Positions 1-64,000 of a DNA stretch of 64,000 nt are shown piece after piece. Both the position numbers and the translations under genes were made by a program. How positions within the stretch are numbered: the first letter of the stretch is position 1; each line of letters opens with the position of its first letter. Below the pieces are notes generated by a model. The model was given only the letters and a program-made list of their open reading frames with translations, had not been told where the DNA came from and made no database searches. Location: NCBI RefSeq assembly GCF_010686725.1, contig NZ_JAAGWZ010000002.1:186001-250000 (forward strand), written 5' to 3'. This DNA comes from Galbitalea soli (GTDB lineage: Bacteria > Actinomycetota > Actinomycetes > Actinomycetales > Microbacteriaceae).

Positions 1-2
1 AT

Positions 3-347
3 CTCGATCAGAGCTATCGGTACATGGGAGCGTCGGGGGATACGATGCCGCTTCACTCCGAGAACGCCTTCGCGCAGCAGCACGGCTTCCCAGGGATCAT
101 CCTGCATGGAAACTGCACATTTGCCTTCGCGACCAGAGCCGTGCTGGAGCACGCCGCCGGTGGCGAGACCCGTCGAATCAAGCGGCTAGCCGTTCGATTC
201 AGTCGGTGGGTCACCCCCTACGACGTCATCACCACACGAGTCTTCCGCGCCGGCTCAACCGGCGGCCGCTCGATATTCAGCTTCGAGACCGCGCTCGCCG
301 ATGGCACCCTCTGCCTGAGCGACGGACTCGTCGAAGTCGAGGACTAA
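3..347 (+). CDS. MaoC-like hot-dog hydratase, C-terminal part
   Basis: The reading frame is open to the left edge, so this is the C-terminal part of a longer gene. The stretch DQSYRYMGASGD followed by PLHSENAFAQQ and GIILHGNCTFAFATRA is the usual MaoC / (R)-specific enoyl-CoA hydratase layout: a catalytic Asp and His (D..PLH) and the hot-dog helix. Such enzymes hydrate 2-enoyl-CoA thioesters in the cytoplasm. It sits 47 bp before an ABC transporter gene on the same strand, in a neighbourhood rich in CoA-thioester enzymes, which fits a role in beta-oxidation-like degradation. An internal ATG exists at 24 but lies inside the fold, so it is unlikely to be the start. The substrate is unknown. Confidence 0.75.
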   Translation, partial: LDQSYRYMGASGDTMPLHSENAFAQQHGFPGIILHGNCTFAFATRAVLEHAAGGETRRIKRLAVRFSRWVTPYDVITTRVFRAGSTGGRSIFSFETALADGTLCLSDGLVEVED

Positions 348-394
348 GTCCTCGTCGTCACCGTACTAACCAAAACCCAAAGGAGTGTTTTGTT

Positions 395-1396
395 ATGAAC
401 AAGAGTCATTTGCGGGGTCCCGGCGCAATCGCCGTGATCCTCGCCCTGACCGCGACGCTCGCGGGGTGCAGCACGGCACCCGCGGCGTCGCCGTCCTCGG
501 CGGCAAAGCCCGGAGGCATCGTCAAGGCCAGCATCGTGATCGGGGTGGGTGGCCAGCTCTCCACTGCCGATGTATTCACAGGCATCGACAAGGGCTTCTT
601 CCAGAAGGAGGGGCTGACGGTGACGACGACGACCCTGACCGCAGGTGCTTCGGCGATCCCTCAACTGCTCAACGGCGGTCTCATGTTCGCTGCGGTGGAC
701 ACGACAACCGCCGTCAGCTCCACGCAGCAGAACGTGGGCATCACGGCCGTTGCTCCCAACACGGTGGGTGTGCCTGACGACGATGGCTACGCCATGGTGG
801 TCGCGGGCGCCAACTCCGGCATCAACTCACCCAAGGATCTGGAGGGCAAGAAGGTTCAGGTGAACCAGCTGGGCGGGACCGCGCAAGCCCTCACCTCGGC
901 CTCCATCACGAAGGACGGCGGCGATCCCAGCAAGGTCCAGTTCGTGGAGATTGCGCCGCCTCAAGCCATCCCGGCTCTGCAGGCTGGCCGGGTGGATGCT
1001 GTTGTTCTTGGTGAGCCGAACGTCACCATCGCGAAGGGCCTGGGATTCAAGGCGATCTTCAATCCCGAGCAGAACACCGTTCCGAAATTGCCCACGTTCG
1101 TCTTCGTCACCGCCGCGTCCTACGCGAAGGCGAACCCCCAGGTCGTCGCGCAGTTCCAGCGTGCGATTCTGGCGTCGAACCAGTTCGACAACGCCAATCC
1201 GGATGCTGTGCGATCAATTGTTGCCGCGCACACCCCGGTTCCCGGTGCGGTGATCGCCAAGGCCCACCTGCCCCTTTTCGGCGAGGAGTCCCTCACGGGC
1301 GACCAGGTGCAGAGGTACATCGACTTCCTCGTCACGTACAAGGTGCTGCAGGCAGCAGCCGTACCCAAGGGATCCGCTGTGGTCTGGGCGCCGTAG
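395..1396 (+). CDS. NitT/TauT-family ABC transporter substrate-binding lipoprotein
   Basis: This 333-residue protein begins with a lipoprotein signal (hydrophobic AVILALTATLAGC, lipobox LAGC), so it is anchored outside the membrane. The mature part has the NMT1/SsuA layout: an early GVGGQLSTADVFTGIDKGFF segment followed by alternation of G-rich loops typical of type II binding proteins. The ATG at 395 is preceded by a good AAAGGAG site; a longer frame from 206 overlaps the previous gene and is rejected. It is the first gene of a four-gene importer with two permeases and an ATPase. Relatives bind taurine, sulfonates, nitrate, thiamine precursors or aromatic acids; the ligand here cannot be read from the sequence. 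Confidence 0.85.
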   Translation: MNKSHLRGPGAIAVILALTATLAGCSTAPAASPSSAAKPGGIVKASIVIGVGGQLSTADVFTGIDKGFFQKEGLTVTTTTLTAGASAIPQLLNGGLMFAAVDTTTAVSSTQQNVGITAVAPNTVGVPDDDGYAMVVAGANSGINSPKDLEGKKVQVNQLGGTAQALTSASITKDGGDPSKVQFVEIAPPQAIPALQAGRVDAVVLGEPNVTIAKGLGFKAIFNPEQNTVPKLPTFVFVTAASYAKANPQVVAQFQRAILASNQFDNANPDAVRSIVAAHTPVPGAVIAKAHLPLFGEESLTGDQVQRYIDFLVTYKVLQAAAVPKGSAVVWAP

Positions 1397-1444
1397 GCGT
1401 CCACTCCGGTCCGATGCTTGCTGAGAAGTGTGGGTCACACGATC

Positions 1445-2296
1445 ATGAATCAGAACAGTCCAGTCCCGGCTGCTTCCGCCGGTTCGGGCTCTAGTCCGTC
1501 GAGCGACCCTGGCCGGCGTCCGGTGCGTCACACGCGTACCGGGCGCCGGCTCGCGCAGATCGTCGTATTGGGCGTCGCTCTGGCGGTGTGGTGGATCGCC
1601 TCCAGTGAGCTCCCGCCCAAAGTCATGCCAAGCCCAATCGAGACCTTCGGCGCGCTCGGCGGCTACCTCGTCACGCCCCTGTTCTGGACCACGATCGCTG
1701 AGACGGTGGGTACCTTCCTCTTGGCTCTGGCGATCTGCGGTGTCGTGGGCGTCACCATCGGACTGGCGATCGGGTCGAGTCCCATCGCGAATCAGAGCAC
1801 CCGATTTCTCTTCGATTTTCTCAGAACCATTCCCCCCATCGCGATTCTGCCGCTGGTGCTCCTCCTCTTCGGCCCGACCCCCCGGATGGTTCTCGTGGTG
1901 GTCGTCCTCGGTGCCATCTGGCCGATTCTCATTCAGTCGATCTACGCCGCGCGTCAGGGCGAACCGCTCCTTCGGGAGATGTCCCGATCCTTTCGGATGC
2001 CCAGGCGCTGGTACATCCTTCATATCTTCCTTCCGGGGTCGATGCCGTTCGTGATGACGGGACTCCGTGTCGGCACCACGATTTGTCTTCTCCTCACGAT
2101 CACCGGCGAGTTGCTGGGCGGAGCACCGGGAATCGGGTACCAGATCGAGAATGCGCAGAATTACCTCGATACGCCCCGGATGTACGCCTATGTGCTGGTG
2201 TCGGCCCTCCTCGGACTCCTCGTCAATGCAGTTTTCTGGCTGATCCAGCGCCGAGTTCTCCGGTGGCACTCATCCCAGCGACGGGAGGAGTACTGA
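1445..2296 (+). CDS. ABC transporter permease (SsuC/TauC type)
   Basis: A 283-residue membrane protein with about six hydrophobic segments and the SsuC/TauC-type sequence LRTIPPIAILPLVLLLFG followed by the cytoplasmic EAA-like loop (EMSRSFRMPRRWYILHIFLPG) that contacts the ATPase. ATG 1445 gives the better N-terminus; TTG 1418 would add nine residues. The stop overlaps the start of the next permease (TGATG), so the two are translationally coupled. Two different permeases suggest a heterodimeric channel. Confidence 0.85.
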   Translation: MNQNSPVPAASAGSGSSPSSDPGRRPVRHTRTGRRLAQIVVLGVALAVWWIASSELPPKVMPSPIETFGALGGYLVTPLFWTTIAETVGTFLLALAICGVVGVTIGLAIGSSPIANQSTRFLFDFLRTIPPIAILPLVLLLFGPTPRMVLVVVVLGAIWPILIQSIYAARQGEPLLREMSRSFRMPRRWYILHIFLPGSMPFVMTGLRVGTTICLLLTITGELLGGAPGIGYQIENAQNYLDTPRMYAYVLVSALLGLLVNAVFWLIQRRVLRWHSSQRREEY

Positions 2297-3090
2297 TGCG
2301 AACGAGACGCAGCGAGTGGCTCACCGTCGTGGCGCTGGAGGCGTGGCTCCCGGTTGTCCTCGTCGTCGCGTGGTGGTTCGGGAGCGCATCGAGCACCTCG
2401 GTGTATTTTCCGCCCCTCTCATCGATACTCGGTTCCTTCGCTCACGACTGGTTGAACAGCGCGGGCCTCGCGAGCAACCTTCTCCCCAGCCTTGAGCTTC
2501 TGGGCCTCGGATTCGGGGTGGCATTGGCGAGCGGAGTGGTCATGGGCACGGTGCTTGGCCTCACGCCAGCGCTCGAGCGGGCAAGTCGGCCGCTGCTCGA
2601 GATACTCCGGGCGATCCCCGGAGTCGCGCTGCTGCCGATCTTCATCGTGTTGTTCGGAATCGACCAGGAGATGAAGGTCCTGTTGATCGCGTTCGGATCC
2701 TTCTGGCCCATTCTCTTGAACACCGTGGACGGGGTCAGGGGTGTCGAGCCACTGCTCTTCGAGGTAGCGGAGGTCTTCCGCTTCGGCCGGATCCGTCGAC
2801 TGCTGTCGGTCGTTTTTCCGGGTGCGAGCCCTCAGATCTTCGCCGGTGCGCGGACCGCGCTCTCCATCTCCCTCATCATTCTGGTCGTGAGCGAGACCGT
2901 CGGCGGGAACGGCGGAATTGGGTATTTTCTCCTGGCCGCTCAACGGAATTTCGCGATCAGTTCGATGTGGGGCGCGATCGTCGCGCTCGGCATTCTCGGC
3001 TACCTCCTGAACATCGCATTCCGCCTCATCGAGAGGGTGATCCTCCGATGGCACCGACTGCAGCAGACTAGATTGGGGAGCGAAAAATGA
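2296..3090 (+). CDS. ABC transporter permease, second subunit (SsuC/TauC type)
   Basis: A 264-residue paralogue of the preceding permease with the same core: LEILRAIPGVALLPIFIVLFG and a coupling loop EVAEVFRFGRIRRLLSVVFPG. The ATG overlaps the preceding stop and is preceded by GGGAGGAG. It overlaps the ATPase gene by four bases (ATGA). With the previous protein it probably forms a heterodimeric transmembrane channel. Confidence 0.85.
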   Translation: MRTRRSEWLTVVALEAWLPVVLVVAWWFGSASSTSVYFPPLSSILGSFAHDWLNSAGLASNLLPSLELLGLGFGVALASGVVMGTVLGLTPALERASRPLLEILRAIPGVALLPIFIVLFGIDQEMKVLLIAFGSFWPILLNTVDGVRGVEPLLFEVAEVFRFGRIRRLLSVVFPGASPQIFAGARTALSISLIILVVSETVGGNGGIGYFLLAAQRNFAISSMWGAIVALGILGYLLNIAFRLIERVILRWHRLQQTRLGSEK

Positions 3091-3908
3091 CGATCCATCG
3101 ATCGCCTACGGGACCGAATTCGGCTCACACCTCGAGCGCCGTCATCCTTGAGGCGCGCGGATTGGGGCACTCCTACAACGACCGCGCGGTGCTTTCGCCG
3201 ATGGACTTCACGGTGTTCGAGGGAGAGTTCGTCTGCATCGTCGGCCCGTCAGGGGTGGGTAAGACCACTCTCTTGCGCTGCCTGGCTGCGCTGCAGCCCT
3301 CCACCTCCGGGGCCGTCTACGTGCGAAGCGAGCGAGTCACGCAACCGACAGCGGGCGTCGCGCTCGTGTTCCAGGACTACAGTCGCTCCTTGATGCCGTG
3401 GTCAAGCGTCCTCGCGAACGTCGCGCTACCGCTTCGTGCTGCAGGATCGTCGCGCGCGTCTGCTCGTACTGATGCGCTCCGCGCTCTCGCGCTTGTCGGC
3501 CTGGATGACGTCGCTGCCGGCATGTACCCGTGGCAGCTTTCGGGCGGAATGCAACAGAGGGTGGCGATCGCCCGCGCGCTCGCGTCCCGACCGACGCTGC
3601 TCCTCATGGACGAGCCGTTCGCATCGGTGGACGCCTACACGCGCGCCGATCTGGAAGACCTGATGCAGCGGTTGCAGCGGGAATTGTCGCTCACGGTGCT
3701 TCTGGTCACCCACGACATCGATGAGGCTGTCTATCTGTCGGATCGGGTGATCGCGCTCAACGGGCGCCCTGCCCACGTCGCCGACATTGTCAGCGTCGAC
3801 CTTGGAAGCCGTCGGGACCAGCTGACGACGAAGGGGATGCCAGAGTTTGCCGAGCTTCGTGCGCGCGTGCACGGGCTGATTCGCGGTTCGCGAGGAACAA
3901 CGTCGTGA
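3087..3908 (+). CDS. ABC transporter ATP-binding protein (SsuB/TauB type)
   Basis: A 273-residue cytoplasmic ATPase that powers the importer encoded upstream. It shows Walker A GPSGVGKTT, Q-loop FQDYSRSLMPW, signature LSGGMQQR, Walker B LLLMDEPF and the H-loop LLVTHDIDEA. The PW after the Q-loop and the DIDEA motif are typical of the nitrate/sulfonate/taurine subfamily. The GTG of the next gene overlaps its stop, so the VOC protein is part of the same operon. Confidence 0.9.
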   Translation: MTIHRSPTGPNSAHTSSAVILEARGLGHSYNDRAVLSPMDFTVFEGEFVCIVGPSGVGKTTLLRCLAALQPSTSGAVYVRSERVTQPTAGVALVFQDYSRSLMPWSSVLANVALPLRAAGSSRASARTDALRALALVGLDDVAAGMYPWQLSGGMQQRVAIARALASRPTLLLMDEPFASVDAYTRADLEDLMQRLQRELSLTVLLVTHDIDEAVYLSDRVIALNGRPAHVADIVSVDLGSRRDQLTTKGMPEFAELRARVHGLIRGSRGTTS

Positions 3909-4339
3909 CTGCTGCGTTCGAAGGACGGCTCACCGGCACTCACCACATCCGCCTTCCCGTTTCTGACGTGCAGACTGCGAGGGAGTTCTGGGAGGGGGTA
4001 CTCGGGTACGAGTGGGAATTCGACTTCCCGGGAGATTCGGGGCCCGTCGCATCTGCCTTCCGACATCTCTCGGGAGGGCCGAACGTGGTCCTCTGGCTGG
4101 ACCCCGAGCGAGCGCGAGAATTCGCTGGATTTGTGATGTGTGGAATAGGAGTCGAGGATGCGTCAGCGATCGACCGCCTCAAGGCGGCGCTGGATGCGCG
4201 GGGGATACCGCACGGTGGCGTGCAGGGCGCGTTCGTCGAGGTCAAGTTGCCCTTCGTGCGAACACCGGGAGGACCCATGGTCAGCTTCTACGTGAAGCCC
4301 GACCCGGATGTCCAGGTGGTTCGACCCACCATCGCCTGA
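3905..4339 (+). CDS. VOC (glyoxalase / extradiol dioxygenase fold) protein
   Basis: A 144-residue protein of the vicinal-oxygen-chelate superfamily. It opens with THHIRLPVSDVQTAREFWEGVLGY, the standard betaalphabeta unit with a metal-binding His, and ends with GGPMVSFYVKPD, where the second half-site would lie. VOC enzymes use a divalent metal for isomerisation, ring cleavage or epimerisation. The GTG start overlaps the ATPase stop, so it is coupled to the transporter and may act on the imported compound. Exact chemistry cannot be inferred. Confidence 0.75.
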   Translation: MTAAFEGRLTGTHHIRLPVSDVQTAREFWEGVLGYEWEFDFPGDSGPVASAFRHLSGGPNVVLWLDPERAREFAGFVMCGIGVEDASAIDRLKAALDARGIPHGGVQGAFVEVKLPFVRTPGGPMVSFYVKPDPDVQVVRPTIA

Positions 4340-4363
4340 CGTCACCACGCGGGCCTCGACGAG

Positions 4364-4807
4364 TCACTGCGTGGACGATGTCGCTGTCGTGACGGCATGG
4401 CCGCGAAATTCTGCGTAAAGTGCGTTGTCCTCACCCGTCACCCGAACATCACAGATCGTGGTCCTGCCGGAGATTGCGCGCACTTCAGCTCGCGCGATCA
4501 GCCGGGCTCCCGCCGGCACGCCGCTGAGGAAGGCGATCTCCGCCGTGCGGGTGACCGACGACCGGCCGAGTGAGGCGCAGCAGTACGCGAGAGCAGTGTC
4601 CGCCAAAAGGAATGTGAATCCGCCGTGCTGGATGCCGTGCGAGTTGAGGAATCGATGGTCGATGATCCATTCGAGGTCGACGCTGCCCGGGCTGACCGAC
4701 CGAACGGTGATTCCCAGCGATGCAACTTCCGGGTCGCGGCGGAACATGTCGAGAACTCTCTGCTCGGCGTCGTCGTCGTCGTTCTGATCTGATGGTTTGA
4801 ACTGCAT
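4364..4807 (-). CDS. PaaI-type acyl-CoA thioesterase
   Basis: A 147-residue hot-dog thioesterase. The core SHGIQHGGFTFLLADTALAYC matches the PaaI signature H-G-G-x-x-x-x-x-A-D with catalytic Asp. These enzymes hydrolyse dead-end aryl- or acyl-CoA esters and free CoA during aromatic acid catabolism. The start at 4807 has AGGAGG five bases upstream; a longer frame from 4840 has no ribosome site. It is divergent from the aldo/keto reductase, and a PaaX-type regulator lies two genes away, as in phenylacetate-like pathways. Confidence 0.8.
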   Translation of the reverse strand: MQFKPSDQNDDDDAEQRVLDMFRRDPEVASLGITVRSVSPGSVDLEWIIDHRFLNSHGIQHGGFTFLLADTALAYCCASLGRSSVTRTAEIAFLSGVPAGARLIARAEVRAISGRTTICDVRVTGEDNALYAEFRGHAVTTATSSTQ

Positions 4808-4845
4808 TCCGACCTCCTGTCTTCCGGGCACGTATGACAATCACG

Positions 4846-4874
4846 TTGCGACCGTTACAAAACACGCATAATGT
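4846..4874 (+). promoter_or_regulatory. Promoter of the aldo/keto reductase gene
   Basis: TTGCGA (4846-4851), 17-bp spacer and TAATGT (4869-4874), placing transcription start near 4881. This lies downstream of the ATG at 4834, arguing that the reductase begins later (4915 or 4939). Confidence 0.5.
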
Positions 4875-4914
4875 GGTCACAGCATACGCGGGCAGGACCA
4901 GGCTCAGCACTGGC

Positions 4915-5931
4915 GTGTCAGAGGTCGAGGAGGACACCCTGATTTACCGAAACAATCTGCCAGGACAGCCGATCTCGGCGATCTCGATCGGATCGTGGCA
5001 GACATTCGAGCGCATTCCCTTTCGAGACACTGTCGAGATCATTGCTGCTGCCTTCGACAGTGGCATCAATCTGATCGACACAGCGCGCTACGGCGGTGCG
5101 CCCGACCACGTCGACACCGATGCTCTGAGTTATCCGATTCCGGCCGGGTCGCCGCATTGCGAAGTGATCGTCGGGCGAGCACTGCAGGAGTCGGGACGCG
5201 ACCGCTCCGAGTACTTGATCTCGGACAAGGTCTGGTTCGACAGCTATCCCGAAACCACGTTGGCGCAGCAGGTCGATGACTCGCTTCTCTGCCTGGACAC
5301 CAGCTATCTCGACATGGTGTGCGTGCAGATGCTTCCTCAGGGCGTCGGCCCTGTCGACGTCGTGAGGCAGATGGCGGCTCTCGCTTCATCCGGTCGCGTG
5401 CTCCACTGGGGGTTTGTGAACTGGAGTCTCGAGCAGGTGAGAGATGCCGTTGATTTGTGCTTGGAGGAAGACCTCGAGCCCCCCCGATTCACCGAACTCA
5501 AGTACAGCGTCATCCGACGGCTTCCGGTGGAGAGCGGCTCCTACGCGACTGCGCTAGCCGAGTTGGGTGTCGCCGTGCACGCGGCGAACTGTCTCGAGGG
5601 AGGATTCCTGACCGGTCGTTGGTCCAGCGCGAGCGAGGTTTCGAAGCACCGAATGCCGCCGGAGGATCGGGCTCGTATCCGTGAGGCGTTCACGCCGAAG
5701 ATTGCCGACTTCAACGCCGTTGCGACCGGAGTCGGGGTGTCACCCGCGACACTTGCGTTGGCGTTCACGCTGACGAATGAGTCGCTGCTCTCCAGTCTTG
5801 TCGGAGTCACCCGAATGTCCCAGCTGAGGGACGCGCTCGCGGCGGAAAGCCTGCTCGGGGAGCTGGGCGCGGAGGCGATTCGAGCCATGCTGGAGCCGTT
5901 CGCAAGCGACGGGCTCCCAGTCGAACCTTAG
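4915..5931 (+). CDS. Aldo/keto reductase
   Basis: A reductase of the AKR (alpha/beta)8-barrel family, NADPH-dependent, acting on aldehydes or ketones. The N-terminal strand ISAISIGSWQTFER, the catalytic Asp/Tyr segment DSGINLIDTARYGG, the Lys in LISDKVW and the SWSLEQV-like loop are in the expected order (potassium-channel beta-subunit-like group). The start is uncertain. GTG 4915 is the first canonical start after the likely transcription start. However, a GAGGAGG site at 4927-4933 sits five bases before an in-frame CTG at 4939, exactly where related proteins begin (xIYR). The catalytic His position reads VQMLPQ, which is unusual. Confidence 0.75.
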   Translation: MSEVEEDTLIYRNNLPGQPISAISIGSWQTFERIPFRDTVEIIAAAFDSGINLIDTARYGGAPDHVDTDALSYPIPAGSPHCEVIVGRALQESGRDRSEYLISDKVWFDSYPETTLAQQVDDSLLCLDTSYLDMVCVQMLPQGVGPVDVVRQMAALASSGRVLHWGFVNWSLEQVRDAVDLCLEEDLEPPRFTELKYSVIRRLPVESGSYATALAELGVAVHAANCLEGGFLTGRWSSASEVSKHRMPPEDRARIREAFTPKIADFNAVATGVGVSPATLALAFTLTNESLLSSLVGVTRMSQLRDALAAESLLGELGAEAIRAMLEPFASDGLPVEP

Positions 5932-5968
5932 GTCTCTCGTGCCGTCACAACATGCGAGGATGACGATC

Positions 5969-6787
5969 ATGAACGTGGAGCGCGCACCTCGAAGTCTCAT
6001 CCTCGACATCTACGGACCGTTTGCCGCCCAATTCGACGGATGGTTGGCGGTCACGGAACTCGTCAAGCTGATGGGCATGCTCGGAGTGGACGAGCCGATA
6101 GCGCGATCCGCGATCTCGCGCATGACACGCCGCCACCTTCTCACCATGTCGAAGCGTCACGGACTCCGCGGATACGGTCTGACCGAGGATGCCGCACGAC
6201 GATTCGCGGATGCCGGTGCGTTGATCACGGGGACCTTCGAACCGGCCGACCCTGCGCAGGGTTGGGTCGTCGTGGCATTTTCCGTACCTGAAGAAGACCG
6301 TCCAAAACGGCACCTCATACGGTCTCGTTTCCGATGGTTGGGGATGGGCAACCTGTCCGGCGGGGTGTGGATCGGGCCGAGCCGTATGTACGAGTCAGTG
6401 CGGACCACTGTCATCGCCCTCGAGTGCGAGGACTACGTCGACATTTTCATTGCCGACTACAAAGGACTGGGAGAACTGCGTGACGTCGTGCAGCGCTCGT
6501 GGGACCTTCAGTCGCTGGCGCAGTCCTATCAGGACTTCGTCGATCGCCATCGTCCCGTGCTGACGGAGCTCCGCTCTGAGTCAACTGACGCGGCCGCATT
6601 CGTGGGGTATGCCGAAATGGTCCATGACTGGCGCCAGTTCCCGTACCTCGACCCGGGTCTACCCGAGGAGCTCCTCCCGGCCGAGTGGCCCGGCACGTCT
6701 GCGCGCGCGCTTTTCAATGACTTCCGGCAGGAAGTCCTGCCACTCGCCATGCGATTTGCGGAGTCGATCGTGCAGGCGCGGCCCTAG
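5969..6787 (+). CDS. PaaX-family transcriptional regulator
   Basis: A protein of about 272 residues. The opening PRSLILDIYGPFAAQFDGWLAV, the winged helix with ARSAISRMTRRHLL and the central segment FSVPEEDRPKRHLIRSRFRWLGMG are the hallmarks of PaaX, the phenylacetyl-CoA-responsive repressor. It probably represses neighbouring CoA-ligase genes and releases DNA on binding an acyl-CoA. ATGs at 5960 and 5969 are both possible; GCGAGG spacing favours 5969. It is followed by a strong terminator and then the acyl-CoA ligase promoter, its likely target. Confidence 0.85.
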   Translation: MNVERAPRSLILDIYGPFAAQFDGWLAVTELVKLMGMLGVDEPIARSAISRMTRRHLLTMSKRHGLRGYGLTEDAARRFADAGALITGTFEPADPAQGWVVVAFSVPEEDRPKRHLIRSRFRWLGMGNLSGGVWIGPSRMYESVRTTVIALECEDYVDIFIADYKGLGELRDVVQRSWDLQSLAQSYQDFVDRHRPVLTELRSESTDAAAFVGYAEMVHDWRQFPYLDPGLPEELLPAEWPGTSARALFNDFRQEVLPLAMRFAESIVQARP

Positions 6788-6797
6788 TCAACGGTCC

Positions 6798-6833
6798 AGC
6801 CCGCGGACTGCCCCAGCGGTCCGCGGGCTTTTT
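6798..6833 (+). terminator. Rho-independent terminator after the PaaX gene
   Basis: Perfect 11-bp stem AGCCCGCGGAC / GTCCGCGGGCT with a 10-base loop, followed directly by a T run. Confidence 0.9.
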
Positions 6834-6907
6834 GCTGTCGCCGGTGAGTCCGTCGAGCTCGCCGCTGACGAGGAATTCCTCGCGTCCGCGTCAAACATGT
6901 CAAAATC

Positions 6908-6936
6908 TTGTCGATCGTAAAAAATTGTGACAATAT
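6908..6936 (+). promoter_or_regulatory. Promoter of the acyl-CoA ligase operon with an overlapping palindrome
   Basis: TTGTCG (6908-6913), 17-bp spacer, CAATAT (6931-6936). A perfect palindrome ATTGT-G-ACAAT (6924-6934) overlaps the -10 element and could be a repressor site, perhaps for the PaaX-type protein encoded just upstream. The TGACAAT core also occurs near 4835, at the aldo/keto reductase promoter. Confidence 0.5.
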
Positions 6937-7004
6937 GGCGAAGGCGAACAGGCATCCTCCGATCGAGGGCGGCCGCGTGTTGGATCGACAATCAATGAGG
7001 ATTA

Positions 7005-8570
7005 ATGAATCTGGCTCTTCTGCTTCAGAAGCACACCACTCTTTATCGTGAACGCCTTGCGGTGCGTCTCGGCGATGACGAGCAGTCCTACGGTGAACTG
7101 TTCGAGCGCGCGTGTCGCCTCGCGAACGGGCTCCGCGCTCTCGGGTTGCTGCCGGGTGATCGGGTGGCGACGCTGGGAGGCAACGACTTTCGCTCTGTCG
7201 AGGAGATCATGGGCCTGGTCGTGGGCGGCTTCGTGCGGGTTTCTCTGCACTCGCTGAACTCCTGGGACGTTCACGAGTACATGATTCAGCACGCGGGTGC
7301 GCGGGCACTGCTGGTGCAACAGAAGTACTACGAGCAGTACGAATCCGAGATCCGCAATCTGGGACTTGACGCGGTGATCGTGCGGGGCGGTCGAGATCAC
7401 TCCGAGATCGACTACGAAGCCTTGGTCGCGAACGCACCCGCGGGATTTCCCGAGGTCCAGATCGATCTGGACGCCCCCATCCAACTGCAGTTCTCCTCAG
7501 GGACGACGGGCCGGCCGAAGGCGATCGTTCACACGCATCGAAGCTGGATGGGGGTGACCAACGAAAACCTGTTGATGCTTCCCCCTATCACCCCGACTGA
7601 CCGCTACCTTGCAGCCGGCCCGCTGACCCATGCGGCCAACACGCTGCTCTTCGCGCTCTTCGCGAGAGGTGCCTCGGTCGAGGTCATGCCCGCGTTCAGC
7701 CCCCAGGCGTTCGTCGATCTCGTGCGTTCGCGCGAGTGCACGATATCCATACTGGTCCCGACCATGATTCGAGTGATCTCGTCCTCGCCGGAGTTCCGCC
7801 CGGACGACCTCTCGAACTTGCGGATCCTGCTTTATGCAGGCAGTCCCATCTCGGGGGAAACGCTCCGCGCAGCGTCAGCGCTCTTCGGTCCGATCCTCTT
7901 GCAGACCTATGGCCAGAGCGAAGGGCTGCCGTACACGGTTCTCACCGCGGACGACCATGTTCGTGCAGGCGAGCAGCAGGAGCACTCCGCGCTTCTCGGG
8001 TCTGCCGGTCGCCCCACCCCGAATTCCGTCGTGAAGATCCTCGACGATGAAGGGAAGTCTGTTCCCCCAGGAACGGTGGGCGAGGTCGCGGTCTGGACAC
8101 CTGGCCGGATGCACAGCGTGTGGAAGAACCCGGAGGCGACAGCCAAGCGAATCACCCACGACGGCTTTGTCCTGACCAACGATCTGGGCTTCCTCGATGA
8201 TGCCGGATACCTGTTCTTGCGGGACAGGCGAGATGACATGATCATCTCCGGCGGTTTCAACATCTGGCCAGCAGAGATCGAATCCGCGCTGGAGGCTCAC
8301 CGCGACATCGACCAGGCCCTCGTCTTCGGGATAGCGGATGAGAAGTGGGGGGAAACCCCGGTCGCGATCGTCGTACCCCGCGCGGGATCGGCTCTCACGG
8401 AGGACGAGGTCGTCGCCTGGGTGCGGGATCGTCTGGGGCCGGTCAAAAAGCCGGGTCACGTGATATTCCGGGCAGAACCCCTTCCCCACAATGCGATCGG
8501 CAAGATCTCGCGTCGGGCTGTGCGGAGTCTGTATTTCGACGACACCGTCGCAGGGTTCCAGGGGGCATGA
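7005..8570 (+). CDS. Acyl-CoA ligase (AMP-forming)
   Basis: A 521-residue ANL-superfamily enzyme that adenylates a carboxylic acid and transfers it to CoA. Motif A3 reads QFSSGTTGRPKAIVHTH, A5 is YGQSEGLPYT, the hinge region has DRRDDMIISGGFNIWPAEIE, and the C-terminal catalytic Lys lies in NAIGKISRRAV. All catalytic motifs are intact and the length is normal. The GAGG site five bases before the ATG supports the start. It opens an operon with a crotonase, two SnoaL proteins and an amino-acid-type importer, so the acid it activates is probably imported by that system. Confidence 0.9.
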   Translation: MNLALLLQKHTTLYRERLAVRLGDDEQSYGELFERACRLANGLRALGLLPGDRVATLGGNDFRSVEEIMGLVVGGFVRVSLHSLNSWDVHEYMIQHAGARALLVQQKYYEQYESEIRNLGLDAVIVRGGRDHSEIDYEALVANAPAGFPEVQIDLDAPIQLQFSSGTTGRPKAIVHTHRSWMGVTNENLLMLPPITPTDRYLAAGPLTHAANTLLFALFARGASVEVMPAFSPQAFVDLVRSRECTISILVPTMIRVISSSPEFRPDDLSNLRILLYAGSPISGETLRAASALFGPILLQTYGQSEGLPYTVLTADDHVRAGEQQEHSALLGSAGRPTPNSVVKILDDEGKSVPPGTVGEVAVWTPGRMHSVWKNPEATAKRITHDGFVLTNDLGFLDDAGYLFLRDRRDDMIISGGFNIWPAEIESALEAHRDIDQALVFGIADEKWGETPVAIVVPRAGSALTEDEVVAWVRDRLGPVKKPGHVIFRAEPLPHNAIGKISRRAVRSLYFDDTVAGFQGA

Positions 8571-9368
8571 ATGTTCGACATAGCTGACGAACTCGATCAG
8601 GTCCGTGTCGAGCTGCGCGGCGACGTGGCGTGGATCACCCTCAACCGTCCCGAGAAGCGAAACGCGATCAGTGCCGGAATGCAGCGCCGCCTGCATGGTG
8701 TTCTCGATGAGTTGGCCGCTCGCGACGTGCGCGCGGTGGTGCTCACCGGTTCGGGAAGCGCCTTCTGCAGTGGCGCCGATCTCGGAGCCAACGACGAGGA
8801 GGCGGGCGTCGCAGCCGATTTCGATCGATTCTTGGCTGAAGGTGCAGCGTTCTTCCGGACGCTGTCGAACTTCCCTGCTCCCGTGATCGCAGCGGTCAAC
8901 GGGGTCGCTCTGGCGGGAGGCCTCGAATTGATGCTGGCGTGCGACTTCGTGATTGCCGCCGACTCGGCGCGAATCGGTGACGGCCACGCACGTTACGGAC
9001 TATTCCCCGGTGCGGGGGCGTCCGTGAGACTGCCGCGTCGCGTCGGCGCCGCATTCGCCAAGTATCTGATGTTCACCGGGGATCTCTTGCCCGCCACGGA
9101 CCTGGTTGTGCACGGGCTCGTGCAGATCGTCGTGCCCGCTGATCTGCTGGACAGTGAGGCGGACCGAATCTCTCAACTGATCGCCTCACGCAGTCCGCGC
9201 GCCCTCGCCGCCGTCAAGACGCTGGTGAATCAGTCCGAGGATGTGCCCGTGGACAGCGCGCTCCACGCCGAGTCGCTCGCCTTTCGGATTCATTTGAACT
9301 CGCCGGACAGCAGCGAAGGTACGGCGGCCTGGCGCGAGGGCAGACAGCCCAACTTTCGGGAGCTCTGA
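8571..9368 (+). CDS. Enoyl-CoA hydratase/isomerase (crotonase family)
   Basis: A 265-residue crotonase. The oxyanion-hole segments GSGSAFCSGADLG and AAVNGVALAGGLELMLACD are both present. One expected acidic catalytic position falls in RIGDGHARYGLFPG. It probably hydrates or isomerises the enoyl-CoA made by the dehydrogenase further downstream. It directly follows the ligase and overlaps the next start by one base, indicating one transcript. Confidence 0.88.
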   Translation: MFDIADELDQVRVELRGDVAWITLNRPEKRNAISAGMQRRLHGVLDELAARDVRAVVLTGSGSAFCSGADLGANDEEAGVAADFDRFLAEGAAFFRTLSNFPAPVIAAVNGVALAGGLELMLACDFVIAADSARIGDGHARYGLFPGAGASVRLPRRVGAAFAKYLMFTGDLLPATDLVVHGLVQIVVPADLLDSEADRISQLIASRSPRALAAVKTLVNQSEDVPVDSALHAESLAFRIHLNSPDSSEGTAAWREGRQPNFREL

Positions 9369-9805
9369 TGACAGCACTGCGCGACACCGCCACTCGTCTC
9401 TCCGATCAATTTCTGGCGGCGCTCAATCAGAACGACGTCGCCGGCATGTCACAGATCGTCGCCCCCGGCTACGTGCAGCACAACCCAGAAGTTCCTGGCG
9501 GGCGCGAGGGACTGCTGTCGTGGATGGCGTCCATGCATATCGCCTTCCCCGACTTCATGGTCGAACGGCTCGACATGATCGTCGACGCTGATCGGCTGGT
9601 CGTTCGTCATCGTGTGAGCGGGACGCATCTGGGGGAGTTCCTCGGGTGGCCGGGCTCCGGGCGTTCTTTCGTCATGCACACTGCGGAGTTCTTTCGGATC
9701 GCCGACGGCGTGTTGCAGGAGCACTGGGACGTCTGGAGCCCACAGGGGATGCTCGTGCAGCTCGGCCTGCCCGTCGAGGGCGGCCTCTTCACCACTTTCG
9801 GATGA
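9368..9805 (+). CDS. SnoaL-like cyclase/isomerase family protein
   Basis: A 145-residue alpha+beta cone-shaped protein. It has the family pattern: the helix DQFLAALNQNDVAGM, then APGYVQHNPEVPGG, FPDFMVERLDMIVDADRLVVRHRVSGTH and a C-terminal FFRIADGVLQEHWDVW. SnoaL-like proteins catalyse aldol-type ring closure or opening, or act as ester cyclases, without cofactor. The gene starts on the last base of the crotonase gene, and a second SnoaL follows 25 bp later. Confidence 0.8.
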   Translation: MTALRDTATRLSDQFLAALNQNDVAGMSQIVAPGYVQHNPEVPGGREGLLSWMASMHIAFPDFMVERLDMIVDADRLVVRHRVSGTHLGEFLGWPGSGRSFVMHTAEFFRIADGVLQEHWDVWSPQGMLVQLGLPVEGGLFTTFG

Positions 9806-9830
9806 TCGGGACCCCCAGGAAAGGATCGCA

Positions 9831-10313
9831 ATGGTGCGAACAGATACGCCGGATCGGCAGCAGCTCATCGATCTGCTTCACGTATTCGTGAGGGTCACGA
9901 ACGGCCATGATGCTCAGTCGCTCGGGCTTTGCATCGCGGATCAGTATCGTCAACACAATCCCTACGCGGCGCAGGACTTGTCCGGTGTCATCGACTACTT
10001 CGTGATGATGTTCACGGCTTTCCCGGACATGCACGCGGAGCTATTGGACGTGATGGTCGACGGCGATGTCATCAGTGCCAGATGTCGGGTCCGCGGCACC
10101 CATCAGGCGGACTTTCTCGGATTCGCGGCGACCGGTCGGCAATTCGAGATCATCACCGTCGATTACTTCCGATATCGCGACGGACTTTTCGTCGAGCACT
10201 GGGACGTCATCAGCGTGCTGGAGCTCCTCGTGCAACTCGGGGTCTCGCCCCACGAATCTCAGCAATTCCTATCAACAGCGAAGTTGAACCCATCAGAAGA
10301 GGAAGAGAAATGA
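9831..10313 (+). CDS. SnoaL-like protein, tandem paralogue
   Basis: A 160-residue paralogue of the preceding protein: ADQYRQHNPYAAQD, FPDMHAELLDVMVDGDVISARCRVRGTHQADFLGF and FFVEHWD-like RDGLFVEHWDVISV. The same QHNP/EHWD pair recurs in the double SnoaL domain of the 21471-23192 fusion, suggesting one recurring chemistry in this island. The ATG has AAGGA upstream, and its stop overlaps the next lipoprotein start. Confidence 0.78.
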   Translation: MVRTDTPDRQQLIDLLHVFVRVTNGHDAQSLGLCIADQYRQHNPYAAQDLSGVIDYFVMMFTAFPDMHAELLDVMVDGDVISARCRVRGTHQADFLGFAATGRQFEIITVDYFRYRDGLFVEHWDVISVLELLVQLGVSPHESQQFLSTAKLNPSEEEEK

Positions 10314-11455
10314 AGACAAAAGCACTTGTTGCTGTCGTTGCACTCGTGACGATGAGCCTCGCCGGTTGCGCGACCACTGCGGGACCGGCCTCGAAGGCAC
10401 CGATCCCCGTCGGAGCGCTGTCGGATCTGACCGGCGCGGTCACCTTTCCGGATGCCGCGGCAGCCGCGGGCGCCGTGTTCGACGAGGTCAATGCGAACGG
10501 TGGCATCAACGGCCACAAGATCGAGTACACCGTCGAAGATGCCGCTGGCGATGCAACGACAGCCGCGGCCGGAGCCCGCAAGCTCAACCAGGCGGGAGTG
10601 GTAGCGAACATCGGATCGACCAGCATTCCCGACTGCTTGGTCAACGGTAGCTACTATGCGCAGCAGAAGCTGGACACGATCGGCATCGCGCTTCCCGAGG
10701 CCTGCTACCACCTGGCGAACTACGCTCCCATCAACACGGGATCGCTCCTCGGTGCTGGTCTGTCCGGCATCTACGCGATCCAGCAGCTCGGCTCGAAGAG
10801 CGTGTGCCTGATCGGGCCGAACCTCCAAGGGGCCTCCGAGTCGTACAAGGGATCCTCTGACTACATGAAATCGGTCGTGGGTACTGGGTTCTCCTACATC
10901 GGATTGCAGGACCTCACCGCGTCCCCCGTCAGTTACATCGTGAACGCGAAGCAGTCGGGATGCGAGACCCTCGTCTACGCCGGACCGGAGCAGCTCACCG
11001 GCGCCATGCAGCAGGCGGTACGTGCTCAGAACTGGAACGTCAACTTCATCGGATCCTCGCCCGCGTACAGCACAGCACTGCTGGCGTCGCTCGGCGCGGC
11101 CGGCGAGGGGATGTACGCCGCCTCCGAGTTCGCTCCGTTCACCGCGAACACGCCGGCCGTCGACGCGTTTGTCACGCTGATGAAGGCACACAAGGTCCCT
11201 GTGACAAACCTCGCTGAGTCCGGGTACATCGCCGCGAAGATCTTCGTCGATGTGCTGAAGTCCATCAAGGGCGACATCACGCGCGAGTCGGTTTCGGCGG
11301 CACTCGCGAAGACGACCGCGTACGACAACCCGCTTCTCGCGCAGCCGTTCGTCTTCGGTCCTGGCGCAGGCCACCAGCCGAACAAGTCGATCCAGCTGGT
11401 CCAGATCAAGGGTGCCGCATGGGTTCCCGTCGGGGACTGGCTGACGGCGAAGTGA
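10310..11455 (+). CDS. Branched-chain amino-acid-type ABC transporter substrate-binding lipoprotein
   Basis: A 381-residue lipoprotein (signal VAVVALVTMSLAGC) of the LivK/LivJ type I periplasmic-binding fold: PVGALSDLTGAVTFPDAAAAAG, then NGGINGHKIEYTVEDAAGD, the usual opening of HAAT binding proteins. Members of this class bind amino acids, amides or aromatic acids, and here the context points to a carboxylic acid that the neighbouring CoA ligase activates. The ATG overlaps the previous stop (ATGA). Confidence 0.87.
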   Translation: MKTKALVAVVALVTMSLAGCATTAGPASKAPIPVGALSDLTGAVTFPDAAAAAGAVFDEVNANGGINGHKIEYTVEDAAGDATTAAAGARKLNQAGVVANIGSTSIPDCLVNGSYYAQQKLDTIGIALPEACYHLANYAPINTGSLLGAGLSGIYAIQQLGSKSVCLIGPNLQGASESYKGSSDYMKSVVGTGFSYIGLQDLTASPVSYIVNAKQSGCETLVYAGPEQLTGAMQQAVRAQNWNVNFIGSSPAYSTALLASLGAAGEGMYAASEFAPFTANTPAVDAFVTLMKAHKVPVTNLAESGYIAAKIFVDVLKSIKGDITRESVSAALAKTTAYDNPLLAQPFVFGPGAGHQPNKSIQLVQIKGAAWVPVGDWLTAK

Positions 11456-11491
11456 CGAAATCTCCCACGCAATCGACATGAGGGCCGAGTA

Positions 11492-12349
11492 GTGATTGAG
11501 TCCACCATCTCGGGGCTGGTCAACGGCTCCGTCTACGCGCTGTTGGGTCTATGCCTGGTTGCTACCTACCGGACCAGCGGTGTCCTGAACTTCGCGCAGA
11601 CCGCGGTGGGGGCGTTCGCCGCCCTCACCGCGGTGGACCTCATCGGTACCGGGATGCCCACATGGGTCGCGTGGCTCATTGCCATCGCCGTCGGAACTGT
11701 CGTTTCGGTGCTGCTGGGCTTGATGCTTTATCGGTGGTTCTCACAGACCGGCGCTCGAATCAAGACCAGCGCGACCATCGCCGCACTGCTGGCGCTCCTC
11801 GCGATTGGTGATCGTGTATTCGGAGACACACCGCGGTCGTTCGTGGATCCGTTCAGCCTATTCGGATTCACCCTGTGGGGTGTGCGGTTCACTGGGGACA
11901 CCATCATCGCTCTGGGGGCGGCAGTCGTGCTCACCATCGCGCTCGATGTGATGCTGCGCCGCACGCGGACGGGGCACCGCCTTCGCGCCGTCGCTGGTCG
12001 TCCGCTGACCGCGGAGTTGCTGGGTCTTCCCGTCCTCGCTTTGACGATCATCGTGTGGACCTTCGTCGGCGTGGTGGGAAGCGCGTCGATTCTCATCATT
12101 GCTCCCACGGCGAGTTCGACCTTCACCGGGCTGTCGTTGCTCGTGCTCCCCGCCACGGCGGCGGCACTGTTCGGCGGCTTCGAGTCGCTGTGGCTCACCT
12201 TGGTGGGCGGTCTCCTTCTGGGGATGATCAGCGGTTTGACCAGCTATTTCGCGGTGATCGCGCCGTACAACGCGACTCTGCAACTGGCGTTCGTGACTCT
12301 CATTCTGATCTTCAAACAAAGAGGGGAGCGGTGGGATGAAGCGCGCTAG
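11492..12349 (+). CDS. Branched-chain amino-acid-type ABC transporter permease (LivH type)
   Basis: A 285-residue multi-pass membrane protein with the LivH opening GLVNGSVYALLGLCLVATY and the RSGVLNFAQ-like motif RTSGVLNFAQTAVGAFAA. The conserved loop RRTRTGHRLRAVAGRPLTAELLG contacts the ATPases. The GTG start follows a GAGG site. It overlaps the next gene by 14 bp. Confidence 0.85.
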   Translation: MIESTISGLVNGSVYALLGLCLVATYRTSGVLNFAQTAVGAFAALTAVDLIGTGMPTWVAWLIAIAVGTVVSVLLGLMLYRWFSQTGARIKTSATIAALLALLAIGDRVFGDTPRSFVDPFSLFGFTLWGVRFTGDTIIALGAAVVLTIALDVMLRRTRTGHRLRAVAGRPLTAELLGLPVLALTIIVWTFVGVVGSASILIIAPTASSTFTGLSLLVLPATAAALFGGFESLWLTLVGGLLLGMISGLTSYFAVIAPYNATLQLAFVTLILIFKQRGERWDEAR

Positions 12350-14096
12350 TCTTCGGAATCCTGTCCTGCTCGGACTGCTGGCATTGTTGATCGCGGGGTG
12401 TATTCCGCTCTGTGTGCAGGGCTTTCCGTTGTATCTTGCGACGGCCGCGGTCATCGGAGTGTTTCCGATTCTCAGTGTCGGTCTGATCACGGGTCGCGCC
12501 GGCATCATCACCCTGTGCCAGTTGAGCTTCACGGGAATCGGAGCGTGGTCGGTTGCTGCCCTCAATGCGGCGGGCTACAGCCTGCCGATCGGGCTGCTGA
12601 TCCTGCTGGGAGGACTGGCTGCAGTTCCCTTCGGTCTGCTTCTCGGCTTGGCGTCATTGCGATTGCGAGGCATCAACATGGGCATCGTCACGCTCATGTT
12701 TGCCGCCGCGGCGGCAGCCTACTTCCAGCTCTATCCCCTCCCTGGGTTGTCAGCGGGAAAGGTAGTCGACCGCGGTGCCCCCTTCGAGTCGGACTCGGCC
12801 TTCTTCTGGTTGTCGCTGACTGTGCTCGCGCTCGTCGTCGGCGTCGTCTCACTCGTGAGCAGATCGAGGACTGGCACGAGCTGGCTCGTCGTCCGGACGA
12901 GCGAGCGCGGGGCGGCCTCACTGGGACTGCCCACCGCAGTCGCCAAGCTCACGGTGTTCATGGTCGGCGCTGCCGTCTCAGGGGTGGGGGGAGCGCTTCT
13001 GATCGCACAGACCGGAGTGGTTTCGGGGGACTCGTTCGGCATCCTCCCGTCGATCGTCGTCTTCACGCTGGCGATCCTGTTCGGCGCGCGATTCATCGAG
13101 GGTGCGATCCTGGGAGCTCTTGCCAGCGTGGTGGTTCCCCAACTGCTGCTCGCGGCGGGTATCCCGAACGACATCGGCACTTTGATATTTGCGGTGACGG
13201 CTCTGCCCGCGTTGCGCACGGGGTATGGCATGGCTGAGGCATTGCGGGCGAGGCTCGCACGGCGCTCGAACAACAACCCAGCACCGGATGGCCGCCGCGA
13301 GTCGAAAAGGTCAATCTCCAGAGATCGCTCACGGTGGAGGCAGGGCACGGAGCCGGTGCACACCGACGATCGGGTGCTGCCTACGGCCGTCGAGGCTACG
13401 CCCGCGCTGTCCATCCTCGACCTGTCCGTGCAGTACGGCTCAGTGCGAGCCCTGGACGGAGTGACCATCTCGGTTCCCTCGCGGAGCGTCGTCGCCATCG
13501 TCGGTCCGAACGGGGCCGGCAAATCGACTCTTGTCGACGCCGTGGCCGGGTTCCTGCCGGGGTACACGGGCGAGGTGAGGTTGAACGGGACGAACCTAGA
13601 CGGGTGGCAGGCGCACCGTCGGGCACAGGCGGGGTTGCGTCGTACATTCCAGCAGGTGCGTGCCACAGCAGACCTGACGGTCCAGCAGTACTTGCAGCTC
13701 GCCGCTGGGCGGAGGCTGGATCGAGACGAAGTCGACGCTGTCCTCGACTTCGTGCAGGGTCCCACCGCACGGTCACTGATCGCGAACGTCGATGTCGGCA
13801 GCCGAAGGTTGATCGAGATCGGTGGGGGCTTGGTATCCGAGCCCGCAGTGCTGCTGCTGGACGAGCCCGCTGCGGGGTTGCCGTCCAGCGAGTCCGAACT
13901 GCTCGGGGAGCGGATCTCGCTGATGCCGAGCGTCTTCAAATGCTCCGTGGTCGTCATCGAGCACGATATGACGCTCGTGCACTCGGTCTGCGATGAGGTG
14001 ACAGTGCTCAACTTCGGTCGGGTCATCGCCACGGGCTCGCCGAAGCATGCCCTCTCTGATCCTCTCGTCGTCTCAGCATTCTTAGGAGCGGAATGA
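12336..14096 (+). CDS. Fused permease-ATPase of the branched-chain amino-acid-type transporter (LivM-LivG)
   Basis: A 586-residue fusion. Residues 1 to about 305 are a LivM-type permease (LITGRAGIITLCQLSFTGIGA; loop VVRTSERGAASLGLPTAVAKL). After a charged linker (about 310-345), residues about 350-586 are a LivG-type ATPase with Walker A GPNGAGKST, Q-loop RRTFQQ, Walker B LLLDEPAAG and H-loop VIEHDM. The ABC signature is degenerate: the usual L-S-x-G-Q-x-R is replaced by VDVGSRRLIEIGGG. That half-site may be weak, with LivF supplying the good signature. Its stop overlaps the LivF start. Confidence 0.88.
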   Translation: MKRASLRNPVLLGLLALLIAGCIPLCVQGFPLYLATAAVIGVFPILSVGLITGRAGIITLCQLSFTGIGAWSVAALNAAGYSLPIGLLILLGGLAAVPFGLLLGLASLRLRGINMGIVTLMFAAAAAAYFQLYPLPGLSAGKVVDRGAPFESDSAFFWLSLTVLALVVGVVSLVSRSRTGTSWLVVRTSERGAASLGLPTAVAKLTVFMVGAAVSGVGGALLIAQTGVVSGDSFGILPSIVVFTLAILFGARFIEGAILGALASVVVPQLLLAAGIPNDIGTLIFAVTALPALRTGYGMAEALRARLARRSNNNPAPDGRRESKRSISRDRSRWRQGTEPVHTDDRVLPTAVEATPALSILDLSVQYGSVRALDGVTISVPSRSVVAIVGPNGAGKSTLVDAVAGFLPGYTGEVRLNGTNLDGWQAHRRAQAGLRRTFQQVRATADLTVQQYLQLAAGRRLDRDEVDAVLDFVQGPTARSLIANVDVGSRRLIEIGGGLVSEPAVLLLDEPAAGLPSSESELLGERISLMPSVFKCSVVVIEHDMTLVHSVCDEVTVLNFGRVIATGSPKHALSDPLVVSAFLGAE

Positions 14097-14815
14097 ACAA
14101 CGCAGGGTTGACCGTTCGTGCACTCACCGTCGAGCGATCTGGATTCCCCATCATCCGCTCGCTCGATCTCGATGTTCCGTTGGGACGGGTTACAAGCCTT
14201 CTGGGTGCCAACGGTGCGGGGAAGACCACCCTCATGGAAGCTCTGGCTGGCCTGATCCCGGTATCGGCAGGCTCGGTCGAACTGGACGGGACGCGAATCG
14301 AGAAGCTCGGTCGGGCTCGGCGAGTCGGAGCCGGCTTGGCTCTTGTCGAGCAGGGCCGCACTGTCTTCGGCGACCTCACGGTTCTCGAGAACCTCACCTT
14401 AGGAAAGGACAGGAGCGCGTGGGGCAGGGCGCTCGCTGTTTTTCCGGAGCTCGATCAACGAAAGCACGTACACGCGCGCTTCCTGTCGGGCGGCGAGCAA
14501 CAGATGGTCGTCCTCGCTCGGGCCATTCTGGCGGATCCGCAGGTGTTGCTTATCGACGAGATGTCGCTCGGGCTTGCCCCTGTCATCATCCAAAGACTGA
14601 TGCCGCTTGTGCGCACTCTCGCTGACGCCGGAATGGGAGTCCTGCTCGTCGAGCAATTCGCCACACAGGCCTTGGCTGTCAGCGATCACGCGGTGGTGCT
14701 GACGCGCGGCGAGGTTGCCTTCCGTGGCGCGGCCCAGGATCTACTCGACGATTCCGACCGACTGAGGTTGGCCTACTTGGGTGAAAGCCAAACGCAGAAC
14801 GGAACCGCAGCATGA
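14093..14815 (+). CDS. Branched-chain amino-acid-type ABC transporter ATPase (LivF type)
   Basis: A 240-residue ATPase with Walker A GANGAGKTT, signature LSGGEQQM, Walker B VLLIDEMSLGLAP (DEM in place of DEP) and H-loop VEQF. The SLGLAP extension is typical of LivF. It completes the importer begun at 10310. Its last four bases overlap the acyl-CoA dehydrogenase start, tying transport and catabolism together. Confidence 0.9.
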   Translation: MNNAGLTVRALTVERSGFPIIRSLDLDVPLGRVTSLLGANGAGKTTLMEALAGLIPVSAGSVELDGTRIEKLGRARRVGAGLALVEQGRTVFGDLTVLENLTLGKDRSAWGRALAVFPELDQRKHVHARFLSGGEQQMVVLARAILADPQVLLIDEMSLGLAPVIIQRLMPLVRTLADAGMGVLLVEQFATQALAVSDHAVVLTRGEVAFRGAAQDLLDDSDRLRLAYLGESQTQNGTAA

Positions 14816-15957
14816 CCTCGGGCGTTCCGGTCGAGTTCGACGACGAGGACCAAGCATTCAGCGAACGCGTGGCCACCTTCGCGCAGCCTTTCGCCGCGGA
14901 CTACCTCGAAATGGCGAAGTCGACCGAATTCCCGTGGTCGGCCGGTCGCGCTCTTGCCGCGGAGGGATTGCTCGGTCTGGGCACAAGCGTCGAATACGGA
15001 GGCGCCGGCCCAACGAGTTACGTCCGCCTGGGGATCCTGCAGGAGCAGCTCTCGCTCCAGAACTTCTACCTGGCGCAGTTCGCGTATACCTGCAACATGA
15101 TGGCTCCGCTTCTGGAGCACCATCTTCAATCGCCCGACCGGGCGTCGTGGATTCGAGGTCTCGTCCGCGGAGAGCACGTCATTTCGATCGGTGTGACCGA
15201 GCCCGACGCCGGGGGCGATGCGGCCGCCCTGTCCACAACTGCTCGACGCGTTGCTGACGGGTGGATCATCGACGGGCAGAAGGTATCGATCTCGTTCGCA
15301 CCGCATGCTGTGGCGGTCCTCGTCTTGGCGCGGGTGGATGACGCGGGAATCACGGCCTTCTTGGTTCCCTTCGACAGTTCGGGCGTCTCCCGGGTGACGA
15401 TCGAGGACAGCGGTTGGAAACCGATCGGTCGCTCCCGCATCACCCTGGACGGAGTCAAGGTTGCGGACGCGATGCGCGTCGGACCCGTCGGCGGGTCGTT
15501 TCGGCTGGTTCTCAATCAAATCGATCACGGGCGTTCGATCATCGGGCTGATGGCCAATGGCGTCGCGCGAAGTGCCCTCGATGCGTCGATCGTCTTTGCC
15601 AAGTCGCGCGCCGCCTTCGGCCGCAACATTGGAAAGTTTCAGGGGGTGTCCTTCCCGATCGTCGAGGCGTACACGCAACTGGAGGCGGCACGCTGGCTTT
15701 CCTATCGGGCGCTCTCCCTCGCCGATCTCGGCCGCAGATTCAGCAGAGAAGCGTCAATGAGCAAGCACTTCGCCGTGGAATCCGCCCTCGAGGCCATCCG
15801 CGTCGCCGTCCTCACGCACGGCCATCAAGGATTCTCAGAAGAAAGCCCGTTCCAGGCCATGTTGCGAGACGTGAGCGGACTGCAGATCGGTGAAGGAACT
15901 CCGCAGATTCAGAAGATCGTCGTCGCCCGGGACCTGTTCGGTCGCGAATACGTGTGA
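14812..15957 (+). CDS. Acyl-CoA dehydrogenase
   Basis: A 381-residue FAD flavoprotein that introduces the 2,3-double bond into an acyl-CoA. Family motifs appear in order: the N-terminal helical domain, ISIGVTEPDAGGDAAALSTTARR (flavin/substrate loop), the beta-domain, RAAFGRNIGKFQGVSFPI, and the C-terminal RDVSGLQIGEGTPQIQKIVVARDLFG. It is the last gene of the operon that starts at 7005, so ligase, dehydrogenase and crotonase together give a partial beta-oxidation spiral. Confidence 0.88.
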   Translation: MTSGVPVEFDDEDQAFSERVATFAQPFAADYLEMAKSTEFPWSAGRALAAEGLLGLGTSVEYGGAGPTSYVRLGILQEQLSLQNFYLAQFAYTCNMMAPLLEHHLQSPDRASWIRGLVRGEHVISIGVTEPDAGGDAAALSTTARRVADGWIIDGQKVSISFAPHAVAVLVLARVDDAGITAFLVPFDSSGVSRVTIEDSGWKPIGRSRITLDGVKVADAMRVGPVGGSFRLVLNQIDHGRSIIGLMANGVARSALDASIVFAKSRAAFGRNIGKFQGVSFPIVEAYTQLEAARWLSYRALSLADLGRRFSREASMSKHFAVESALEAIRVAVLTHGHQGFSEESPFQAMLRDVSGLQIGEGTPQIQKIVVARDLFGREYV

Positions 15958-15993
15958 GTCAGTGCTCGAGGCTCTAGCGGGTCGTCGTCGCCG

Positions 15994-16941
15994 TCACGCA
16001 GGCGAGTGAGGCGTCAATACTCCGATCTCGTCGGCGAACGATCGGATCGCGGCGGCCACTGCGCCGGGAGAGTTGTGATGCACATTGTGGCCACCGTCGA
16101 TAGTGACAATGCGGGCGTTGGCGCAGTGATCTGCGAATCTCGCGGCGTCCGCCTCGCTCACAAATCCGTGCGTGCCACGGATGATGAGAAGCGGCACGGC
16201 GAGGGAAGCGGCAGCCGACCACAGTTGGCTTTCGTCCCACGCCGGCGCCGATGCATCCGGCTCCAGGTGTGCCAGGTGGTGCCGGAAGACCACTCTGCCA
16301 TCTTCCCGCTCTCTCATGTTGAAGCGGAGTCCCTGTTCCAGTGACGCCGCCGTCGTGCCGAGCCCCAACCCGGTCGCCCAGCGAGCGGCCTCCTCGTACG
16401 ATTCGAATGACGACGGTCCAGCGAATATCCGGCGGACGGCCGCCATCGCTGTCGGATCAGGGCTGGGCGTCGCGTCGATCATCACGAGTGCAGCCGCCAG
16501 CTCCGGATTCTGCGCAGCGACAAGAAGGCCGGTGAGCGCCCCGATCGAGTGTCCAACGACGACTTGCGACGTGAGATGGAGCGAGTGCAGTGCCGGGCCG
16601 AGGTCGGCAGCGAGTGTCTCGGGGGTGTACCGGGCATCCGTGCGCCATGACGAGTGCCCGTGTCCCGGCAGGTCGAAAGCGACTGCCGACAAGTCGAGAT
16701 GCAGCAGAGTCGCGTCCCACGAATGCGCGTTGAGTCCACCGCCGTGGAACGCGGTCACGACAGCATCAGTTCCCCAAGCGACCATGCTGATGTCTCGATC
16801 GCCGACGGTGACGCGCGTGCGCTCAGGCAGCGTGACCGGTTCAGGAGTGCCGAGGTCGGCTGCAAGGCCGCGAACATGCTCGAATTCCATCAATCGCCAT
16901 GGTACCGGCGAGGACGCCACCGACTCGTCGGCTGACGTCAT
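15994..16941 (-). CDS. Alpha/beta hydrolase
   Basis: A 315-residue alpha/beta-hydrolase-fold enzyme. The oxyanion strand TAFHGGGLNAHSWD, the GHGHSSW loop, the nucleophile elbow GHSIGALTG (Ser), an acid in the region LLIIRGTHGFVSEADA and the late His in TIDGGHNVHHNSPG form a complete triad. It could be a C-C bond hydrolase or esterase. Its start overlaps the stop of the upstream SDR by four bases, forming a two-gene leftward operon. Confidence 0.82.
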   Translation of the reverse strand: MTSADESVASSPVPWRLMEFEHVRGLAADLGTPEPVTLPERTRVTVGDRDISMVAWGTDAVVTAFHGGGLNAHSWDATLLHLDLSAVAFDLPGHGHSSWRTDARYTPETLAADLGPALHSLHLTSQVVVGHSIGALTGLLVAAQNPELAAALVMIDATPSPDPTAMAAVRRIFAGPSSFESYEEAARWATGLGLGTTAASLEQGLRFNMREREDGRVVFRHHLAHLEPDASAPAWDESQLWSAAASLAVPLLIIRGTHGFVSEADAARFADHCANARIVTIDGGHNVHHNSPGAVAAAIRSFADEIGVLTPHSPA

Positions 16942-17687
16942 ATTCCCGTAACCAGGTACCCGCCGTCGACCGGCAGAACCGCACCGGTGACGAAGCGGGC
17001 AGCATCCGAGCAGAGGAACGCGACCACGGATGCGACCTCATCGGGCTCGCCGAACCGGCGCATCGGGGTGCGTGACAGCAGTCTGTCCCGGGATCTCTCG
17101 TCGGCCTTCAGTGGGGCGAGAAGCGGTGTGTCGATCCAACCCGGGGCGACGGAGTTCACGCGAATACCCTCGCTGGCGTAGACCTCAGCGAGGGACTTCG
17201 TCAGCTGGACGACCCCTCCCTTCGACGCTGAATAAGCGGCGATGTCACCACCGCCGAAGTACGCATACATCGAGGCGATGGTGACCACCGAGCCACCGCC
17301 GCGCGCGAGCAATGGGCGTGCGAGTTCGATGGTTCGATACACCCCGAGGAGTTGGATCGACACGACTCTCTGAAACGACTCCCACTCCAATTCCCGCTGC
17401 CCCAGGCTGATTCCCGCGGCGGGCACCAGAATGTCCAACTCGCTCAGGCCCGAGAAGAATGTCGAAAGGTCCGCGTCGTCCGTCACGTCGAGGTCCCGGA
17501 ATTTGAGATTCTCGTCGGGCCGGCCGGATGCTGTAGCACCGAGGCCGACCGCGTGAACCTCGGCGCCGAGATCTGCCAGAACTCGAGCGGTGGCGAGCCC
17601 CAATCCAGACGTGCCGCCCGTGACGACCGCGGTCTTTCCAGCGAAGAGATCAGCTCGGAAGGATTTCGTGGCGGTGGTTGAACTCAT
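16938..17687 (-). CDS. Short-chain dehydrogenase/reductase
   Basis: A 249-residue classical SDR: nucleotide-binding TGGTSGLG, DVTDDADL strand, LVPAAGIS in place of the usual N-A-G, catalytic Ser in TIASMYAY and the YSASK active site (AYSASKGGV). The C-terminal VTGAVLPVDGGYL is the usual oligomer end. It oxidises or reduces an alcohol/ketone with NAD(P). It is first in a leftward operon with the alpha/beta hydrolase and has GGAG eight bases upstream. Confidence 0.87.
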   Translation of the reverse strand: MSSTTATKSFRADLFAGKTAVVTGGTSGLGLATARVLADLGAEVHAVGLGATASGRPDENLKFRDLDVTDDADLSTFFSGLSELDILVPAAGISLGQRELEWESFQRVVSIQLLGVYRTIELARPLLARGGGSVVTIASMYAYFGGGDIAAYSASKGGVVQLTKSLAEVYASEGIRVNSVAPGWIDTPLLAPLKADERSRDRLLSRTPMRRFGEPDEVASVVAFLCSDAARFVTGAVLPVDGGYLVTGI

Positions 17688-18017
17688 GTGCAGCGCTCCA
17701 TTGCTCGGGGAGAAGACCGTCGTAATTCATCTATGGTGTCGCTCACCGCCTCCCTGGGCATTGATCAGGCCGGAACGATGATTGACCGTCACGGAACGCG
17801 CTGGCGATACAGTGCGCCTGGCTACAGCCGGCTGGGGGAATCGCGGATCGGCGCCGACATGAGCTCACGGCCCCGGGATTTCGAGCCGATCACTAGCAGT
17901 GATCACGCTCAAGATCGAGTATAGTCATGTTTGACGCAGCGGTCGCTGACGCAGCTCGGTCTCCTGTTTCGACGGAGCCGACCGCCGCGATGACACCCAC
18001 AACGAAGGAGCGCAGCC
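17688..18017. promoter_or_regulatory. 330-bp divergent control region between two SDR genes
   Basis: No credible gene lies here. A perfect inverted repeat GATCACT-AGC-AGTGATC (17888-17904) precedes a TATAGT -10 box (17920-17925) reading toward the rightward SDR, so the repeat covers the -35 area and probably binds a regulator. Nothing else stands out in the left two-thirds. Confidence 0.45.
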
Positions 18018-18743
18018 ATGCCCACACTCGACAACGCGGTCGTTCTGATCACTGGAGCGAACGGCGGAATCGGCACCGAATTGGTGACCCAGGCGCTCGC
18101 GCGGGGTGCACGCAAGGTCTACGCGACGGCACGCGTGCCACGTGCGTGGGACGATGAGCGCGTCGTGCCGATCTCCCTCGACGTCACTGATGGTCGGTCG
18201 ATCGCGGAGGCCGCGAATACCGCTGACGACGTGACGGTATTGATCAACAATGCCGGCGTGGTTCCAGCGAGTTGGGGCTTGCTCACCGTCACCGAAGCAG
18301 ATCTTCGCGCGAACATGGAGACGAACTTCTTCGCTCCCGTGCTCATCGCACGTGCCTTTGCGCCGATTCTTGCGGCGCGGCGCGGGACGGCGATTATCGA
18401 CATCCACTCCGTGGCGAGCTGGTACGCCTTCGCCGGCGCTTACAGTGCCTCCAAAGCTGCGCTGTGGTCGGCCACCAACTCCCTCCGTCTCGAGCTCGCG
18501 CCCGAAGGGGTGCACGTGATGGGGGTGCACATGGGCTACGTCGATACTGCGATGGCTGCGCACTCGGACGGACCCAAACTGCAGCCGGCGACGCTTGTCG
18601 CCGAGGTCTTTGACGCGCTTGAGAGGGGTGACTACGAGGTGATTGCGGACCAACTCTCTCGTGAGATCAAGTCCGCGCTGAGCGCCCCCATCGAGTCCCT
18701 CTACCCAGAGTTGCAGGCCGCGAAGCCGACGGGTGCGCTCTGA
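18018..18743 (+). CDS. Short-chain dehydrogenase/reductase
   Basis: A 241-residue SDR with TGANGGIG (NAD(P) binding), NNAGVV, catalytic Ser (HSVASWYAF) and YSASK (AYSASKAA). The AAGGAG site before the ATG is clear. It is closest to the SDR group using NAD(P) on small alcohols. It is monocistronic and convergent with the TetR gene that follows. Confidence 0.86.
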   Translation: MPTLDNAVVLITGANGGIGTELVTQALARGARKVYATARVPRAWDDERVVPISLDVTDGRSIAEAANTADDVTVLINNAGVVPASWGLLTVTEADLRANMETNFFAPVLIARAFAPILAARRGTAIIDIHSVASWYAFAGAYSASKAALWSATNSLRLELAPEGVHVMGVHMGYVDTAMAAHSDGPKLQPATLVAEVFDALERGDYEVIADQLSREIKSALSAPIESLYPELQAAKPTGAL

Positions 18744-18752
18744 GGCCGGGGA

Positions 18753-19328
18753 TTAGTCCTCACGAGCAATCATCCCTACCAGCGCCGCCAGGACACTGTC
18801 AGGCGTCGTCTGCCACATGTCCGCAGAAAGGTGGTCACTGGCTCCCATGCTCGCGATCCCGTGTGCGCTCGTCAGCAGCATCGCGCCGTACAGATGGGCG
18901 TGCTCGTCGCCGACCACGCCGCCGACGATGCGGAGAAACTCCACTTGGGCGCGCGCTGCCGCACGCACGGTGTCTTCGGGATTCCGTGCGGGCACCGTGA
19001 ACATCATCCGGTACACCTCGGGCTCGGCGACAGCGACGGCGATCACAGTGTCGACCGCCGCCCGCAGTACCGCTGCACCATCGTCGGACGGCAATGGTCG
19101 CAACGCCGCAAGTCTGCGAGTAATGCGGTCCCAGCTTTCGGCTCCCACCGCGGCCAGAAGGCTCTCTTTGTCGGCGAAATGTCGGTAAGCCGCACCCCGT
19201 GACACGTCCGCGCGCGCGCCGACCTCCCGCAGCGTGACTCTCTGGGGCCCGCCCTCGTTGAGCAACTCGCGAGCAGCGTCGAGGAGGGCCCGACGGGTGG
19301 CCGCGGCGGATTCAGATCGACTGACCAT
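18753..19328 (-). CDS. TetR/AcrR-family regulator
   Basis: A 191-residue repressor with an N-terminal HTH (RRALLDAARELLNEGG, then LREVGARADVSRGAAYRHFADKESLL) and a C-terminal ligand domain. Its promoter -10 (TAGAAT, 19340 to 19335 on the minus strand) ends six bases before the ATG, so the transcript should be leaderless. It is divergent from an SDR gene, and two palindromes lie between the genes, indicating autoregulation and control of the SDR-crotonase genes. Confidence 0.88.
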   Translation of the reverse strand: MVSRSESAAATRRALLDAARELLNEGGPQRVTLREVGARADVSRGAAYRHFADKESLLAAVGAESWDRITRRLAALRPLPSDDGAAVLRAAVDTVIAVAVAEPEVYRMMFTVPARNPEDTVRAAARAQVEFLRIVGGVVGDEHAHLYGAMLLTSAHGIASMGASDHLSADMWQTTPDSVLAALVGMIARED

Positions 19329-19343
19329 ACGTCGATTCTACCG

Positions 19344-19394
19344 TTGACAATGTCATCTGAAGTGCTACTCTACTCAGATGACAGCGTCATCTGA
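19344..19394 (+). promoter_or_regulatory. Divergent TetR-controlled promoter region with two operators
   Basis: Rightward promoter TTGACA (19344-19349), 16-bp spacer, TACTCT (19366-19371). Operator 1 is TGACA-A-TGTCA (19345-19355), covering the -35. Operator 2 is TCAGATGA-CAGCG-TCATCTGA (19374-19394), covering the expected start of transcription and the ATG at 19378. Both contain the half-site TGACA/GTCATCTGA. Confidence 0.7.
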
Positions 19395-20268
19395 AAGAGA
19401 AATCATCCTCGTCAGCGGGGCTTCGACTGGTATGGGTGCCGCGACGGCGCGACAACTCGCGGCGCGAGGATTCGAGGTATTCGCCGGCGTTCGCCGAGCG
19501 ACCGACGGACGTGACCTCGAGTCCGCGGGAATCCGACCCGTCTTGCTCGATATCACGCGATCCGACCAGATCGCGGCGCTCGTCGAGCAGATCGACGCGG
19601 ACGGGCGCCCGCTCCGTGCCGTCATCAACAACGCAGGGATCGCGATCAATGGTCCGCTCGAGGTGCTCCGTATGGAGGACTGGCGGCGACAGTTCGATGT
19701 GAACTTCTTCGGGCATGTCGAGGTGACGCGAGCCCTGCTCCCCGCGCTGCTGAAGAGTCGAGGGCGAGTAGTCATGGTGAGTTCGATCGGAGGGCGCGTC
19801 GCGCAGCCGACCTATGGTGCTTACTCCGGTTCGAAATACGCGCTCGAAGCGGTCAGCGATGCACTTCGTCGCGAGTTGTCGCCCCACGGAGTGACCGTCG
19901 TCGTCGTCGAGCCCGGAGCTGTTCGGACCGAGTTGGTCGGCAGGGGAGGGGAGACGGCGCGGACACTCGTCGCCGGTATGACGCCCGAACAGCAAGGGCG
20001 ATACGGCGGCCTGATGCAGGCCATTCTGTCGCAGTCCGAAGGATTCCTCCGCAGCGGCGTCGATGCCTCGGTCGCCGCAAGGTCTATCGCCATCGCGGCC
20101 ACTGCTCGGCGCCCGAAGACGCGGTACACGATCGGCCGCGATGCTGCAGTGCTCATCGGGCTGGCGCGTCTGCTCCCTGACCGAGTGCTCGATCGAGCGC
20201 TCGCTGCCGCCCTGCGGCGTTCGGTGCCTGAAGATCTCAGCCCCCGCGCGGGAACATCCGTTTCCTAG
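19378..20268 (+). CDS. Short-chain dehydrogenase/reductase, leaderless
   Basis: A 296-residue SDR with SGASTGMG, NNAGIAINGP, catalytic Ser in VSSIGGRV and YSGSK (AYSGSKYAL), plus a C-terminal extension (IAATARRPKTRYTIGRDA) found in 3-oxo-steroid or retinol dehydrogenase-like SDRs. The -10 box lies six bases before the ATG, so translation probably begins at the 5' end of the mRNA. It is followed by a crotonase gene. Confidence 0.85.
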   Translation: MTASSEREIILVSGASTGMGAATARQLAARGFEVFAGVRRATDGRDLESAGIRPVLLDITRSDQIAALVEQIDADGRPLRAVINNAGIAINGPLEVLRMEDWRRQFDVNFFGHVEVTRALLPALLKSRGRVVMVSSIGGRVAQPTYGAYSGSKYALEAVSDALRRELSPHGVTVVVVEPGAVRTELVGRGGETARTLVAGMTPEQQGRYGGLMQAILSQSEGFLRSGVDASVAARSIAIAATARRPKTRYTIGRDAAVLIGLARLLPDRVLDRALAAALRRSVPEDLSPRAGTSVS

Positions 20269-20290
20269 CCCATTACCAACAAGAGGAGAG

Positions 20291-21253
20291 ATGACAGCAA
20301 TGGATAGCGAAGACAAAATCGGCCTCGAGGTCGAAGAGCACGGCGGAACCCTCATCGTTCGGATCCGCGGCGGGCGACACGCCTTGCTCTATCCCTCGAT
20401 GGCAGTCGAACTCGCCACGATCGTCGATCGCGCGGACAAGGACCCCGCGGTGCACGCCGTCGTATTCACCGGCGTACACCCCGAGCGATTCCTGAGCCAC
20501 GCGGATATCACCTGGCTGCAGGAGGGAGGGGTCGGATTCCCGCCGATCAACACCAGGGTCGCCGCTCTGGTATTCCGCTCGGCAACCGCGATAAACAAAG
20601 TTCCGGGTCTTCGATCCGTCCTTGGCAAAACGAAGCTGCGAACACTGCTTCAGCTCGACAGCCTCCACGCCACCTTCATCAAGATGAACCGCAGTGGAAC
20701 CATCTTCATCGCAGCGCTCAACGGATCTGCCCTCGCCATCGGCGCCGAGTTCGCATGGGCATGCGACGTGCGAATCATGGCGGAGGGCGACTACTCGATC
20801 GGGCTGTCAGAAGTGCTGCTCGCACTAACGCCCGGCGGCGGAGGGTCTCAGCGCCTCACGCGTCTGATCGGAGCCCGTCATTCCCTGTCCGCCATTCTGG
20901 AGGGCAAGGCGTTCACGCCGGCGGAGGCTCTTGCCGTCGGCGCCGTCGATGAGGTGGTGCCGCGGGATCACGTGCTCGAGAGGGCTGTCGAGAGAGCCGA
21001 GTTCCTGGGATTGCGTGCGAAGAAGTCTCTCGGAGCGATCAAGCGATCCGTCTATTTCGGGAGCACATTGCCGCTTCTGGGCGGGCTGCAGTTCGAGCAC
21101 GCGGAATTCCTGGTCCGGGACCAAGACCCCGAAGCACAGAAGCGGATGCTCGGGTACATCGATGCCATCGAAGCCAGTGGCGACCTCCCGCTCTTGGACT
21201 CGAGGATCTACGCGCGATCGGTGCGGGAAGGTCGCATCGGCAACTACTCCTGA
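20291..21253 (+). CDS. Enoyl-CoA hydratase/isomerase family protein, long form
   Basis: A 320-residue crotonase-fold protein with the oxyanion loop IAALNGSALAIGAEFAWACDVRIM and a GVHPERFLSHADI loop. The segment between the two oxyanion-hole loops (about residues 65-140) is longer than in standard hydratases. Gly-rich GGGGSQRLTRLIG follows. It may be a hydrolase or isomerase variant. GAGGAG lies just before the ATG. It belongs with the SDR upstream. Confidence 0.8.
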   Translation: MTAMDSEDKIGLEVEEHGGTLIVRIRGGRHALLYPSMAVELATIVDRADKDPAVHAVVFTGVHPERFLSHADITWLQEGGVGFPPINTRVAALVFRSATAINKVPGLRSVLGKTKLRTLLQLDSLHATFIKMNRSGTIFIAALNGSALAIGAEFAWACDVRIMAEGDYSIGLSEVLLALTPGGGGSQRLTRLIGARHSLSAILEGKAFTPAEALAVGAVDEVVPRDHVLERAVERAEFLGLRAKKSLGAIKRSVYFGSTLPLLGGLQFEHAEFLVRDQDPEAQKRMLGYIDAIEASGDLPLLDSRIYARSVREGRIGNYS

Positions 21254-21350
21254 ACGCTCGACGAAGTGGATCTCTGGGCGGCAATCGGCACCCACGTCGC
21301 TGTGAGGGCTGCCGTCGCCGTGGACGAAACACAGCGGCGAGGAATTTAAC

Positions 21351-21364
21351 CTGACTATAGTCAG
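21351..21364. promoter_or_regulatory. Palindromic operator overlapping a -10 box
   Basis: Perfect 14-bp palindrome CTGACTATAGTCAG. It contains TATAGT (21356-21361), a good -10 for the downstream fusion gene. The -35 is poor, suggesting activator dependence or repression by occlusion. Confidence 0.5.
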
Positions 21365-21470
21365 TTATGAGTAGTATCAGTGATGCCAACCGGCGGCCCG
21401 GGCCGACCACTGGATTGCTGGCGGCTGCATCGATCGATGTTGGCCCTGATTGATAAAAAGGAATCGGATA

Positions 21471-23192
21471 ATGCGCGCTATCAGCCAAGACACCTTCGGT
21501 GGTCCGGACGTACTCAAAGTGGTTGACCTCCCTACGCCGAGCCCCGGGGTGAGCGAGATTCTCGTCGCCGTCCACGCCGCCGGGCTCAATCCCACTGACT
21601 GGGGTAATCGTGCGCGGGGGTTTTCCGTTCAAACTCCGGTCACGCTGGGATGGGATGTGTCCGGCGTCGTCGAAGCCGTCGGCTTCGGAGTAACCCTTTT
21701 CAAGCCGGGGGACGAGGTATTCGGCATGCTCCCGTACCCCGGAGGGGTTGGCTCGCACGCCGAATACGTCACCGGTCCGGCGCGGGCTTTCGCCCTCAAA
21801 CCCTCTGCGATCGATCACGTCGAGGCTGGTGCGCTCCCTCTCGCGGCGCTCACCGCATACCAGGCATTGGTTGAGACAGCGGATCTTCGGCCGGGTCAAC
21901 GGGTCCTCATTCACGCGGCGGCGGGCGGTGTCGGTCACCTCGCGGTGCAGATCGCCAAGTCGCGCGGAGCCTATGTGATTGGCACGGCCAGTGCGTCCAA
22001 GCATGATCTGCTGCGATCCTTGGGGGCGGACGAAGTCATCGACTATCAGTCCGTGGACTTCGCCGAGGTGGTTCGCGGAGTCGACGTCGTGCTGGACTCG
22101 ATTTCTTCTGATGCGGCGGGTCGGGCTCGTTCGCTCGCGGTCCTGCGGCCGGGAGGTACTCTCGTCTCGCTCATTCCGGTTCCGATCGATGCCACCGAGT
22201 TGCACGCAATCGCGGAGCGGGGCATCCGATTCGAGGCACTGCTCGTGGAGGCCGACCATGCGGGGATGCAGGCGATCGCCGACCTCGCCGAGTCAGGGGA
22301 GTTGCGCCCGCACATCGCGGCGACCTTCCCGCTCGCGGAGGCGGCGAGAGCCCACGCGCTCGGTGAGTCGCGACGCACGGCCGGCAAGATCGTGTTGGAA
22401 GTGCGCGAGGGCGGCAGCGCGGAGCGCGCCCGGCGAATGCTCAGTGACGCGTTCATCGGAGACACGGCGATCGTCGACCGGATCGTGCGAAGTGACTATA
22501 TTCAGCACAATCCTCAGGCGCCTGACGGTCCCGATGCCCTGAAGTACTTCGGTGCCGGTCTCAGGCAGCAGTTTCCCGAGGTGACCAACCTTCCGAAGCG
22601 CGCCATCGCCGAGGGGGACATGGTGCTGTTGCACTCGCACGTCGTGTTCGTACCCGGCACGCCGGGAACAGCGGTGTTCGACATCTTCCGATTCCAGGAT
22701 GGCAAGATCGCCGAGCACTGGGATGTCCTTCAGGAGGTGCCGGCCACGACGGTGAACGGGAACGACATGTTCGCCACGCTCAGCGCCCCTCGCACCAGCT
22801 CTCCGCAGCAACCGTGGTTCACCGATTTCAACAAGCGCGTGGTTGACGCGTTCTTCGGTCGGTTGATGGTGAACAAGGATCTGTCGGCGATCGATCAGTA
22901 CGTAGATCCGGACTACCGGCAGCACAATCCCAGAATCGCTGACGGCGCGGTGGGCGTCAGGGCCGGGCTTCGGGAGTACTTCGAGAGATTCCCGCAGCTC
23001 AGCATCGTGCCGAAGCGCACTATCGCACAGGGCGATCTCGTCGCGGTGCACAGTCACTACATTCCCGAGCCTGGCGATCGCGGAAAGGCGGTTGTCGACC
23101 TCTTCCGAGTGCGCAACGGCAAACTCGTGGAGCACTGGGATGCCGTGCAGGATATTCCTGAGGCGGCAGCCAACGACAATACGATGTTCTGA
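21471..23192 (+). CDS. MDR quinone-oxidoreductase-like enzyme fused to two SnoaL domains
   Basis: A 573-residue three-domain fusion. Residues 1 to about 308 form a zinc-free medium-chain reductase (QEDTFGGPDVLK-like start, GWDVSGVVEAVG, LPLAALTAYQAL, NADPH-binding HAAAGGVGHLAVQ). Residues about 315-430 and about 440-573 are two SnoaL-like domains, each with QHNP near the start and EHWD near the end (SDYIQHNPQAP... KIAEHWDVLQ; PDYRQHNPRIA... KLVEHWDAVQ). ATG 21471 has AAAAAGGA upstream. The fusion would couple NADPH-dependent reduction to a SnoaL reaction on the same intermediate. The function is not known. Confidence 0.85.
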   Translation: MRAISQDTFGGPDVLKVVDLPTPSPGVSEILVAVHAAGLNPTDWGNRARGFSVQTPVTLGWDVSGVVEAVGFGVTLFKPGDEVFGMLPYPGGVGSHAEYVTGPARAFALKPSAIDHVEAGALPLAALTAYQALVETADLRPGQRVLIHAAAGGVGHLAVQIAKSRGAYVIGTASASKHDLLRSLGADEVIDYQSVDFAEVVRGVDVVLDSISSDAAGRARSLAVLRPGGTLVSLIPVPIDATELHAIAERGIRFEALLVEADHAGMQAIADLAESGELRPHIAATFPLAEAARAHALGESRRTAGKIVLEVREGGSAERARRMLSDAFIGDTAIVDRIVRSDYIQHNPQAPDGPDALKYFGAGLRQQFPEVTNLPKRAIAEGDMVLLHSHVVFVPGTPGTAVFDIFRFQDGKIAEHWDVLQEVPATTVNGNDMFATLSAPRTSSPQQPWFTDFNKRVVDAFFGRLMVNKDLSAIDQYVDPDYRQHNPRIADGAVGVRAGLREYFERFPQLSIVPKRTIAQGDLVAVHSHYIPEPGDRGKAVVDLFRVRNGKLVEHWDAVQDIPEAAANDNTMF

Positions 23193-23257
23193 CTTCAGGG
23201 GCCCAACTCAGTCGGCGCGGCGAGTTTCGCACGATCGTCCGCGCACACAGGCACCCC

Positions 23258-23286
23258 TTGACAGCATAAGTGAGTGCTCTCATAAT
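23258..23286 (+). promoter_or_regulatory. Strong promoter before the second MDR gene
   Basis: TTGACA (23258-23263), 17-bp spacer and CATAAT (23281-23286). A short repeat TGAG-TGCT-CTCA lies in the spacer. Confidence 0.6.
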
Positions 23287-23329
23287 TGAGTGACGTCGGA
23301 AGCCCCCGGGGCCCAGTTAGGAGCTATTC

Positions 23330-24325
23330 ATGAAGGCATTCGCTGTTGTGGCGTACAAGGGACCGTTGCAGGAGCTGGAGGTGCCGGAGCCGATCGTCGA
23401 TGATCACGATGTACTCGTGCAGGTGCGGGTCGCTGGGATCAACGGCATCGATCAGCAAGTCCTCGCCGGCGCCTTCAAGCTCTTCCTGCCCTACCGGCTC
23501 CCTCAGGTACTGGGCAATGAATTGGCGGGAACCGTCCTCCGGGTGGGAGCTGCGGTCCGCGGGTTCAAGCCAGGTGACGAAGTGTACGGCCGCCCTCGCG
23601 TGAGCAGAATCGGGACCTTCGCAGAGCGATTTGCGATCGCCGAGGAAGATCTTGCGCTCAAGCCGTCGAGCATCTCTATGGAGGAAGCGGGCGGTTTGCC
23701 GTTGGTCGCGTTGACAGCGTGGCAGGCGCTTGTCGATCGTGGGAACGTGCAGCCGGGTCAGCGGGTGCTTATTCATGGTGGCGCCGGAGGGCTGGGGTCG
23801 ATTGCGATCCAAATCGCCAAGCACCTCGGCGCGACCGTCGCCACGACAGCGAGCGCATCCAACCACGATTTCGTTCGAGGACTCGGGGCCGACCACGTCA
23901 TCGATCACCGCACCGAGGACTTCGCCGAGTTGCTGACCGGCTACGACCTCGTGCTCGACATCGTTGGCGGCGAGAACCTTAAAAAGTCCCTCACGGTGCT
24001 CAAGCCGGGAGGACTTGCCATCGGTCTGGTGGGCCCGCCCGACCTCGCCTTCGCCCGGCAGCTCGGGCTGAATCCTGTACTCCAGGTGCTCATGGCCGCA
24101 CTCAGCGCTGATATCCGGAGGCGGGCGAAGAAGCGCGGTGTGCGCTACGAGTTCCTCTTCATGCACGCCAGTGGCAAGCAGCTCAGGTCGATCACCGCAC
24201 TCGTCGACAGCGGCGCGCTACGCCCCGTCGTCGGCAAGGTCTATTCCTTCGCAACCGCCCCTGACGCGCTTCGGGAGTCTGCCAAGGGTGGAATCCGCGG
24301 CAAAGCCGTCATCAGCATTCCCTGA
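23330..24325 (+). CDS. NADPH:quinone-reductase-like MDR oxidoreductase
   Basis: A 331-residue medium-chain dehydrogenase/reductase of the zinc-free quinone reductase group: NELAGTVLRVGAAVRGFKPGDEVYG, LPLVALTAWQAL, NADPH site IHGGAGGLGSIAIQIAKHLGA and C-terminal GIRGKAVISIP. It probably reduces an activated C=C or quinone. It has its own promoter and precedes the EthD-like gene by 31 bp. Confidence 0.85.
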   Translation: MKAFAVVAYKGPLQELEVPEPIVDDHDVLVQVRVAGINGIDQQVLAGAFKLFLPYRLPQVLGNELAGTVLRVGAAVRGFKPGDEVYGRPRVSRIGTFAERFAIAEEDLALKPSSISMEEAGGLPLVALTAWQALVDRGNVQPGQRVLIHGGAGGLGSIAIQIAKHLGATVATTASASNHDFVRGLGADHVIDHRTEDFAELLTGYDLVLDIVGGENLKKSLTVLKPGGLAIGLVGPPDLAFARQLGLNPVLQVLMAALSADIRRRAKKRGVRYEFLFMHASGKQLRSITALVDSGALRPVVGKVYSFATAPDALRESAKGGIRGKAVISIP

Positions 24326-24356
24326 CCGGCCTAACGCACGACGAGTGGAGAGCACG

Positions 24357-25166
24357 ATGAGCAATTCAGGATCTGGGTGTCCGATCGCAGTCTCGAAGCA
24401 TTTCACGTCCTCGATTCCGCTCTGGGTTCGCACGGATCAACCACGTCACGTCGGGATGGATTACTGGAAGAGCCCCCATTCCGGAATCATCTCGGCGACA
24501 CCGGGCACCCTGGAATACCGCCAGCTCCATCTCGCCGACATCAACCCCGGCGTCTGGCCTCCGATCGCGGGCGTCGAGACGAGCATCCCGGCTGATCGAA
24601 AGATCGACGGAGTCGCGGAAGTGACATTCATCTCCGCGCTCTCGCCGCTTTTCGGCCGCGCTCAAACCCGGCTCGCTTATCAAGACGAGGTCAACGTCTT
24701 TCGACGCACGCTCCTCTACATCGGCGCCCCCAACTGGTCACGTTGGTACCAGGTGGCTCAGCCCGGCGAGGGAGTGGGAGCCCGCACGCTCGTTTACCTA
24801 CGCCGCAGACGCGGTGTGAGCCCACGTGAGTTTCGCAGAGCGATCCGGCAACACGTGGTCCCCGCGATGACGAGACTCCCAGATGTGAGAGAGCTGCGAA
24901 CACAGGACTTCCTCCCCTGGAGCGCGCGGCTGTGGAATACGCCGAATGTCGCCCACGACAATCCGGTCGAGCAACGGTTCCACGCGTCTGTGATCCTGGG
25001 ATTCGCCGACGCTGGAGCACGAGCGGACTTCCTGCTCGGGACCGCGATCGAGACCCTGTCGGCCAATTTGGCAGCGGTCTGTTCTGCCGTGCACGCCTAC
25101 GAGGTCTCAGAGACCTTGACCTTCGTGAAGGGTGGCACAATCCTCCACGACGTCGAGGACTGCTAG
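24357..25166 (+). CDS. EthD-like (dimeric alpha/beta barrel) protein
   Basis: A 269-residue protein. The region VYLRRRRGVSPREFRRAIRQHVVPAMTRLPDVRELRTQDF resembles the EthD fold, in which a lone barrel domain binds small hydrophobic substrates. A similar half-domain may occupy the N-terminal 120 residues, making this an internal duplication. EthD-like proteins accompany oxygenases and polyketide or ether-cleaving pathways. No catalytic residue can be named. ATG 24357 is preceded by GGAGAGC. It is the last gene of the island. Confidence 0.6.
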   Translation: MSNSGSGCPIAVSKHFTSSIPLWVRTDQPRHVGMDYWKSPHSGIISATPGTLEYRQLHLADINPGVWPPIAGVETSIPADRKIDGVAEVTFISALSPLFGRAQTRLAYQDEVNVFRRTLLYIGAPNWSRWYQVAQPGEGVGARTLVYLRRRRGVSPREFRRAIRQHVVPAMTRLPDVRELRTQDFLPWSARLWNTPNVAHDNPVEQRFHASVILGFADAGARADFLLGTAIETLSANLAAVCSAVHAYEVSETLTFVKGGTILHDVEDC

Positions 25167-25208
25167 CTGCACGACGATCTGGGCATTCGACGGCGGCCCG
25201 CCTGCCTC

Positions 25209-25394
25209 TTACTCCGACCCGTTGCGAGATTCTGGGGCCTCGTCGGCCGGCTGTGAGCCCGCCACCTCGTCCCGGAAGATGCGCAGCGATTGTCCGACCC
25301 CTCGTGTGAGCGCGGGAAGTCGTGTCGCGCCGAAGAGCAGCACGAGGACGGCGAGGATGATGACGAGATGCCACCCGGTCAGATTCGAGAACAT
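25209..25394 (-). CDS. tatA: Twin-arginine translocase subunit TatA
   Basis: A 61-residue protein. MFSNLTGWHLVIILAVLVLL is the single N-terminal membrane helix, followed by the FG hinge (LFGATRLPALTRG) and an amphipathic helix (GQSLRIFRDEV), then a short charged tail: the complete TatA layout. TatA forms the pore of the Tat export system for folded proteins. It is separated from tatC and lies beside the inulin genes. Its promoter carries near-identical copies of two operators from the GH91/ABC control region, so it is probably co-induced with them. The start at 25394 matches the family N-terminus; a longer frame to 25460 runs into the operators. Confidence 0.88.
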   Translation of the reverse strand: MFSNLTGWHLVIILAVLVLLFGATRLPALTRGVGQSLRIFRDEVAGSQPADEAPESRNGSE

Positions 25395-25438
25395 CGCTGG
25401 CCCCACTCTCAACTGGCACGGTTCGTTCCGGTGCCGCC

Positions 25439-25456
25439 TGACAAATCGTCTTGGCA
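25439..25456. promoter_or_regulatory. LacI-type operator at the tatA transcription start
   Basis: TGACAAATCGTCTTGGCA matches 16 of 18 positions of TGGCAAAACGTCTTGGCA at 33824-33841 in the central inulin control region. It spans the predicted tatA start point (about 25452). Confidence 0.7.
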
Positions 25457-25458
25457 GC

Positions 25459-25488
25459 ACACTAAGTTCGTCGAAGTCCGGCCGTCAA
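25459..25488 (-). promoter_or_regulatory. Promoter of tatA
   Basis: On the minus strand: TTGACG (25488 to 25483), 18-bp spacer, TAGTGT (25464 to 25459). Operators lie immediately upstream and over the start point. Confidence 0.6.
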
Positions 25489-25509
25489 ATGGCAAAAAAG
25501 TTTGGCGCC
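25484..25509. promoter_or_regulatory. LacI-type operator upstream of tatA
   Basis: GTCAAATGGCAAAAAAG followed by TTTGGCGCC. It aligns with the element at 33868-33892 (GTCAAATGCCAAAAAC then TTTGGCACC) with one extra base, so the same regulator should bind both. Confidence 0.7.
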
Positions 25510-25602
25510 GGACCGCTTCGACGACCAGTGCGACCCGCGCGACCACCGCTCTATCGTGCCATCCGCCGCGGGGATGCCGCCTCACCGGGAGAGACAGACC
25601 GA

Positions 25603-26649
25603 CTAGAGCGCGGGAGCAGCGATCGACTGCCGAATGACCAGCGGGCACTCCATGAAGGTGGGGTGATCGCTCAGGAGGCGGTCCTCCTCGTGCCCGTTCA
25701 TGATCCGAACCAGTGTGTCGACGGCCCAGACGCCCATCTCGTAGTGGGGCAGGGCGACGGTGGTGAGCGCGGGGAACAGGTTGGCGGCGATTAGCTCCTG
25801 GTTGTCGAATCCCACGATCGACAACTCCTCGGGGATGGTGATGTGCAGTTCGGCCGCCGCACGGTAGGCACCCATCGCCATTCGGTCGTTGAAGCAGAAG
25901 AGCGCCGTCGGGCGGTCGGGCCGATCGAGCAGGGGCAGCGTGACCGCGTACCCGTCGAGCGCTTCGTAGTCGGCCGCGACCACGAGCGACTCGTCGAAGG
26001 GGATGCCGTGCTCGGCCAGCACCGAGCGGTAGCCGCGCAGTCGCCCGTGAGTCGCGGGAATGTCGCCGTGGTAGTTCACGAAGCCGATTCGGCGGTGCCC
26101 CGCCTGAATGAGCGCGGTGACGGCGGCACGCGCGCCACTCTCCTCATCGGGCTCGACACCGGGTGCGAGACCGGCACGGTCGCGCGCGTCGATCAGCACC
26201 GCGGGAACGCCTACCAGGTTCGACGGCAGAGAGACCTCGCGGTGATACATGATGGTCGCCCAGAGGATGCCGTCGACCTGCCGTTCGAGCAGCGCCGCGA
26301 TGTCGTCCCGCCGGGACTCGTCGTTCGCATCGTGCGTCGAGTTGATGATCATGAGCGACAGCCCGTGGGCGCGCGCGGCCTCCTGCGCCCCGAGGATGAT
26401 CCGCACGGCGTGCGGCGTCGTCGCGATCTCCTCGCTGAGCAGGCCGATCATCCCCGAGCGCTGCGTGCGCAGACCCTGCGCCAGGCGATTGGGGCCGTAC
26501 CCGAGTGCCCGGGCCGCGTCCTTCACCCGCCGCCGCGTCTCCTCGCTCGCGCGCGTGTTCGGGGTCGCGTTGAGAATGTGCGACACGGTCGTCACCGAGA
26601 CTCCCGCCGCGCTCGCGACGTCCTTGATGCCCACCCGTTTGGGAATCAC
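25603..26649 (-). CDS. LacI-family regulator of the inulin/DFA locus (copy 1)
   Basis: A 348-residue repressor: HTH IKDVASAAGVSVTTVSHILN, hinge helix NRLAQGLR, and a periplasmic-binding-like sensor domain ending in FDNQELIAANLFPALTTVALPHYEMG. It is a close paralogue of the LacI at 29486-30523 (shared IGLLSEEIATTPHA and RIILGAQEAARAHGL). It lies at the 3' end of the leftward fructan operon, 53 bp after the GH91 gene, and upstream of tatA. It probably binds the TGCCAAA/TTTGGCA operators; the inducer may be DFA III, inulobiose or fructose. Confidence 0.9.
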   Translation of the reverse strand: MIPKRVGIKDVASAAGVSVTTVSHILNATPNTRASEETRRRVKDAARALGYGPNRLAQGLRTQRSGMIGLLSEEIATTPHAVRIILGAQEAARAHGLSLMIINSTHDANDESRRDDIAALLERQVDGILWATIMYHREVSLPSNLVGVPAVLIDARDRAGLAPGVEPDEESGARAAVTALIQAGHRRIGFVNYHGDIPATHGRLRGYRSVLAEHGIPFDESLVVAADYEALDGYAVTLPLLDRPDRPTALFCFNDRMAMGAYRAAAELHITIPEELSIVGFDNQELIAANLFPALTTVALPHYEMGVWAVDTLVRIMNGHEEDRLLSDHPTFMECPLVIRQSIAAPAL

Positions 26650-26702
26650 CGCATTCCTCCCGTTCGATCCACACTGACCCTTACGCAGAAAGCTCGCGTC
26701 GC

Positions 26703-28046
26703 TCAGGCGCCGACCGTCGGCGTCGCTCTGACGGCGTTGGCGGTGCGGTCCGCGACCACCTGCTCCTCGGTTCCGGAGTCCAGCACCGAGTTGCGGGCCG
26801 ACGCCGGGTCGACCAGCACGGTGGTCACGCCCAGCGCGTCGGATGCGGTGGTGCTGAGCAGGGCATCCACCTGTGCCGAGAACGCCGAATCGCCGGAGCG
26901 CGCGTGCACGTCCATCGCCACCACGTGGTTCGTGGCGACGAGGGTGCCGGTGCCCGCGGTCAGGCGGACCGCGACGGGCGTCGCCTGCGGCGGCCGGATG
27001 CGCTGCGCGTCGATCACCAGCGAGAGGTGGTTGGCGATCACCGAGTTGTGGTCGCCGCCGACGCGGATCAGGCCGAACCGGTCATCCAGACCGTTGTCGA
27101 TGCCGAGGAAGGGCGTCCACGGCTCTTCGTCGCGCAGCAGGTGGTTGGTGGCGATGAGGTTCTCCGAGCTGCCGCCGTCGAGGATCACCATGCCGGGGTA
27201 GAACGAGTGCAGGCGGTTGTTGGTGACGCTCGACCGGCTCACCCCGGTCAGATGCACGCTGCTCGCGCCTCGCGGGAAGACGTTGTTGGCGGTGATCAGC
27301 AGCCCGCCGTGGTTCTCGGCGTAGATGGAGCGACCCCGGAACCCGGCCCCGATCAGGTTGTCGGTGATCTTGGAGGCCTGTCCCCAGCCGAGGAGCTCGA
27401 CGCAGTTGCCGCACTCGGCGATGAAGTTGTCGTGGATCGACAGGGCGTCGGCGTGGTGGATGACGAGGGCGTGTTCGAGGTAGACGAAGCCCATGCCGAC
27501 CACGCGGAAGGAGTCGTTCGCGCTCGCGACGTGGATGCCGGTCTTCCCGTTGAGGTAGCTGTTCGCCGCCGGGTGCTCGGAGCCGTCCGGCAGGAAGCGC
27601 AGACCGTCGATGCAGAAGTTCGAGAACTCGACGGAGCTGATCCGCGGGCTGCCGCTCCGCTCCACGAGGAAGGCGGCGCGCGCGGAATCGTCCTCGCCCG
27701 CATCCGGTTCGAGGTCGACGAGGACGCGACTCCCGCCGGGCCACAGCTCATGCAGCTCGGGCCATTCGCCCTCGGGGACATTGAACCGGATGCTCGACGA
27801 GGTGAACCCGTGCCCAGAGCCGTGAATCGTCAGGAAGCTGACGTCGACGACCACCTGGGTGCGCAGGTGGTAGTCACCGGGCGGCAGGTAGATCACCGCC
27901 CCGGGCTTTCCGCCGTCGGCGACGTTCGCGTTCGACTGGCGGGTCTTGATGTCCGCGATGATGCTATTGATCACCTCACCGAGATCCGCGAAGGGATCCC
28001 CGACGGGCCACCGGGTGACGTCGTAGTGGTTGCTGGGTCCTGACAT
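26703..28046 (-). CDS. GH91 protein, cytoplasmic; probable difructose anhydride III hydrolase
   Basis: A 447-residue right-handed parallel beta-helix protein of the inulin fructotransferase family: VIYLPPGDYHLRTQV, FLTIHGSGHGFTS, ENHGGLLITANNVFPRGASSV. The pair Asp200 (ADALSI) and Glu211 (IAECGN), 11 residues apart, matches the Asp/Glu pair reported for the family. There is no signal peptide, and compared with the second GH91 here (about 400 aa) it is longer, with inserts near 90-120 and 390-415. Known DFA-III hydrolases are intracellular and about this length, so hydrolysis of DFA III to inulobiose is favoured. A fructotransferase role is the alternative. It lies 23 bp after the GH32 gene. 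Confidence 0.85.
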   Translation of the reverse strand: MSGPSNHYDVTRWPVGDPFADLGEVINSIIADIKTRQSNANVADGGKPGAVIYLPPGDYHLRTQVVVDVSFLTIHGSGHGFTSSSIRFNVPEGEWPELHELWPGGSRVLVDLEPDAGEDDSARAAFLVERSGSPRISSVEFSNFCIDGLRFLPDGSEHPAANSYLNGKTGIHVASANDSFRVVGMGFVYLEHALVIHHADALSIHDNFIAECGNCVELLGWGQASKITDNLIGAGFRGRSIYAENHGGLLITANNVFPRGASSVHLTGVSRSSVTNNRLHSFYPGMVILDGGSSENLIATNHLLRDEEPWTPFLGIDNGLDDRFGLIRVGGDHNSVIANHLSLVIDAQRIRPPQATPVAVRLTAGTGTLVATNHVVAMDVHARSGDSAFSAQVDALLSTTASDALGVTTVLVDPASARNSVLDSGTEEQVVADRTANAVRATPTVGA

Positions 28047-28069
28047 GGCGTGTCCCCTCGAGACGGAGT

Positions 28070-29413
28070 TCAGTGAAGCGGGTAGGCCACACCGGCGGCC
28101 TCGCGGGAGACCAGGGTGGCGGTCCCGGAGCGGGGAGCGGGAAACGCGAGGGCGCCGAACGAGCCGACGACCTCGACGATGGGACCGTCGATGACGACCC
28201 GGAGCGGTCCGCTGGACGGAACCGACCACTGCCCGGCGTCCGATGTCGCGGTGAGCGTCACCCCGTCGAGGGTCGGCGTCAACTCCAGCCGGAAGACATT
28301 GCGCAGCCCCTCCTGAAGGGAAATGCTGCCCCCGTGCGCCCAGTCGATGTCCACGGCGCCGTCGACCCGCATCCCGTGCTCATCGAGCGCGGCGAGCGGT
28401 CTCCCGGATCCGCGGCGCGACTCCACGCTGGACGGGAGCCGGACCTCGAGCCGATCGCCGATCAGCGCGAGCTGGTGGGGAATACTGTGGGCGCCCACCC
28501 ACTCCGAGCGGGGGTCGGCGACACCCCGGAGCCAGTAGATCATCCCGGGAGTGCCGTCCGCATCGCGGAAGACGGCGCCCGCGTAGTAGCACGGGCCGTA
28601 GCTGAGCCGACGCCACGGCGTCTCCGCCACGAAGCGACCGTCGACGATCTGGCCGAGCGCGTAGGCCGAGTAGTGCGGGCGCACGGGTTCCCAGACCGAG
28701 ACGAGCAGTGCCCACTTGTGCCCCACCCGAACGAGTTGGGGGCACTCCCAGACGGAACCGGTCCACACTCCGTCTGCGTCGTCGGAGTGGCGGGAAGCGA
28801 AGACACCGTCGTAGTGCCACGTGGTGAGGTCATCCGAGACATAGCCATAGGCGACCGCGGTTCCGTCGGGACGCCCGGAGCCGAGAAGCATGCGCCAGCG
28901 GGCACCGTCGTGGAATACGAAGGGATCGCGGAACGCGATCGACTCCTCTCCCTCGGCGAGTTCGGCGACGACCGGCCCTTTCACCCACCGCTCCCACGAG
29001 CTCTCGCTGCCCGGCGCCGGGCGTGCGATCCGCGCCGCGCCGATGTCGAAGGCCTCGTCGTCGACGGAGGTGTAGAACAGGGTCGCCTCGCCCTCCGGTG
29101 AGAGCGCGATGCTGCCCGACCAGCATCCGCCATCGCCGTCGCCCGGCTCGAGCGCGGCGGCTTCGATCGACCAGCTCAGCAGGTCGTCGGAGGTGGCGTG
29201 CCCCCACTGGCACTGCGGAGCCCAGTCGGTGGCACCCGGTACGTGCTGATAGAAGAGGTGGTAGCGCCCGCCGTGGAAGGTGAGGCCCAGGGGGTCGTTG
29301 ATCCACCCGGACGGGGCCGTGAAATGGAGAGTGGGCCGCGCAGCCGTCGTCTCGGGCGGGGCGGTGTCGTCGACCTCGACGGTGTGGTCCTCGGTCGCGG
29401 TGGATGGGGGCAT
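28070..29413 (-). CDS. Cytoplasmic GH32 beta-fructofuranosidase
   Basis: A 447-residue GH32 enzyme (five-bladed propeller plus beta-sandwich). The three active-site motifs are intact: GWINDPLG with nucleophile Asp40, FRDP with transition-state Asp163, and WECPQ with acid/base Glu223. No signal peptide is present, so it works in the cytoplasm. It lies between LacI copy 2 and the GH91 hydrolase gene and probably splits inulobiose or short fructo-oligosaccharides to fructose. The first 25 residues are an acidic, Thr/Pro-rich lead not seen in most relatives, so a later start is possible. Confidence 0.88.
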   Translation of the reverse strand: MPPSTATEDHTVEVDDTAPPETTAARPTLHFTAPSGWINDPLGLTFHGGRYHLFYQHVPGATDWAPQCQWGHATSDDLLSWSIEAAALEPGDGDGGCWSGSIALSPEGEATLFYTSVDDEAFDIGAARIARPAPGSESSWERWVKGPVVAELAEGEESIAFRDPFVFHDGARWRMLLGSGRPDGTAVAYGYVSDDLTTWHYDGVFASRHSDDADGVWTGSVWECPQLVRVGHKWALLVSVWEPVRPHYSAYALGQIVDGRFVAETPWRRLSYGPCYYAGAVFRDADGTPGMIYWLRGVADPRSEWVGAHSIPHQLALIGDRLEVRLPSSVESRRGSGRPLAALDEHGMRVDGAVDIDWAHGGSISLQEGLRNVFRLELTPTLDGVTLTATSDAGQWSVPSSGPLRVVIDGPIVEVVGSFGALAFPAPRSGTATLVSREAAGVAYPLH

Positions 29414-29485
29414 GTCGTCTCTCGTGAATCGTTTCGTCGGGTGGGGAGGGAGCGGCGGTCGCGCTCGTCGCCCCGCGGTCGGGGG

Positions 29486-30523
29486 CTAGGGCTGCCGCGG
29501 TGGGGCGACGGAGTCTCGCGGTACCAGCGGGCACGGCAGGAGCACGGGCTCGAACGGCCCGGGCGGGCGCTCCGCTCCGTCGGCGAACATCCCGATGGCG
29601 GTCTCGAGCGCCCACACGCCCATCTCGTAGTGAGGCAGGGCGACGGTGGTGAGCGCGGGGAAGAGGTTGGCGGCGATGATCTCCTGGTTGTCGAAGCCGA
29701 CGATGGAGAGGTCGTCGGGGATGCTCAGACCGAGCTCGCGCGCCGCGCGATAGGCGCCCATCGCCATGCGATCGTTGTAGCAGAAGACGGCCGTCGGTCG
29801 CTGAAGGCTCAGGATCTCCTTCGCCAGCGCGTATCCCTCGGCCGGCTCCGACGGCGAGGCACCGACGAGCAGTTCGTCGAACGGAATCCCGTACTCGGAG
29901 AGCACCTGACGGTAGCCGGCCAGTCGTCCGTGCGTGGCGGGCACGTCGTCATCGTTGTTCAGGAACGCGATCCGGCGGTGGCCCGCCTCGGCCAGGTGAC
30001 GGACTGCGGCGACGGCCCCGCCCCTCTCGTCGGGGACCACGGAGGGCAGCGCGCCGGTTCCCTCGGTCGCGTCGATGAGCACCGCGGGCACGTCGACGAG
30101 GTTGGCCGGCACCGCGATGTTCCGGTGGTACATGGTGGCGTACAGCACCGCGTCGACCTGCCGGTCGAGCAGCGCCTGGATATCGGCCCGGTGCGCCTCC
30201 GCGTTGTTGCCGCGCTCGGCGCTCACGATCACCAGTGTGAGACCGTGCGCACGCGCGGCCTCCTGAGCGCCGAGGATGATCCTGCCCGCGTGGGGTGTCG
30301 TGGCGATCTCCTCGCTGAGGAGGCCCACGAGCCCGGATCGACGGGTCCGAAGCGCCTGCGCCACGAGATTGGGCCCGTACCCCAGCGTCGCCGCCGCGTC
30401 GCGGACTCGGTCCCTCGTCTCATCGGCGACCCGGGTGTGCGGCGTTTCGTTGAGCACGTGCGAGACCGTGGTGACCGACACGCCGGCCAGCCTCGCCACA
30501 TCGCGGATACCGACGGTGGTCAC
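29486..30523 (-). CDS. LacI-family regulator of the inulin/DFA locus (copy 2)
   Basis: A 345-residue LacI protein: HTH IRDVARLAGVSVTTVSHVLN, hinge NLVAQALR, sensor domain ending FDNQEIIAANLFPALTTVALPHYEMG. GTG 30523 has GGAG eight bases upstream and gives the usual N-terminus; the frame open to 30676 adds non-homologous residues. It is a clear paralogue of the LacI at 25603. It follows the permease gene by 118 bp, within the leftward operon. Confidence 0.88.
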   Translation of the reverse strand: MTTVGIRDVARLAGVSVTTVSHVLNETPHTRVADETRDRVRDAAATLGYGPNLVAQALRTRRSGLVGLLSEEIATTPHAGRIILGAQEAARAHGLTLVIVSAERGNNAEAHRADIQALLDRQVDAVLYATMYHRNIAVPANLVDVPAVLIDATEGTGALPSVVPDERGGAVAAVRHLAEAGHRRIAFLNNDDDVPATHGRLAGYRQVLSEYGIPFDELLVGASPSEPAEGYALAKEILSLQRPTAVFCYNDRMAMGAYRAARELGLSIPDDLSIVGFDNQEIIAANLFPALTTVALPHYEMGVWALETAIGMFADGAERPPGPFEPVLLPCPLVPRDSVAPPRQP

Positions 30524-30641
30524 CGTGACGTCTCCCTCGTCGGGCGCATCGGCTGACTTCCGTGGAGGCGGCGAACCCGCTCGCGGGGGTGTCGGGCGTT
30601 CATGGTGTCGGTTCGTCCCTTCGGGGAGTGTGCAGCGGGGG

Positions 30642-31481
30642 TCATCCCTTGACCGCTCCCAGGGTGAGCCCGGCAACGATGTGGCGCTGCAGCACGAGCG
30701 TGAGCAGGATGACCGGCACCGAGTACAACACCGCGAGCGAGGTCATCGGTCCCCACGCTAGGCCGAATTGACTCTGGTAGTTGGCGATTTCCAGCGGAGT
30801 GGTGACGGCGCGAACGGAGGTGAGCAGCAGAGCGAAGATGAAGTCGTTCCACGACGCCAGGAACGCGAAGATCGCGGTGACGGCGACGCCGCCGCGCGCC
30901 ACCGGCAGCACGACGCGCCAGAGGGCACCCAGACGCGAGGTTCCATCCACGCGCGCCGCCTCCTCCAGCTCGTCGGGCACCGCGTCGAAGAAGCTCGCCA
31001 TCAGCCAGATCGAGAGCGGCAGAGAGATCGTGGTTTGCGCGATCGCCAGCGCGAGTGAGGTGTCGGAGAGCCCGAGAGCGTGGAAGAAGCCGATCAGCGG
31101 AGCGCCCACCACGATGGCCGGCACCATGCGCATGACGAGCGCGGTCAGGATGAACACCCGCCCGAGCCGCGTCTTCCACCGTGTCACGGCATAGGCCGCG
31201 GGGATCGCCAGCGCGAGAGACAGCAGCGTGCTGATTACCGCCGTCTGGATGCTGTTCAGGATCGACACCGGGACGGCCGAATTCGTGAGCGTGCTCACGT
31301 AGTTCTCGATGGTCCAGGTGGTCGGGAAGAAGGTGGGGGGAATCGCGTTCGTCTCGAGGGGCGTCTTGAAGGAGGTGAAGAGCATGTAGGCGAATGGATA
31401 CGCGTACAGCACGGTCATGAGGATCAGGACCAGCCAGAGGAGGGCGCGGGTCGACATCCGCTTGGTTTCGAGGCCATTCAT
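30642..31481 (-). CDS. Sugar ABC transporter permease (CUT1, MalG type)
   Basis: A 279-residue membrane protein of the carbohydrate uptake 1 family, six segments, with the EAA loop DELEEAARVDGTSRLGALWRVVLP. The C-terminus (VAGLTLGAVKG) is the typical MalG end. It is coupled by a one-base overlap to the upstream permease. The likely cargo is DFA or short inulin oligosaccharides. No ATPase is encoded nearby, so a shared MsmK/MsiK-type ATPase elsewhere must power it. Confidence 0.88.
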   Translation of the reverse strand: MNGLETKRMSTRALLWLVLILMTVLYAYPFAYMLFTSFKTPLETNAIPPTFFPTTWTIENYVSTLTNSAVPVSILNSIQTAVISTLLSLALAIPAAYAVTRWKTRLGRVFILTALVMRMVPAIVVGAPLIGFFHALGLSDTSLALAIAQTTISLPLSIWLMASFFDAVPDELEEAARVDGTSRLGALWRVVLPVARGGVAVTAIFAFLASWNDFIFALLLTSVRAVTTPLEIANYQSQFGLAWGPMTSLAVLYSVPVILLTLVLQRHIVAGLTLGAVKG

Positions 31482-32443
31482 CAGCGGTCACTCCCGGGTC
31501 GCCAGATTGCTGCTACGGCGACGATCGCGAGTGCGATCATCGCGACGAGGTAGATCGTGCCCATGGCGCTCGCGAGCCCGGGATTGCCGTCACTGATCTG
31601 GGTGTTGTAGACGAGCAGCGACATCGTCTCGGTCGAATTCTGCGGGCCGCCATTGGTTTGCACGACGATCACGTCGAAGGCCCGGGCCGCATCCACTCCG
31701 CGCACGATGAGCGCGACCGCGATGACCGGGCGCAGCAGGGGCAGGATGACCCGGAACAGGAGGGTGGGGTACCGGGCTCCGTCGATGCGCGCGGCCTCGA
31801 TGATGTCGCCCGGAATGTTCTGCAGGCCCGCGAAGAGCACCAGCGCGATGAACGAGGTGGTGAGCCAGATATCGGGCAGCGAGACGGCCAGGAGCGCGAT
31901 CTTGGGGTCGCTCAACCACTGGATCTGGGTCGGCGAGCCGATGATGTGAAGCTGGAACAGCAACTGGTTGACGATTCCGGTGTTGTCGATGAGGAGGAAT
32001 CGCCAGAGGAGACCGGCGACGATCGGGGCGATCATGAGTGGGTACATGAAGATCGTGCGGAACACCCGCGACCGGCTGCCTAAGCCGCTGAACAGCAGGG
32101 CGACGAGGAGGCCCAGGGAGAATTCGAGGAACACGACGATCGCCGTGTAGGCGATCGTGCGCACGGCGGAGTTCGTGAACGCGGCCGAGCCGAACGCCGC
32201 GATGTAGTTGCCGAAGCCGACGAAGCGATGCGGGGCGTCGCTGATGGGGTTGTAGCGGTAGAAGCTGTTGGTGATGAATTGCGCGAGCGGCCAGGCGACG
32301 AAGACCGCCATGAATGCAGCGGCCGGCGCCATCATGAGTGCCGCGAATCGCGCATCGGTGAGGCGGAGCGAACGACGCCGGGGTGCGGAGGAGCCGGGGA
32401 CGGCCGGCCCGAAGGCCGGCCGTCTGTTGGTGCGAATGCTCAT
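31481..32443 (-). CDS. Sugar ABC transporter permease (CUT1, MalF type)
   Basis: A 320-residue permease with a cytoplasmic N-terminus (RRSLRLTDARFAALM) and the EAA loop GDIIEAARIDGARYPTLLFRVILP. It pairs with the 30642 permease to form the channel. It overlaps the binding-protein gene by four bases. Confidence 0.88.
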   Translation of the reverse strand: MSIRTNRRPAFGPAVPGSSAPRRRSLRLTDARFAALMMAPAAAFMAVFVAWPLAQFITNSFYRYNPISDAPHRFVGFGNYIAAFGSAAFTNSAVRTIAYTAIVVFLEFSLGLLVALLFSGLGSRSRVFRTIFMYPLMIAPIVAGLLWRFLLIDNTGIVNQLLFQLHIIGSPTQIQWLSDPKIALLAVSLPDIWLTTSFIALVLFAGLQNIPGDIIEAARIDGARYPTLLFRVILPLLRPVIAVALIVRGVDAARAFDVIVVQTNGGPQNSTETMSLLVYNTQISDGNPGLASAMGTIYLVAMIALAIVAVAAIWRPGSDR

Positions 32444-33753
32444 TGAGCCACAATCGCGTCGACCTGCGCCGCGGCATCCTTGAGGATCGCCGCGTTGTCT
32501 GCGCCGGGCTGAAGAGACTTCTGGATCATCGGCACGAGAACGTTGTTGACGATGTTCTGCCAGTTCGCGTTCGCGGGGCGCGGGATCGTCGCCGGGGCGT
32601 TGAGCGTTGCGACGATGGCCGGGTACGACTCGTAGCCCTTCGTGTTCTCGAACTTCTTGAGAGCGGAGATGCGCGCCACGAGTCCGAGCGAGGTGGCCGC
32701 GCTCAGTTCGTTGTGGTCGTAGGCGAACTTGACGAAGGCCTCACCCGCTGCGGTGTGCGCACCCGCGCGCGGCACCGACAGGTAGAACGGACCCGGTACG
32801 CCCGCGACGCCCGCGGGACCACCGATCATCGGGGCGACCCCCGTCTTGCCGAAGACGGGAGAGTCGGTCGGAATCTGACGGTAGGCGTGTCCCCAGAACA
32901 ACATCATCGCTGCCTTGCCCTGGTTGTAGAGGTTCTGCGCGGCATTCCAGTCCACGGCGGCCGCCCCGGGAGGGCCGTACTTCGCGAGGCTGTCGTAGTA
33001 GTTCAGAGCGGTCAAGGTCGTCGCGTCGTCGAGCGTCGACTTCTTGCCGTCGGCGGTGAGAACCATGTTCTTCTCGCCGGCCTGCGACAGCACCGCCAGG
33101 AACTGGGTCTCGACCGCGCCGGGCAGCGGGGCGCCGTACATGCCGTCCTTGGTGAAGAACGCCGCGGCATCCGTGTACTGCTGCCAGGTCGTGGGCGGCT
33201 TCAGGTCGTAGCCGTACTTCGCCTTGAACGCCGCCTGGTTGGCGGGGTCGTTGAAGAGGTCGGTGCGGTAGTAGAGGATCTCGGAGTTGGCGAACGCGGG
33301 AATGCCGACGTAGTTGTTCCCGACCTTCCCCTCCTGCAGGATCGCGGGGAAGCTGTCGGCCTTGACCGCCGGCGTCACGAGGTTGTTGAGCGGCTTGAGG
33401 CCGGCGGCGAACGCGGGCAGCCAGATCGCGTCGAGCGCGGCGGCGTCGAAGGAGATGTTTCCGGTGGACAGCTCGCTGTTGACGCGGTTATAGAGGCCGT
33501 TGTACGGGAGCTCCACGAAGGTGACGCTGATACCGGTCTGCTTCTTGTAGAGGTCGGCGATCGGCTGCAGCTCGAGGTGACCGCCACCCTCGACGAGGAC
33601 GGTGAGCGACTTGACGTGGGCCGAGTCGGACGTGCTGGACGTGGCGCAGCCGGCCAGGACGAGGCCGGCGGCCGCGGCCACCGCCATCCCGACGAGGAGC
33701 CTCCCGCGGGAGGTGTGTGCGCGGTGGGGTACCGCGGATCTGGTGCGAAGCAT
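32440..33753 (-). CDS. Sugar-binding lipoprotein of the inulin/DFA ABC transporter
   Basis: A 437-residue extracytoplasmic binding protein. After a basic N-terminus, AAAAGLVLAGC is the lipoprotein signal. The mature protein has the family 1 layout: LTVLVEGGGHLELQPIADLYKKQTGISV, AALDAIWLPAFAAGLKPLN, and the MMLFWGHAYRQIP ligand region. GGAGTAACG precedes the ATG at 33753. It is the first gene of the leftward operon under the operator-controlled promoter. By position it is the best candidate for capturing DFA released outside the cell. Confidence 0.88.
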   Translation of the reverse strand: MLRTRSAVPHRAHTSRGRLLVGMAVAAAAGLVLAGCATSSTSDSAHVKSLTVLVEGGGHLELQPIADLYKKQTGISVTFVELPYNGLYNRVNSELSTGNISFDAAALDAIWLPAFAAGLKPLNNLVTPAVKADSFPAILQEGKVGNNYVGIPAFANSEILYYRTDLFNDPANQAAFKAKYGYDLKPPTTWQQYTDAAAFFTKDGMYGAPLPGAVETQFLAVLSQAGEKNMVLTADGKKSTLDDATTLTALNYYDSLAKYGPPGAAAVDWNAAQNLYNQGKAAMMLFWGHAYRQIPTDSPVFGKTGVAPMIGGPAGVAGVPGPFYLSVPRAGAHTAAGEAFVKFAYDHNELSAATSLGLVARISALKKFENTKGYESYPAIVATLNAPATIPRPANANWQNIVNNVLVPMIQKSLQPGADNAAILKDAAAQVDAIVAQ

Positions 33754-33801
33754 CGTTACTCCGTTTTTTCATGCAGAGGAATCTGCGAATGTGATGGGGC
33801 C

Positions 33802-33829
33802 ATCTTACGGTGACCAAACGTTTTGGCAA
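33802..33829 (-). promoter_or_regulatory. Leftward promoter of the transporter/GH91/GH32 operon
   Basis: On the minus strand: TTGCCA (33829 to 33824), 16-bp spacer, TAAGAT (33807 to 33802). The near-palindrome CCAAACGTTTTGG (plus-strand 33814-33826) fills the spacer, so a bound repressor would block polymerase. Confidence 0.65.
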
Positions 33830-33841
33830 AACGTCTTGGCA
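33814..33841. promoter_or_regulatory. Two overlapping LacI-type operators in the leftward promoter
   Basis: CCAAACGTTTTGG (33814-33826) overlaps TGGCAAAACGTCTTGGCA (33824-33841). The second is nearly identical to the tatA operator at 25439. Confidence 0.7.
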
Positions 33842-33867
33842 TGAAGATATGGCGGCCAAATCTCGCT

Positions 33868-33892
33868 GTCAAATGCCAAAAACTTTGGCACC
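33868..33892. promoter_or_regulatory. LacI-type operator, central palindrome
   Basis: TGCCAAA-AAC-TTTGGCA is a perfect 7-bp inverted repeat (33874-33890), preceded by GTCAAA and followed by CC. It aligns with the tatA upstream operator at 25484. Confidence 0.75.
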
Positions 33893-33906
33893 AGGGGTGC
33901 CGCGGG

Positions 33907-33926
33907 TGGCAAAAATCTTTGGCACC
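33907..33926. promoter_or_regulatory. LacI-type operator upstream of the rightward promoter
   Basis: TGGCAAAAATCTTTGGCACC, a third copy of the TGSCAAA...TTTGGCA pattern, 20 bp before the rightward -35 box. Confidence 0.65.
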
Positions 33927-33945
33927 TCGAGCAGTGCGAACACTG

Positions 33946-33974
33946 TTGACCCTGCTGTGAGTTGGCGCTACCGT
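33946..33974 (+). promoter_or_regulatory. Rightward promoter of the GH91 - GH32 export genes
   Basis: TTGACC (33946-33951), 17-bp spacer, TACCGT (33969-33974); start near 33981. An imperfect operator GAGCCAAAACGGTTTCTC (33990-34007) lies just after the start point. Confidence 0.6.
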
Positions 33975-34041
33975 GTCACGGCCAGAGGCGAGCCAAAACG
34001 GTTTCTCACCTCGCGCCCGTTCGTCGACCAAAGGAGATCGC

Positions 34042-34233
34042 GTGAACATTCCGGCACTCGTCATCAGCCGTCGCACCGTGCTCCAGGCCGTGATCGCGTC
34101 CACGATCATCGGCCGGTTGGGTGGCACTCCGACTCCGCCGCATCCGAATCCGCTCGCCGCGCCATCGGGTCCGCCCGCCGACTTGCCCGCGGCAGCCGCG
34201 GCTCATCGAAAGTTCCAGGTCGGCCTACTCTGA
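34042..34233 (+). CDS. Twin-arginine leader peptide ORF, out of frame with the GH91 gene
   Basis: A 63-residue ORF with GTG start and AAAGGAG five bases upstream, 60 nt after the predicted transcription start. It encodes a Tat-like signal: ISRRTVLQAVIASTIIG (twin Arg, then hydrophobic core), a Pro-rich stretch and an AAAAAH segment that could be a cleavage site. It stops 44 bp before the GH91 frame and is in a different frame. Either a frameshift (real or sequencing error) has separated the signal from its enzyme, or this is a relic. As an independent protein it has no recognisable domain. Confidence 0.6.
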   Translation: MNIPALVISRRTVLQAVIASTIIGRLGGTPTPPHPNPLAAPSGPPADLPAAAAAHRKFQVGLL

Positions 34234-34277
34234 CCGCGCATCCGCGTGGCCGCTCGTCATCACACAAGGAGGAAGCA

Positions 34278-35480
34278 TTGAGCACCGTCTACGACGTCAC
34301 CGCATGGACCATTCCCGGCAGCAGCGTCACCTGCTACGACGACATCGGCGCCGTCATCAACAGCATGATCGCCGACGTGAAGGCGCATCAGACCTCGCAG
34401 TCGGCGAAGCCGGGAGCGGTCATCTACATTCCGCCGGGCGACTATCCGCTCAAGACCCGGGTGACCGTGGATATCAGCTATCTGACGATCCGAGGATCCG
34501 GCCACGGCTTCACCTCGCTGAGCATCCGCTACAACACCTCGAACACCTCGGCCTGGTACGAGATCAATCCGGGCTCCAGCCACGTGACGGTTCAGAACAC
34601 GGACGGCAATTCTGAAGCCTTCATCGTCACTCGCGGCGGCGACCCCCGGCTCAGCAGTGTGACCTTCGAGAACTTCTGTCTCGACGGGATGGCGTTCACA
34701 CCGAACGAGAACTCCTACACCAACGGCAAAATCGGCATTCGCTTCGACAGCGCGAACGACTCCGCCCACATCCAGAACATGGGCTTCGTCTACCTCGAAC
34801 ACGCGCTCATCGTGAAGAACGCCGACGCGCTCCGCGTCACCGACAACTTCATCGCCGAGTGCGGCAACTGCATCAAGCTCACCGGCTCCGGGCAGGCGAG
34901 CACGATCTCCAACAACTCCATCGGAGCGGGGTACGTGGGCTACTCGATCTACGCCGAGTCCTTCTTCGGGCTCCTGGTGACCGGCAACAACGTGTTTCCC
35001 CGGGGAAAGTCGTCTGTCACGCTCGTGAACTGCACGCTGTCGAGCATCACGTCGAACCGGTTCCACGCCTTCTATCCCGGCGTCGTCAACCTGTCGGGGG
35101 TGTGCACCGAGAACCTCATCAGTGGCAACCACTTCTACAGGCAGCCCGAGACGTACGGGCCATTCGTCGGCAACAACAACGGCCTCGACGACCTCTTCGG
35201 ACTGGTGCAGCTCAACGGCAGCAACAACGCGCTCATCGCCAACCACTTCTCATTCAACGTGCCGTCGGGCTCGATCACGCCGAGCGGGGCGACACCCACG
35301 CTCGTTCTCGTCAAGTCCGGCGACGGAAACTATCTGGCGTCGAACCACTTCGTGGCGAACGTGGCGGTGCACACCGTCGTGCTGGACGCGAGCACGACGA
35401 ACACGCACGTCATGGACAGCGGTACCTCGGCGCAGTTCCAGGCCTATTCGACGAGCTACGGGTTCCGGGCGACGCCGTGA
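34278..35480 (+). CDS. GH91 inulin fructotransferase (DFA-forming)
   Basis: A 400-residue parallel beta-helix enzyme that cleaves terminal difructose units of inulin and cyclises them to difructose anhydride (DFA III or DFA I). Core signatures are VIYIPPGDYPLKTRV, YLTIRGSGHGFTSLS and FGLLVTGNNVFPRGKSSV. The catalytic Asp183 (ADALRV) and Glu194 (IAECGN) lie 11 apart as in the other GH91. The apparent start is TTG 34278 with AAGGAGG four bases upstream. This form has no signal, but a Tat signal lies just upstream in another frame. The shorter length and pairing with a secreted GH32 suggest an extracellular enzyme. Product type cannot be read from sequence. Confidence 0.87.
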   Translation: MSTVYDVTAWTIPGSSVTCYDDIGAVINSMIADVKAHQTSQSAKPGAVIYIPPGDYPLKTRVTVDISYLTIRGSGHGFTSLSIRYNTSNTSAWYEINPGSSHVTVQNTDGNSEAFIVTRGGDPRLSSVTFENFCLDGMAFTPNENSYTNGKIGIRFDSANDSAHIQNMGFVYLEHALIVKNADALRVTDNFIAECGNCIKLTGSGQASTISNNSIGAGYVGYSIYAESFFGLLVTGNNVFPRGKSSVTLVNCTLSSITSNRFHAFYPGVVNLSGVCTENLISGNHFYRQPETYGPFVGNNNGLDDLFGLVQLNGSNNALIANHFSFNVPSGSITPSGATPTLVLVKSGDGNYLASNHFVANVAVHTVVLDASTTNTHVMDSGTSAQFQAYSTSYGFRATP

Positions 35481-37852
35481 CGGCCGGTTCTCGCGCGGTG
35501 GCGCTGCGGCGTTCGGCGCTCGCCGTCGCCGCGATCGTGCTCGGCGGCATCCTGCTGCCCGCTCTGGCCGGCCAGTCGGCACGGGCGGGCACCGCGGCGG
35601 GCTACCCGGAATTCCCCTACGCCTCGACCACCTACAGCGAGCCGTTCCGCGGGCAGTTCCACTTCAGCCCGCCGAACGGGTGGATGAACGACATCAACGG
35701 TCCCGTCTACTACCGGGGCGTCTACCACCTGTTCTTCCAGAGCAATCCGCACTCGCTCGGTGCCAACAACGACATCCACTGGGGGCACGCGACGAGCACC
35801 GACCTGGTGCACTGGACCCAGCAGCCCATCGCGCTCGAACCCGGTGTTCACGCACCCGGCGGACCGCAGAGCCTGCTGTGGTCGGGATCGGCGTGGGTCG
35901 ACACGGCCAATGTCACGGGACTGCGCAGCGGATCGGATGACCCCATCCTGCTCTTCACGGGAACGGACGGCGTCAGCATCGCGTACAGCGTCGATGGCGC
36001 GAGGACCTTCCACATGTACAACGGCGGCGCTCAGGTGGTCTCCACGGGAACCACGCAGAGTCGCGACCCGAAGGTGCAGTGGGATCCCGTCGGCAACCGC
36101 TGGGTGATGGTGCTCTACGACTTCACCGGCTCCCAGGGAGCGAGCTTCTACACCTCGACGAACCTGCTGTCGTGGGTGAAGGTGGGTCACTACTCCGCGA
36201 GCTGGTTCGTGGAGTGCCCTGATCTCTACGAATTACCAGTCGATGGCAACACGGCGAACGAGCGCTGGGTGCTGCAGGATGCGGGCGGTCACTACCTCGT
36301 CGGGCACCTGGACGCGTCGAGCATGTTCGTTCCCGATTCGACGACTCCTCTCACCATGGAATCCGGCGCGACCAACTACGGCGGCACCTGGTACGCCTCC
36401 CAGACCTTCAACCAACTGCCCTCGGCGCGGGTCGTCCAGGTGGGGTGGCAGGGTGGCAACCACGGGGCGACATGGACGGGCAATGCCTCGTTCCCCGCGC
36501 AACTCGGGCTGAGCACCTACTCCGATGGCATCCGGCTGACGCGGAACCCCGTGGCGGAGATCGCGAGCCTTCGGGCCAGCACACAATCGTGGTCGTCGCG
36601 GTCCATCACGACGAGTCCGGCGTCGGATCCGTTCACGGCGACGACGGGTGACAGCTACGAGATCCAGAGCAGCTTCGCGACCGCGGGGGCCACGGCGACG
36701 TCCGTCTCGTTCTCACTGCATCGGCGATCAGACGGCTCCAGCGACGCGTCCGTCTCCTATGACCTGACCACGCAGCAGCTCGTCGTCGACAACGCGGCGG
36801 GGAGCGTGCACCCCACGTTCGCTGCAGCGATGCCGCCGATCAACGGTGCGGTGAGCATCCACATCTTGGTGGATCGCGGCCAACTCGAGGTGTACGGCAA
36901 CGACGGCAGAACCGTGATCAGCGACAACGTCGATTTCAACTCCGGTGCGACCAGTCAGGGGATCGCGCTGACGGCGACCGGTGGCTCGATCACGGCGAGC
37001 AGTCTGTCGTTCTCGCCGCTGCGCTCCGCGTGGCTCGCCTCGCCCGAGGGGGTCTCGCCGGGCGGTGCCATCGTCGCCGCTCTGTCACAGCTGTCCCGAT
37101 CTCAGCCCACCGATCCCGAGACGATGAAGTGCGTCGACAACGACGGCCCCACCGGCAACGTTCAGATCTGGGATTGCACCGGCGGCTCGAACCAGTCCTG
37201 GCTCCTCCAGGCCGACGGGTCGCTCGTCGTGAACGGCGTGTGCATGCAGCTCCCCGCCGGCCAGACGGCCAACCACACCCTCGTGCAGACGGCACCGTGC
37301 TCGGGTGCGGCCAACCAGCAGTGGGCCCGCGGCAACTTCGGTGCCATCGTCAACGTGCTCTCCGGGCGCTGTCTCGACGTGGATTACAGCAACTACACGA
37401 ACGGGCAGCGGCTGCAGGTCTACGACTGCGTCGGGTCGCCCAATCAGGCGTGGGTCGGCCCCACCCGTGCTCTGCCGCCGTCCGGTGCGATCGTGTGGGA
37501 CGCCCTGTCGAAGTGCCTGGACCGCGATGTGGCGTCGGGACGGGCGCAGATCTGGGACTGCCTCGGAAACGGCAACCAGACCTGGACGATGAACACCGAC
37601 GGGACGATCACGACGGCGGGAGTCTGCCTGGAGGTTCCGCCCGGGCAGACCGCCAACCACACACTCGTCGATGTCGCGAGCTGCACGGGTTCGACGAACC
37701 AGCAGTGGACTCGCGTCGCCAATCAGGGGCTGCAGAACGTCGCCGCGGGGCGCTGCATCGATCTGAATTACGGCGACACGACCAACGGGCGGCAGCTTCA
37801 GCTGTACGACTGCGTGGGTGGTGCGAACCAGTATTGGATCGCACCCGCGTAG
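35477..37852 (+). CDS. Secreted GH32 fructanase with two ricin-type lectin (CBM13) modules
   Basis: A 791-residue exported enzyme. GTG 35477 overlaps the GH91 stop (GTGA). Residues 1-38 are a signal (LRRSALAVAAIVLGGILLPALAG; the RR is compatible with Tat). The GH32 propeller has Asp72 in GWMNDING, Asp197 in SRDPKV and Glu246 in ECPDL, followed by the beta-sandwich to about 510. Two beta-trefoil modules follow (about 525-655 and 660-791) with paired Cys and QxW repeats (NQSWLL, NQQWAR, NQAWVG; NQTWTM, NQQWTR). It probably trims inulin or levan outside the cell while held to polysaccharide. Confidence 0.88.
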   Translation: MTAGSRAVALRRSALAVAAIVLGGILLPALAGQSARAGTAAGYPEFPYASTTYSEPFRGQFHFSPPNGWMNDINGPVYYRGVYHLFFQSNPHSLGANNDIHWGHATSTDLVHWTQQPIALEPGVHAPGGPQSLLWSGSAWVDTANVTGLRSGSDDPILLFTGTDGVSIAYSVDGARTFHMYNGGAQVVSTGTTQSRDPKVQWDPVGNRWVMVLYDFTGSQGASFYTSTNLLSWVKVGHYSASWFVECPDLYELPVDGNTANERWVLQDAGGHYLVGHLDASSMFVPDSTTPLTMESGATNYGGTWYASQTFNQLPSARVVQVGWQGGNHGATWTGNASFPAQLGLSTYSDGIRLTRNPVAEIASLRASTQSWSSRSITTSPASDPFTATTGDSYEIQSSFATAGATATSVSFSLHRRSDGSSDASVSYDLTTQQLVVDNAAGSVHPTFAAAMPPINGAVSIHILVDRGQLEVYGNDGRTVISDNVDFNSGATSQGIALTATGGSITASSLSFSPLRSAWLASPEGVSPGGAIVAALSQLSRSQPTDPETMKCVDNDGPTGNVQIWDCTGGSNQSWLLQADGSLVVNGVCMQLPAGQTANHTLVQTAPCSGAANQQWARGNFGAIVNVLSGRCLDVDYSNYTNGQRLQVYDCVGSPNQAWVGPTRALPPSGAIVWDALSKCLDRDVASGRAQIWDCLGNGNQTWTMNTDGTITTAGVCLEVPPGQTANHTLVDVASCTGSTNQQWTRVANQGLQNVAAGRCIDLNYGDTTNGRQLQLYDCVGGANQYWIAPA

Positions 37853-37859
37853 TGCATCC

Positions 37860-37899
37860 GGCTGTCCATGGGCGGCGCACCAGCCGCCCATGGACAGCC
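37860..37899 (+). terminator. Terminator after the secreted GH32 gene
   Basis: Perfect 17-bp stem GGCTGTCCATGGGCGGC / GCCGCCCATGGACAGCC with loop GCACCA, eight bases after the stop; no T run follows. Confidence 0.75.
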
Positions 37900-38077
37900 G
37901 TCGTCGCCCGGCGTATCGTGGGGCGCGATTAGGCACATTCACCGCCCCACGGGCAGGTTTCCCCAGCCCGCGCGACGAGGAGTCCCGGTATCCGCGACGC
38001 CGTCGAGCGCTCGAGACGCGGGTCTCCCACCTCCACATATCGCACACAACTCGATCTCATGAAGACGAGGCACTCCC

Positions 38078-38449
38078 ATGCTGAAGCAAATCCACACGGT
38101 GCTGCCGGCGGCCGACCTGGCCCGTGCGCGCACCTACTACCACGACAAGTTGGGGCTCGATCCCGCCATGGAGGAACCGGGCAACCTCATGTACGACCTC
38201 GGGAACGGAACCGGATTCGAGGTCTACGAGACGGCGAACGCGGGCACCGCGAAGAACACGCAGATGGGGTGGATGACCGACGACCTCGAGGGCGAGATGT
38301 CGGTTCTCCGTTCCCACGGTGTGGTCTTCGAGGACTACGACGTGCCCGGTCTCAAGACCGTCGACGGTGTCGCCACCTCCGACGGGATGAAGGCGGCCTG
38401 GTTCCGTGACAGCGAGGGCAACTTCCTCTGCATCACGCAGCGGATGTGA
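38078..38449 (+). CDS. VOC-family protein (glyoxalase-like)
   Basis: A 123-residue single-domain VOC protein: IHTVLPAADLARARTYYHDKLGLDP, DLGNGTGFEVYET, and WFRDSEGNFLCITQR at the end. Small proteins of this type bind metal or antibiotics such as bleomycin, or act as isomerases. It is monocistronic with GAGG before the ATG, and its stop lies inside a huge GC hairpin shared with the convergent gene. Confidence 0.8.
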   Translation: MLKQIHTVLPAADLARARTYYHDKLGLDPAMEEPGNLMYDLGNGTGFEVYETANAGTAKNTQMGWMTDDLEGEMSVLRSHGVVFEDYDVPGLKTVDGVATSDGMKAAWFRDSEGNFLCITQRM

Positions 38450-38513
38450 CGGCCGCGGTGGGGGGGGGGGCGGGGGCGCCCCCCCGCCCCCCCCCCCCCC
38501 ACCGCCGTGTCAC
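38446..38513. terminator. Bidirectional G/C-tract hairpin between convergent genes
   Basis: A run of 11 G (38460-38470), a G5 block, then C7 and a run of 14 C (38487-38500), flanked by GTGAC / GTCAC arms. It folds into a very long stem and overlaps the stops of both convergent genes. Homopolymer length is prone to replication slippage and sequencing error. Confidence 0.75.
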
Positions 38514-39424
38514 GGGATCGTGACGATGATCTTGCCGCGAAGATGCCCGCTCTGGGAGTGTTCGTGCGCGGCGCTCGCCGCATCCAGCGGGTAGCGGTGG
38601 GCGACGGGCATGCGGAACGACCCCCTCTCGAAGAGCTCCGCGGCGCGGGTGCGGCCCTCCGGTGCGCGGGGTTCGTCGGGCCCGGGGGAGAGGTGCACCC
38701 CCAGCTCCGCGGCGGCCATGTCGGCCACGGTCACCACGGTGTCGGCGGAGCCGGTCAGCGCCATCAGCTCGGGGAGCGCGCCGAAGCCCGCGGCGTCCAG
38801 AGCGACGTCGACACCTCCGGGCGCGAGCGCCGTCACGCGCTCGACGAGCCCCTCGCCGTAGGTGGTCGGAATCACGCCGATCGACGAGAGGTACTCGTGG
38901 TTGGCCTCGCTCGCCGTGCCGATGACGCTGAGCCCCTCGCTCACGGCGAACTGCGCCGCCGACAGACCGACGCCACCCGCGGCACCGTTGATGAGCAGGG
39001 TCTGGCCGGGCTTCGGGGAGGCGTAGTTGAGCATCCGTTGAGCGGTCTCGGTCGGCAGGGGGAGTCCCGCCGCCTCCTCGAAGCTCATCGCGGCGGGTTT
39101 CTTCACCCAGTCGGTGAGCACCGTGTACTCGGCGAGCGAGCCGCCCGGGGCGGTGCCGAACACCTCGTCGCCGACGGAGACGGTCGTGACGCCGTCGCCG
39201 ACCTCGTCGACGACGCCCGACACGTCGGTGCCGACACCGGAGGGGAACCGGGTGGGGAAGTAGGCGGCGAGGTAGCCGGCGCGAATCTTCCAGTCGACCG
39301 GATTCACCCCCGCCGCACGGGTTGCGATGCGGATCTCGCCCGGGCCCGCGTGGGGCTCGTCGATCTCGACAAGGGTGAGCACGTCGGGACCACCGTACTC
39401 AGTGAACTGAACAGCCTTCATCAT
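38510..39424 (-). CDS. Zinc-independent MDR alcohol dehydrogenase / quinone reductase-like protein
   Basis: A 304-residue NADP-dependent reductase: AVQFTEYGGPDVLTLVEI, AAGVNPVDWKIRAGY, GTDVSGVVDEVG, NADP site LLINGAAGGVGLSAAQ, C-terminal GHLRGKIIVTIP. No structural zinc Cys cluster is present. An inverted repeat CGACCG-GAT-CGGTCG (39487-39501) upstream may be an operator. It is leftward and has GAGGAG before the start. Confidence 0.85.
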   Translation of the reverse strand: MMKAVQFTEYGGPDVLTLVEIDEPHAGPGEIRIATRAAGVNPVDWKIRAGYLAAYFPTRFPSGVGTDVSGVVDEVGDGVTTVSVGDEVFGTAPGGSLAEYTVLTDWVKKPAAMSFEEAAGLPLPTETAQRMLNYASPKPGQTLLINGAAGGVGLSAAQFAVSEGLSVIGTASEANHEYLSSIGVIPTTYGEGLVERVTALAPGGVDVALDAAGFGALPELMALTGSADTVVTVADMAAAELGVHLSPGPDEPRAPEGRTRAAELFERGSFRMPVAHRYPLDAASAAHEHSQSGHLRGKIIVTIP

Positions 39425-39612
39425 GAACTCCTCGGGTAGAGCACCAAAGGGGGAGCCGCCGCGCCTGTGGCGCGAGGCGCCTCCTGCGACCGGATCGGTC
39501 GTGTCGAGGCAAAACTAGACCCGGCGCGCGCGGTGCGTGCGAGAACTTTTCTCATGCGGCGTCGCGGAGTTGGGCAGCGCCCGACGGCGAAGGTCGTGGG
39601 CGCGACGCCCCC

Positions 39613-40161
39613 TCAGGAGAGGCAGGCGCGAACGCACCGGGCGACCGTCGGGCGGATCTCGCCCGCCGGGTCGACCGTCAGGCGATGGAAGAGGATGCCG
39701 TTGCCGCACGCGAGCAGCGCCCGGGCCGCCTCGTCCGGATGCGGTGCACCAGCACGCGTGAGCAGCGACGACATCCACTCCACCATCTGCCCGCGCTGCC
39801 GCAGGAACGGCGCGAGGAGTTCGCTGTCGTGAGCGGCCTCGAGCGACAGCGCGAGCCGCACGCGGGTGCGCGAGGCGTGGGGCCCGGATTCGGCGTCGAT
39901 GAGAGCGCAGACGAGGTCGACGAGCTCGAGCTCGGTCAGCGGACCGGCCGGTGACGGGGCGGGCGCGTCGGAGCGTTCCGCGTCGGCGATGTGCTCGATG
40001 AGGCCGGCCAGGAGGGCGGCGCGAGTGCGGAACCAATTGGAGGTGGACCCCCGCGGGAGGCCCGCGCGCGCATCGACGCGAGCGTGCGTGAGCGCGCGGA
40101 TGCCGTGCTCCGCGACCTCGTCCACGGCCGCCTGAAGTGCTCGTTCTCGTCTCGCCGTCAC
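39613..40161 (-). CDS. TetR-family regulator
   Basis: A 182-residue protein: HTH region RALQAAVDEVAEHGIRALTHARVDARAGLPRGSTSNWFRTRAALLAGL, with a C-terminal ligand domain. A TAGGAT -10 box (40173 to 40168 on the minus strand) lies six bases before the GTG start, so its mRNA should be leaderless. It is divergent from a small membrane protein, with two matching palindromes between, which indicates autoregulation. Confidence 0.85.
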   Translation of the reverse strand: MTARRERALQAAVDEVAEHGIRALTHARVDARAGLPRGSTSNWFRTRAALLAGLIEHIADAERSDAPAPSPAGPLTELELVDLVCALIDAESGPHASRTRVRLALSLEAAHDSELLAPFLRQRGQMVEWMSSLLTRAGAPHPDEAARALLACGNGILFHRLTVDPAGEIRPTVARCVRACLS

Positions 40162-40173
40162 GTCCGGATCCTA

Positions 40174-40211
40174 CACTACAGTCGTAGTGACAGGGCACTA
40201 CGAATGTAGTA
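40174..40211. promoter_or_regulatory. Tandem TetR operators between the TetR and membrane-protein genes
   Basis: CACTAC-AGTC-GTAGTG (40174-40189) and CACTAC-GAAT-GTAGTA (40196-40211): the same half-site and spacer twice, 22 bp apart (two helical turns). Confidence 0.75.
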
Positions 40212-40221
40212 GCCTCCCTCC

Positions 40222-40644
40222 ATGGTGATGGAATACGTGGTGCTCGCGACCTGGATCATCCAGGCGTCCGTGGGGGTGTCGCTCCTGGTGGGGTGGTGGA
40301 GGGGAGGCCGCTCGGGGGCGCCGACGGTGGTCATCCACGCGGCCATGGGCGTCGTCGGATTCCTGCTCTGGGTGGGCTTCCTGCTCAGCGCGGCCGTGCT
40401 GCCGGCGTGGCTCGCCCTCGTGGCGCTGACCATCGGCAACAGCGTGGGGGACGCGATGCTGCGTGGCCGATCCCGAGCCTGGCGACCCGACGCGAGCTTC
40501 TGGAGGAGCTACGGCGGCGCGATCGTCGACACGGTCACCGGGCGGATGCCGCCCCGGGTCACCTTTCACGCCCTGTTCGCGGGCGTCGTCTACTTCAGCT
40601 GTCTGGGCGTCTGCGTCGGCGCGACCGTCGCGGGTGCTGCGTGA
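40222..40644 (+). CDS. Small membrane protein of unknown function
   Basis: A 140-residue protein with about four hydrophobic segments: residues 5-25, 35-58, 60-77 and 116-138. A soluble loop near 80-112 (GDAMLRGRSRAWRPDASFWRSYGG) is unique. No family is recognised. It is the only target of the divergent TetR, by position. A role in efflux or lipid homeostasis is possible but not shown. Confidence 0.7.
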   Translation: MVMEYVVLATWIIQASVGVSLLVGWWRGGRSGAPTVVIHAAMGVVGFLLWVGFLLSAAVLPAWLALVALTIGNSVGDAMLRGRSRAWRPDASFWRSYGGAIVDTVTGRMPPRVTFHALFAGVVYFSCLGVCVGATVAGAA

Positions 40645-40686
40645 AGTGCGGCGTGAGGCGCGGCGTGAGGTGCGGCGCCCGCCGGC

Positions 40687-41658
40687 TCAGTCCTCGTCGA
40701 GGGTTGCGACGGCGCCGAGGCTTGGGTGGCGCACGGCGGGGACGGGGAGGCGCATGAGCAGGGCATCCGGGTCGACACCGAATCGCCCGCTCGCGGTCTC
40801 GCCGATGGGGTCGCCGTCGAGCTCGGCGAGCACCGGCCGGTCGAGGGTGAACTCGAACTCCCTGCCCGACCACTGGCGGATCGACGCGATGCCGTTGCGG
40901 TTGCCGATGGCGACGTCGATGGCGACACCGACCCAGCCCGCGACGATGTTGGGGCGCAGCATGACCACGTCGAGCTGGCCGTCGTCGACCGTCGCGCCGG
41001 GCGCCACCTCGATGCCGCCGATCACCGAGCTGCAGTTGCAGGCCAGCACCATGAGGCAGTCGACGCTGTCCTCCGCCGCGCCGTCGACCTCGAGGGTCGC
41101 GCTGAATTTGCCCCCGAACAGGTTGGCGCCGCCCGCCACGGCGTAGGCCGCCCAGCCCACCTTCTTCTTGAGCTTGTCGTCGGTCTTGTCCATGATCGTC
41201 GCGTCGAAGCCCACGCCGCCCATCACGACGAAGGCGTGCTCCTGGCCGTCGTCGAAGGTCGCGAGCCCCACATCGATCGGGTGGTCCTGACCGCGGAAGG
41301 CGACCTGCAGAGCGTCGTCGAGTGAGTCGAGCGGGATTCCCAGGTTCCGGGCGAGCAGGTTTCCCGTGCCGCTGGGCAGAAGCCCGTAGGGGATGCCCGT
41401 CCCGCGCAGCACGCTCGCGACAGCCCGCACCGTTCCGTCGCCGCCCATCGCGCAGACCAGGTCGGGCTTCACCTGGAGCGCCTCGCGGGCCGCGGCGACG
41501 CCGCCGTCGTCGGGGTCGGACTCGAACCAGCGCGGCTCGTTCCAGCCCGAGGCCGCGGCGAACTCGGCGACCTGCGCCTTGGTCGCGTCGATGTCATCGA
41601 ACTTGCTCGGGTTGACGATGATCGCGAGCGTGCGGGGGGATTCGGGTGCGGAGGTCAT
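40687..41658 (-). CDS. Diacylglycerol-kinase-family lipid kinase
   Basis: A 323-residue kinase with LAIIVNPSKFDD at the start, the nucleotide loop MGGDGTVRAVASVLRGT, LPSGTGNLLARNLGIP and the C-terminal GGIEVAPGATVDDGQLDVV motif. It phosphorylates diacylglycerol or a related lipid. It is monocistronic and unrelated to the flanking fructan genes. Confidence 0.88.
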   Translation of the reverse strand: MTSAPESPRTLAIIVNPSKFDDIDATKAQVAEFAAASGWNEPRWFESDPDDGGVAAAREALQVKPDLVCAMGGDGTVRAVASVLRGTGIPYGLLPSGTGNLLARNLGIPLDSLDDALQVAFRGQDHPIDVGLATFDDGQEHAFVVMGGVGFDATIMDKTDDKLKKKVGWAAYAVAGGANLFGGKFSATLEVDGAAEDSVDCLMVLACNCSSVIGGIEVAPGATVDDGQLDVVMLRPNIVAGWVGVAIDVAIGNRNGIASIRQWSGREFEFTLDRPVLAELDGDPIGETASGRFGVDPDALLMRLPVPAVRHPSLGAVATLDED

Positions 41659-41811
41659 CTTCGAACACTAGGGCACGAGGGCGCTCGCCGCTGCCCCCGT
41701 TGCGGCGCGGATCGTGAGGACGAAGAGGCGCTGGCCCGCGATCATCCGCACCGACCGGGTAGCCCCTGGCGTGGCCCGCGTCACGGGGCGAGGCGCCCGC
41801 CGGAGAAAATG

Positions 41812-41876
41812 TGATTAAGCGCTTGACCAACGTCGCGACTTCGCGCTACTCTCCATCTTGATAAAACGCTTAATCA
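41812..41876 (+). promoter_or_regulatory. Promoter of the second fructan operon flanked by two LacI operators
   Basis: TTGACC (41823-41828), 18-bp spacer, TACTCT (41847-41852). Operator 1 TGATTAAGCGCTTGACCA (41812-41829) covers the -35. Operator 2 TGATAAAACGCTTAATCA (41859-41876) begins at the expected start of transcription. The shared core TGATWAARCGCTT is a classic LacI type. Confidence 0.75.
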
Positions 41877-41895
41877 GAAATGGACATCACCGCCG

Positions 41896-43380
41896 ATGCG
41901 ACCTCCCGTCTTCTTCCAGCCCGTCACCGGATGGGTCGGCGACGTGATCCCGGTCGCGCATGACGGCGCCTTCTGGCTGTACTACCTGCACGAACTCCGC
42001 GCCGATCCGAAGCCCGGCACGCCCTGGAATCTCGTGACCACGACCCACGGCGTCGACTTCGACGACCGCGGCGTCGCCTTCCCGCACGGCGGCCCCGATG
42101 ACCCCGACTTCAACGTGTACACCGGGAGCATCGTCCGGGGCCCGGACGGCATCCACCACCTCTTCTACACGGGCCAGAATCCTCGCCGCCTGGGCGCCGA
42201 CGGCCAGCCCCTGCAGCTCGTGATGCACGCGACGAGCGACGATGGCATGGCGAGCTGGAGCCGCCACGGCGAGCACACCGTGGGTGCCCCGGAGGGCTTC
42301 GAGACGGCCGACTGGCGAGACCCCTTCGTCTTCCAGGATGACCGCACCGGCCTCTGGCGCATGCTCGTCGCCGCGCGGCACGACTCCGGCCCCGCCCGTC
42401 GCCGCGGTGTGATCGCGCAGCTGACCTCGCCGGATCTGGTGCACTGGACCCCGGTCGACCCCTTCTGGGACCCGCGCCGCTACGTGACCCACGAGTGCCC
42501 GGACGTCTTCCGTTGGGGCGACTGGTGGTACCTCGTCTACTCGGAGTTCACCGACTCCTTCACCACCCGGTACCGCATGGCGCGCACCCCGGACGGCCCC
42601 TGGCTGGTGCCCGAGCACGACTCGGTCGACGGTCGCGCCTTCTACGCGTCGAAGTCGGCCGAGCTCGGCGGTCGCCGCTTCTTCTTCGGCTGGATCGCGA
42701 CGAAGGAGAGATCCCGCGATGACGGCGCGTGGCAGTGGGCCGGAACGATGTCGGTACTCGAGGCGCACCAGCGGGCCGACGGCACGCTCGGCTTCGGCTT
42801 CGCTCCCGAGCTCCTCGACAGCTTCACCGAGCGCCTGGATGTCGCCCTTCCGTCGCCGCTGCCGCTGGCACTCCGGGTGCCCGACGGCTATGCGAGCGCG
42901 GTCTCCACGACCGTGCTTCCCGCGCAATACCGTGCGCGTCTCGTCGTCGACATCGCAGGGGGCACCACCGAGTGCGGTCTGCTGCTGCGCGCGAGCGCCG
43001 ACGGCGACGAGGGCTACGTGATCCGCCTGGAGCCCAGGCGCGGCCGGATGGTCTTCGATCGCTGGCCGCGTGCGGTCACGGGAGCCGCCCAGTGGCAGGT
43101 CTCCGGTGACGTTCCCTTCGTGATCGAGCTCGAGCGGCCCTGCGATCTCGGGCCGGGCGAGCACACCCTCGACGTGGTCGTCGATGACGATCTCTGCGTG
43201 GCCGTCCTCGATGGACAGGTCGCGCTGAGCACGCGCATCTACGACCGAACAGACGGGCGAATTGGCGTATTCGCCGGTGAGGGATCCGCGGTCATCCGCG
43301 ACCTTCACGTCTTCCAACGCGCCGAAACCGCAACACCCTCACCACTATTGTCCCAATCAAAGGAGATGGAAGAACAATGA
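41896..43380 (+). CDS. Cytoplasmic GH32 protein, Aec43-like subfamily
   Basis: A 494-residue GH32 enzyme without signal peptide. The usual W-x-N-D-P-N-G motif is replaced by GWVGDVIPV, with Asp16 as nucleophile; Asp142 (WRDPFV) and Glu200 (THECPDV) complete the triad. This GDVIP form is typical of the E. coli Aec43 (FosGH2)-like group, which acts on fructo-oligosaccharides or other short fructosides. It starts the second fructan operon; no Shine-Dalgarno precedes the ATG. Because it is linked to a levan-type locus it may hydrolyse an unusual fructoside such as a DFA. This is inference. Confidence 0.85.
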   Translation: MRPPVFFQPVTGWVGDVIPVAHDGAFWLYYLHELRADPKPGTPWNLVTTTHGVDFDDRGVAFPHGGPDDPDFNVYTGSIVRGPDGIHHLFYTGQNPRRLGADGQPLQLVMHATSDDGMASWSRHGEHTVGAPEGFETADWRDPFVFQDDRTGLWRMLVAARHDSGPARRRGVIAQLTSPDLVHWTPVDPFWDPRRYVTHECPDVFRWGDWWYLVYSEFTDSFTTRYRMARTPDGPWLVPEHDSVDGRAFYASKSAELGGRRFFFGWIATKERSRDDGAWQWAGTMSVLEAHQRADGTLGFGFAPELLDSFTERLDVALPSPLPLALRVPDGYASAVSTTVLPAQYRARLVVDIAGGTTECGLLLRASADGDEGYVIRLEPRRGRMVFDRWPRAVTGAAQWQVSGDVPFVIELERPCDLGPGEHTLDVVVDDDLCVAVLDGQVALSTRIYDRTDGRIGVFAGEGSAVIRDLHVFQRAETATPSPLLSQSKEMEEQ

Positions 43381-44720
43381 AGAAACCCATTCGCACGGCC
43401 GCGGTCGCGGCGGGCGTCGCGCTCGCCCTCGCGCTCGCCGGCTGCAGCGCGGGAGCATCGAGCTCGGGCTCGGGCAGCATCTCGCCGAGCGGCAAGATCG
43501 TGCCGCGGCAGATCTCCTGGCTGCTCTCCCGGCCGGCGGACGGCGGCGTCATCACCGTGATGAAGCAGATCGCGGCCGACTACGCCGCGAAGCACCCGGG
43601 CTTCTCGCTCAACCTCATCACCACGCCCGACCGCCCGTCGTACATCCAGAAGTACGAGACGCTCGCCGCGGCGAACAAGCTCCCCGAACTCTTCGACACC
43701 GACGCCACCCCCTTCGCCCAGAAGCTCGCGAAGCAGGGCCGGATGATCGACGTCGCGAAGCTCCTGAAGAGCTACGGTCTCTACAACGAGTACCGCCCTG
43801 CGGCCCTCAACTACCAGCGCTTCGACGACGGCTCGCTCTACATGGTGCCGTTCGAGTTCCAGGAGGAGTTCTTCTGGTACAACAAGGCGCTGTTCCAGAA
43901 GGCCGGCGTGAGCGTGCCCGCCACCCTGGACGACTTCCCTGCGATGTGCACCGCGCTGCGCAAGGCGGGCATCACGCCGATCGCGATCGACGGGCAGGAT
44001 CAGTGGCCGCTCGAGCGGTACATCGCCTACCAGCCGTTCCGCGTCGCGGGGCCGAGCTACGTGCAGACGCTCAAGACCGGCAAGGCGAAGTTCAGCGACG
44101 CCCCCGGCCAGAAGGCGATCAACTGGCTCAGCCAGCTCGGCTCGGCCAAGTGCTTCGAGAACGGTTTCTCCTCGGTCGGCTACTCCGACGCGCAGGCGCT
44201 GTTCACCTCGGGCAAGGCGGCGGTCTACAACATCGGAACCTGGGAGCTCAGCAGCCTCGCGACCGACAAGCTGGACCCGTCGGTGCGGAACGACGTCGAC
44301 TACTTCACGCTCCCGACCGACGCCAACTCGGCGACCGCGGCGAACGAGTTCGTGTCGCCGTCCGGAATCGGCATGGCGGTGAGCTCGAAGACCTTCGACC
44401 CGCTCGTGCGCGACTTCCTGAAGTTCGCCCTCACCCGGTACCCGGCGCTCATCGCGGCGACCGGCGCGCTGTCGCCGACCAGCAACGTGACGACCACGAT
44501 TCCGGCTGGCGCGACCCCGCTCTACGCGAAGGCGGTGGCGCAGGCCGACAACCTCGGCACCAAGCTCGCCATGCCGTGGGACACGCAACTCGACCCGACC
44601 ACGAACACGCGGCTCCAGCAGGAGCTCACGCTGCTCGTGCAGGGCAACACGACACCCGCTGAATTCACGAGCACGATGGACGACACGCTCGCCCAGAACG
44701 CTCCGAAGTTCTTCAACTGA
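43377..44720 (+). CDS. Sugar-binding lipoprotein of the second fructan ABC transporter
   Basis: A 447-residue lipoprotein (AAGVALALALAGC, lipobox LAGC) of the family 1 sugar-binding type: ISWLLSRPADGGVITVMKQIAADYAAKHPGFSL, FDTDATPFAQKLAKQGRMID, VPFEFQEEFFWYNKALFQKAG, GKAAVYNIGTWELS. The start overlaps the GH32 stop (ATGA). It probably binds a fructoside from levan or inulin; it is only a distant relative of the binding protein at 32440. Confidence 0.88.
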   Translation: MKKPIRTAAVAAGVALALALAGCSAGASSSGSGSISPSGKIVPRQISWLLSRPADGGVITVMKQIAADYAAKHPGFSLNLITTPDRPSYIQKYETLAAANKLPELFDTDATPFAQKLAKQGRMIDVAKLLKSYGLYNEYRPAALNYQRFDDGSLYMVPFEFQEEFFWYNKALFQKAGVSVPATLDDFPAMCTALRKAGITPIAIDGQDQWPLERYIAYQPFRVAGPSYVQTLKTGKAKFSDAPGQKAINWLSQLGSAKCFENGFSSVGYSDAQALFTSGKAAVYNIGTWELSSLATDKLDPSVRNDVDYFTLPTDANSATAANEFVSPSGIGMAVSSKTFDPLVRDFLKFALTRYPALIAATGALSPTSNVTTTIPAGATPLYAKAVAQADNLGTKLAMPWDTQLDPTTNTRLQQELTLLVQGNTTPAEFTSTMDDTLAQNAPKFFN

Positions 44721-44728
44721 CACCCTGC

Positions 44729-44752
44729 GGTGGGGGGCTCCGGCCCCCCACC
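44729..44752 (+). repeat. Intercistronic hairpin between binding-protein and permease genes
   Basis: Perfect 10-bp stem GGTGGGGGGC / GCCCCCCACC with loop TCCG. Such hairpins often protect the binding-protein mRNA and limit permease synthesis. Confidence 0.65.
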
Positions 44753-44765
44753 CGAAAGGCCCCTC

Positions 44766-45647
44766 ATGCTTCCCAACCGATCACGGCTCTCGGTGCTCGT
44801 GTTCCTGGTGCCGCCGCTGCTGCTCTACGGGGTGGCGGTGCTGCTGCCGATCATCCAGTCGCTCGTGCTCAGCTTCTTCTCGTGGGACGGCATCAGCGCG
44901 ATGCAGTTCGTCGGGGTGCAGAACTACGTGCACATGCTCACGGGCGACAGCGTGTTCTGGCACTCCTTCCTCAACGCGCTCGGCTACCTCGTGATCTGCC
45001 TGGTGCTGCAGCTCGGCGGGGCCCTCGTGGTCGCCAGCCTCCTCACCTCGTTCCGCCGGGGGCGCGAGGTCGTGAAGACGCTCTACCTGCTGCCCGCGGT
45101 GATCTCGACCGTCGCAATCGCCTTCCTCTTCCAGCGCATCTACTCGATCGACCCGGTCGGCCTCATCAACCAGATCCTCGCCTGGCTGGGGCTCGGGGGC
45201 CTCGAGCGGCCCTGGCTGTCTGACATCCACACCGTGCTCGCGGCGGTGTCGATCCCGGAGGGCTGGCGCTTCACCGGTCTCTACATGCTCATCATCTATG
45301 CGGCTCTGCTCGCGGTGCCCCAGGAACTGGAGGAGGCCGCGCGCCTCGACGGTGCCTCGCGCTGGCGCATCTTCACGCAGATCCGGTTCCCCTACATCCG
45401 CCCGGTGTGGACGACGACCACGATCGTCGCCGCCACCTACAGCCTTCGCGGCTTCGACATCCCCTACCTGCTGACCAACGGCGGCCCCGGGCAGTCGTCG
45501 GAGCTCCTCACCACCTACATGTACAAGACGGCCTTCACGAGCACCGACTACGGCTACGCGAGCACGATCTCGGTGTTCATCGTGGTCGAGTGCCTCGTCG
45601 CCGTCGGCCTCATCCTCCTCATGCTCAGAAGAAAGGCGGACGCCTGA
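44766..45647 (+). CDS. Sugar ABC transporter permease (CUT1, MalF type)
   Basis: A 293-residue permease with six membrane segments and the EAA loop QELEEAARLDGASRWRIFTQIRFP. It follows the hairpin by 13 bp. It overlaps the next permease gene by one base (TGATG). Cargo as for the binding protein. Confidence 0.88.
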   Translation: MLPNRSRLSVLVFLVPPLLLYGVAVLLPIIQSLVLSFFSWDGISAMQFVGVQNYVHMLTGDSVFWHSFLNALGYLVICLVLQLGGALVVASLLTSFRRGREVVKTLYLLPAVISTVAIAFLFQRIYSIDPVGLINQILAWLGLGGLERPWLSDIHTVLAAVSIPEGWRFTGLYMLIIYAALLAVPQELEEAARLDGASRWRIFTQIRFPYIRPVWTTTTIVAATYSLRGFDIPYLLTNGGPGQSSELLTTYMYKTAFTSTDYGYASTISVFIVVECLVAVGLILLMLRRKADA

Positions 45648-46549
45648 TGTCATCCACCGGCCTCGCCGCCCGATACCAGTCACGCACCCCCGCCTCGGGT
45701 CGCCCCCGCCGGCGTCGCCGTCGCCCCGACCTGGTTCAGCGCCTCTCGTCGATCCTCGTCGTCGCGATCGTCATCGTGCAGGTGTATCCTCTCGTCTGGC
45801 TGTTCCTCACGAGCGTGCGCACCGAGCACGACTTCACGACGGGCAACGCCTTCGCCCTGCCGTCGTCGATCACCTTCGGCAACTACGGTCGCGCCTTCCA
45901 GGTGGGCAACCTCGGCCTGAACATCGTCAACAGCCTCATCGTGACCATGGGGGCGAACATCCTCATCGTCCTGCTCGGGATGATGGCCGCCTACGCGCTG
46001 CAGGTGCTCGGCTTCCGGCTCAGCCGCGTCGTGCGCGGGCTGTTCCTCATCGGCATCATCGTGCCGGTGCAGATCGCGCTGGTGCCGCTCTTCATCGACT
46101 ACTCCTCGGTCAACCTGCTCGACACCTACCCGTCGATGATCATCCCGCTGGCCGGCTTCGCGCTCCCGATGTCGGTGTACCTCTTCTCGTCGTTCTTCGA
46201 GTACATCCCGCGCGAGACCTACGAGGCCGCGTCGCTCGACGGGGCGGGACCGTATCGCATCTTCGGGCTCATCACCCTCCCGCTCTCGGTGAACACCGTC
46301 GTGACGGTGGTGCTCGTCAACAGCATCTTCATCTGGAACGACTTCATCTTCGCCAACACCTTCGTGCTCTCCGACGGTCTCAAGACGATCCCGCTCGGGT
46401 TGCAGAACTACATCGGGGCGATGGGCAAAGTCGACTGGACGGCCACCTTCGCGGCGGTCTGCGTGACCGTGACACCCCTGCTTCTCGTGTTCCTCGTGCT
46501 CAACAAGGCGATCATCTACGGCCTGGAGAGCGGTGCGACGAAGGGGTGA
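45647..46549 (+). CDS. Sugar ABC transporter permease (CUT1, MalG type)
   Basis: A 300-residue permease with a basic N-terminus (RPRRRRRRPDLVQRL), six membrane segments and the EAA loop RETYEAASLDGAGPYRIFGLITLP; C-terminus IYGLESGATKG. It forms the channel with the preceding protein. As at the first locus no ATPase is encoded nearby. Confidence 0.88.
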   Translation: MSSTGLAARYQSRTPASGRPRRRRRRPDLVQRLSSILVVAIVIVQVYPLVWLFLTSVRTEHDFTTGNAFALPSSITFGNYGRAFQVGNLGLNIVNSLIVTMGANILIVLLGMMAAYALQVLGFRLSRVVRGLFLIGIIVPVQIALVPLFIDYSSVNLLDTYPSMIIPLAGFALPMSVYLFSSFFEYIPRETYEAASLDGAGPYRIFGLITLPLSVNTVVTVVLVNSIFIWNDFIFANTFVLSDGLKTIPLGLQNYIGAMGKVDWTATFAAVCVTVTPLLLVFLVLNKAIIYGLESGATKG

Positions 46550-46585
46550 CGAAGCGCGGTCGGTACACTACGGGCAGGAGGGACT

Positions 46586-47677
46586 GTGACGTCTGAAGAA
46601 GCCTCACCGGGCGGGACCGGCGGCTCGCCGCGACGGCGGTCGGCGGGGCGGGGCACGCAGCCCGTCACCATGCGCGACGTCGCCGACGCCGCCGGGGTCT
46701 CCACCGCGACCGTGTCGATGATCATCAACGACAAGAAGGGCGCGCGCATCGGTGCGGATGCCCGCCGCCGCGTTCGCGAGGCGATCGACGAACTCGGCTA
46801 CCGCCCGAACGCGCTCGCGCAGACGCTCGTGCACGGCAGCTCGCGCTTCATCGGGCTGGTCGCCGACGCCATCGCCACGACCCCCTTCGCCGGACAGATC
46901 ATCCACGGTGCGCAGGACGAGGCGTGGAAGCACGGCTTCGTGCTCCTCGTCGCCAACACGGAGGGCAACGAGGAGGCGGAGCGCGACGCGATCTCCATGA
47001 TGCTCGAGCACAAGGTGCGCGGCATCCTCTACTCCACCTGGTTCCATCGCGCCGCCGAGGTGCCGGAGGCCCTTCGCGAAACCGACTTCGTGCTCGTCAA
47101 CTGCTTCTCGAACGACGGCACCGGCCGCGCGATCGTGCCCGACGAGCGACAGGGCGGTCGCACGGCCACCGAGCTGCTGCTGCAGCAGGGGCACCGTCGC
47201 ATCGCCTTCATCAACGCGACCACCCCGGCACCCGCGCGCACCGGCCGGCTCCTCGGCTACCGGGAGGCGCTCGCCGCCACCGGCATCGCCTTCGACCCTG
47301 CCCTCGTCTTCGAGGCCTACCCCGACCAGGAGGGCGGATACGGGGCCGCCGAACAACTGCTCGGCCTCGGTGTCACCGCCGTGTTCTGCTACAACGACCG
47401 ACTCGCGATGGGGCTCTACGACGCGCTCCGCCAGCGCGGGCTCGCCATCCCCGAGGACATGGCCGTGGTCGGCTTCGACAACCAGGAGGTGATCGCCGCC
47501 CACCTTCGGCCACCGCTTTCCACCGTCGCCCTGCCGCACTACGAGCTCGGCGCCGCGGGAGTGCGGGTGCTGCTCGGCATCGATGCGGCGGCACCGGACG
47601 CGGTCATCCGGCTCGCCTGCCCCGCCACCCCTCGGGAGTCGGCGGGCGAGGGCCTCGCGGATCGGCGCGCGTCCTGA
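46586..47677 (+). CDS. LacI-family regulator of the second fructan operon
   Basis: A 363-residue repressor: HTH MRDVADAAGVSTATVSMIIN, hinge NALAQTLV, sensor domain ending FDNQEVIAAHLRPPLSTVALPHYELG. GTG 46586 has GGAGGG upstream. The likely targets are the TGATWAARCGCTT operators at 41812 and 41859. The sensor domain resembles the two LacI proteins of the inulin locus, implying related inducers. Confidence 0.88.
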   Translation: MTSEEASPGGTGGSPRRRSAGRGTQPVTMRDVADAAGVSTATVSMIINDKKGARIGADARRRVREAIDELGYRPNALAQTLVHGSSRFIGLVADAIATTPFAGQIIHGAQDEAWKHGFVLLVANTEGNEEAERDAISMMLEHKVRGILYSTWFHRAAEVPEALRETDFVLVNCFSNDGTGRAIVPDERQGGRTATELLLQQGHRRIAFINATTPAPARTGRLLGYREALAATGIAFDPALVFEAYPDQEGGYGAAEQLLGLGVTAVFCYNDRLAMGLYDALRQRGLAIPEDMAVVGFDNQEVIAAHLRPPLSTVALPHYELGAAGVRVLLGIDAAAPDAVIRLACPATPRESAGEGLADRRAS

Positions 47678-49122
47678 CCGCCGCGACCGGTCGACCCGCG
47701 CTCCACTTCACCACCCGCCAGAACTGGATCAACGACCCCAACGGCCTGCTCTGGCTGGACGGCACCTGGCACCTGTTCTACCAGCACAACCCCTTCGGCG
47801 CGGCGTGGGGAAACATGAGCTGGGGCCACGCGACCTCCACCGACCTCCTGCACTGGACCGAGCATCCCGTCGCGATCGCCTGCACACCCGAGGAGTCGAT
47901 CTTCTCCGGCTCGGCCGTGCTCGACCGCGCGAACAGCTCCGGCTTCGGCGAACCCGGCCGCCCCGCGATCGTCGCCGTCTACACGAGCGCCCTCGCCTCC
48001 GGCCGTCAGGCGCAGTCGCTCGCCTACAGCACCGACGGCGGGTACCACTGGACGAAATACGAGCAGAACCCGGTGCTCGACCGTGGCTCGACCGCGTTCC
48101 GCGACCCCAAGGTGTTCTGGTACACGGCCGACGACGGCACCGGCTACTGGGTGATGGTCGCGGTCGAGGCGGATGACCACCGCGTGGTCCTCTACCGCTC
48201 CGATACCCTCCGCGAGTGGCACTACCTCAGCGACGTCGGCCCGCTCGACTCGCCGGACGGCCTGTGGGAGTGCCCCGATCTCTTCCGCCTCCCGATCGAC
48301 GGCGACCCGGCGAATCCCGGCTGGGTGCTCATCGTGAGCCGCGACCCGGGACGCACGGGCACCGGCAGCTACACCGCCTACCTCACGGGCGACTTCGACG
48401 GTGAGCGGTTCACCCCGCACCCCGGCGTCGGCCTGCGCCGGGTCGACCACGGCCGGGACTTCTATGCGGGGGTGACCTTTGACGGGGCCCCCGGGGGGCG
48501 ACGCGTCATGCTCGCCTGGCTGAGCAACTGGAACTACGCGGAGGTGACACCGACCGATCCGTGGCGCGGGGCGATGAGCATCCCGCGGGAGCTCGCGCTT
48601 GTCACCGGCGACGGCGCACCCGAACTGACCCAGCGCCTGCCCGCCGAGATCGAGGGCTCCGATAGCTGGGCGAGTCCCGTGACGGTGGCCCCGTTCCTGC
48701 TCGAGGGGCGCCGACCCCTTGCGCTCGAGCTGCCGTCGATCGTCGATCTCGAGCTGGAGCCGCGCGGCGCGACCGCCATCGGCTGGGAGTGGACAGTCGG
48801 CGACACCCTCGTGGCCCGTGTCGAGTACGAACCGGCGTCGTCGCAGCTCACCCTGTCGCGGCCCGACCCGTCGCCGGGCGTGCACCCCACCTTCGCCTCC
48901 GTCGAGCGGTTGACCGTGCCCCTCACCGGCGGCCGACTCCGCCTGCGCCTGCTCCTCGACCACACCTCGATCGAGCTGTTCGCCGATGCCGGCCGCGTCA
49001 CCTGGACCGACGTCGTCTTCCCGGGGGCGGAGAGCGGGGGCGCCGTGGTGTTCGCGCGCGGTGGTCAGGCGCTGGTCGCCGCGACGGTGCGACGCGGCGA
49101 ACGGGGAGACCCGATCCTCTGA
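47674..49122 (+). CDS. Cytoplasmic GH32 fructosidase with apparent CTG start
   Basis: About 482 residues, with no signal peptide. The triad is Asp21 (NWINDPNG), Asp144 (FRDPKV) and Glu199 (WECPDL). It probably hydrolyses imported fructo-oligosaccharides or levanbiose. No ATG, GTG or TTG occurs in frame between the LacI coding end and the catalytic motif; the first ATG (47815) would delete the nucleophile. CTG 47674, which overlaps the LacI stop (CTGA), is the best start and would be translationally coupled. Confidence 0.82.
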   Translation: MTAATGRPALHFTTRQNWINDPNGLLWLDGTWHLFYQHNPFGAAWGNMSWGHATSTDLLHWTEHPVAIACTPEESIFSGSAVLDRANSSGFGEPGRPAIVAVYTSALASGRQAQSLAYSTDGGYHWTKYEQNPVLDRGSTAFRDPKVFWYTADDGTGYWVMVAVEADDHRVVLYRSDTLREWHYLSDVGPLDSPDGLWECPDLFRLPIDGDPANPGWVLIVSRDPGRTGTGSYTAYLTGDFDGERFTPHPGVGLRRVDHGRDFYAGVTFDGAPGGRRVMLAWLSNWNYAEVTPTDPWRGAMSIPRELALVTGDGAPELTQRLPAEIEGSDSWASPVTVAPFLLEGRRPLALELPSIVDLELEPRGATAIGWEWTVGDTLVARVEYEPASSQLTLSRPDPSPGVHPTFASVERLTVPLTGGRLRLRLLLDHTSIELFADAGRVTWTDVVFPGAESGGAVVFARGGQALVAATVRRGERGDPIL

Positions 49123-49134
49123 TCGAGTCTCCCC
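49103..49134. terminator. Bidirectional hairpin between convergent GH32 genes
   Basis: GGGGAGAC (49103-49110) pairs with GTCTCCCC (49127-49134); an inner GATC/GATC pair extends the stem. It lies over the stop of the 47674 gene and before that of the convergent gene. Confidence 0.65.
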
Positions 49135-49140
49135 GCCGGG

Positions 49141-51630
49141 CTACGCCGCGGGCGTGTCGTCGAACGTCACCTCGTCGAGGTCGACGTGACCCCACGATCC
49201 GGTGTTGTGGTCGATCACCTGGAGCTGAGCGGACTGACCGGCCAGATCGTCGACCTTCCAGGACCGCCAGCTGAGGTGCTCGCTGTCCTGTCCGGTCGCC
49301 GTCCTCACGACCTGACCGCCGACCACGAGATTGACGGTCGTCTGGTCATCCGGCTCGCCGGCGGTGGCGTTCGCCGCGTTCGTGAACAGCACCTGATCCA
49401 CCATGATGTGCCCCCACGACCCGGTCGCGTGGTCGACGACCTGGAGCTGAGCGCGCGTGCCGATCAGGCTGTGCAGGTCCCAGTTCACGGCCGACATCGT
49501 CGAGGAGTTCGAGCCGGTGGCACTGCGGACCACCTGACCGTTCACGAGCAGGTTGACGGAGGCAGCACCCGAGGATCCCCACGGGTGATTTCCGCCCGCG
49601 ATGAGGAAGTCGAGATAGTCCCTCGTGATCGTGAAAGCGGGAGACGTGATGGCGCCCGTGGCCGAGTCGCCTCCGCCCACATAGGTGTCGAGCACCTTCG
49701 AGCCCACCTGACCGGAGAGCGATTCGGTGCTGGGCCCCTGACCCGAGAAGCTTCCCGATGAGGTCCACCCGGAGCCCCACGTCGTTCCCTCGAAGTCAGC
49801 GAACACGTCCGACGAGCGCGGGTGGTGCCCTCCGCCCAGAAGGAAGTTGATGTAGGAGTGTCCGATCGTGAAGGCGGGGGAGGTGAGCGTTCCCGTCGCG
49901 GAATCGCCGCCCAGGTAGCTGTTCACGAGGCGCGTGCCGAGGTATCCGGTGACCGTCTGCTGTCCGGTCAGGGTGCCGGTCGCCGGTCCGCTGCCGAAGG
50001 CGCTGCCCGTCGTCGTCCACGACCCGTAGCTCGATCCCTCGAAGTCGGCGTAGGGCGTCGCGGGATGCGCCGCCGTCTGCACGTGGGCGAACTCGGTGAT
50101 CGAGAGATTGCTGAAGGTGCCGCTTCCGCCGATCGTGTACAGCGAGATGCCCGTGTCGGACGAGGCGAAGAACGCCTGGTTGGAGAGGGTGATCCTGCCG
50201 TCGCCGACGAAGACCTCGACGCTTCCGTGGTCGACGAGAATGCGGAGGTGCACGGAGCTGGTGCCGGTCGGGAGGGGCGCCTGCGACTGCTGGAAGCTGC
50301 CGAAGGAGTAGGGCACCTGGTCCGAACCGCCACGATCGACGTAGAGGTTGCCGTTGTACACGCCGATGTTGGTCTTGCGGCTGGCGTTGCTGTTGGTCCC
50401 GACCGAGATGCCGATGTTGTTGGCCGTCGTCCACGCGAGGTCCGCGTCGAGTTCGTATGCCTGGCCGTGGTAGTCGAGTGCCTGGGTGCCGGAGAGCGTC
50501 ACATCCGCGGGATGCACGGTCGTGGTCGCGTAGTTCGCGAGTTGCGGTGTCGGCTGTGACAGGAGGCTGTAGACGCCGCTGCCCTCGTTCTTGAGAGACA
50601 GCTTGCGCACGACCGACATCTGCCCGTTGTACCCGTCGCTCGCGTCCGTCGGCACCGTGTGCGGGGCGTAGTGCCAGTTGTTCATCCACCCGATCGCGTA
50701 CCGGGAGGTGTCGGGGTTCGCGGCGTCGGGCCAGGACACCGCCGCGTACCAGTCCCATCCCCAGTCGAGCCACTGCGGGTCGGTCTGGTCGGGCGTGAAG
50801 GTGGTGCCGTCCCAGGTTCCGGTCCAGTAGGCGTAGGTGTCCGGCTTGCCGCTGTAGTCGCCCTGCATGCTGCCCGCCATGACCCAGTGCCACGTGCCGT
50901 CGTCGGCCTTCATCTGGAAGATGTCAGGGCACTCGAACCCGCCGATGTTCGGCGACGTGTAGCTGAAGTCCGAGCGATGCGTCCACGTCTTGAGGTCGGG
51001 TGAGGTGTAGAAGCTCAGCTTCTGCTGGCGTCCGATCACCGCGACCCAGTCGGAGTGGGCCGCGTCCCACACGATCTTCGGGTCGCGGAACCAGTCGGAC
51101 GCGTCGGGATTCGCGATGACCGGGGGCCCGTACTGGGTGAAGGTCGCCCCTCCGTCGGTCGAGTACCAGAGGTACTGCGATTGCTGAAACGCGTCACCGT
51201 CGGTCGGCTGCGTCGCGAGCGCCACGATCGCTCCCGCTCCGAAGCCCGCGGTGTTGTTCGTGTCGACCACGGAGGAGCCGGTCCACACGGGAAAGGCCGT
51301 TGCGAGCGGCAGGGCGGTTCCCTGATCGTCGAACGCGACCGTGTCGGCGGTGGTCGCGTGCTCCCAGCCGCCCGGCCCGTTGTCCTGAGTGCTGTGCAGG
51401 TAATAGAACTGGTACTTCCCGCCCGCGTAGACCGGGCGCTGCGGGTCGCTCAGCCAGCCCGCGGGCGGTGTCAGGTGATAGACCGAGCGCATCGAGTCGG
51501 GGGTGGAGCTGCTCGTCGCGCGCGCCTGTGGCGCGATGCCGAGCACGACCGCCGTGGCCACCAGGGCGAGGAGCGCGACTGCGGCGCCTCCCGCTCTCAC
51601 CGCGGACGGCGTCATTGCCGTTCGTTTCAT
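49141..51630 (-). CDS. Secreted GH32, levan fructotransferase/levanase-like, with nested C-terminal modules
   Basis: An 829-residue exported enzyme. Residues 1-38 are a signal (ALLALVATAVVLGIAPQARA). The GH32 domain has Asp62 in GWLSDPQRPVY, Asp183 in WFRDPKI, Glu233 in FECPDIF, and the segment QWLDWGWDWYAAVSWP. These features resemble levan fructotransferases (DFA-IV-forming) and levanases. The C-terminus has a nested repeat: half A1 (528-604), full copy A2+B2 (610-750), half B1 (763-824). GGAGG lies four bases before the ATG, and a perfect palindromic operator sits in its promoter. Confidence 0.85.
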   Translation of the reverse strand: MKRTAMTPSAVRAGGAAVALLALVATAVVLGIAPQARATSSSTPDSMRSVYHLTPPAGWLSDPQRPVYAGGKYQFYYLHSTQDNGPGGWEHATTADTVAFDDQGTALPLATAFPVWTGSSVVDTNNTAGFGAGAIVALATQPTDGDAFQQSQYLWYSTDGGATFTQYGPPVIANPDASDWFRDPKIVWDAAHSDWVAVIGRQQKLSFYTSPDLKTWTHRSDFSYTSPNIGGFECPDIFQMKADDGTWHWVMAGSMQGDYSGKPDTYAYWTGTWDGTTFTPDQTDPQWLDWGWDWYAAVSWPDAANPDTSRYAIGWMNNWHYAPHTVPTDASDGYNGQMSVVRKLSLKNEGSGVYSLLSQPTPQLANYATTTVHPADVTLSGTQALDYHGQAYELDADLAWTTANNIGISVGTNSNASRKTNIGVYNGNLYVDRGGSDQVPYSFGSFQQSQAPLPTGTSSVHLRILVDHGSVEVFVGDGRITLSNQAFFASSDTGISLYTIGGSGTFSNLSITEFAHVQTAAHPATPYADFEGSSYGSWTTTGSAFGSGPATGTLTGQQTVTGYLGTRLVNSYLGGDSATGTLTSPAFTIGHSYINFLLGGGHHPRSSDVFADFEGTTWGSGWTSSGSFSGQGPSTESLSGQVGSKVLDTYVGGGDSATGAITSPAFTITRDYLDFLIAGGNHPWGSSGAASVNLLVNGQVVRSATGSNSSTMSAVNWDLHSLIGTRAQLQVVDHATGSWGHIMVDQVLFTNAANATAGEPDDQTTVNLVVGGQVVRTATGQDSEHLSWRSWKVDDLAGQSAQLQVIDHNTGSWGHVDLDEVTFDDTPAA

Positions 51631-51651
51631 GAATCCTCCATTGGATCATCC

Positions 51652-51671
51652 GTACTAACGCGCGTTAGTAC
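51652..51671. promoter_or_regulatory. Perfect 20-bp palindromic LacI operator
   Basis: GTACTAACGC/GCGTTAGTAC, fully symmetric. On the minus strand it lies just after the promoter TTGCCG - 18 bp - TACACT, at the expected transcription start of the secreted GH32 gene. The neighbouring LacI is the likely ligand. Confidence 0.8.
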
Positions 51672-51711
51672 CCGGCCAGTGTACGGATCGTCCTACCGCC
51701 GCGGCAAGGTC

Positions 51712-52716
51712 TCAGCGGCCGACGGACGCGCGTTCCACGAGTGGGCACGGCACGATGGTGACCGCCGGTGGTCCGAAGCTCGGAGCGCACAGCGCGTCGA
51801 TCGCCGTCGCGCCCATCGTGTCGAACGGCAGGGCAACCGTGGTGAGCGCGGGTCGGAGGAACGCCGCGATGATCTCCTGGTTGTCGAAGCCCACGACGGA
51901 GACGTCACCCGGGATGCGCAGCCCGGCCTCCTTCACGGCGTCGTAGGCGCCCATCGCCATCCGGTCGTTGGCGCAGAACAGGGCCGTCGGCGGATCGACC
52001 TCGGCGAGCAGCTCCCGAGCGGCCTCGTAGCCTCCCTCCGCAGTCGCGTGGCCGACGCGAACCAAACGGGGGTTGAACGCGACTCCCGCCGTGGCGAGCG
52101 CACGGCGGTAGCCCGTCTCGCGGGGGATGGCCGCGCGCAGCCAGGGGTCGAGATTGATCATCCCGATACGGCGGTGACCGGCGCGAATCAGCGTCTCGGT
52201 CGCGAGAGCGCCGCCCGCCTCCTCGTCGGGAAGGATGGTCGTGAAATCGCCGGCGTCGCTCACACAGTGCACGAGCACGGTCGGCACCTCGCGGGCCGCC
52301 GCGGGGAGCGTCACCGATTCGTTCGCCTGCGTCGCGAAGATGATTCCCTCGACCCTGCGTTGCAGGAGCATCTCGAAGGCGGCTGCCACGCGGGTGGGAT
52401 CCCCGTCCGTTCCCACGACGAGCAAGAACTTGTCGCGGGCCCAGGCCGCGTGCTGCGCCCCGCGGATGATCTCCCCGGCGAACGGCGTCGCGACGATATC
52501 GGTCACGATGCCGATCAGATCGGTGCGGGCCTTCGCGAGGGCTTGCGCGCCCGCGTGCGGTCGATATCCGAGCTCACGCGCCGCGGCGCGAACCCGGTCG
52601 CGGGTGGGCGCCGGGATCTGGATGTCCTCCCGGCCGTTCAGCACGAACGAGACCGTCGAGCGACTCACGCCCGTGGCGTGCGCGATGTCGTCCATCGACA
52701 CCCGGCGCCTGACCAT
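51712..52716 (-). CDS. LacI-family regulator of the secreted levan enzyme
   Basis: A 334-residue repressor: HTH MDDIAHATGVSRSTVSFVLN, hinge HAGAQALAK, sensor domain ending FDNQEIIAAFLRPALTTVALPFDTMG. It lies 81 bp upstream of the secreted GH32 gene on the same strand, with the perfect operator between them, so it should control that gene. It is less similar to the other three LacI proteins of the window than they are to each other. Confidence 0.88.
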   Translation of the reverse strand: MVRRRVSMDDIAHATGVSRSTVSFVLNGREDIQIPAPTRDRVRAAARELGYRPHAGAQALAKARTDLIGIVTDIVATPFAGEIIRGAQHAAWARDKFLLVVGTDGDPTRVAAAFEMLLQRRVEGIIFATQANESVTLPAAAREVPTVLVHCVSDAGDFTTILPDEEAGGALATETLIRAGHRRIGMINLDPWLRAAIPRETGYRRALATAGVAFNPRLVRVGHATAEGGYEAARELLAEVDPPTALFCANDRMAMGAYDAVKEAGLRIPGDVSVVGFDNQEIIAAFLRPALTTVALPFDTMGATAIDALCAPSFGPPAVTIVPCPLVERASVGR

Positions 52717-52746
52717 GCCCCATCTTCACACAGACCGCGGAGGAGG

Positions 52747-53142
52747 TCAGGTGCTCGCCGCGACCAGCCGCAGCGTCGTCTCGCGCGCCGCCGGCGCGAC
52801 CATCGCGTCGACGTACTCGGCGCCGAAGCGCGCGTACTTCGAGGCGTAGACCGCGTCGATCGCCGCGTGCGCGGGGTCGTCGGTGGGGAGCGTCTCGAAT
52901 CGGATCGGCCAGAGGCGGTCATCCACGCGGATGCTGCCCTCGCCCGCCGCCAGCAGATGCCGGTACCAGCCGGCGCCACTGCCCTTCCACGACCTCACGT
53001 AGAGCTCGTCTCCCACCCGGGTCACCCAGATCGGCACGAAGGGGCGGAGGGTGGCGTCCGCTCGCGGCGAGGTGATCTCGATCTCGGCGGAGTCGCCGAT
53101 CCGATCGAGATCGTGGGCAATGAAGGTACCACCATTCGTCAT
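52747..53142 (-). CDS. DUF2255-family protein
   Basis: A 131-residue protein of the flavin-reductase/pyridoxamine-oxidase-like split-barrel type (DUF2255): AEIEITSPRADATLRPFVPIWVTRVGDELYVRSWKGSGAGWYRHLLAAGEGSIRV. It probably binds a flavin or F420 cofactor. The start at 53142 (MTNGG) is chosen because the frame upstream to 53262 is non-homologous. It is divergent from PPK2. Confidence 0.75.
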   Translation of the reverse strand: MTNGGTFIAHDLDRIGDSAEIEITSPRADATLRPFVPIWVTRVGDELYVRSWKGSGAGWYRHLLAAGEGSIRVDDRLWPIRFETLPTDDPAHAAIDAVYASKYARFGAEYVDAMVAPAARETTLRLVAAST

Positions 53143-53171
53143 GTCGACGACTTTACGAGGGGAGGGGTGGT

Positions 53172-53190
53172 TGCGGCAGCCCCTGCCGCA
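53172..53190. promoter_or_regulatory. Inverted repeat in the DUF2255 / PPK2 divergent region
   Basis: TGCGGCA-GCCCC-TGCCGCA, a perfect 7-bp inverted repeat immediately followed by TAGAGT, a possible -10 for the PPK2 gene. It may be an operator or a short hairpin. Confidence 0.4.
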
Positions 53191-53248
53191 TAGAGTCAGC
53201 CCAGAGGCCGACGTCTGGTTCGGTGCTCGCGAACAGAGAGCGGTTCCG

Positions 53249-54082
53249 ATGTCTGGAGACAAACCCCCGAAGCGCCGTCACCGCTTGTCGAAGCGCGCGT
53301 ACGAGAAGGAACTCGCTCGCCTTCAGGTGGAGCTCGTCACCATGCAGCGCTGGGTCAACGCGACGGGCGCGCGCGTGCTCGTCATCTTCGAGGGCCGGGA
53401 TGCCGCGGGCAAGGGCGGCGCGATCAAGCGGGTCACGCAGTACCTCAATCCCCGCACCGCGCGCGTCGTCGCCCTGCCGCAGCCGAGCGAGCGCGAGAAG
53501 GGGGAGTGGTACTTCCAGCGGTACCTCCGGCACCTGCCGTCCTCCGGCGAGATCGTGCTCATGGACCGCTCCTGGTACAACCGGGCGGGCGTCGAGCGCG
53601 TGCTCGGCTACTGCACCGATGAGGAGTACGAGCGCTTCCTGCGTCAGGTGCCGGTGCTCGAGCGGATGCTCGTCGACGACGGCATCATCCTCATCAAGTA
53701 CTGGTTCTCGGTCTCCGACAAGGAGCAGGAGCGGCGTTTCCGCTCACGGCTGAAGGACCCGATGCGCCGCTGGAAGCTCTCCGACACCGACCTCCTCTCC
53801 ATCACGAAGTGGGAGGACTACTCCCGCGCGAAGGATGCGATGTTCGAGGTGACCGACACCGAGGAGGCGCCCTGGTTCACGGTCGAGAGCGAGGACAAGA
53901 AGGCGGCCCGTCTCAACACGATCCACCACCTGCTCTCCACGCTCGACTACGAACACCTGGAGCCCAAGCCGGTCACGATCCCGCCGCGCCCCGAGGCCGA
54001 CGACTACGACCGCCCGCCGCGCGATCAGTTCCAATGCGTGCCCGACCACGCGGAGAAGATCGCGGCCCAGGCGAAGGGCTGA
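53249..54082 (+). CDS. ppk2: Polyphosphate kinase 2 (PPK2)
   Basis: A 277-residue cytoplasmic kinase that moves phosphate between polyphosphate and nucleotides. Walker A is EGRDAAGKGG, the lid module MDRSWYNRAGVERV follows, and YWFSVSDKEQERRF and KLSDTDL are family motifs. A single catalytic domain of about 230 residues indicates the one-domain class I form. ATG 53249 fits the length and the family start. Regulation is not evident. Confidence 0.9.
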   Translation: MSGDKPPKRRHRLSKRAYEKELARLQVELVTMQRWVNATGARVLVIFEGRDAAGKGGAIKRVTQYLNPRTARVVALPQPSEREKGEWYFQRYLRHLPSSGEIVLMDRSWYNRAGVERVLGYCTDEEYERFLRQVPVLERMLVDDGIILIKYWFSVSDKEQERRFRSRLKDPMRRWKLSDTDLLSITKWEDYSRAKDAMFEVTDTEEAPWFTVESEDKKAARLNTIHHLLSTLDYEHLEPKPVTIPPRPEADDYDRPPRDQFQCVPDHAEKIAAQAKG

Positions 54083-54098
54083 CCCGGCGCGGTCACCC

Positions 54099-54178
54099 CC
54101 TCGGTGCCGGAGTGCCTCGGTTCCGGAGCGCCCCAGTGCCGCAGAGCCTCGGTGCCGGAGTGCCTCAGTGCCGGAGCG
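54099..54178. repeat. Five tandem copies of a 16-bp repeat
   Basis: Unit CCTCGGTGCCGGAGTG. Units 1 and 4 are exact, units 2, 3 and 5 differ at two to five positions. It lies between the convergent PPK2 and permease genes and overlaps the last codons of the permease. Confidence 0.8.
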
Positions 54179-55388
54179 CCTCGGAGGCGGGGGTCCGACC
54201 GAGGCGAACGAGCGCGGGCAGGCTCGCGACCACGAAGGCGAGCATGGGCAGTGCCGCGACCGCCGCGAGGGCCAGCATGTCGCGGCTGGTCAGCTCCGGG
54301 GTGAGTCGCACGCCGAGCACCGTGCTGCCCATCGCGAAGATCCGCAGGGCGATGAGGGCGATCGCTCCGGCGGCGATGCCGATCGCGCCGGCCACGAGGC
54401 CGAGCGCGACGACGGGGAGCTCGAAGCCGACCACGATGTCGCTCGGGTGCCACCCCGCCGAGCGGAGGACCCCGGCTGATCCGCGCCGGCGGGCCAGCTC
54501 GGGGGCGATCGTGGTCCAGGCGATCCCCACGAGTACGAGCACGGCGATCAGAACCGCCAGGGGGGCGATGCCCTGCGGGCGACCCTTGGTGTCGGGGCTG
54601 TCCGCCCCCAGCAGTGCGGCGAAGCTGGCCGCGTTGAACCCGCGTGACTGGATCGCGCGCAGCGTCGTCGCCACGTTCGCCACGTCGTCCACGGTCACGT
54701 AGGCCTTGGGGAAGGCGTAGTCGCTCGTGATCCACGCAGCATTGCGCCCGAGGGTCTGCGCGACCAGGCTCGTCATGGCCGCGGGGGAGGCGTAGGCCAC
54801 CCCCGTGCCACCGACCCCGCCCGCCCCGTCGTCGAAGATGCCGGTGACGGTCATGGGCAGATCGATCGTTCGGCGGGCTCCGCCCGCGTCGATCCGGGTG
54901 TACTCGATGCTGAGACTGCCGCCCGCGCGGATGTTCTGGTGCTGAGCGAACGTCGCGGGGAGGGCGACCTCGTCGGTGTCGGAGGGCTCTGAGCCGGCGA
55001 CCAGCTTGGGCTGCACCGAGGGCACCCGTGTCATGAAGACGGTCTCCACCTCGGTTTGCGCGGAGTGGGTGCCGGAGGTGATGACGCGCACGGGCGTCCT
55101 CGCCCACGGAGTCACGGCGTCGACGTGCGGCAGGTCTGCGATCGATGCCAGCGATTGCGCGGTGAGCGGTGTGAGGCTGGAGCCGTGCCCGCCCGTCCCG
55201 ATCGCGATGGTGCGCACGACCGCGCCCGGTGCGGTGTGGCGCGGCGCCGCGTTGCTGGCGCTGAGCGCCGGCAGCAGCGCGGCGAGGAGGGCGACGCACA
55301 GGGCCGACAGGGTGATCCCGGCGCGATGGCGTCGAAGCTGCGCCGGAAGCAGCCACCCCGCGAGTCGAAGCGCACTCATCGCGCTCAC
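54165..55388 (-). CDS. ABC transporter permease (FtsX/MacB type)
   Basis: A 407-residue membrane protein with an N-terminal helix (RRHRAGITLSALCVALLAALLPAL), a large extracytoplasmic domain and a C-terminal three-helix FtsX core (VLIAVLVLVGIAWTTIAPELARRRG; VVALGLVAGAIGIAAGAIALIALRI). Partner of the ATPase that overlaps it. It probably exports or mechanically signals; the substrate is unknown. The last codons lie in the 16-bp repeat tract. Confidence 0.8.
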   Translation of the reverse strand: MSAMSALRLAGWLLPAQLRRHRAGITLSALCVALLAALLPALSASNAAPRHTAPGAVVRTIAIGTGGHGSSLTPLTAQSLASIADLPHVDAVTPWARTPVRVITSGTHSAQTEVETVFMTRVPSVQPKLVAGSEPSDTDEVALPATFAQHQNIRAGGSLSIEYTRIDAGGARRTIDLPMTVTGIFDDGAGGVGGTGVAYASPAAMTSLVAQTLGRNAAWITSDYAFPKAYVTVDDVANVATTLRAIQSRGFNAASFAALLGADSPDTKGRPQGIAPLAVLIAVLVLVGIAWTTIAPELARRRGSAGVLRSAGWHPSDIVVGFELPVVALGLVAGAIGIAAGAIALIALRIFAMGSTVLGVRLTPELTSRDMLALAAVAALPMLAFVVASLPALVRLGRTPASEALRH

Positions 55389-56038
55389 TCGCTGCCGGCG
55401 GCCGCGAGGGCGACGCTGCGGTGCGCGTAGTGCTCCACGCGGCGGTCGTGCGAGGCGACGACGACGCAGCGGCCCTCGTCGGCGAGCTCCCGCAGCACCG
55501 AGAAGATGGCCGCGGCATCCGTGTCGTCGAGTCCGGCGCTCGGTTCGTCGGCGAGAACGATCGCGGGGTCGCCGACGAGGGCGCGGGCGAGGGACGTTCT
55601 GGTCTGGTCGCCGTGGCGGAGGTCATCCACCCGCCCGTGCGCCGAGTGCGTGATGCCGACCCGCCGGAGCAGCCGGGTGGGTCGTGCCGCACGGCGCGGA
55701 TCGCTCGAGAGGCGGAGGTTCTGCACCGCCGACAGCTCCGGGATGAGGTGGGAGGTCTGCGGCATGAGGCCCACGAGCTGCTGGCGGGCTAGGATGCGGC
55801 CGGCGCGGCGCTCGGTGTCGCGGCGCACCCCGCCGAGCCAGACCTCGCCGGAGTCGGGCTCGGTGACGAGAGCGGCGATGCCGAGGAGGGTGCTCTTGCC
55901 GCTGCCCGAGGGGCCGGTCAGCCAGACGAGCTCGCCCGCGTTGGCGCTGAAGGAGACGGTGGGCAGCGCGACACGATGGTGGTCAGTGCGGTAGCGCTTG
56001 GTGACGGCGCGCAGTTCGATCACGGGTTTCGAGTCCAT
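55385..56038 (-). CDS. ABC transporter ATP-binding protein (MacB/LolD type)
   Basis: A 217-residue ATPase with Walker A GPSGSGKSTLLG, Q-loop MPQTSHLIPEL, Walker B IVLADEPSAGLDD and H-loop VVASHDRRV. The signature LRHGDQTRTSLARAL departs from L-S-G-G-Q. The start at 56038 matches family starts; a frame to 56104 is possible. It overlaps the permease gene. Confidence 0.82.
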   Translation of the reverse strand: MDSKPVIELRAVTKRYRTDHHRVALPTVSFSANAGELVWLTGPSGSGKSTLLGIAALVTEPDSGEVWLGGVRRDTERRAGRILARQQLVGLMPQTSHLIPELSAVQNLRLSSDPRRAARPTRLLRRVGITHSAHGRVDDLRHGDQTRTSLARALVGDPAIVLADEPSAGLDDTDAAAIFSVLRELADEGRCVVVASHDRRVEHYAHRSVALAAAGSE

Positions 56039-56159
56039 CGCTGGGGTGAGGTGGGAACGCCGAAGGGGTGACGCCCCTCCCCGGCGCGACCACGGTATCC
56101 TCACTTTCCGCGGCCCTCAAGCGCCCATTACGGAGTTGTTTACGAGGCAGAATGGGGGC

Positions 56160-56687
56160 GTGACGGAGGCGGCCGAGTTCGTGGACGCGGCCCTCCGGTA
56201 CGAGGGCTCCTGGGAGCGCGCGGAGAGCGACCGCGACCGTTTGCTCGCCGACGCCGACCCCGACGGGCCCGCCGCTCCGCTCGCTTTCTACGGATGCTCG
56301 GTCGGCGCGATCCGCGGAACCATCCGCGACCTCGGCCGACGCCACCCCGCGCTCACCCACGATGCGATCACGGCGCTCGCCTCCGAGCTGTGGGCGGTGC
56401 CGGTCTACGAGCGCCGCCTCGCCGCGGTGGTCCTGCTGCAGCGGCACGTGCGGAGCCTGGGTGTGTTCGACCTGACCCGCATCGAGGGCTTCGTGCGGGC
56501 ATCCGGTCTGGCGGCGCTCGTCGATCCGCTCGCCGTCGACGTGGTCGCGCCCCTGCTGCACGGTCTCGACGAGAGCGAGCGGATGCGCGCCCGCACGGTG
56601 CTCGACCGCTGGGCCGTGAGCGACGACAGGTGGCTGCGTCGCGCGGCCGATCAGGTCTCGACGGCTCCGCCGCGCGCCCGCAGGTGA
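56160..56687 (+). CDS. DNA alkylation repair protein-like (AlkD)
   Basis: A 175-residue helical protein: FYGCSVGAIRGTIRDLGRRHPALTHDAITALASELWAVPVYERRLAAVVLLQRHV matches the ARM-like helices of AlkD. AlkD-type glycosylases remove alkylated bases from DNA. It is a little shorter than typical AlkD (about 230), so the C-terminal part is reduced. GTG 56160 is the first good start. Confidence 0.65.
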   Translation: MTEAAEFVDAALRYEGSWERAESDRDRLLADADPDGPAAPLAFYGCSVGAIRGTIRDLGRRHPALTHDAITALASELWAVPVYERRLAAVVLLQRHVRSLGVFDLTRIEGFVRASGLAALVDPLAVDVVAPLLHGLDESERMRARTVLDRWAVSDDRWLRRAADQVSTAPPRARR

Positions 56688-57340
56688 TCGCGGAGCGAGT
56701 AGCCGGGCTGCTCGGCGCGGATGGCCAGGTAATCGGCGAAGCCCACCTGCTCGCGGAGTGAGCGGCCGCCGGTCATCCTCGTCGCCTGCGCCTGTTCGGT
56801 CTGCAGGATGGCGAGGGCGGTCTCGCTGACGCGTTCCCACGACTCGGCGGGAACGAAGACGACCCCGTCGTCGTCGGCGACGACGTGATCGCCCGGCCGC
56901 ACCGTCGTGCCGGCGACAGTGGCCGACCGCATGGGAGGTGCCGCGGGCGGGGTGCGGATCGGCCCGCGGGGGAAGGAGCCGAGGCTGAACACCGGGAGTC
57001 CGATGTCGATGAGTTGCGCGGTGTCGCGGTGCAGGCCCCAGATGACGATGCCGGCGAGCCCGGCGAGTTTCGCCTCCAGGGTGATGAGGTCGCCGACGCA
57101 GGCCTCGTCGCCGCGGCCGCCGTTGTCGACGACGAGCACCGAGCCGGGCGCCGCGTCGGCGATCACCTCGAGGAAGACGTCGACGCTGCCCAGGTGGGTG
57201 ACGGGCGCGGCCGGGCCGATCGCGATCGACCCGCGCGCCACCGAGCGCACGCCCGCCGGCACGCCGCTCGGCGGCAGCCCGAGCCTCACGACCGCGTCGA
57301 TCACCGTTGCGGTGCTGAGCGTGGGGGCGGCGTCGGACAC
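56651..57340 (-). CDS. RraA-like / 4-hydroxy-4-methyl-2-oxoglutarate aldolase-like protein
   Basis: A 229-residue RraA-fold protein: LGSVDVFLEVIADAAPGSVLVVDNGGRGDEACVGDLITLEAKLAGLAGIVIWG is the conserved core. Homologues are either HMG aldolases (divalent-metal oxaloacetate decarboxylase) or RNase E inhibitors; the DNGG and GD..T residues favour the aldolase-like group. GTG 57340 has GGAGGAG five bases upstream. It overlaps the convergent AlkD-like gene by 37 bp. Confidence 0.8.
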   Translation of the reverse strand: MSDAAPTLSTATVIDAVVRLGLPPSGVPAGVRSVARGSIAIGPAAPVTHLGSVDVFLEVIADAAPGSVLVVDNGGRGDEACVGDLITLEAKLAGLAGIVIWGLHRDTAQLIDIGLPVFSLGSFPRGPIRTPPAAPPMRSATVAGTTVRPGDHVVADDDGVVFVPAESWERVSETALAILQTEQAQATRMTGGRSLREQVGFADYLAIRAEQPGYSLRDHLRARGGAVET

Positions 57341-57449
57341 GGGATCTCCTCCGGGCGGCGGGCCGCCCATCCGGCGGGCGGCCACACGGTCACGCTAATT
57401 GACGCTGTGACCGCGCGCCAGCGGGGAGACGGGGGTACCGTGTCTGTTC

Positions 57450-57650
57450 ATGATGACCCTGCGCGATGTCGGCACACGTCTCAATCACATCGAGGCGGTC
57501 GCGCGCCACCCGGCCGCGGCGCACGAGGCGAGTGACGAGTTGCTCGCAGAGGTGCTGATCGCCATCGCCGCGGGCGCAACGAATCCGGCGGAACTAGCGG
57601 CCGAGGCGCTCCAGGTGCTCGACATCGACTTTCCCCGCAGCTTCGGATAG
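57450..57650 (+). CDS. Small conserved-looking protein
   Basis: A 66-residue soluble helical protein with no recognised domain (LRDVGTRLNHIEAVARHP, ELLAEVLIAIAAGAT, QVLDIDFPRSFG). Ala-rich helices with an acidic stretch suggest a helical bundle. It is followed by another small gene 43 bp later. Confidence 0.5.
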   Translation: MMTLRDVGTRLNHIEAVARHPAAAHEASDELLAEVLIAIAAGATNPAELAAEALQVLDIDFPRSFG

Positions 57651-57693
57651 ATCGGCCGATTGCGCGTTCACCCGGATACGTCACAATGAGACC

Positions 57694-57996
57694 ATGTCCA
57701 AGAAGATCGATTCCGCGCTGAAGGACCTGCTGAAGGCGCTCAAGAAGCACGGTGAAATCGTCGGTGACCGCCACGTGTCGCTCAAGCGCTCGCAGCGGGC
57801 CACCGTGAAGCTTCGGGCGGCGGCCACCGCGTACGCTGCCGCGGTGCACGCGAAGACGGGGCTCGAGAATCCGTTCAGCGATCTGCTCGATCCCACGCTC
57901 GACCACGAGACCATCGAGTCGCTCGCGGCGGAACGCGACAAGATCGCCCTGAGCCTCACCGGCCCGATCCCGCAGCAGCACTCGCAGGCGCTGTAG
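57694..57996 (+). CDS. Small coiled-coil protein of unknown function
   Basis: A 100-residue protein, Lys/Ala-rich (SALKDLLKALKKHGEIVGDRH; KLRAAATAYAAAVHAKTG), with amphipathic helices. No family recognised. Its last nine codons and the following 20 bp are duplicated 57 bp downstream. Confidence 0.6.
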   Translation: MSKKIDSALKDLLKALKKHGEIVGDRHVSLKRSQRATVKLRAAATAYAAAVHAKTGLENPFSDLLDPTLDHETIESLAAERDKIALSLTGPIPQQHSQAL

Positions 57997-58072
57997 CCGC
58001 ACTGCATCGCGGCCTCCCGGATGATCCCGCAGCAGCACTCGCAGGCGCTCTAGCCGCACTGCACCGCGGCCC
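57966..58072 (+). repeat. Tandem duplication of a 3' gene end
   Basis: A 50-bp segment (57966-58015) covering the last codons, stop and 3' tail of the 57694 gene recurs at 58023-58072 with two differences. The period is 57 bp (a multiple of three). Confidence 0.8.
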
Positions 58073-58167
58073 CTCGGCCGCTCCCGCGCGCCCGTCGACG
58101 CGCGCTCCCGCCTGCCCGGATGTCGGTGGTCACCCCTACCCTGGAATTAATCGCGCGACACGCCGAA

Positions 58168-58225
58168 CCACTACATCTAGTGGAATGACAACACTGTCAT
58201 TCCGGTTATATAGTGAGAACTCACT
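58168..58225 (+). promoter_or_regulatory. Promoter with three palindromes before the 27-residue peptide gene
   Basis: Promoter ATGACA (58185-58190), 16-bp spacer, TATATA (58207-58212). Palindromes: CCACTA-CATC-TAGTGG (58168-58183); GGAATGACA-ACAC-TGTCATTCC (58182-58203), covering the -35; AGTGAG-AA-CTCACT (58212-58225), just after the -10. All three are perfect. This is far more symmetry than expected for one promoter and suggests several regulators or strong cooperative repression. Confidence 0.75.
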
Positions 58226-58265
58226 TCGCAGACGCGAAGCGACAACAAGACTTGGGGAGGTTCCT

Positions 58266-58349
58266 ATGGACAACGAGAACGACACGATCGGCGGCTACGC
58301 AGTTCCCGTCGACCCGATGGATCTTCTGCAGTGCGACAGCTGCCAGTAG
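58266..58349 (+). CDS. 27-residue peptide gene with C-terminal CxxC
   Basis: ATG 58266 has GGGGAGG six bases upstream. The peptide starts MDNENDTIGGYAVPV and ends DPMDLLQCDSCQ: an acidic N-terminal part, a Tyr and Pro in the middle, and a Cys-Asp-Ser-Cys near the end. A promoter (58185-58212) lies upstream and a strong terminator (58413-58450) downstream, so it is a complete single-gene unit. It could be a RiPP precursor, a metal- or redox-binding peptide, or a Cys-sensing leader for the downstream genes. No biosynthetic enzyme lies next to it. Confidence 0.6.
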   Translation: MDNENDTIGGYAVPVDPMDLLQCDSCQ

Positions 58350-58412
58350 GGCCTTTCCCCTACCGGCACCGCAACGCCTGAGGGCGCTGAGTTCCACCAG
58401 AGAATTCACCCG

Positions 58413-58450
58413 AACCCCGGCTGACTGAGACGTCAGCCGGGGTTTCGCCT
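58413..58450 (+). terminator. Strong rho-independent terminator after the peptide gene
   Basis: Perfect 13-bp stem AACCCCGGCTGAC / GTCAGCCGGGGTT (58413-58425 / 58432-58444), loop of six bases, then TTTCGCCTTTT. Confidence 0.9.
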
Positions 58451-58476
58451 TTTCCACCCCCAACTAAACTGGCCGG

Positions 58477-58923
58477 GTGCCAGTGAATCCCGACCTCCTC
58501 GAGCGAGTGTTTCCTCCGACCGCCCCCTATCTCGTCGGACGGGAGAAGGTGCGGGAGTTCGCCCGCGCCGTGCTCTCCACCAACCCGCTCAACCACGACG
58601 TCGACGCGGCCCGTGCGGCGGGCTACGCCGACGTGGTCGCCCCGCCCACCTTCCCCGTCGTGGTGCAGGAGTCGACCCTGGCCCAGCTGCTGGCCGAGCC
58701 GGACGGCGGCATCGACTTCTCGCACGTCGTGCACGGTGAGCAGCGCTTCAGTTACACGCGACCCATCGTGGCCGGCGACGAGCTGACCGCGACCCTCTCC
58801 GTCACGAGCGTCAAGTCGCTCGGGGGCAACAGCATGGTCACCGCCGAGTCGGCCATCGTCGACTCGTCCGGGGCGCACGTCGTCACCGCGGTCTCCACCC
58901 TCGTCGTGCGGGGTGACGCGTGA
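58477..58923 (+). CDS. HadA-like MaoC-family dehydratase (N-terminal hot-dog type)
   Basis: A 148-residue hot-dog protein resembling mycobacterial HadA: VGREKVREFARAVLS, GYADVVAPPTFPVVVQ, HGEQRFSYTRPIVAGDELTATLSVTSVKS. It has the FAS1-type dehydratase layout that lacks the full Asp-His pair, so it needs a partner; the next gene encodes the HadB-like partner. Together they would dehydrate 3-hydroxyacyl chains. The two genes overlap by four bases (GTGA). Confidence 0.8.
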   Translation: MPVNPDLLERVFPPTAPYLVGREKVREFARAVLSTNPLNHDVDAARAAGYADVVAPPTFPVVVQESTLAQLLAEPDGGIDFSHVVHGEQRFSYTRPIVAGDELTATLSVTSVKSLGGNSMVTAESAIVDSSGAHVVTAVSTLVVRGDA

Positions 58924-59336
58924 CCGCCCTCAGCGAGTCCGTCGGCGACGTCGTCGCCGAGCGCGAGTACCACCTCAGCCGCGACACCCTCGTGCGCTAC
59001 GCGGGTGCCTCCGGTGACTTCAACCCGATTCACTACCGCGACGACGTCGCGCTCAGCGTGGGCCTCGAGGGCGTACTCGCGCACGGCATGCTCACCATGG
59101 GCGTCGCGGTGCAGCCCGTGGTCGACTGGCTGGGCACCCGCGGAACAGTCGTCGACTACAGCGTGCGATTCACCCGGCCTGTGCTCGTGGACCCCGTGGA
59201 CGGGGCGACCGTGACCGTCGTCGCGAAGCTCGCGGTGGTCGACGAGGAGGGCGCGCGCATCGACCTCACCGTCAGCGCCGCGGGAGCGACCGTGCTCGGC
59301 AAGGCCCAGGTGCGGGTGGCGCTGACCGCGCCATGA
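58920..59336 (+). CDS. HadB-like MaoC-family dehydratase
   Basis: A 138-residue hot-dog hydratase with the catalytic pattern YAGASGDFNPIHYRDDVAL (Asp and His) and LAHGMLTMGVAVQPVVDWLG. This is the active subunit of the HadAB-type (R)-3-hydroxyacyl dehydratase. GTG 58920 overlaps the HadA stop, and the MurB gene overlaps its stop. Confidence 0.82.
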   Translation: MTALSESVGDVVAEREYHLSRDTLVRYAGASGDFNPIHYRDDVALSVGLEGVLAHGMLTMGVAVQPVVDWLGTRGTVVDYSVRFTRPVLVDPVDGATVTVVAKLAVVDEEGARIDLTVSAAGATVLGKAQVRVALTAP

Positions 59337-60466
59337 GACTCGCCGATCTGACCACCCTGCGCGTGGGCGGCGACGCGGACGTCGTCGTCGAGCCCGCGAC
59401 CGAGGCCGAACTCGTCGAGGCGACGCGCGATGCGTGGGACTCCGGTGACGAGTGGCTGATCCTGGGCGGGGGATCGAACGTCGTCGTCGGCGACGAGGGG
59501 TTCGAGGGCACGGTCATCCACGTCGTCACCCGGGGAATCGAGCGGGTGCCCGCGGGAGAGGCGTCGCTGCGCCCCTCCGCCTACCTCGGCGAGCGCGGGG
59601 TGCGTCTGCGCGTGCAGGCGGGTGAGCCGTGGGATGACGTGGTCGCCCACGCGGTGGCGAACGGCTGGGCGGGCATCGAGGCGCTCTCGGGCATTCCGGG
59701 TTCGGCGGGAGCCGCGCCCATCCAGAACATCGGTGCATACGGCCAGGAGGTCGGCTCCTCCCTCGTCGCGATCGAGTTCCTCGACTATCTGAGCGGCGAG
59801 GTCGAGCGCATCCCGGCGCCGGCGCTGGGACTCGGCTATCGCAGCTCCGTGCTCAAGCAGGGCCGGCAGGGGCTCGTCGTGGCGATCGAGCTCGCGCTCA
59901 GCGACGACGCCGCGGGGCGTCGTGCGCTCAGTCACCCCATCGCCTACGCCCAGCTGGCGGCCGCGATGGGTGTGCGGTTGGGCGCCCGGGTGCCCGTCGA
60001 CGAGCTGCGGCAGACCGTGCTCGAGCTGAGGGCGAGCAAGGGGATGATCTGGGACCAGTCCGACCCCGACTCCGTGAGCGCGGGGTCATTCTTCACCAAC
60101 CCGATCGTGGGCGAGAACTTCGCGCGGACCCTGCCGCGCGAGGCGCCGCGGTGGCCGACGGCGCCCGACGAACCCGACATCGCGGTGCCCCTCGGACTCC
60201 CGGCGGCCGAACCGGCGGTGCGCTCCGACTACCGGGTCAAGCTCAGCGCCGCGTGGCTCATCGAGCACGCGGGCATCGGGCGCGGCTTCGCCCTGCCGGG
60301 ATCGCGCGCGGCGATCTCGTCGAAGCACACCCTCGCGATCGTGAACCGGGGCGGTGCCACGGCCGAGGAGGTCGCGGAGCTCGCCCGCTACGTGCAGACG
60401 CGAGTGTTCTCGGAGTACGGGGTCCGGCTGCAGCCGGAACCCGTACTCGTCGGGGTGACGCTCTAA
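59333..60466 (+). CDS. murB: UDP-N-acetylenolpyruvoylglucosamine reductase MurB
   Basis: A 377-residue FAD enzyme that makes UDP-N-acetylmuramic acid for peptidoglycan. Motifs: LGGGSNVVVGDEGF (FAD loop), SGIPGSAGAAPIQNIGAYGQEV, catalytic Ser in SAGSFFTNPIV and the C-terminal HTLAIVNRGGATAEEV. The length of 377 is a little longer than E. coli, as in actinobacteria. It overlaps the HadB gene; hadA-hadB-murB order is common in this group. Confidence 0.93.
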   Translation: MRLADLTTLRVGGDADVVVEPATEAELVEATRDAWDSGDEWLILGGGSNVVVGDEGFEGTVIHVVTRGIERVPAGEASLRPSAYLGERGVRLRVQAGEPWDDVVAHAVANGWAGIEALSGIPGSAGAAPIQNIGAYGQEVGSSLVAIEFLDYLSGEVERIPAPALGLGYRSSVLKQGRQGLVVAIELALSDDAAGRRALSHPIAYAQLAAAMGVRLGARVPVDELRQTVLELRASKGMIWDQSDPDSVSAGSFFTNPIVGENFARTLPREAPRWPTAPDEPDIAVPLGLPAAEPAVRSDYRVKLSAAWLIEHAGIGRGFALPGSRAAISSKHTLAIVNRGGATAEEVAELARYVQTRVFSEYGVRLQPEPVLVGVTL

Positions 60467-60505
60467 GTCAGCGGGTTCGCTGACGCCGGTGCGGGCGGAC
60501 TGGGA

Positions 60506-62026
60506 TCAGCGGCCGCGACGGCGTCCGCCGCCACCGCCCTGGCTCATACCGACCAGTCCACCGACGCGGAGGCCGCCGCTGCGACCCGCGCCCGTGCGGG
60601 CGGCGCCCTGCGAGGAGCCCTGGCCGGACCCCTGCGCGGGGCGGTCGGAGCGGGCGGGACGCTCGCCGCGCGGCTGGCCGTCGCGCGAACCGGCGGGCCG
60701 GGCATCCCGACCGCCGTCGCGTGCGCCACGACCGGCAGCGGTGCCGCCGTCGCGACTCGCGCGCTTGCGCTGTGCGTTCGCCCCCTGCGAGCGGCCGCCC
60801 TGCGACTGACCGCGCACGGGAGCGGCGGCACGGGGCACCGGGGTGACGTAGGCGGCGACCTCGCCGACGAGGGCCGTGACGGCCTCGGAACGGGCATCCA
60901 CCCGCTGCGGGGTCACCGTGATGGCGGCCTTGCGGAGGAGAGCCGCGGTGTCCTTCTGCTGCGTGGGCAGCACGATCGTGACGACGTCGCCCTCCGAGCC
61001 GGCGCGGGCCGTGCGGCCCGAGCGGTGCAGGTACGCCTTGTGCTCGGCCGGCGGGTCGACGTGGATGACCAGCTCGACATTGTCGACGTGCACGCCGCGC
61101 GCCGCGACGTCGGTCGCGACCAGCACCTTGCTGTCGCCGGCGGAGAATGCCGCGAGATTGCGGTCGCGCTGCACCTGCGAGAGGTTGCCGTGCAGGTCGA
61201 CGGCCGGGATTCCCGAGTCGGTGAGCTGCTTGGCGAGCTTCTTGGCGTGGTGCTTCGTGCGCATGAAGAGGATGCGGCGACCGGTGCCGGAGGCGAGCCG
61301 CTCGACGAGCAGACGCTTCGCCTCGACGCCCTCAACCTCGAACACGTGGTGGGTCATGGCGGCGACCGGCGAGTTGGCCTCGTCGACCGAGTGCAGCACC
61401 TCGTTGTGGAGGTACTTGCGCACGAGCTTGTCGACCCCGTTGTCGAGGGTCGCGCTGAAGAGCAGGCGCTGACCCGACTGCGGGGTCTTGTCCATGATGC
61501 GGGTGACGACGGGCAGGAAGCCGAGGTCGGCCATGTGGTCGGCCTCGTCGAGCACGCTGATCTCCACGGCGTCGAGCGAGACGAAGCCCTGCTTCATGAG
61601 GTCTTCGAGGCGGCCGGGGCAGGCGACGACGATGTCGACGCCGGCCTTCAGCGCGGCGACCTGGCGCTGCTGCGAGACGCCGCCGAAGATGGTCGTGATG
61701 CTGAGCTTCGCGGTCGCGGCCATCGGCTCGAGCGCGACGGAGATCTGGGTCGCGAGCTCGCGGGTCGGCGCGAGGATGAGCGCGAGCGGGCGTCCCGGCC
61801 GACGGTGGCCACCGGCGAGCGCACCGGTGAGCCGGGCGACGACGGGGATTCCGAAGGCGAGCGTCTTGCCCGACCCGGTCTTGCCGCGGCCGAGAACGTC
61901 GCGACCCTTCAGGGTGTCGGGCAGGGTGTCGACCTGGATGGGGAAGGGCTCGGTGATGCCGCTGGCGGCGAGGGCCGCGACGAGCGGGGCCGGGACGCCG
62001 AGGGCGGCGAAGGATGTTTCGGTCAT
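60506..62026 (-). CDS. DEAD-box RNA helicase with Gly/Arg-rich tail
   Basis: A 506-residue ATP-dependent RNA helicase. Q motif (FAALGVPAPLVAALAASGITEPFPIQ), Walker A GKTGSGKT, DEAD (VLDEADHMADLG), SAT (LFSATLD), HRSGRTARAG. Residues about 405-506 are Gly/Arg/Ser/Gln-rich, typical of tails that bind RNA (RhlE/CsdA-like). Start 62026 has AAAGG upstream. It is probably cold- or growth-regulated, but no cold box was recognised. Confidence 0.9.
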   Translation of the reverse strand: MTETSFAALGVPAPLVAALAASGITEPFPIQVDTLPDTLKGRDVLGRGKTGSGKTLAFGIPVVARLTGALAGGHRRPGRPLALILAPTRELATQISVALEPMAATAKLSITTIFGGVSQQRQVAALKAGVDIVVACPGRLEDLMKQGFVSLDAVEISVLDEADHMADLGFLPVVTRIMDKTPQSGQRLLFSATLDNGVDKLVRKYLHNEVLHSVDEANSPVAAMTHHVFEVEGVEAKRLLVERLASGTGRRILFMRTKHHAKKLAKQLTDSGIPAVDLHGNLSQVQRDRNLAAFSAGDSKVLVATDVAARGVHVDNVELVIHVDPPAEHKAYLHRSGRTARAGSEGDVVTIVLPTQQKDTAALLRKAAITVTPQRVDARSEAVTALVGEVAAYVTPVPRAAAPVRGQSQGGRSQGANAQRKRASRDGGTAAGRGARDGGRDARPAGSRDGQPRGERPARSDRPAQGSGQGSSQGAARTGAGRSGGLRVGGLVGMSQGGGGGRRRGR

Positions 62027-62317
62027 GGTGGTGCCTTTCGGGCAGAGTGACGGGCGTGGTGCCGCGCATACCGTCGGAATGTTCCGGGCGGGGCTGATGC
62101 GGGGCGGTCATGAGTCGACCGCAGCAGTGCAGCGCGCGTTCGCCGGAGAAGTATCTACGAGCCCCCGAGAAATGAATCGGGAGCGAGAAGAGGAAGCGTT
62201 CAACGACGCAGGGAACCCAGTGTTCGGGCTCACAAGTACCGTCAGCCTAGCAGAGGCGCGCGATCAGTCCCCTCTGGCGACTGGTTCGCCCACCCGCGCG
62301 CCCTCGCAGACGGCCGT
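62027..62317. other. 291-bp region between helicase and DUF1684 genes
   Basis: No credible gene. It should hold the leftward helicase promoter and a long 5' UTR; no convincing -35/-10 pair stood out. Confidence 0.4.
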
Positions 62318-62947
62318 CTAGTGCCCTCCGGCGACCCCGTAGCGCTCCCCGACGGGGATCGGCACCGCCGTCGTGTTGCCGGGCTGCGCGAGCGGGCACG
62401 CCCACGCGGGGTCGTAGGCGCACGAGGGGTTGTAGGCGAAATTGAAGTCCAGGATGACGCTGCCGGGGCTGCGTCCCGGGCCGAGATCCGCACCCTTGAT
62501 CGTGTCGATCAGGTAGCGCCCGCCCCCGTAGGTGCCGCCCGGCCGGCCGGCGAGCCCGTCCTTCACGGGGATGAACACGCCACCGCCGTACGACGCGAGC
62601 CGCCACACGTCGAGCGGTCCGACCCCCGGCACCCGGGCGATGCCCAGCAGCTCGAACGGCACGATTCCATCGGTGCCGGTCTCCACCTCCATGCGGCGGG
62701 GCTCGGCGGGCTCGACCATCACCTCGAAGCGCCACGCCGGGTCGTAGGGCTCCACGGGAAGCCCGGTGAATCCCGCGCGATCCGCCGGTAGCAGGGGAGT
62801 GGAGGGGTGCGTGGCGAGCAGCGCGTCGCGCTCGCGTCGCCACCGCTCGTGGGCGAGGGCGGGGTCGTCGCTCGCGCGGACCGCCGCGTACAGGGCGAAG
62901 ACCCGGCGCCGCCAGTCGGCGACGTCGAGCGCGGCGAGGGTGGTCAC
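62318..62947 (-). CDS. DUF1684-family protein
   Basis: A 209-residue protein: PYDPAWRFEVMVEPAEPRRMEVETGTDGIV, GRYLIDTIKGADLG, ILDFNFAYNPSCAYDPAWACPLA are the conserved DUF1684 core with a probable metal-binding Cys/His area. The function is unknown. GTG 62947 gives the family N-terminus. Upstream, a 16-codon ORF (62944-62994) overlaps its start, which may couple translation. Confidence 0.78.
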   Translation of the reverse strand: MTTLAALDVADWRRRVFALYAAVRASDDPALAHERWRRERDALLATHPSTPLLPADRAGFTGLPVEPYDPAWRFEVMVEPAEPRRMEVETGTDGIVPFELLGIARVPGVGPLDVWRLASYGGGVFIPVKDGLAGRPGGTYGGGRYLIDTIKGADLGPGRSPGSVILDFNFAYNPSCAYDPAWACPLAQPGNTTAVPIPVGERYGVAGGH

Positions 62948-63003
62948 GAGGCGGGGGCGGAGGTCATCCGGACCATCGCGGCGGGAGCGGTCATGCCTCG
63001 AGG

Positions 63004-63495
63004 CTACGCGCCGTCGGCCAGGCGTGCCCGGTGCCAGCCCGGCGCCAGTCGACGCATGCGCGCCGCGCGGTACTGCCAGAACAGCCAGTACAGCGGCCAC
63101 GCGAGCGGCGTCAGCGGGCCCACCTCGAAGCGCAGGCGATCGCGGTAGAGGGTTCCGCCGCCCTCGCCCGGGGCGACCGTGAGGTCGTGCTGCCAGCGGG
63201 TGACGAGAGACAGCGGCCCGTTGAGGCCCCGCCCCGTGTCGCGCATCCCGCGAACGCCCCAGCGCCACTCGGGGTAGCTCACATCGATTGTCTGCTCCCC
63301 GATCGCGACCAGCCCGAGCGCCCGCACGGTGACGGGGTGCGGACCGACCGGCCACTGCGCGGGGAAGCCCTGGGGCTCGATCGCCTCGAACTGCAGGAGC
63401 GGGAAGCTCACGCGGTTGAGAACGCGGGGGCTCCGGATCGCCCACCAGGCGTCATCCGGTTCGCAGTCGAGCGCGAGTCTGAGCTTGATCTCCAT
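63004..63495 (-). CDS. SRPBCC-like (START-domain) small protein
   Basis: A 163-residue protein with DCEPDDAWWAIRSPRVLNRVSFPLLQF at the start, GEQTIDVSYPEW in the middle and a basic C-terminal helix (RAARMRRLAPGWHRARLADG). The helix-grip layout suggests an SRPBCC lipid- or ligand-binding fold. No catalytic residues. It precedes DUF1684 on the same strand. Confidence 0.65.
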   Translation of the reverse strand: MEIKLRLALDCEPDDAWWAIRSPRVLNRVSFPLLQFEAIEPQGFPAQWPVGPHPVTVRALGLVAIGEQTIDVSYPEWRWGVRGMRDTGRGLNGPLSLVTRWQHDLTVAPGEGGGTLYRDRLRFEVGPLTPLAWPLYWLFWQYRAARMRRLAPGWHRARLADGA

Positions 63496-63560
63496 CTGCC
63501 CAAGTGTGCTCCGATCGGCGGCCGATGTGATCCCCTGTGGAGAAAATGTAGCCTTGCACG

Positions 63561-64000
63561 GTGCACGATGCTCACCGCCAGACTCAGTACCAGGTCCGCT
63601 TCGACTGGGGAACCGAGGGGGTGGCGACCGTCGGCGACGACGCCGACGTCATCGTGATCGTCGACGTGCTCAGCTGGGGGACCACGGTCGAGCTGCTCGT
63701 CTCGGCCGGCGTCGACGTCGCGAGCGGCACCGTGGCCGGGGGTGCCGGCGAGCTGTTCCCCGACTCCCCGTCGGCGGTGACCCCGGAGGCGATCGCGGGG
63801 CGCCGCGCGGTCGTGGTGCCCGAGCCGGGCGGCGCGGGGATCTGCGCGGGGGTGGCCGGTCATCCGGCGCTCGTCGTCATCGGGGGGTTCCGCAATCGCA
63901 GCGCGGTGGCGCAGTGGGCGCTCGAGCAGCAGGGCCGCAAGAGCAAGCGGTTCACGATCGCGGTGATCGCCGCGGGGGAGCGCCGGGAGGACGGTTCGCT
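63561..64000 (+). CDS. 2-phosphosulfolactate phosphatase family protein (ComB-like), 5' part
   Basis: The frame is open to the right edge, so this is only the first 146 codons. The start (VHDAHRQTQYQVRFDWGTEG) and the core VIVDVLSWGTTVELLVSAGVDV with GRRAVVVPEPGGAG and VIGGFRNRSAVAQWA match the ComB family, which has a phosphatase role in coenzyme M-like pathways but is poorly known in bacteria. GTG 63561 is the first usable start. Confidence 0.75.
   Translation, partial: MHDAHRQTQYQVRFDWGTEGVATVGDDADVIVIVDVLSWGTTVELLVSAGVDVASGTVAGGAGELFPDSPSAVTPEAIAGRRAVVVPEPGGAGICAGVAGHPALVVIGGFRNRSAVAQWALEQQGRKSKRFTIAVIAAGERREDGS

Follow-up and report, generated by a model that had tools for sequence, protein, structure and literature searches.

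The window, by which we mean the whole 64-kb stretch of DNA that was analysed, contains an inulin cluster laid out on both sides of a divergent control region (33812-33924), with an ABC operon on one side and an escort peptide gene and an inulin fructotransferase (IFTase) gene on the other. The genes were named from Pfam profiles and matches to solved structures. On the minus strand, the order is an ABC solute-binding protein (SBP) gene (32440-33753), two sugar ABC permease genes (31481-32443 and 30642-31481), the regulator gene lacI2 (29486-30529, start uncertain), a GH32 beta-fructosidase gene (28070-29413; Pfam Glyco_hydro_32N), GH91a (26703-28046), a further LacI-family regulator gene, lacI1 (25603-26649; Pfam LacI and Peripla_BP_3), and tatA (25209-25394), which encodes a lone accessory subunit of 61 amino acids, probably of the TatA type. 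GH91a is a difructose anhydride III hydrolase (DFA-IIIase; PDB 5zl5, E 5e-224, and 5zks, E 1e-223), and no signal peptide was seen in this protein or in the beta-fructosidase. On the plus strand, a small open reading frame (ORF) of 63 codons, the escort gene (34042-34233), starts with GTG behind AAAGGAG and is followed by GH91b, the leaderless IFTase (34278-35480; PDB 2inu, E 4e-144, and 9j4i, E 2e-140), and by a secreted GH32 enzyme with ricin-B lectin repeats and a twin arginine (RR) in its N-terminus (35498-37852; Pfam). The four operator matches of the control region lie at 33812, 33825, 33874, and 33908. Some 4 kb past the cluster, also on the plus strand, are a GH32-like gene and an ABC binding-protein-like gene (41896-44720, named by eye), with no operator match.

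The product of tatA matches Pfam TatA_B_E with 54 bits (cut-off 21), and its likely start is the ATG at 25394. The preliminary description spoke of a lone tatA at 25209-25509; a real tatA lies there, but the gene itself ends at this start, and the rest of the span is promoter region. With the NCBIfam models, the protein scored 57 and 50 bits for TatA, not reaching the cut-offs of 72 and 53.9, and 21 bits for TatB. The sole TatC match of the genome is at position 352777 of contig C1, a different contig from that of the window (C2), and the housekeeping tatA adjoins this single tatC gene. A TatB-like gene is also found elsewhere in the genome, with 46 bits, below the model cut-off of 56.5. As the housekeeping tatA-tatC pair is on another contig, the tatA of the window is an additional TatA.

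Upstream of tatA, two pieces had been proposed as operators, and both were found when the sequence was read directly. The first, at 25439-25456 (TGACAAATCGTCTTGGCA), agrees with 33824-33841 (TGGCAAAACGTCTTGGCA) at 16 of 18 bases, and the second, at 25484-25509, can be aligned to 33868-33892 if one inserted base and three differences are allowed. Together they form one collinear block of 71 bp (25439-25509, minus strand) with two LacI-type candidate operators, homologous to the ABC-operon block at 33824-33892 and in the same orientation at both sites, upstream of the minus-strand tatA and SBP genes. The local alignment of the two blocks has a score of 56; none of 2000 dinucleotide shuffles reached it (maximum 38), and the best score among 604 other 208-bp chunks of the window, both strands counted, was 36. 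Six copies of the palindrome TGCCAAANNNTTTGGCA, allowing up to three mismatches, are present in the window where 0.62 are expected: four in 33812-33924, one at tatA (25491-25507, three mismatches), and one inside lacI1 (26628). A second palindrome, GCCAAAANNNTTTTGGC, had no match in the window. The promoter of tatA thus has palindromic operators in common with the regulated operon. This shared block, and two relatives that carry tatA at the same system, support, on sequence alone, the original proposal that tatA is a member of the inulin LacI regulon. As for the site at the start of lacI1 (26628-26644, three mismatches), it perhaps reflects autoregulation or chance.

Scanning named genomes for GH91 genes yielded 277 loci of relatives, of which the best 80 were kept, so distant loci are under-sampled. 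Among these best 80 of 277, a clear TatA was detected by profile at one locus, L054, with a marginal match at L130 (E 0.005). L054 comes from an uncultured Leifsonia (a metagenome-assembled genome), and its IFTase, 86% identical to that of the window, is the closest among the best 80 of 277. Here, a lone tatA is transcribed away from the escort and IFTase genes, and the intergenic region aligns with the ABC/IFTase control region of the window with a score of 120 (maximum of 1000 shuffles, 39), as if tatA had apparently been placed where the window has the SBP gene. In the other relative, L177, from another Microbacteriaceae genus and found among seven further IFTase loci with flanks, the gene string reads SBP-ABC-ABC-lacI-GH32-pfkB-escort-IFTase-tatA-DFAIIIase, with tatA inside the string about 70 nt after the IFTase stop codon. 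The operators themselves could be followed into the relatives in part. The L054 intergenic region contains the palindrome TGCCAAA-N5-TTTGGC, a longer-spaced variant of the operator (the pattern was written from the site itself), but the 17-bp form is absent at the L054 tatA, and the regions upstream of tatA in the window and in L054 align with a score of 29, within the range of shuffles (up to 45). In each of L177 and L054, the 17-bp pattern matches once, at the promoter of the SBP gene, a number that chance alone would give; for L177, 39 of 200 shuffles equalled it.

Counting the window, tatA is present at 3 of 11 Microbacteriaceae escort-type loci with flanks (the window, L054, L055, L075, L079, L080, L110, L173, L174, L176, and L177), in three different arrangements; L087 and L153, also from Microbacteriaceae, have short flanks and are outside the 11. 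We estimate that an accessory tatA would lie within 10 kb of a given locus by chance in well under 1% of cases. At escort-type loci outside the Microbacteriaceae, some of which have short flanks, no tatA was found. Since other escort-type loci have no tatA, the gene is not required for escort-type export generally. The TatA tree is barely resolved, and the three IFTase-linked copies do not group as one clade.

Accessory tatA genes also occur in other contexts in this family. At least two TatA-like matches were found in 26 of 90 Microbacteriaceae genomes, some of them possibly TatB or assembly duplicates. Two are in sugar-type ABC strings: L036 (2881-6800; G003, the same genus as the window) has tatA and a tatB-like gene, and L039 (6978-10370; G079) has a lone tatA, the binding protein carrying a Tat-type signal in both. 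Within the Microbacteriaceae, ABC strings with a lone tatA seem to be a recurring arrangement. At L038, L041, L045, L049, and L053, an accessory tatA and a tatB-like gene, in some cases with tatC, lie beside a gene for a conserved protein (xPxPExTPxGPxYEGR..., with RR further inside), which may be a Tat-exported dioxygenase-like protein. Sets of tatA-tatB-tatC-like genes adjoin GH32 fructan genes at L050 (7964-10971), where a GH32 protein has the RR signal FHRRALFQG, and at L054 (4256-5533), about 4 kb from the lone tatA. In accessory TatA proteins (L054, 9312-9500; L177, about 9160-9339; and several others), a comparison by eye often showed Leu (R-I-L) at a position occupied by Phe in the window protein and in most housekeeping copies. 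This position may correspond to the conserved Phe39 of E. coli TatA, the residue number being that in the accessible part of PMC4148689. RR proteins were found up to five genes away at 10 of 13 accessory and 3 of 7 housekeeping tatA loci, with loci sorted by eye and a regular expression that also caught TatC and other membrane proteins, so the contrast is a weak one.

The ORF at 34042-34233 had been described as a leader ORF at the IFTase. The ORF and its twin-arginine motif exist, but it is not the leader of the IFTase: it is a separate, conserved small gene. Its product has a twin-arginine signal (SRRTVLQ), a Pro/Ala-rich linker, and the C-terminus KFQVGLL-stop, and the IFTase starts at a TTG (34278) behind its own AAGGAGG, in a different frame. 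For a survey, 153 GH91 places were reduced to 142 by removal of identical ones and to 140 when the duplicate entry for L071 and L156, an edge fragment, were also dropped. Of these 140 distinct genes, 56 are nearer to IFTase and 84 nearer to DFA-IIIase. An escort was called where a separate ORF with a twin-arginine signal lies within 600 nt upstream, whatever its C-terminus. By the RR rule, 8 of the 56 IFTase genes have a fused signal and 48, including that of the window, have no in-frame RR signal; the rule flagged L136 as fused, but we judged this hit spurious and, with an escort present, assigned the gene to the split set. In many leaderless IFTases, only a few codons separate the start from the enzyme core. 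A separate RR ORF is found upstream of 42 of the 48, or 43 with that of the window, which the hydrophobic-run rule missed and which was found by eye. The window gene therefore shares its architecture with 42 others.

Although the C-terminus was ignored in the search, all 42 genes have such an ORF with the ending G[VLM][LIV]-stop; L076 has, in addition, another RR ORF that lacks it. In the 43 escorts, residue -3 is always G, residue -4 is always I, V, or L, and residue -1 is L in 41 and I in 2, whereas the ending was seen in none of 940 shuffled upstream regions (L085 skipped). No escort was found at the 84 DFA-IIIases (three chance RR ORFs) or at the eight fused IFTases (one chance RR ORF). 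Escorts are 54 to 77 amino acids long, and the gap to the IFTase is 11 to 211 nt, with the three frames represented 9, 16, and 17 times; as gap length and frame both vary, escort and IFTase are separate proteins. Both arginines of the pair are conserved without exception in the 36 escorts that were aligned (of 43), 13 of which match Pfam TAT_signal at an E value of at most 1; the window escort matched no family. Besides the window, five genes have no escort by the rule. The escort of L085 is partly N, L087 has only 266 nt upstream before the contig edge, and L169 is distant (34 to 36% identity). The other two, L055 and L081, are second tandem IFTase copies whose first copies have an escort. 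In these two loci (L055, 8785-11200; L081, 10001-12436), two tandem leaderless IFTases follow a single escort gene, and one escort might serve both. A phylum-wide draw of 396 genomes gave no new IFTase locus.

The distribution of the two states was followed on a tree built from the 56 IFTases together with four DFA-IIIases, for which the window and L085 were labelled split by hand. The split state is spread over the IFTase tree, including remote branches and the gammaproteobacterial L092. Fused signals make up two separate groups, one in Arthrobacter/Nocardioides and one in Streptosporangiaceae, each beside or among split ones; the support is 97/90 for the Streptosporangiaceae group among split ones and 85/78 and 89/84 for Arthrobacter/Nocardioides. 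This suggests that the split state is likely ancestral for IFTases, which the midpoint root and several long branches of the tree keep from being proven. Where the enzyme carries a fused Tat signal of its own, the separate ORF is missing, a pattern that is expected if the ORF supplies the signal. The two fused groups are a Rosetta-stone pattern that apparently equates the escort with a signal peptide.

Based on these results, we consider it probable that the escort carries the leaderless, folded IFTase through the Tat system and that tatA, regulated together with the cluster, adds to Tat capacity when inulin is present. The IFTase would be made without a signal peptide, and the co-encoded escort would supply the twin-arginine signal. 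After translation, the C-terminal hook of the escort (consensus H-R-x-L-I-G-V-L-COOH) would bind the folded enzyme. The Tat core, TatC and the TatB-like protein encoded elsewhere, would then recognise the escort signal, and the complex would cross together by hitchhiking. Upon cleavage of the signal, a remnant of about 30 residues would either remain with the enzyme or detach. Outside the cell, the IFTase would produce difructose anhydride (DFA) from inulin; the ABC system would import this product, and the DFA-IIIase and GH32 would degrade it, this direction of sugar flow being one that we infer. LacI would repress the extra tatA together with the cluster, and the sugar would switch it on, so that more pore subunits would be present when a bulky cargo is exported in quantity. 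The IFTase, which we take to be cofactor-free, is presumably a trimer, as in solved structures, and the cargo may therefore be large. Uptake and intracellular hydrolysis of DFA-III have been given as a scheme for A. aurescens, in the part of that report available to us (PMC4640833).

More tentatively, with a confidence that falls just short of even, the cluster could be seen as a self-contained, sugar-inducible Tat module that serves one polysaccharide enzyme. In it, a mini-protein some 60 residues long (Tat signal, linker, and [IV]-G-[VL]-L-COOH hook) would tow the leaderless IFTase, a dedicated TatA would be co-induced to fit or feed the bulky cargo, and the separate signal, which looks ancestral, would have become fused at least twice. 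When the L054 escort and IFTase were modelled as one chain with AlphaFold2, the IFTase folded well, 300 of 477 residues having a pLDDT of at least 90, and the escort was undocked, with residues 1-78 below 50 (about 30); since the escort was tethered in a monomer and its C-terminus was not free, the model is weak evidence either way. A comparison of split and fused IFTases showed no clear binding patch, with only three split-conserved positions changed in both fused clades.

Unlikely, yet deserving real weight, is the possibility that induction of the lone tatA boosts Tat export as a whole, or that the gene works for a different substrate, for example, the secreted GH32, in which case its proximity to the IFTase would reflect shared sugar control only. 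Accessory tatA genes are common in the family, as the 26 of 90 genomes show, and in two ABC operons (L036 and L039) they stand with a binding protein that has a Tat-type signal. Moreover, the secreted GH32, which may take either the Sec or the Tat route, could be another Tat cargo, since it has RR in the window and in 2 of 7 readable relatives (L054 and L072). The other five readable relatives have no RR in this enzyme, though, and the L177 string, with its IFTase, has no such secreted GH32 between its listed genes. The occurrence of tatA at escort-type IFTase loci in three different arrangements, one of them inside the gene string, also argues for a link with the IFTase rather than with Tat export at large.

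Arrest peptides of the SecM/MifM type have an N-terminal export signal, a loose linker, and conserved C-terminal residues, and they are encoded just 5' of the gene that they regulate. The layout of the escort (N-terminal signal, loose linker, conservation only before the stop codon, upstream position) is compatible with such a peptide, here a secretion monitor with a Tat signal that would control IFTase translation and not carry the enzyme. This explanation is improbable, as it leaves the export of the leaderless IFTase unexplained, does not predict the absence of the ORF beside fused RR signals (0/8), and fits poorly with a spacing between ORF and IFTase that ranges from 11 to 211 nt.

It is in our opinion distinctly improbable that tatA is constitutive or silent and the match to the operators in front of it a relic copy. 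The 17-bp pattern does have three mismatches at tatA, and it is not enriched genome-wide, with 21 sites compared to 36 for the reversed control, even if 6 of the 21 genomic sites fall in the 8.4-kb stretch of the inulin cluster. A sigma-70 promoter search at tatA scored none; a TTGAC-like -35 element is visible by eye. Against this stand the 71-bp collinear block, which is far above shuffles, the palindromic operator that adjoins tatA in L054, and the position of tatA within the gene string in L177. Finally, a frame that differs from that of the IFTase in the window could suggest a decayed, frameshifted IFTase signal peptide (a pseudogene or sequencing error), but this is scarcely credible given the separate ORF with the same ending 5' of 42 further IFTases from many genera and the independent start of the IFTase; a frameshift, read-through, or pseudogene origin of the leader was rejected in view of the varying gap and frame and the conserved ending.

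Export of the IFTase by its escort, aided by a co-regulated TatA, has partial precedents. In Tat hitchhiking, one partner has a signal and the other has none, and FAD-glucose dehydrogenase is said to travel in this way. The same principle is described for the E. coli hydrogenases in the available text of PMC10924467. Here, the escorts have the Tat signal of a carrier, and 48 of the 56 IFTases, by the RR rule, have the missing signal peptide of a cargo. The E. coli hydrogenases are cofactor enzymes with full-size partner subunits, whereas in the escort system the carrier is a mini-protein and the cargo a carbohydrate enzyme. The closest parallel in layout is MelC1-MelC2 of Streptomyces, a complex that is secreted by Tat via the signal of its caddie and that likewise consists of a small upstream gene with a twin-arginine motif, a short spacer, and the enzyme gene (PMC8375020, in part). 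MelC1, however, is larger (a 396-bp ORF) and is a folding and copper chaperone, unlike the escorts, which have a signal, a linker, and a hook only; a link with tatA, as seen in the window, is not described in the part of that paper available to us. Homology of the two is not supported either, the best of seven escorts reaching E 0.068 and 13.3 bits in the MelC1 family NF047833 (cut-off 120). TIGR02811 (formate dehydrogenase region TAT target) is a further small Tat-signal protein, which the L057 escort matches with E 5.8e-07, below the cut-off and in the signal region only; its gene neighbourhood is, by name, a different one, and the C-terminus of the escort is unmatched. The fused-signal IFTases of Arthrobacter belong to the same enzyme family and have RR on the enzyme (L088, L090, and L091; also L161), with no escort found.

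In Bacillus subtilis, TatAd-TatCd is encoded beside its substrate PhoD and co-regulated with it. That system is a TatA-TatC pair, whereas the window has TatA alone, with TatC and TatB encoded elsewhere; in the whole genome, no TatC accompanies the tatA of the window. What the two do share is linkage, seen in three loci between tatA and its putative substrate; co-regulation of these two is deduced from the order of the genes and the sequence of the promoter. Campylobacter jejuni also has two TatA proteins (TatA1/TatA2), the second of which affects different substrates differently, as described in the accessible part of PMC4148689, where neither a sugar regulon nor a small escort is mentioned; the window cluster appears to have both. 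According to the available text of PMC4361764, TatA is able to bind substrates independently of TatBC. In the open-access literature that we searched, no description of a split IFTase leader or of a sugar-regulon tatA was found. The extracellular, DFA-I-forming IFTase of A. globiformis S14-3 is encoded by a gene without a signal peptide, as the part of PMC5448860 available to us states, and a split escort-IFTase system would explain how this leaderless enzyme comes to be outside the cell.

The two-gene arrangement amounts to a testable export rule, in many actinobacterial genera and in one gammaproteobacterium. If it is true, the hook, with its few residues, would be a natural hitchhiker tag of very small size for leaderless folded enzymes, and such a tag would be useful for secreting IFTase, a DFA-producing enzyme. 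The inducible lone TatA would also give a handle on whether TatA dosage or type limits or tunes the export of a single large substrate.
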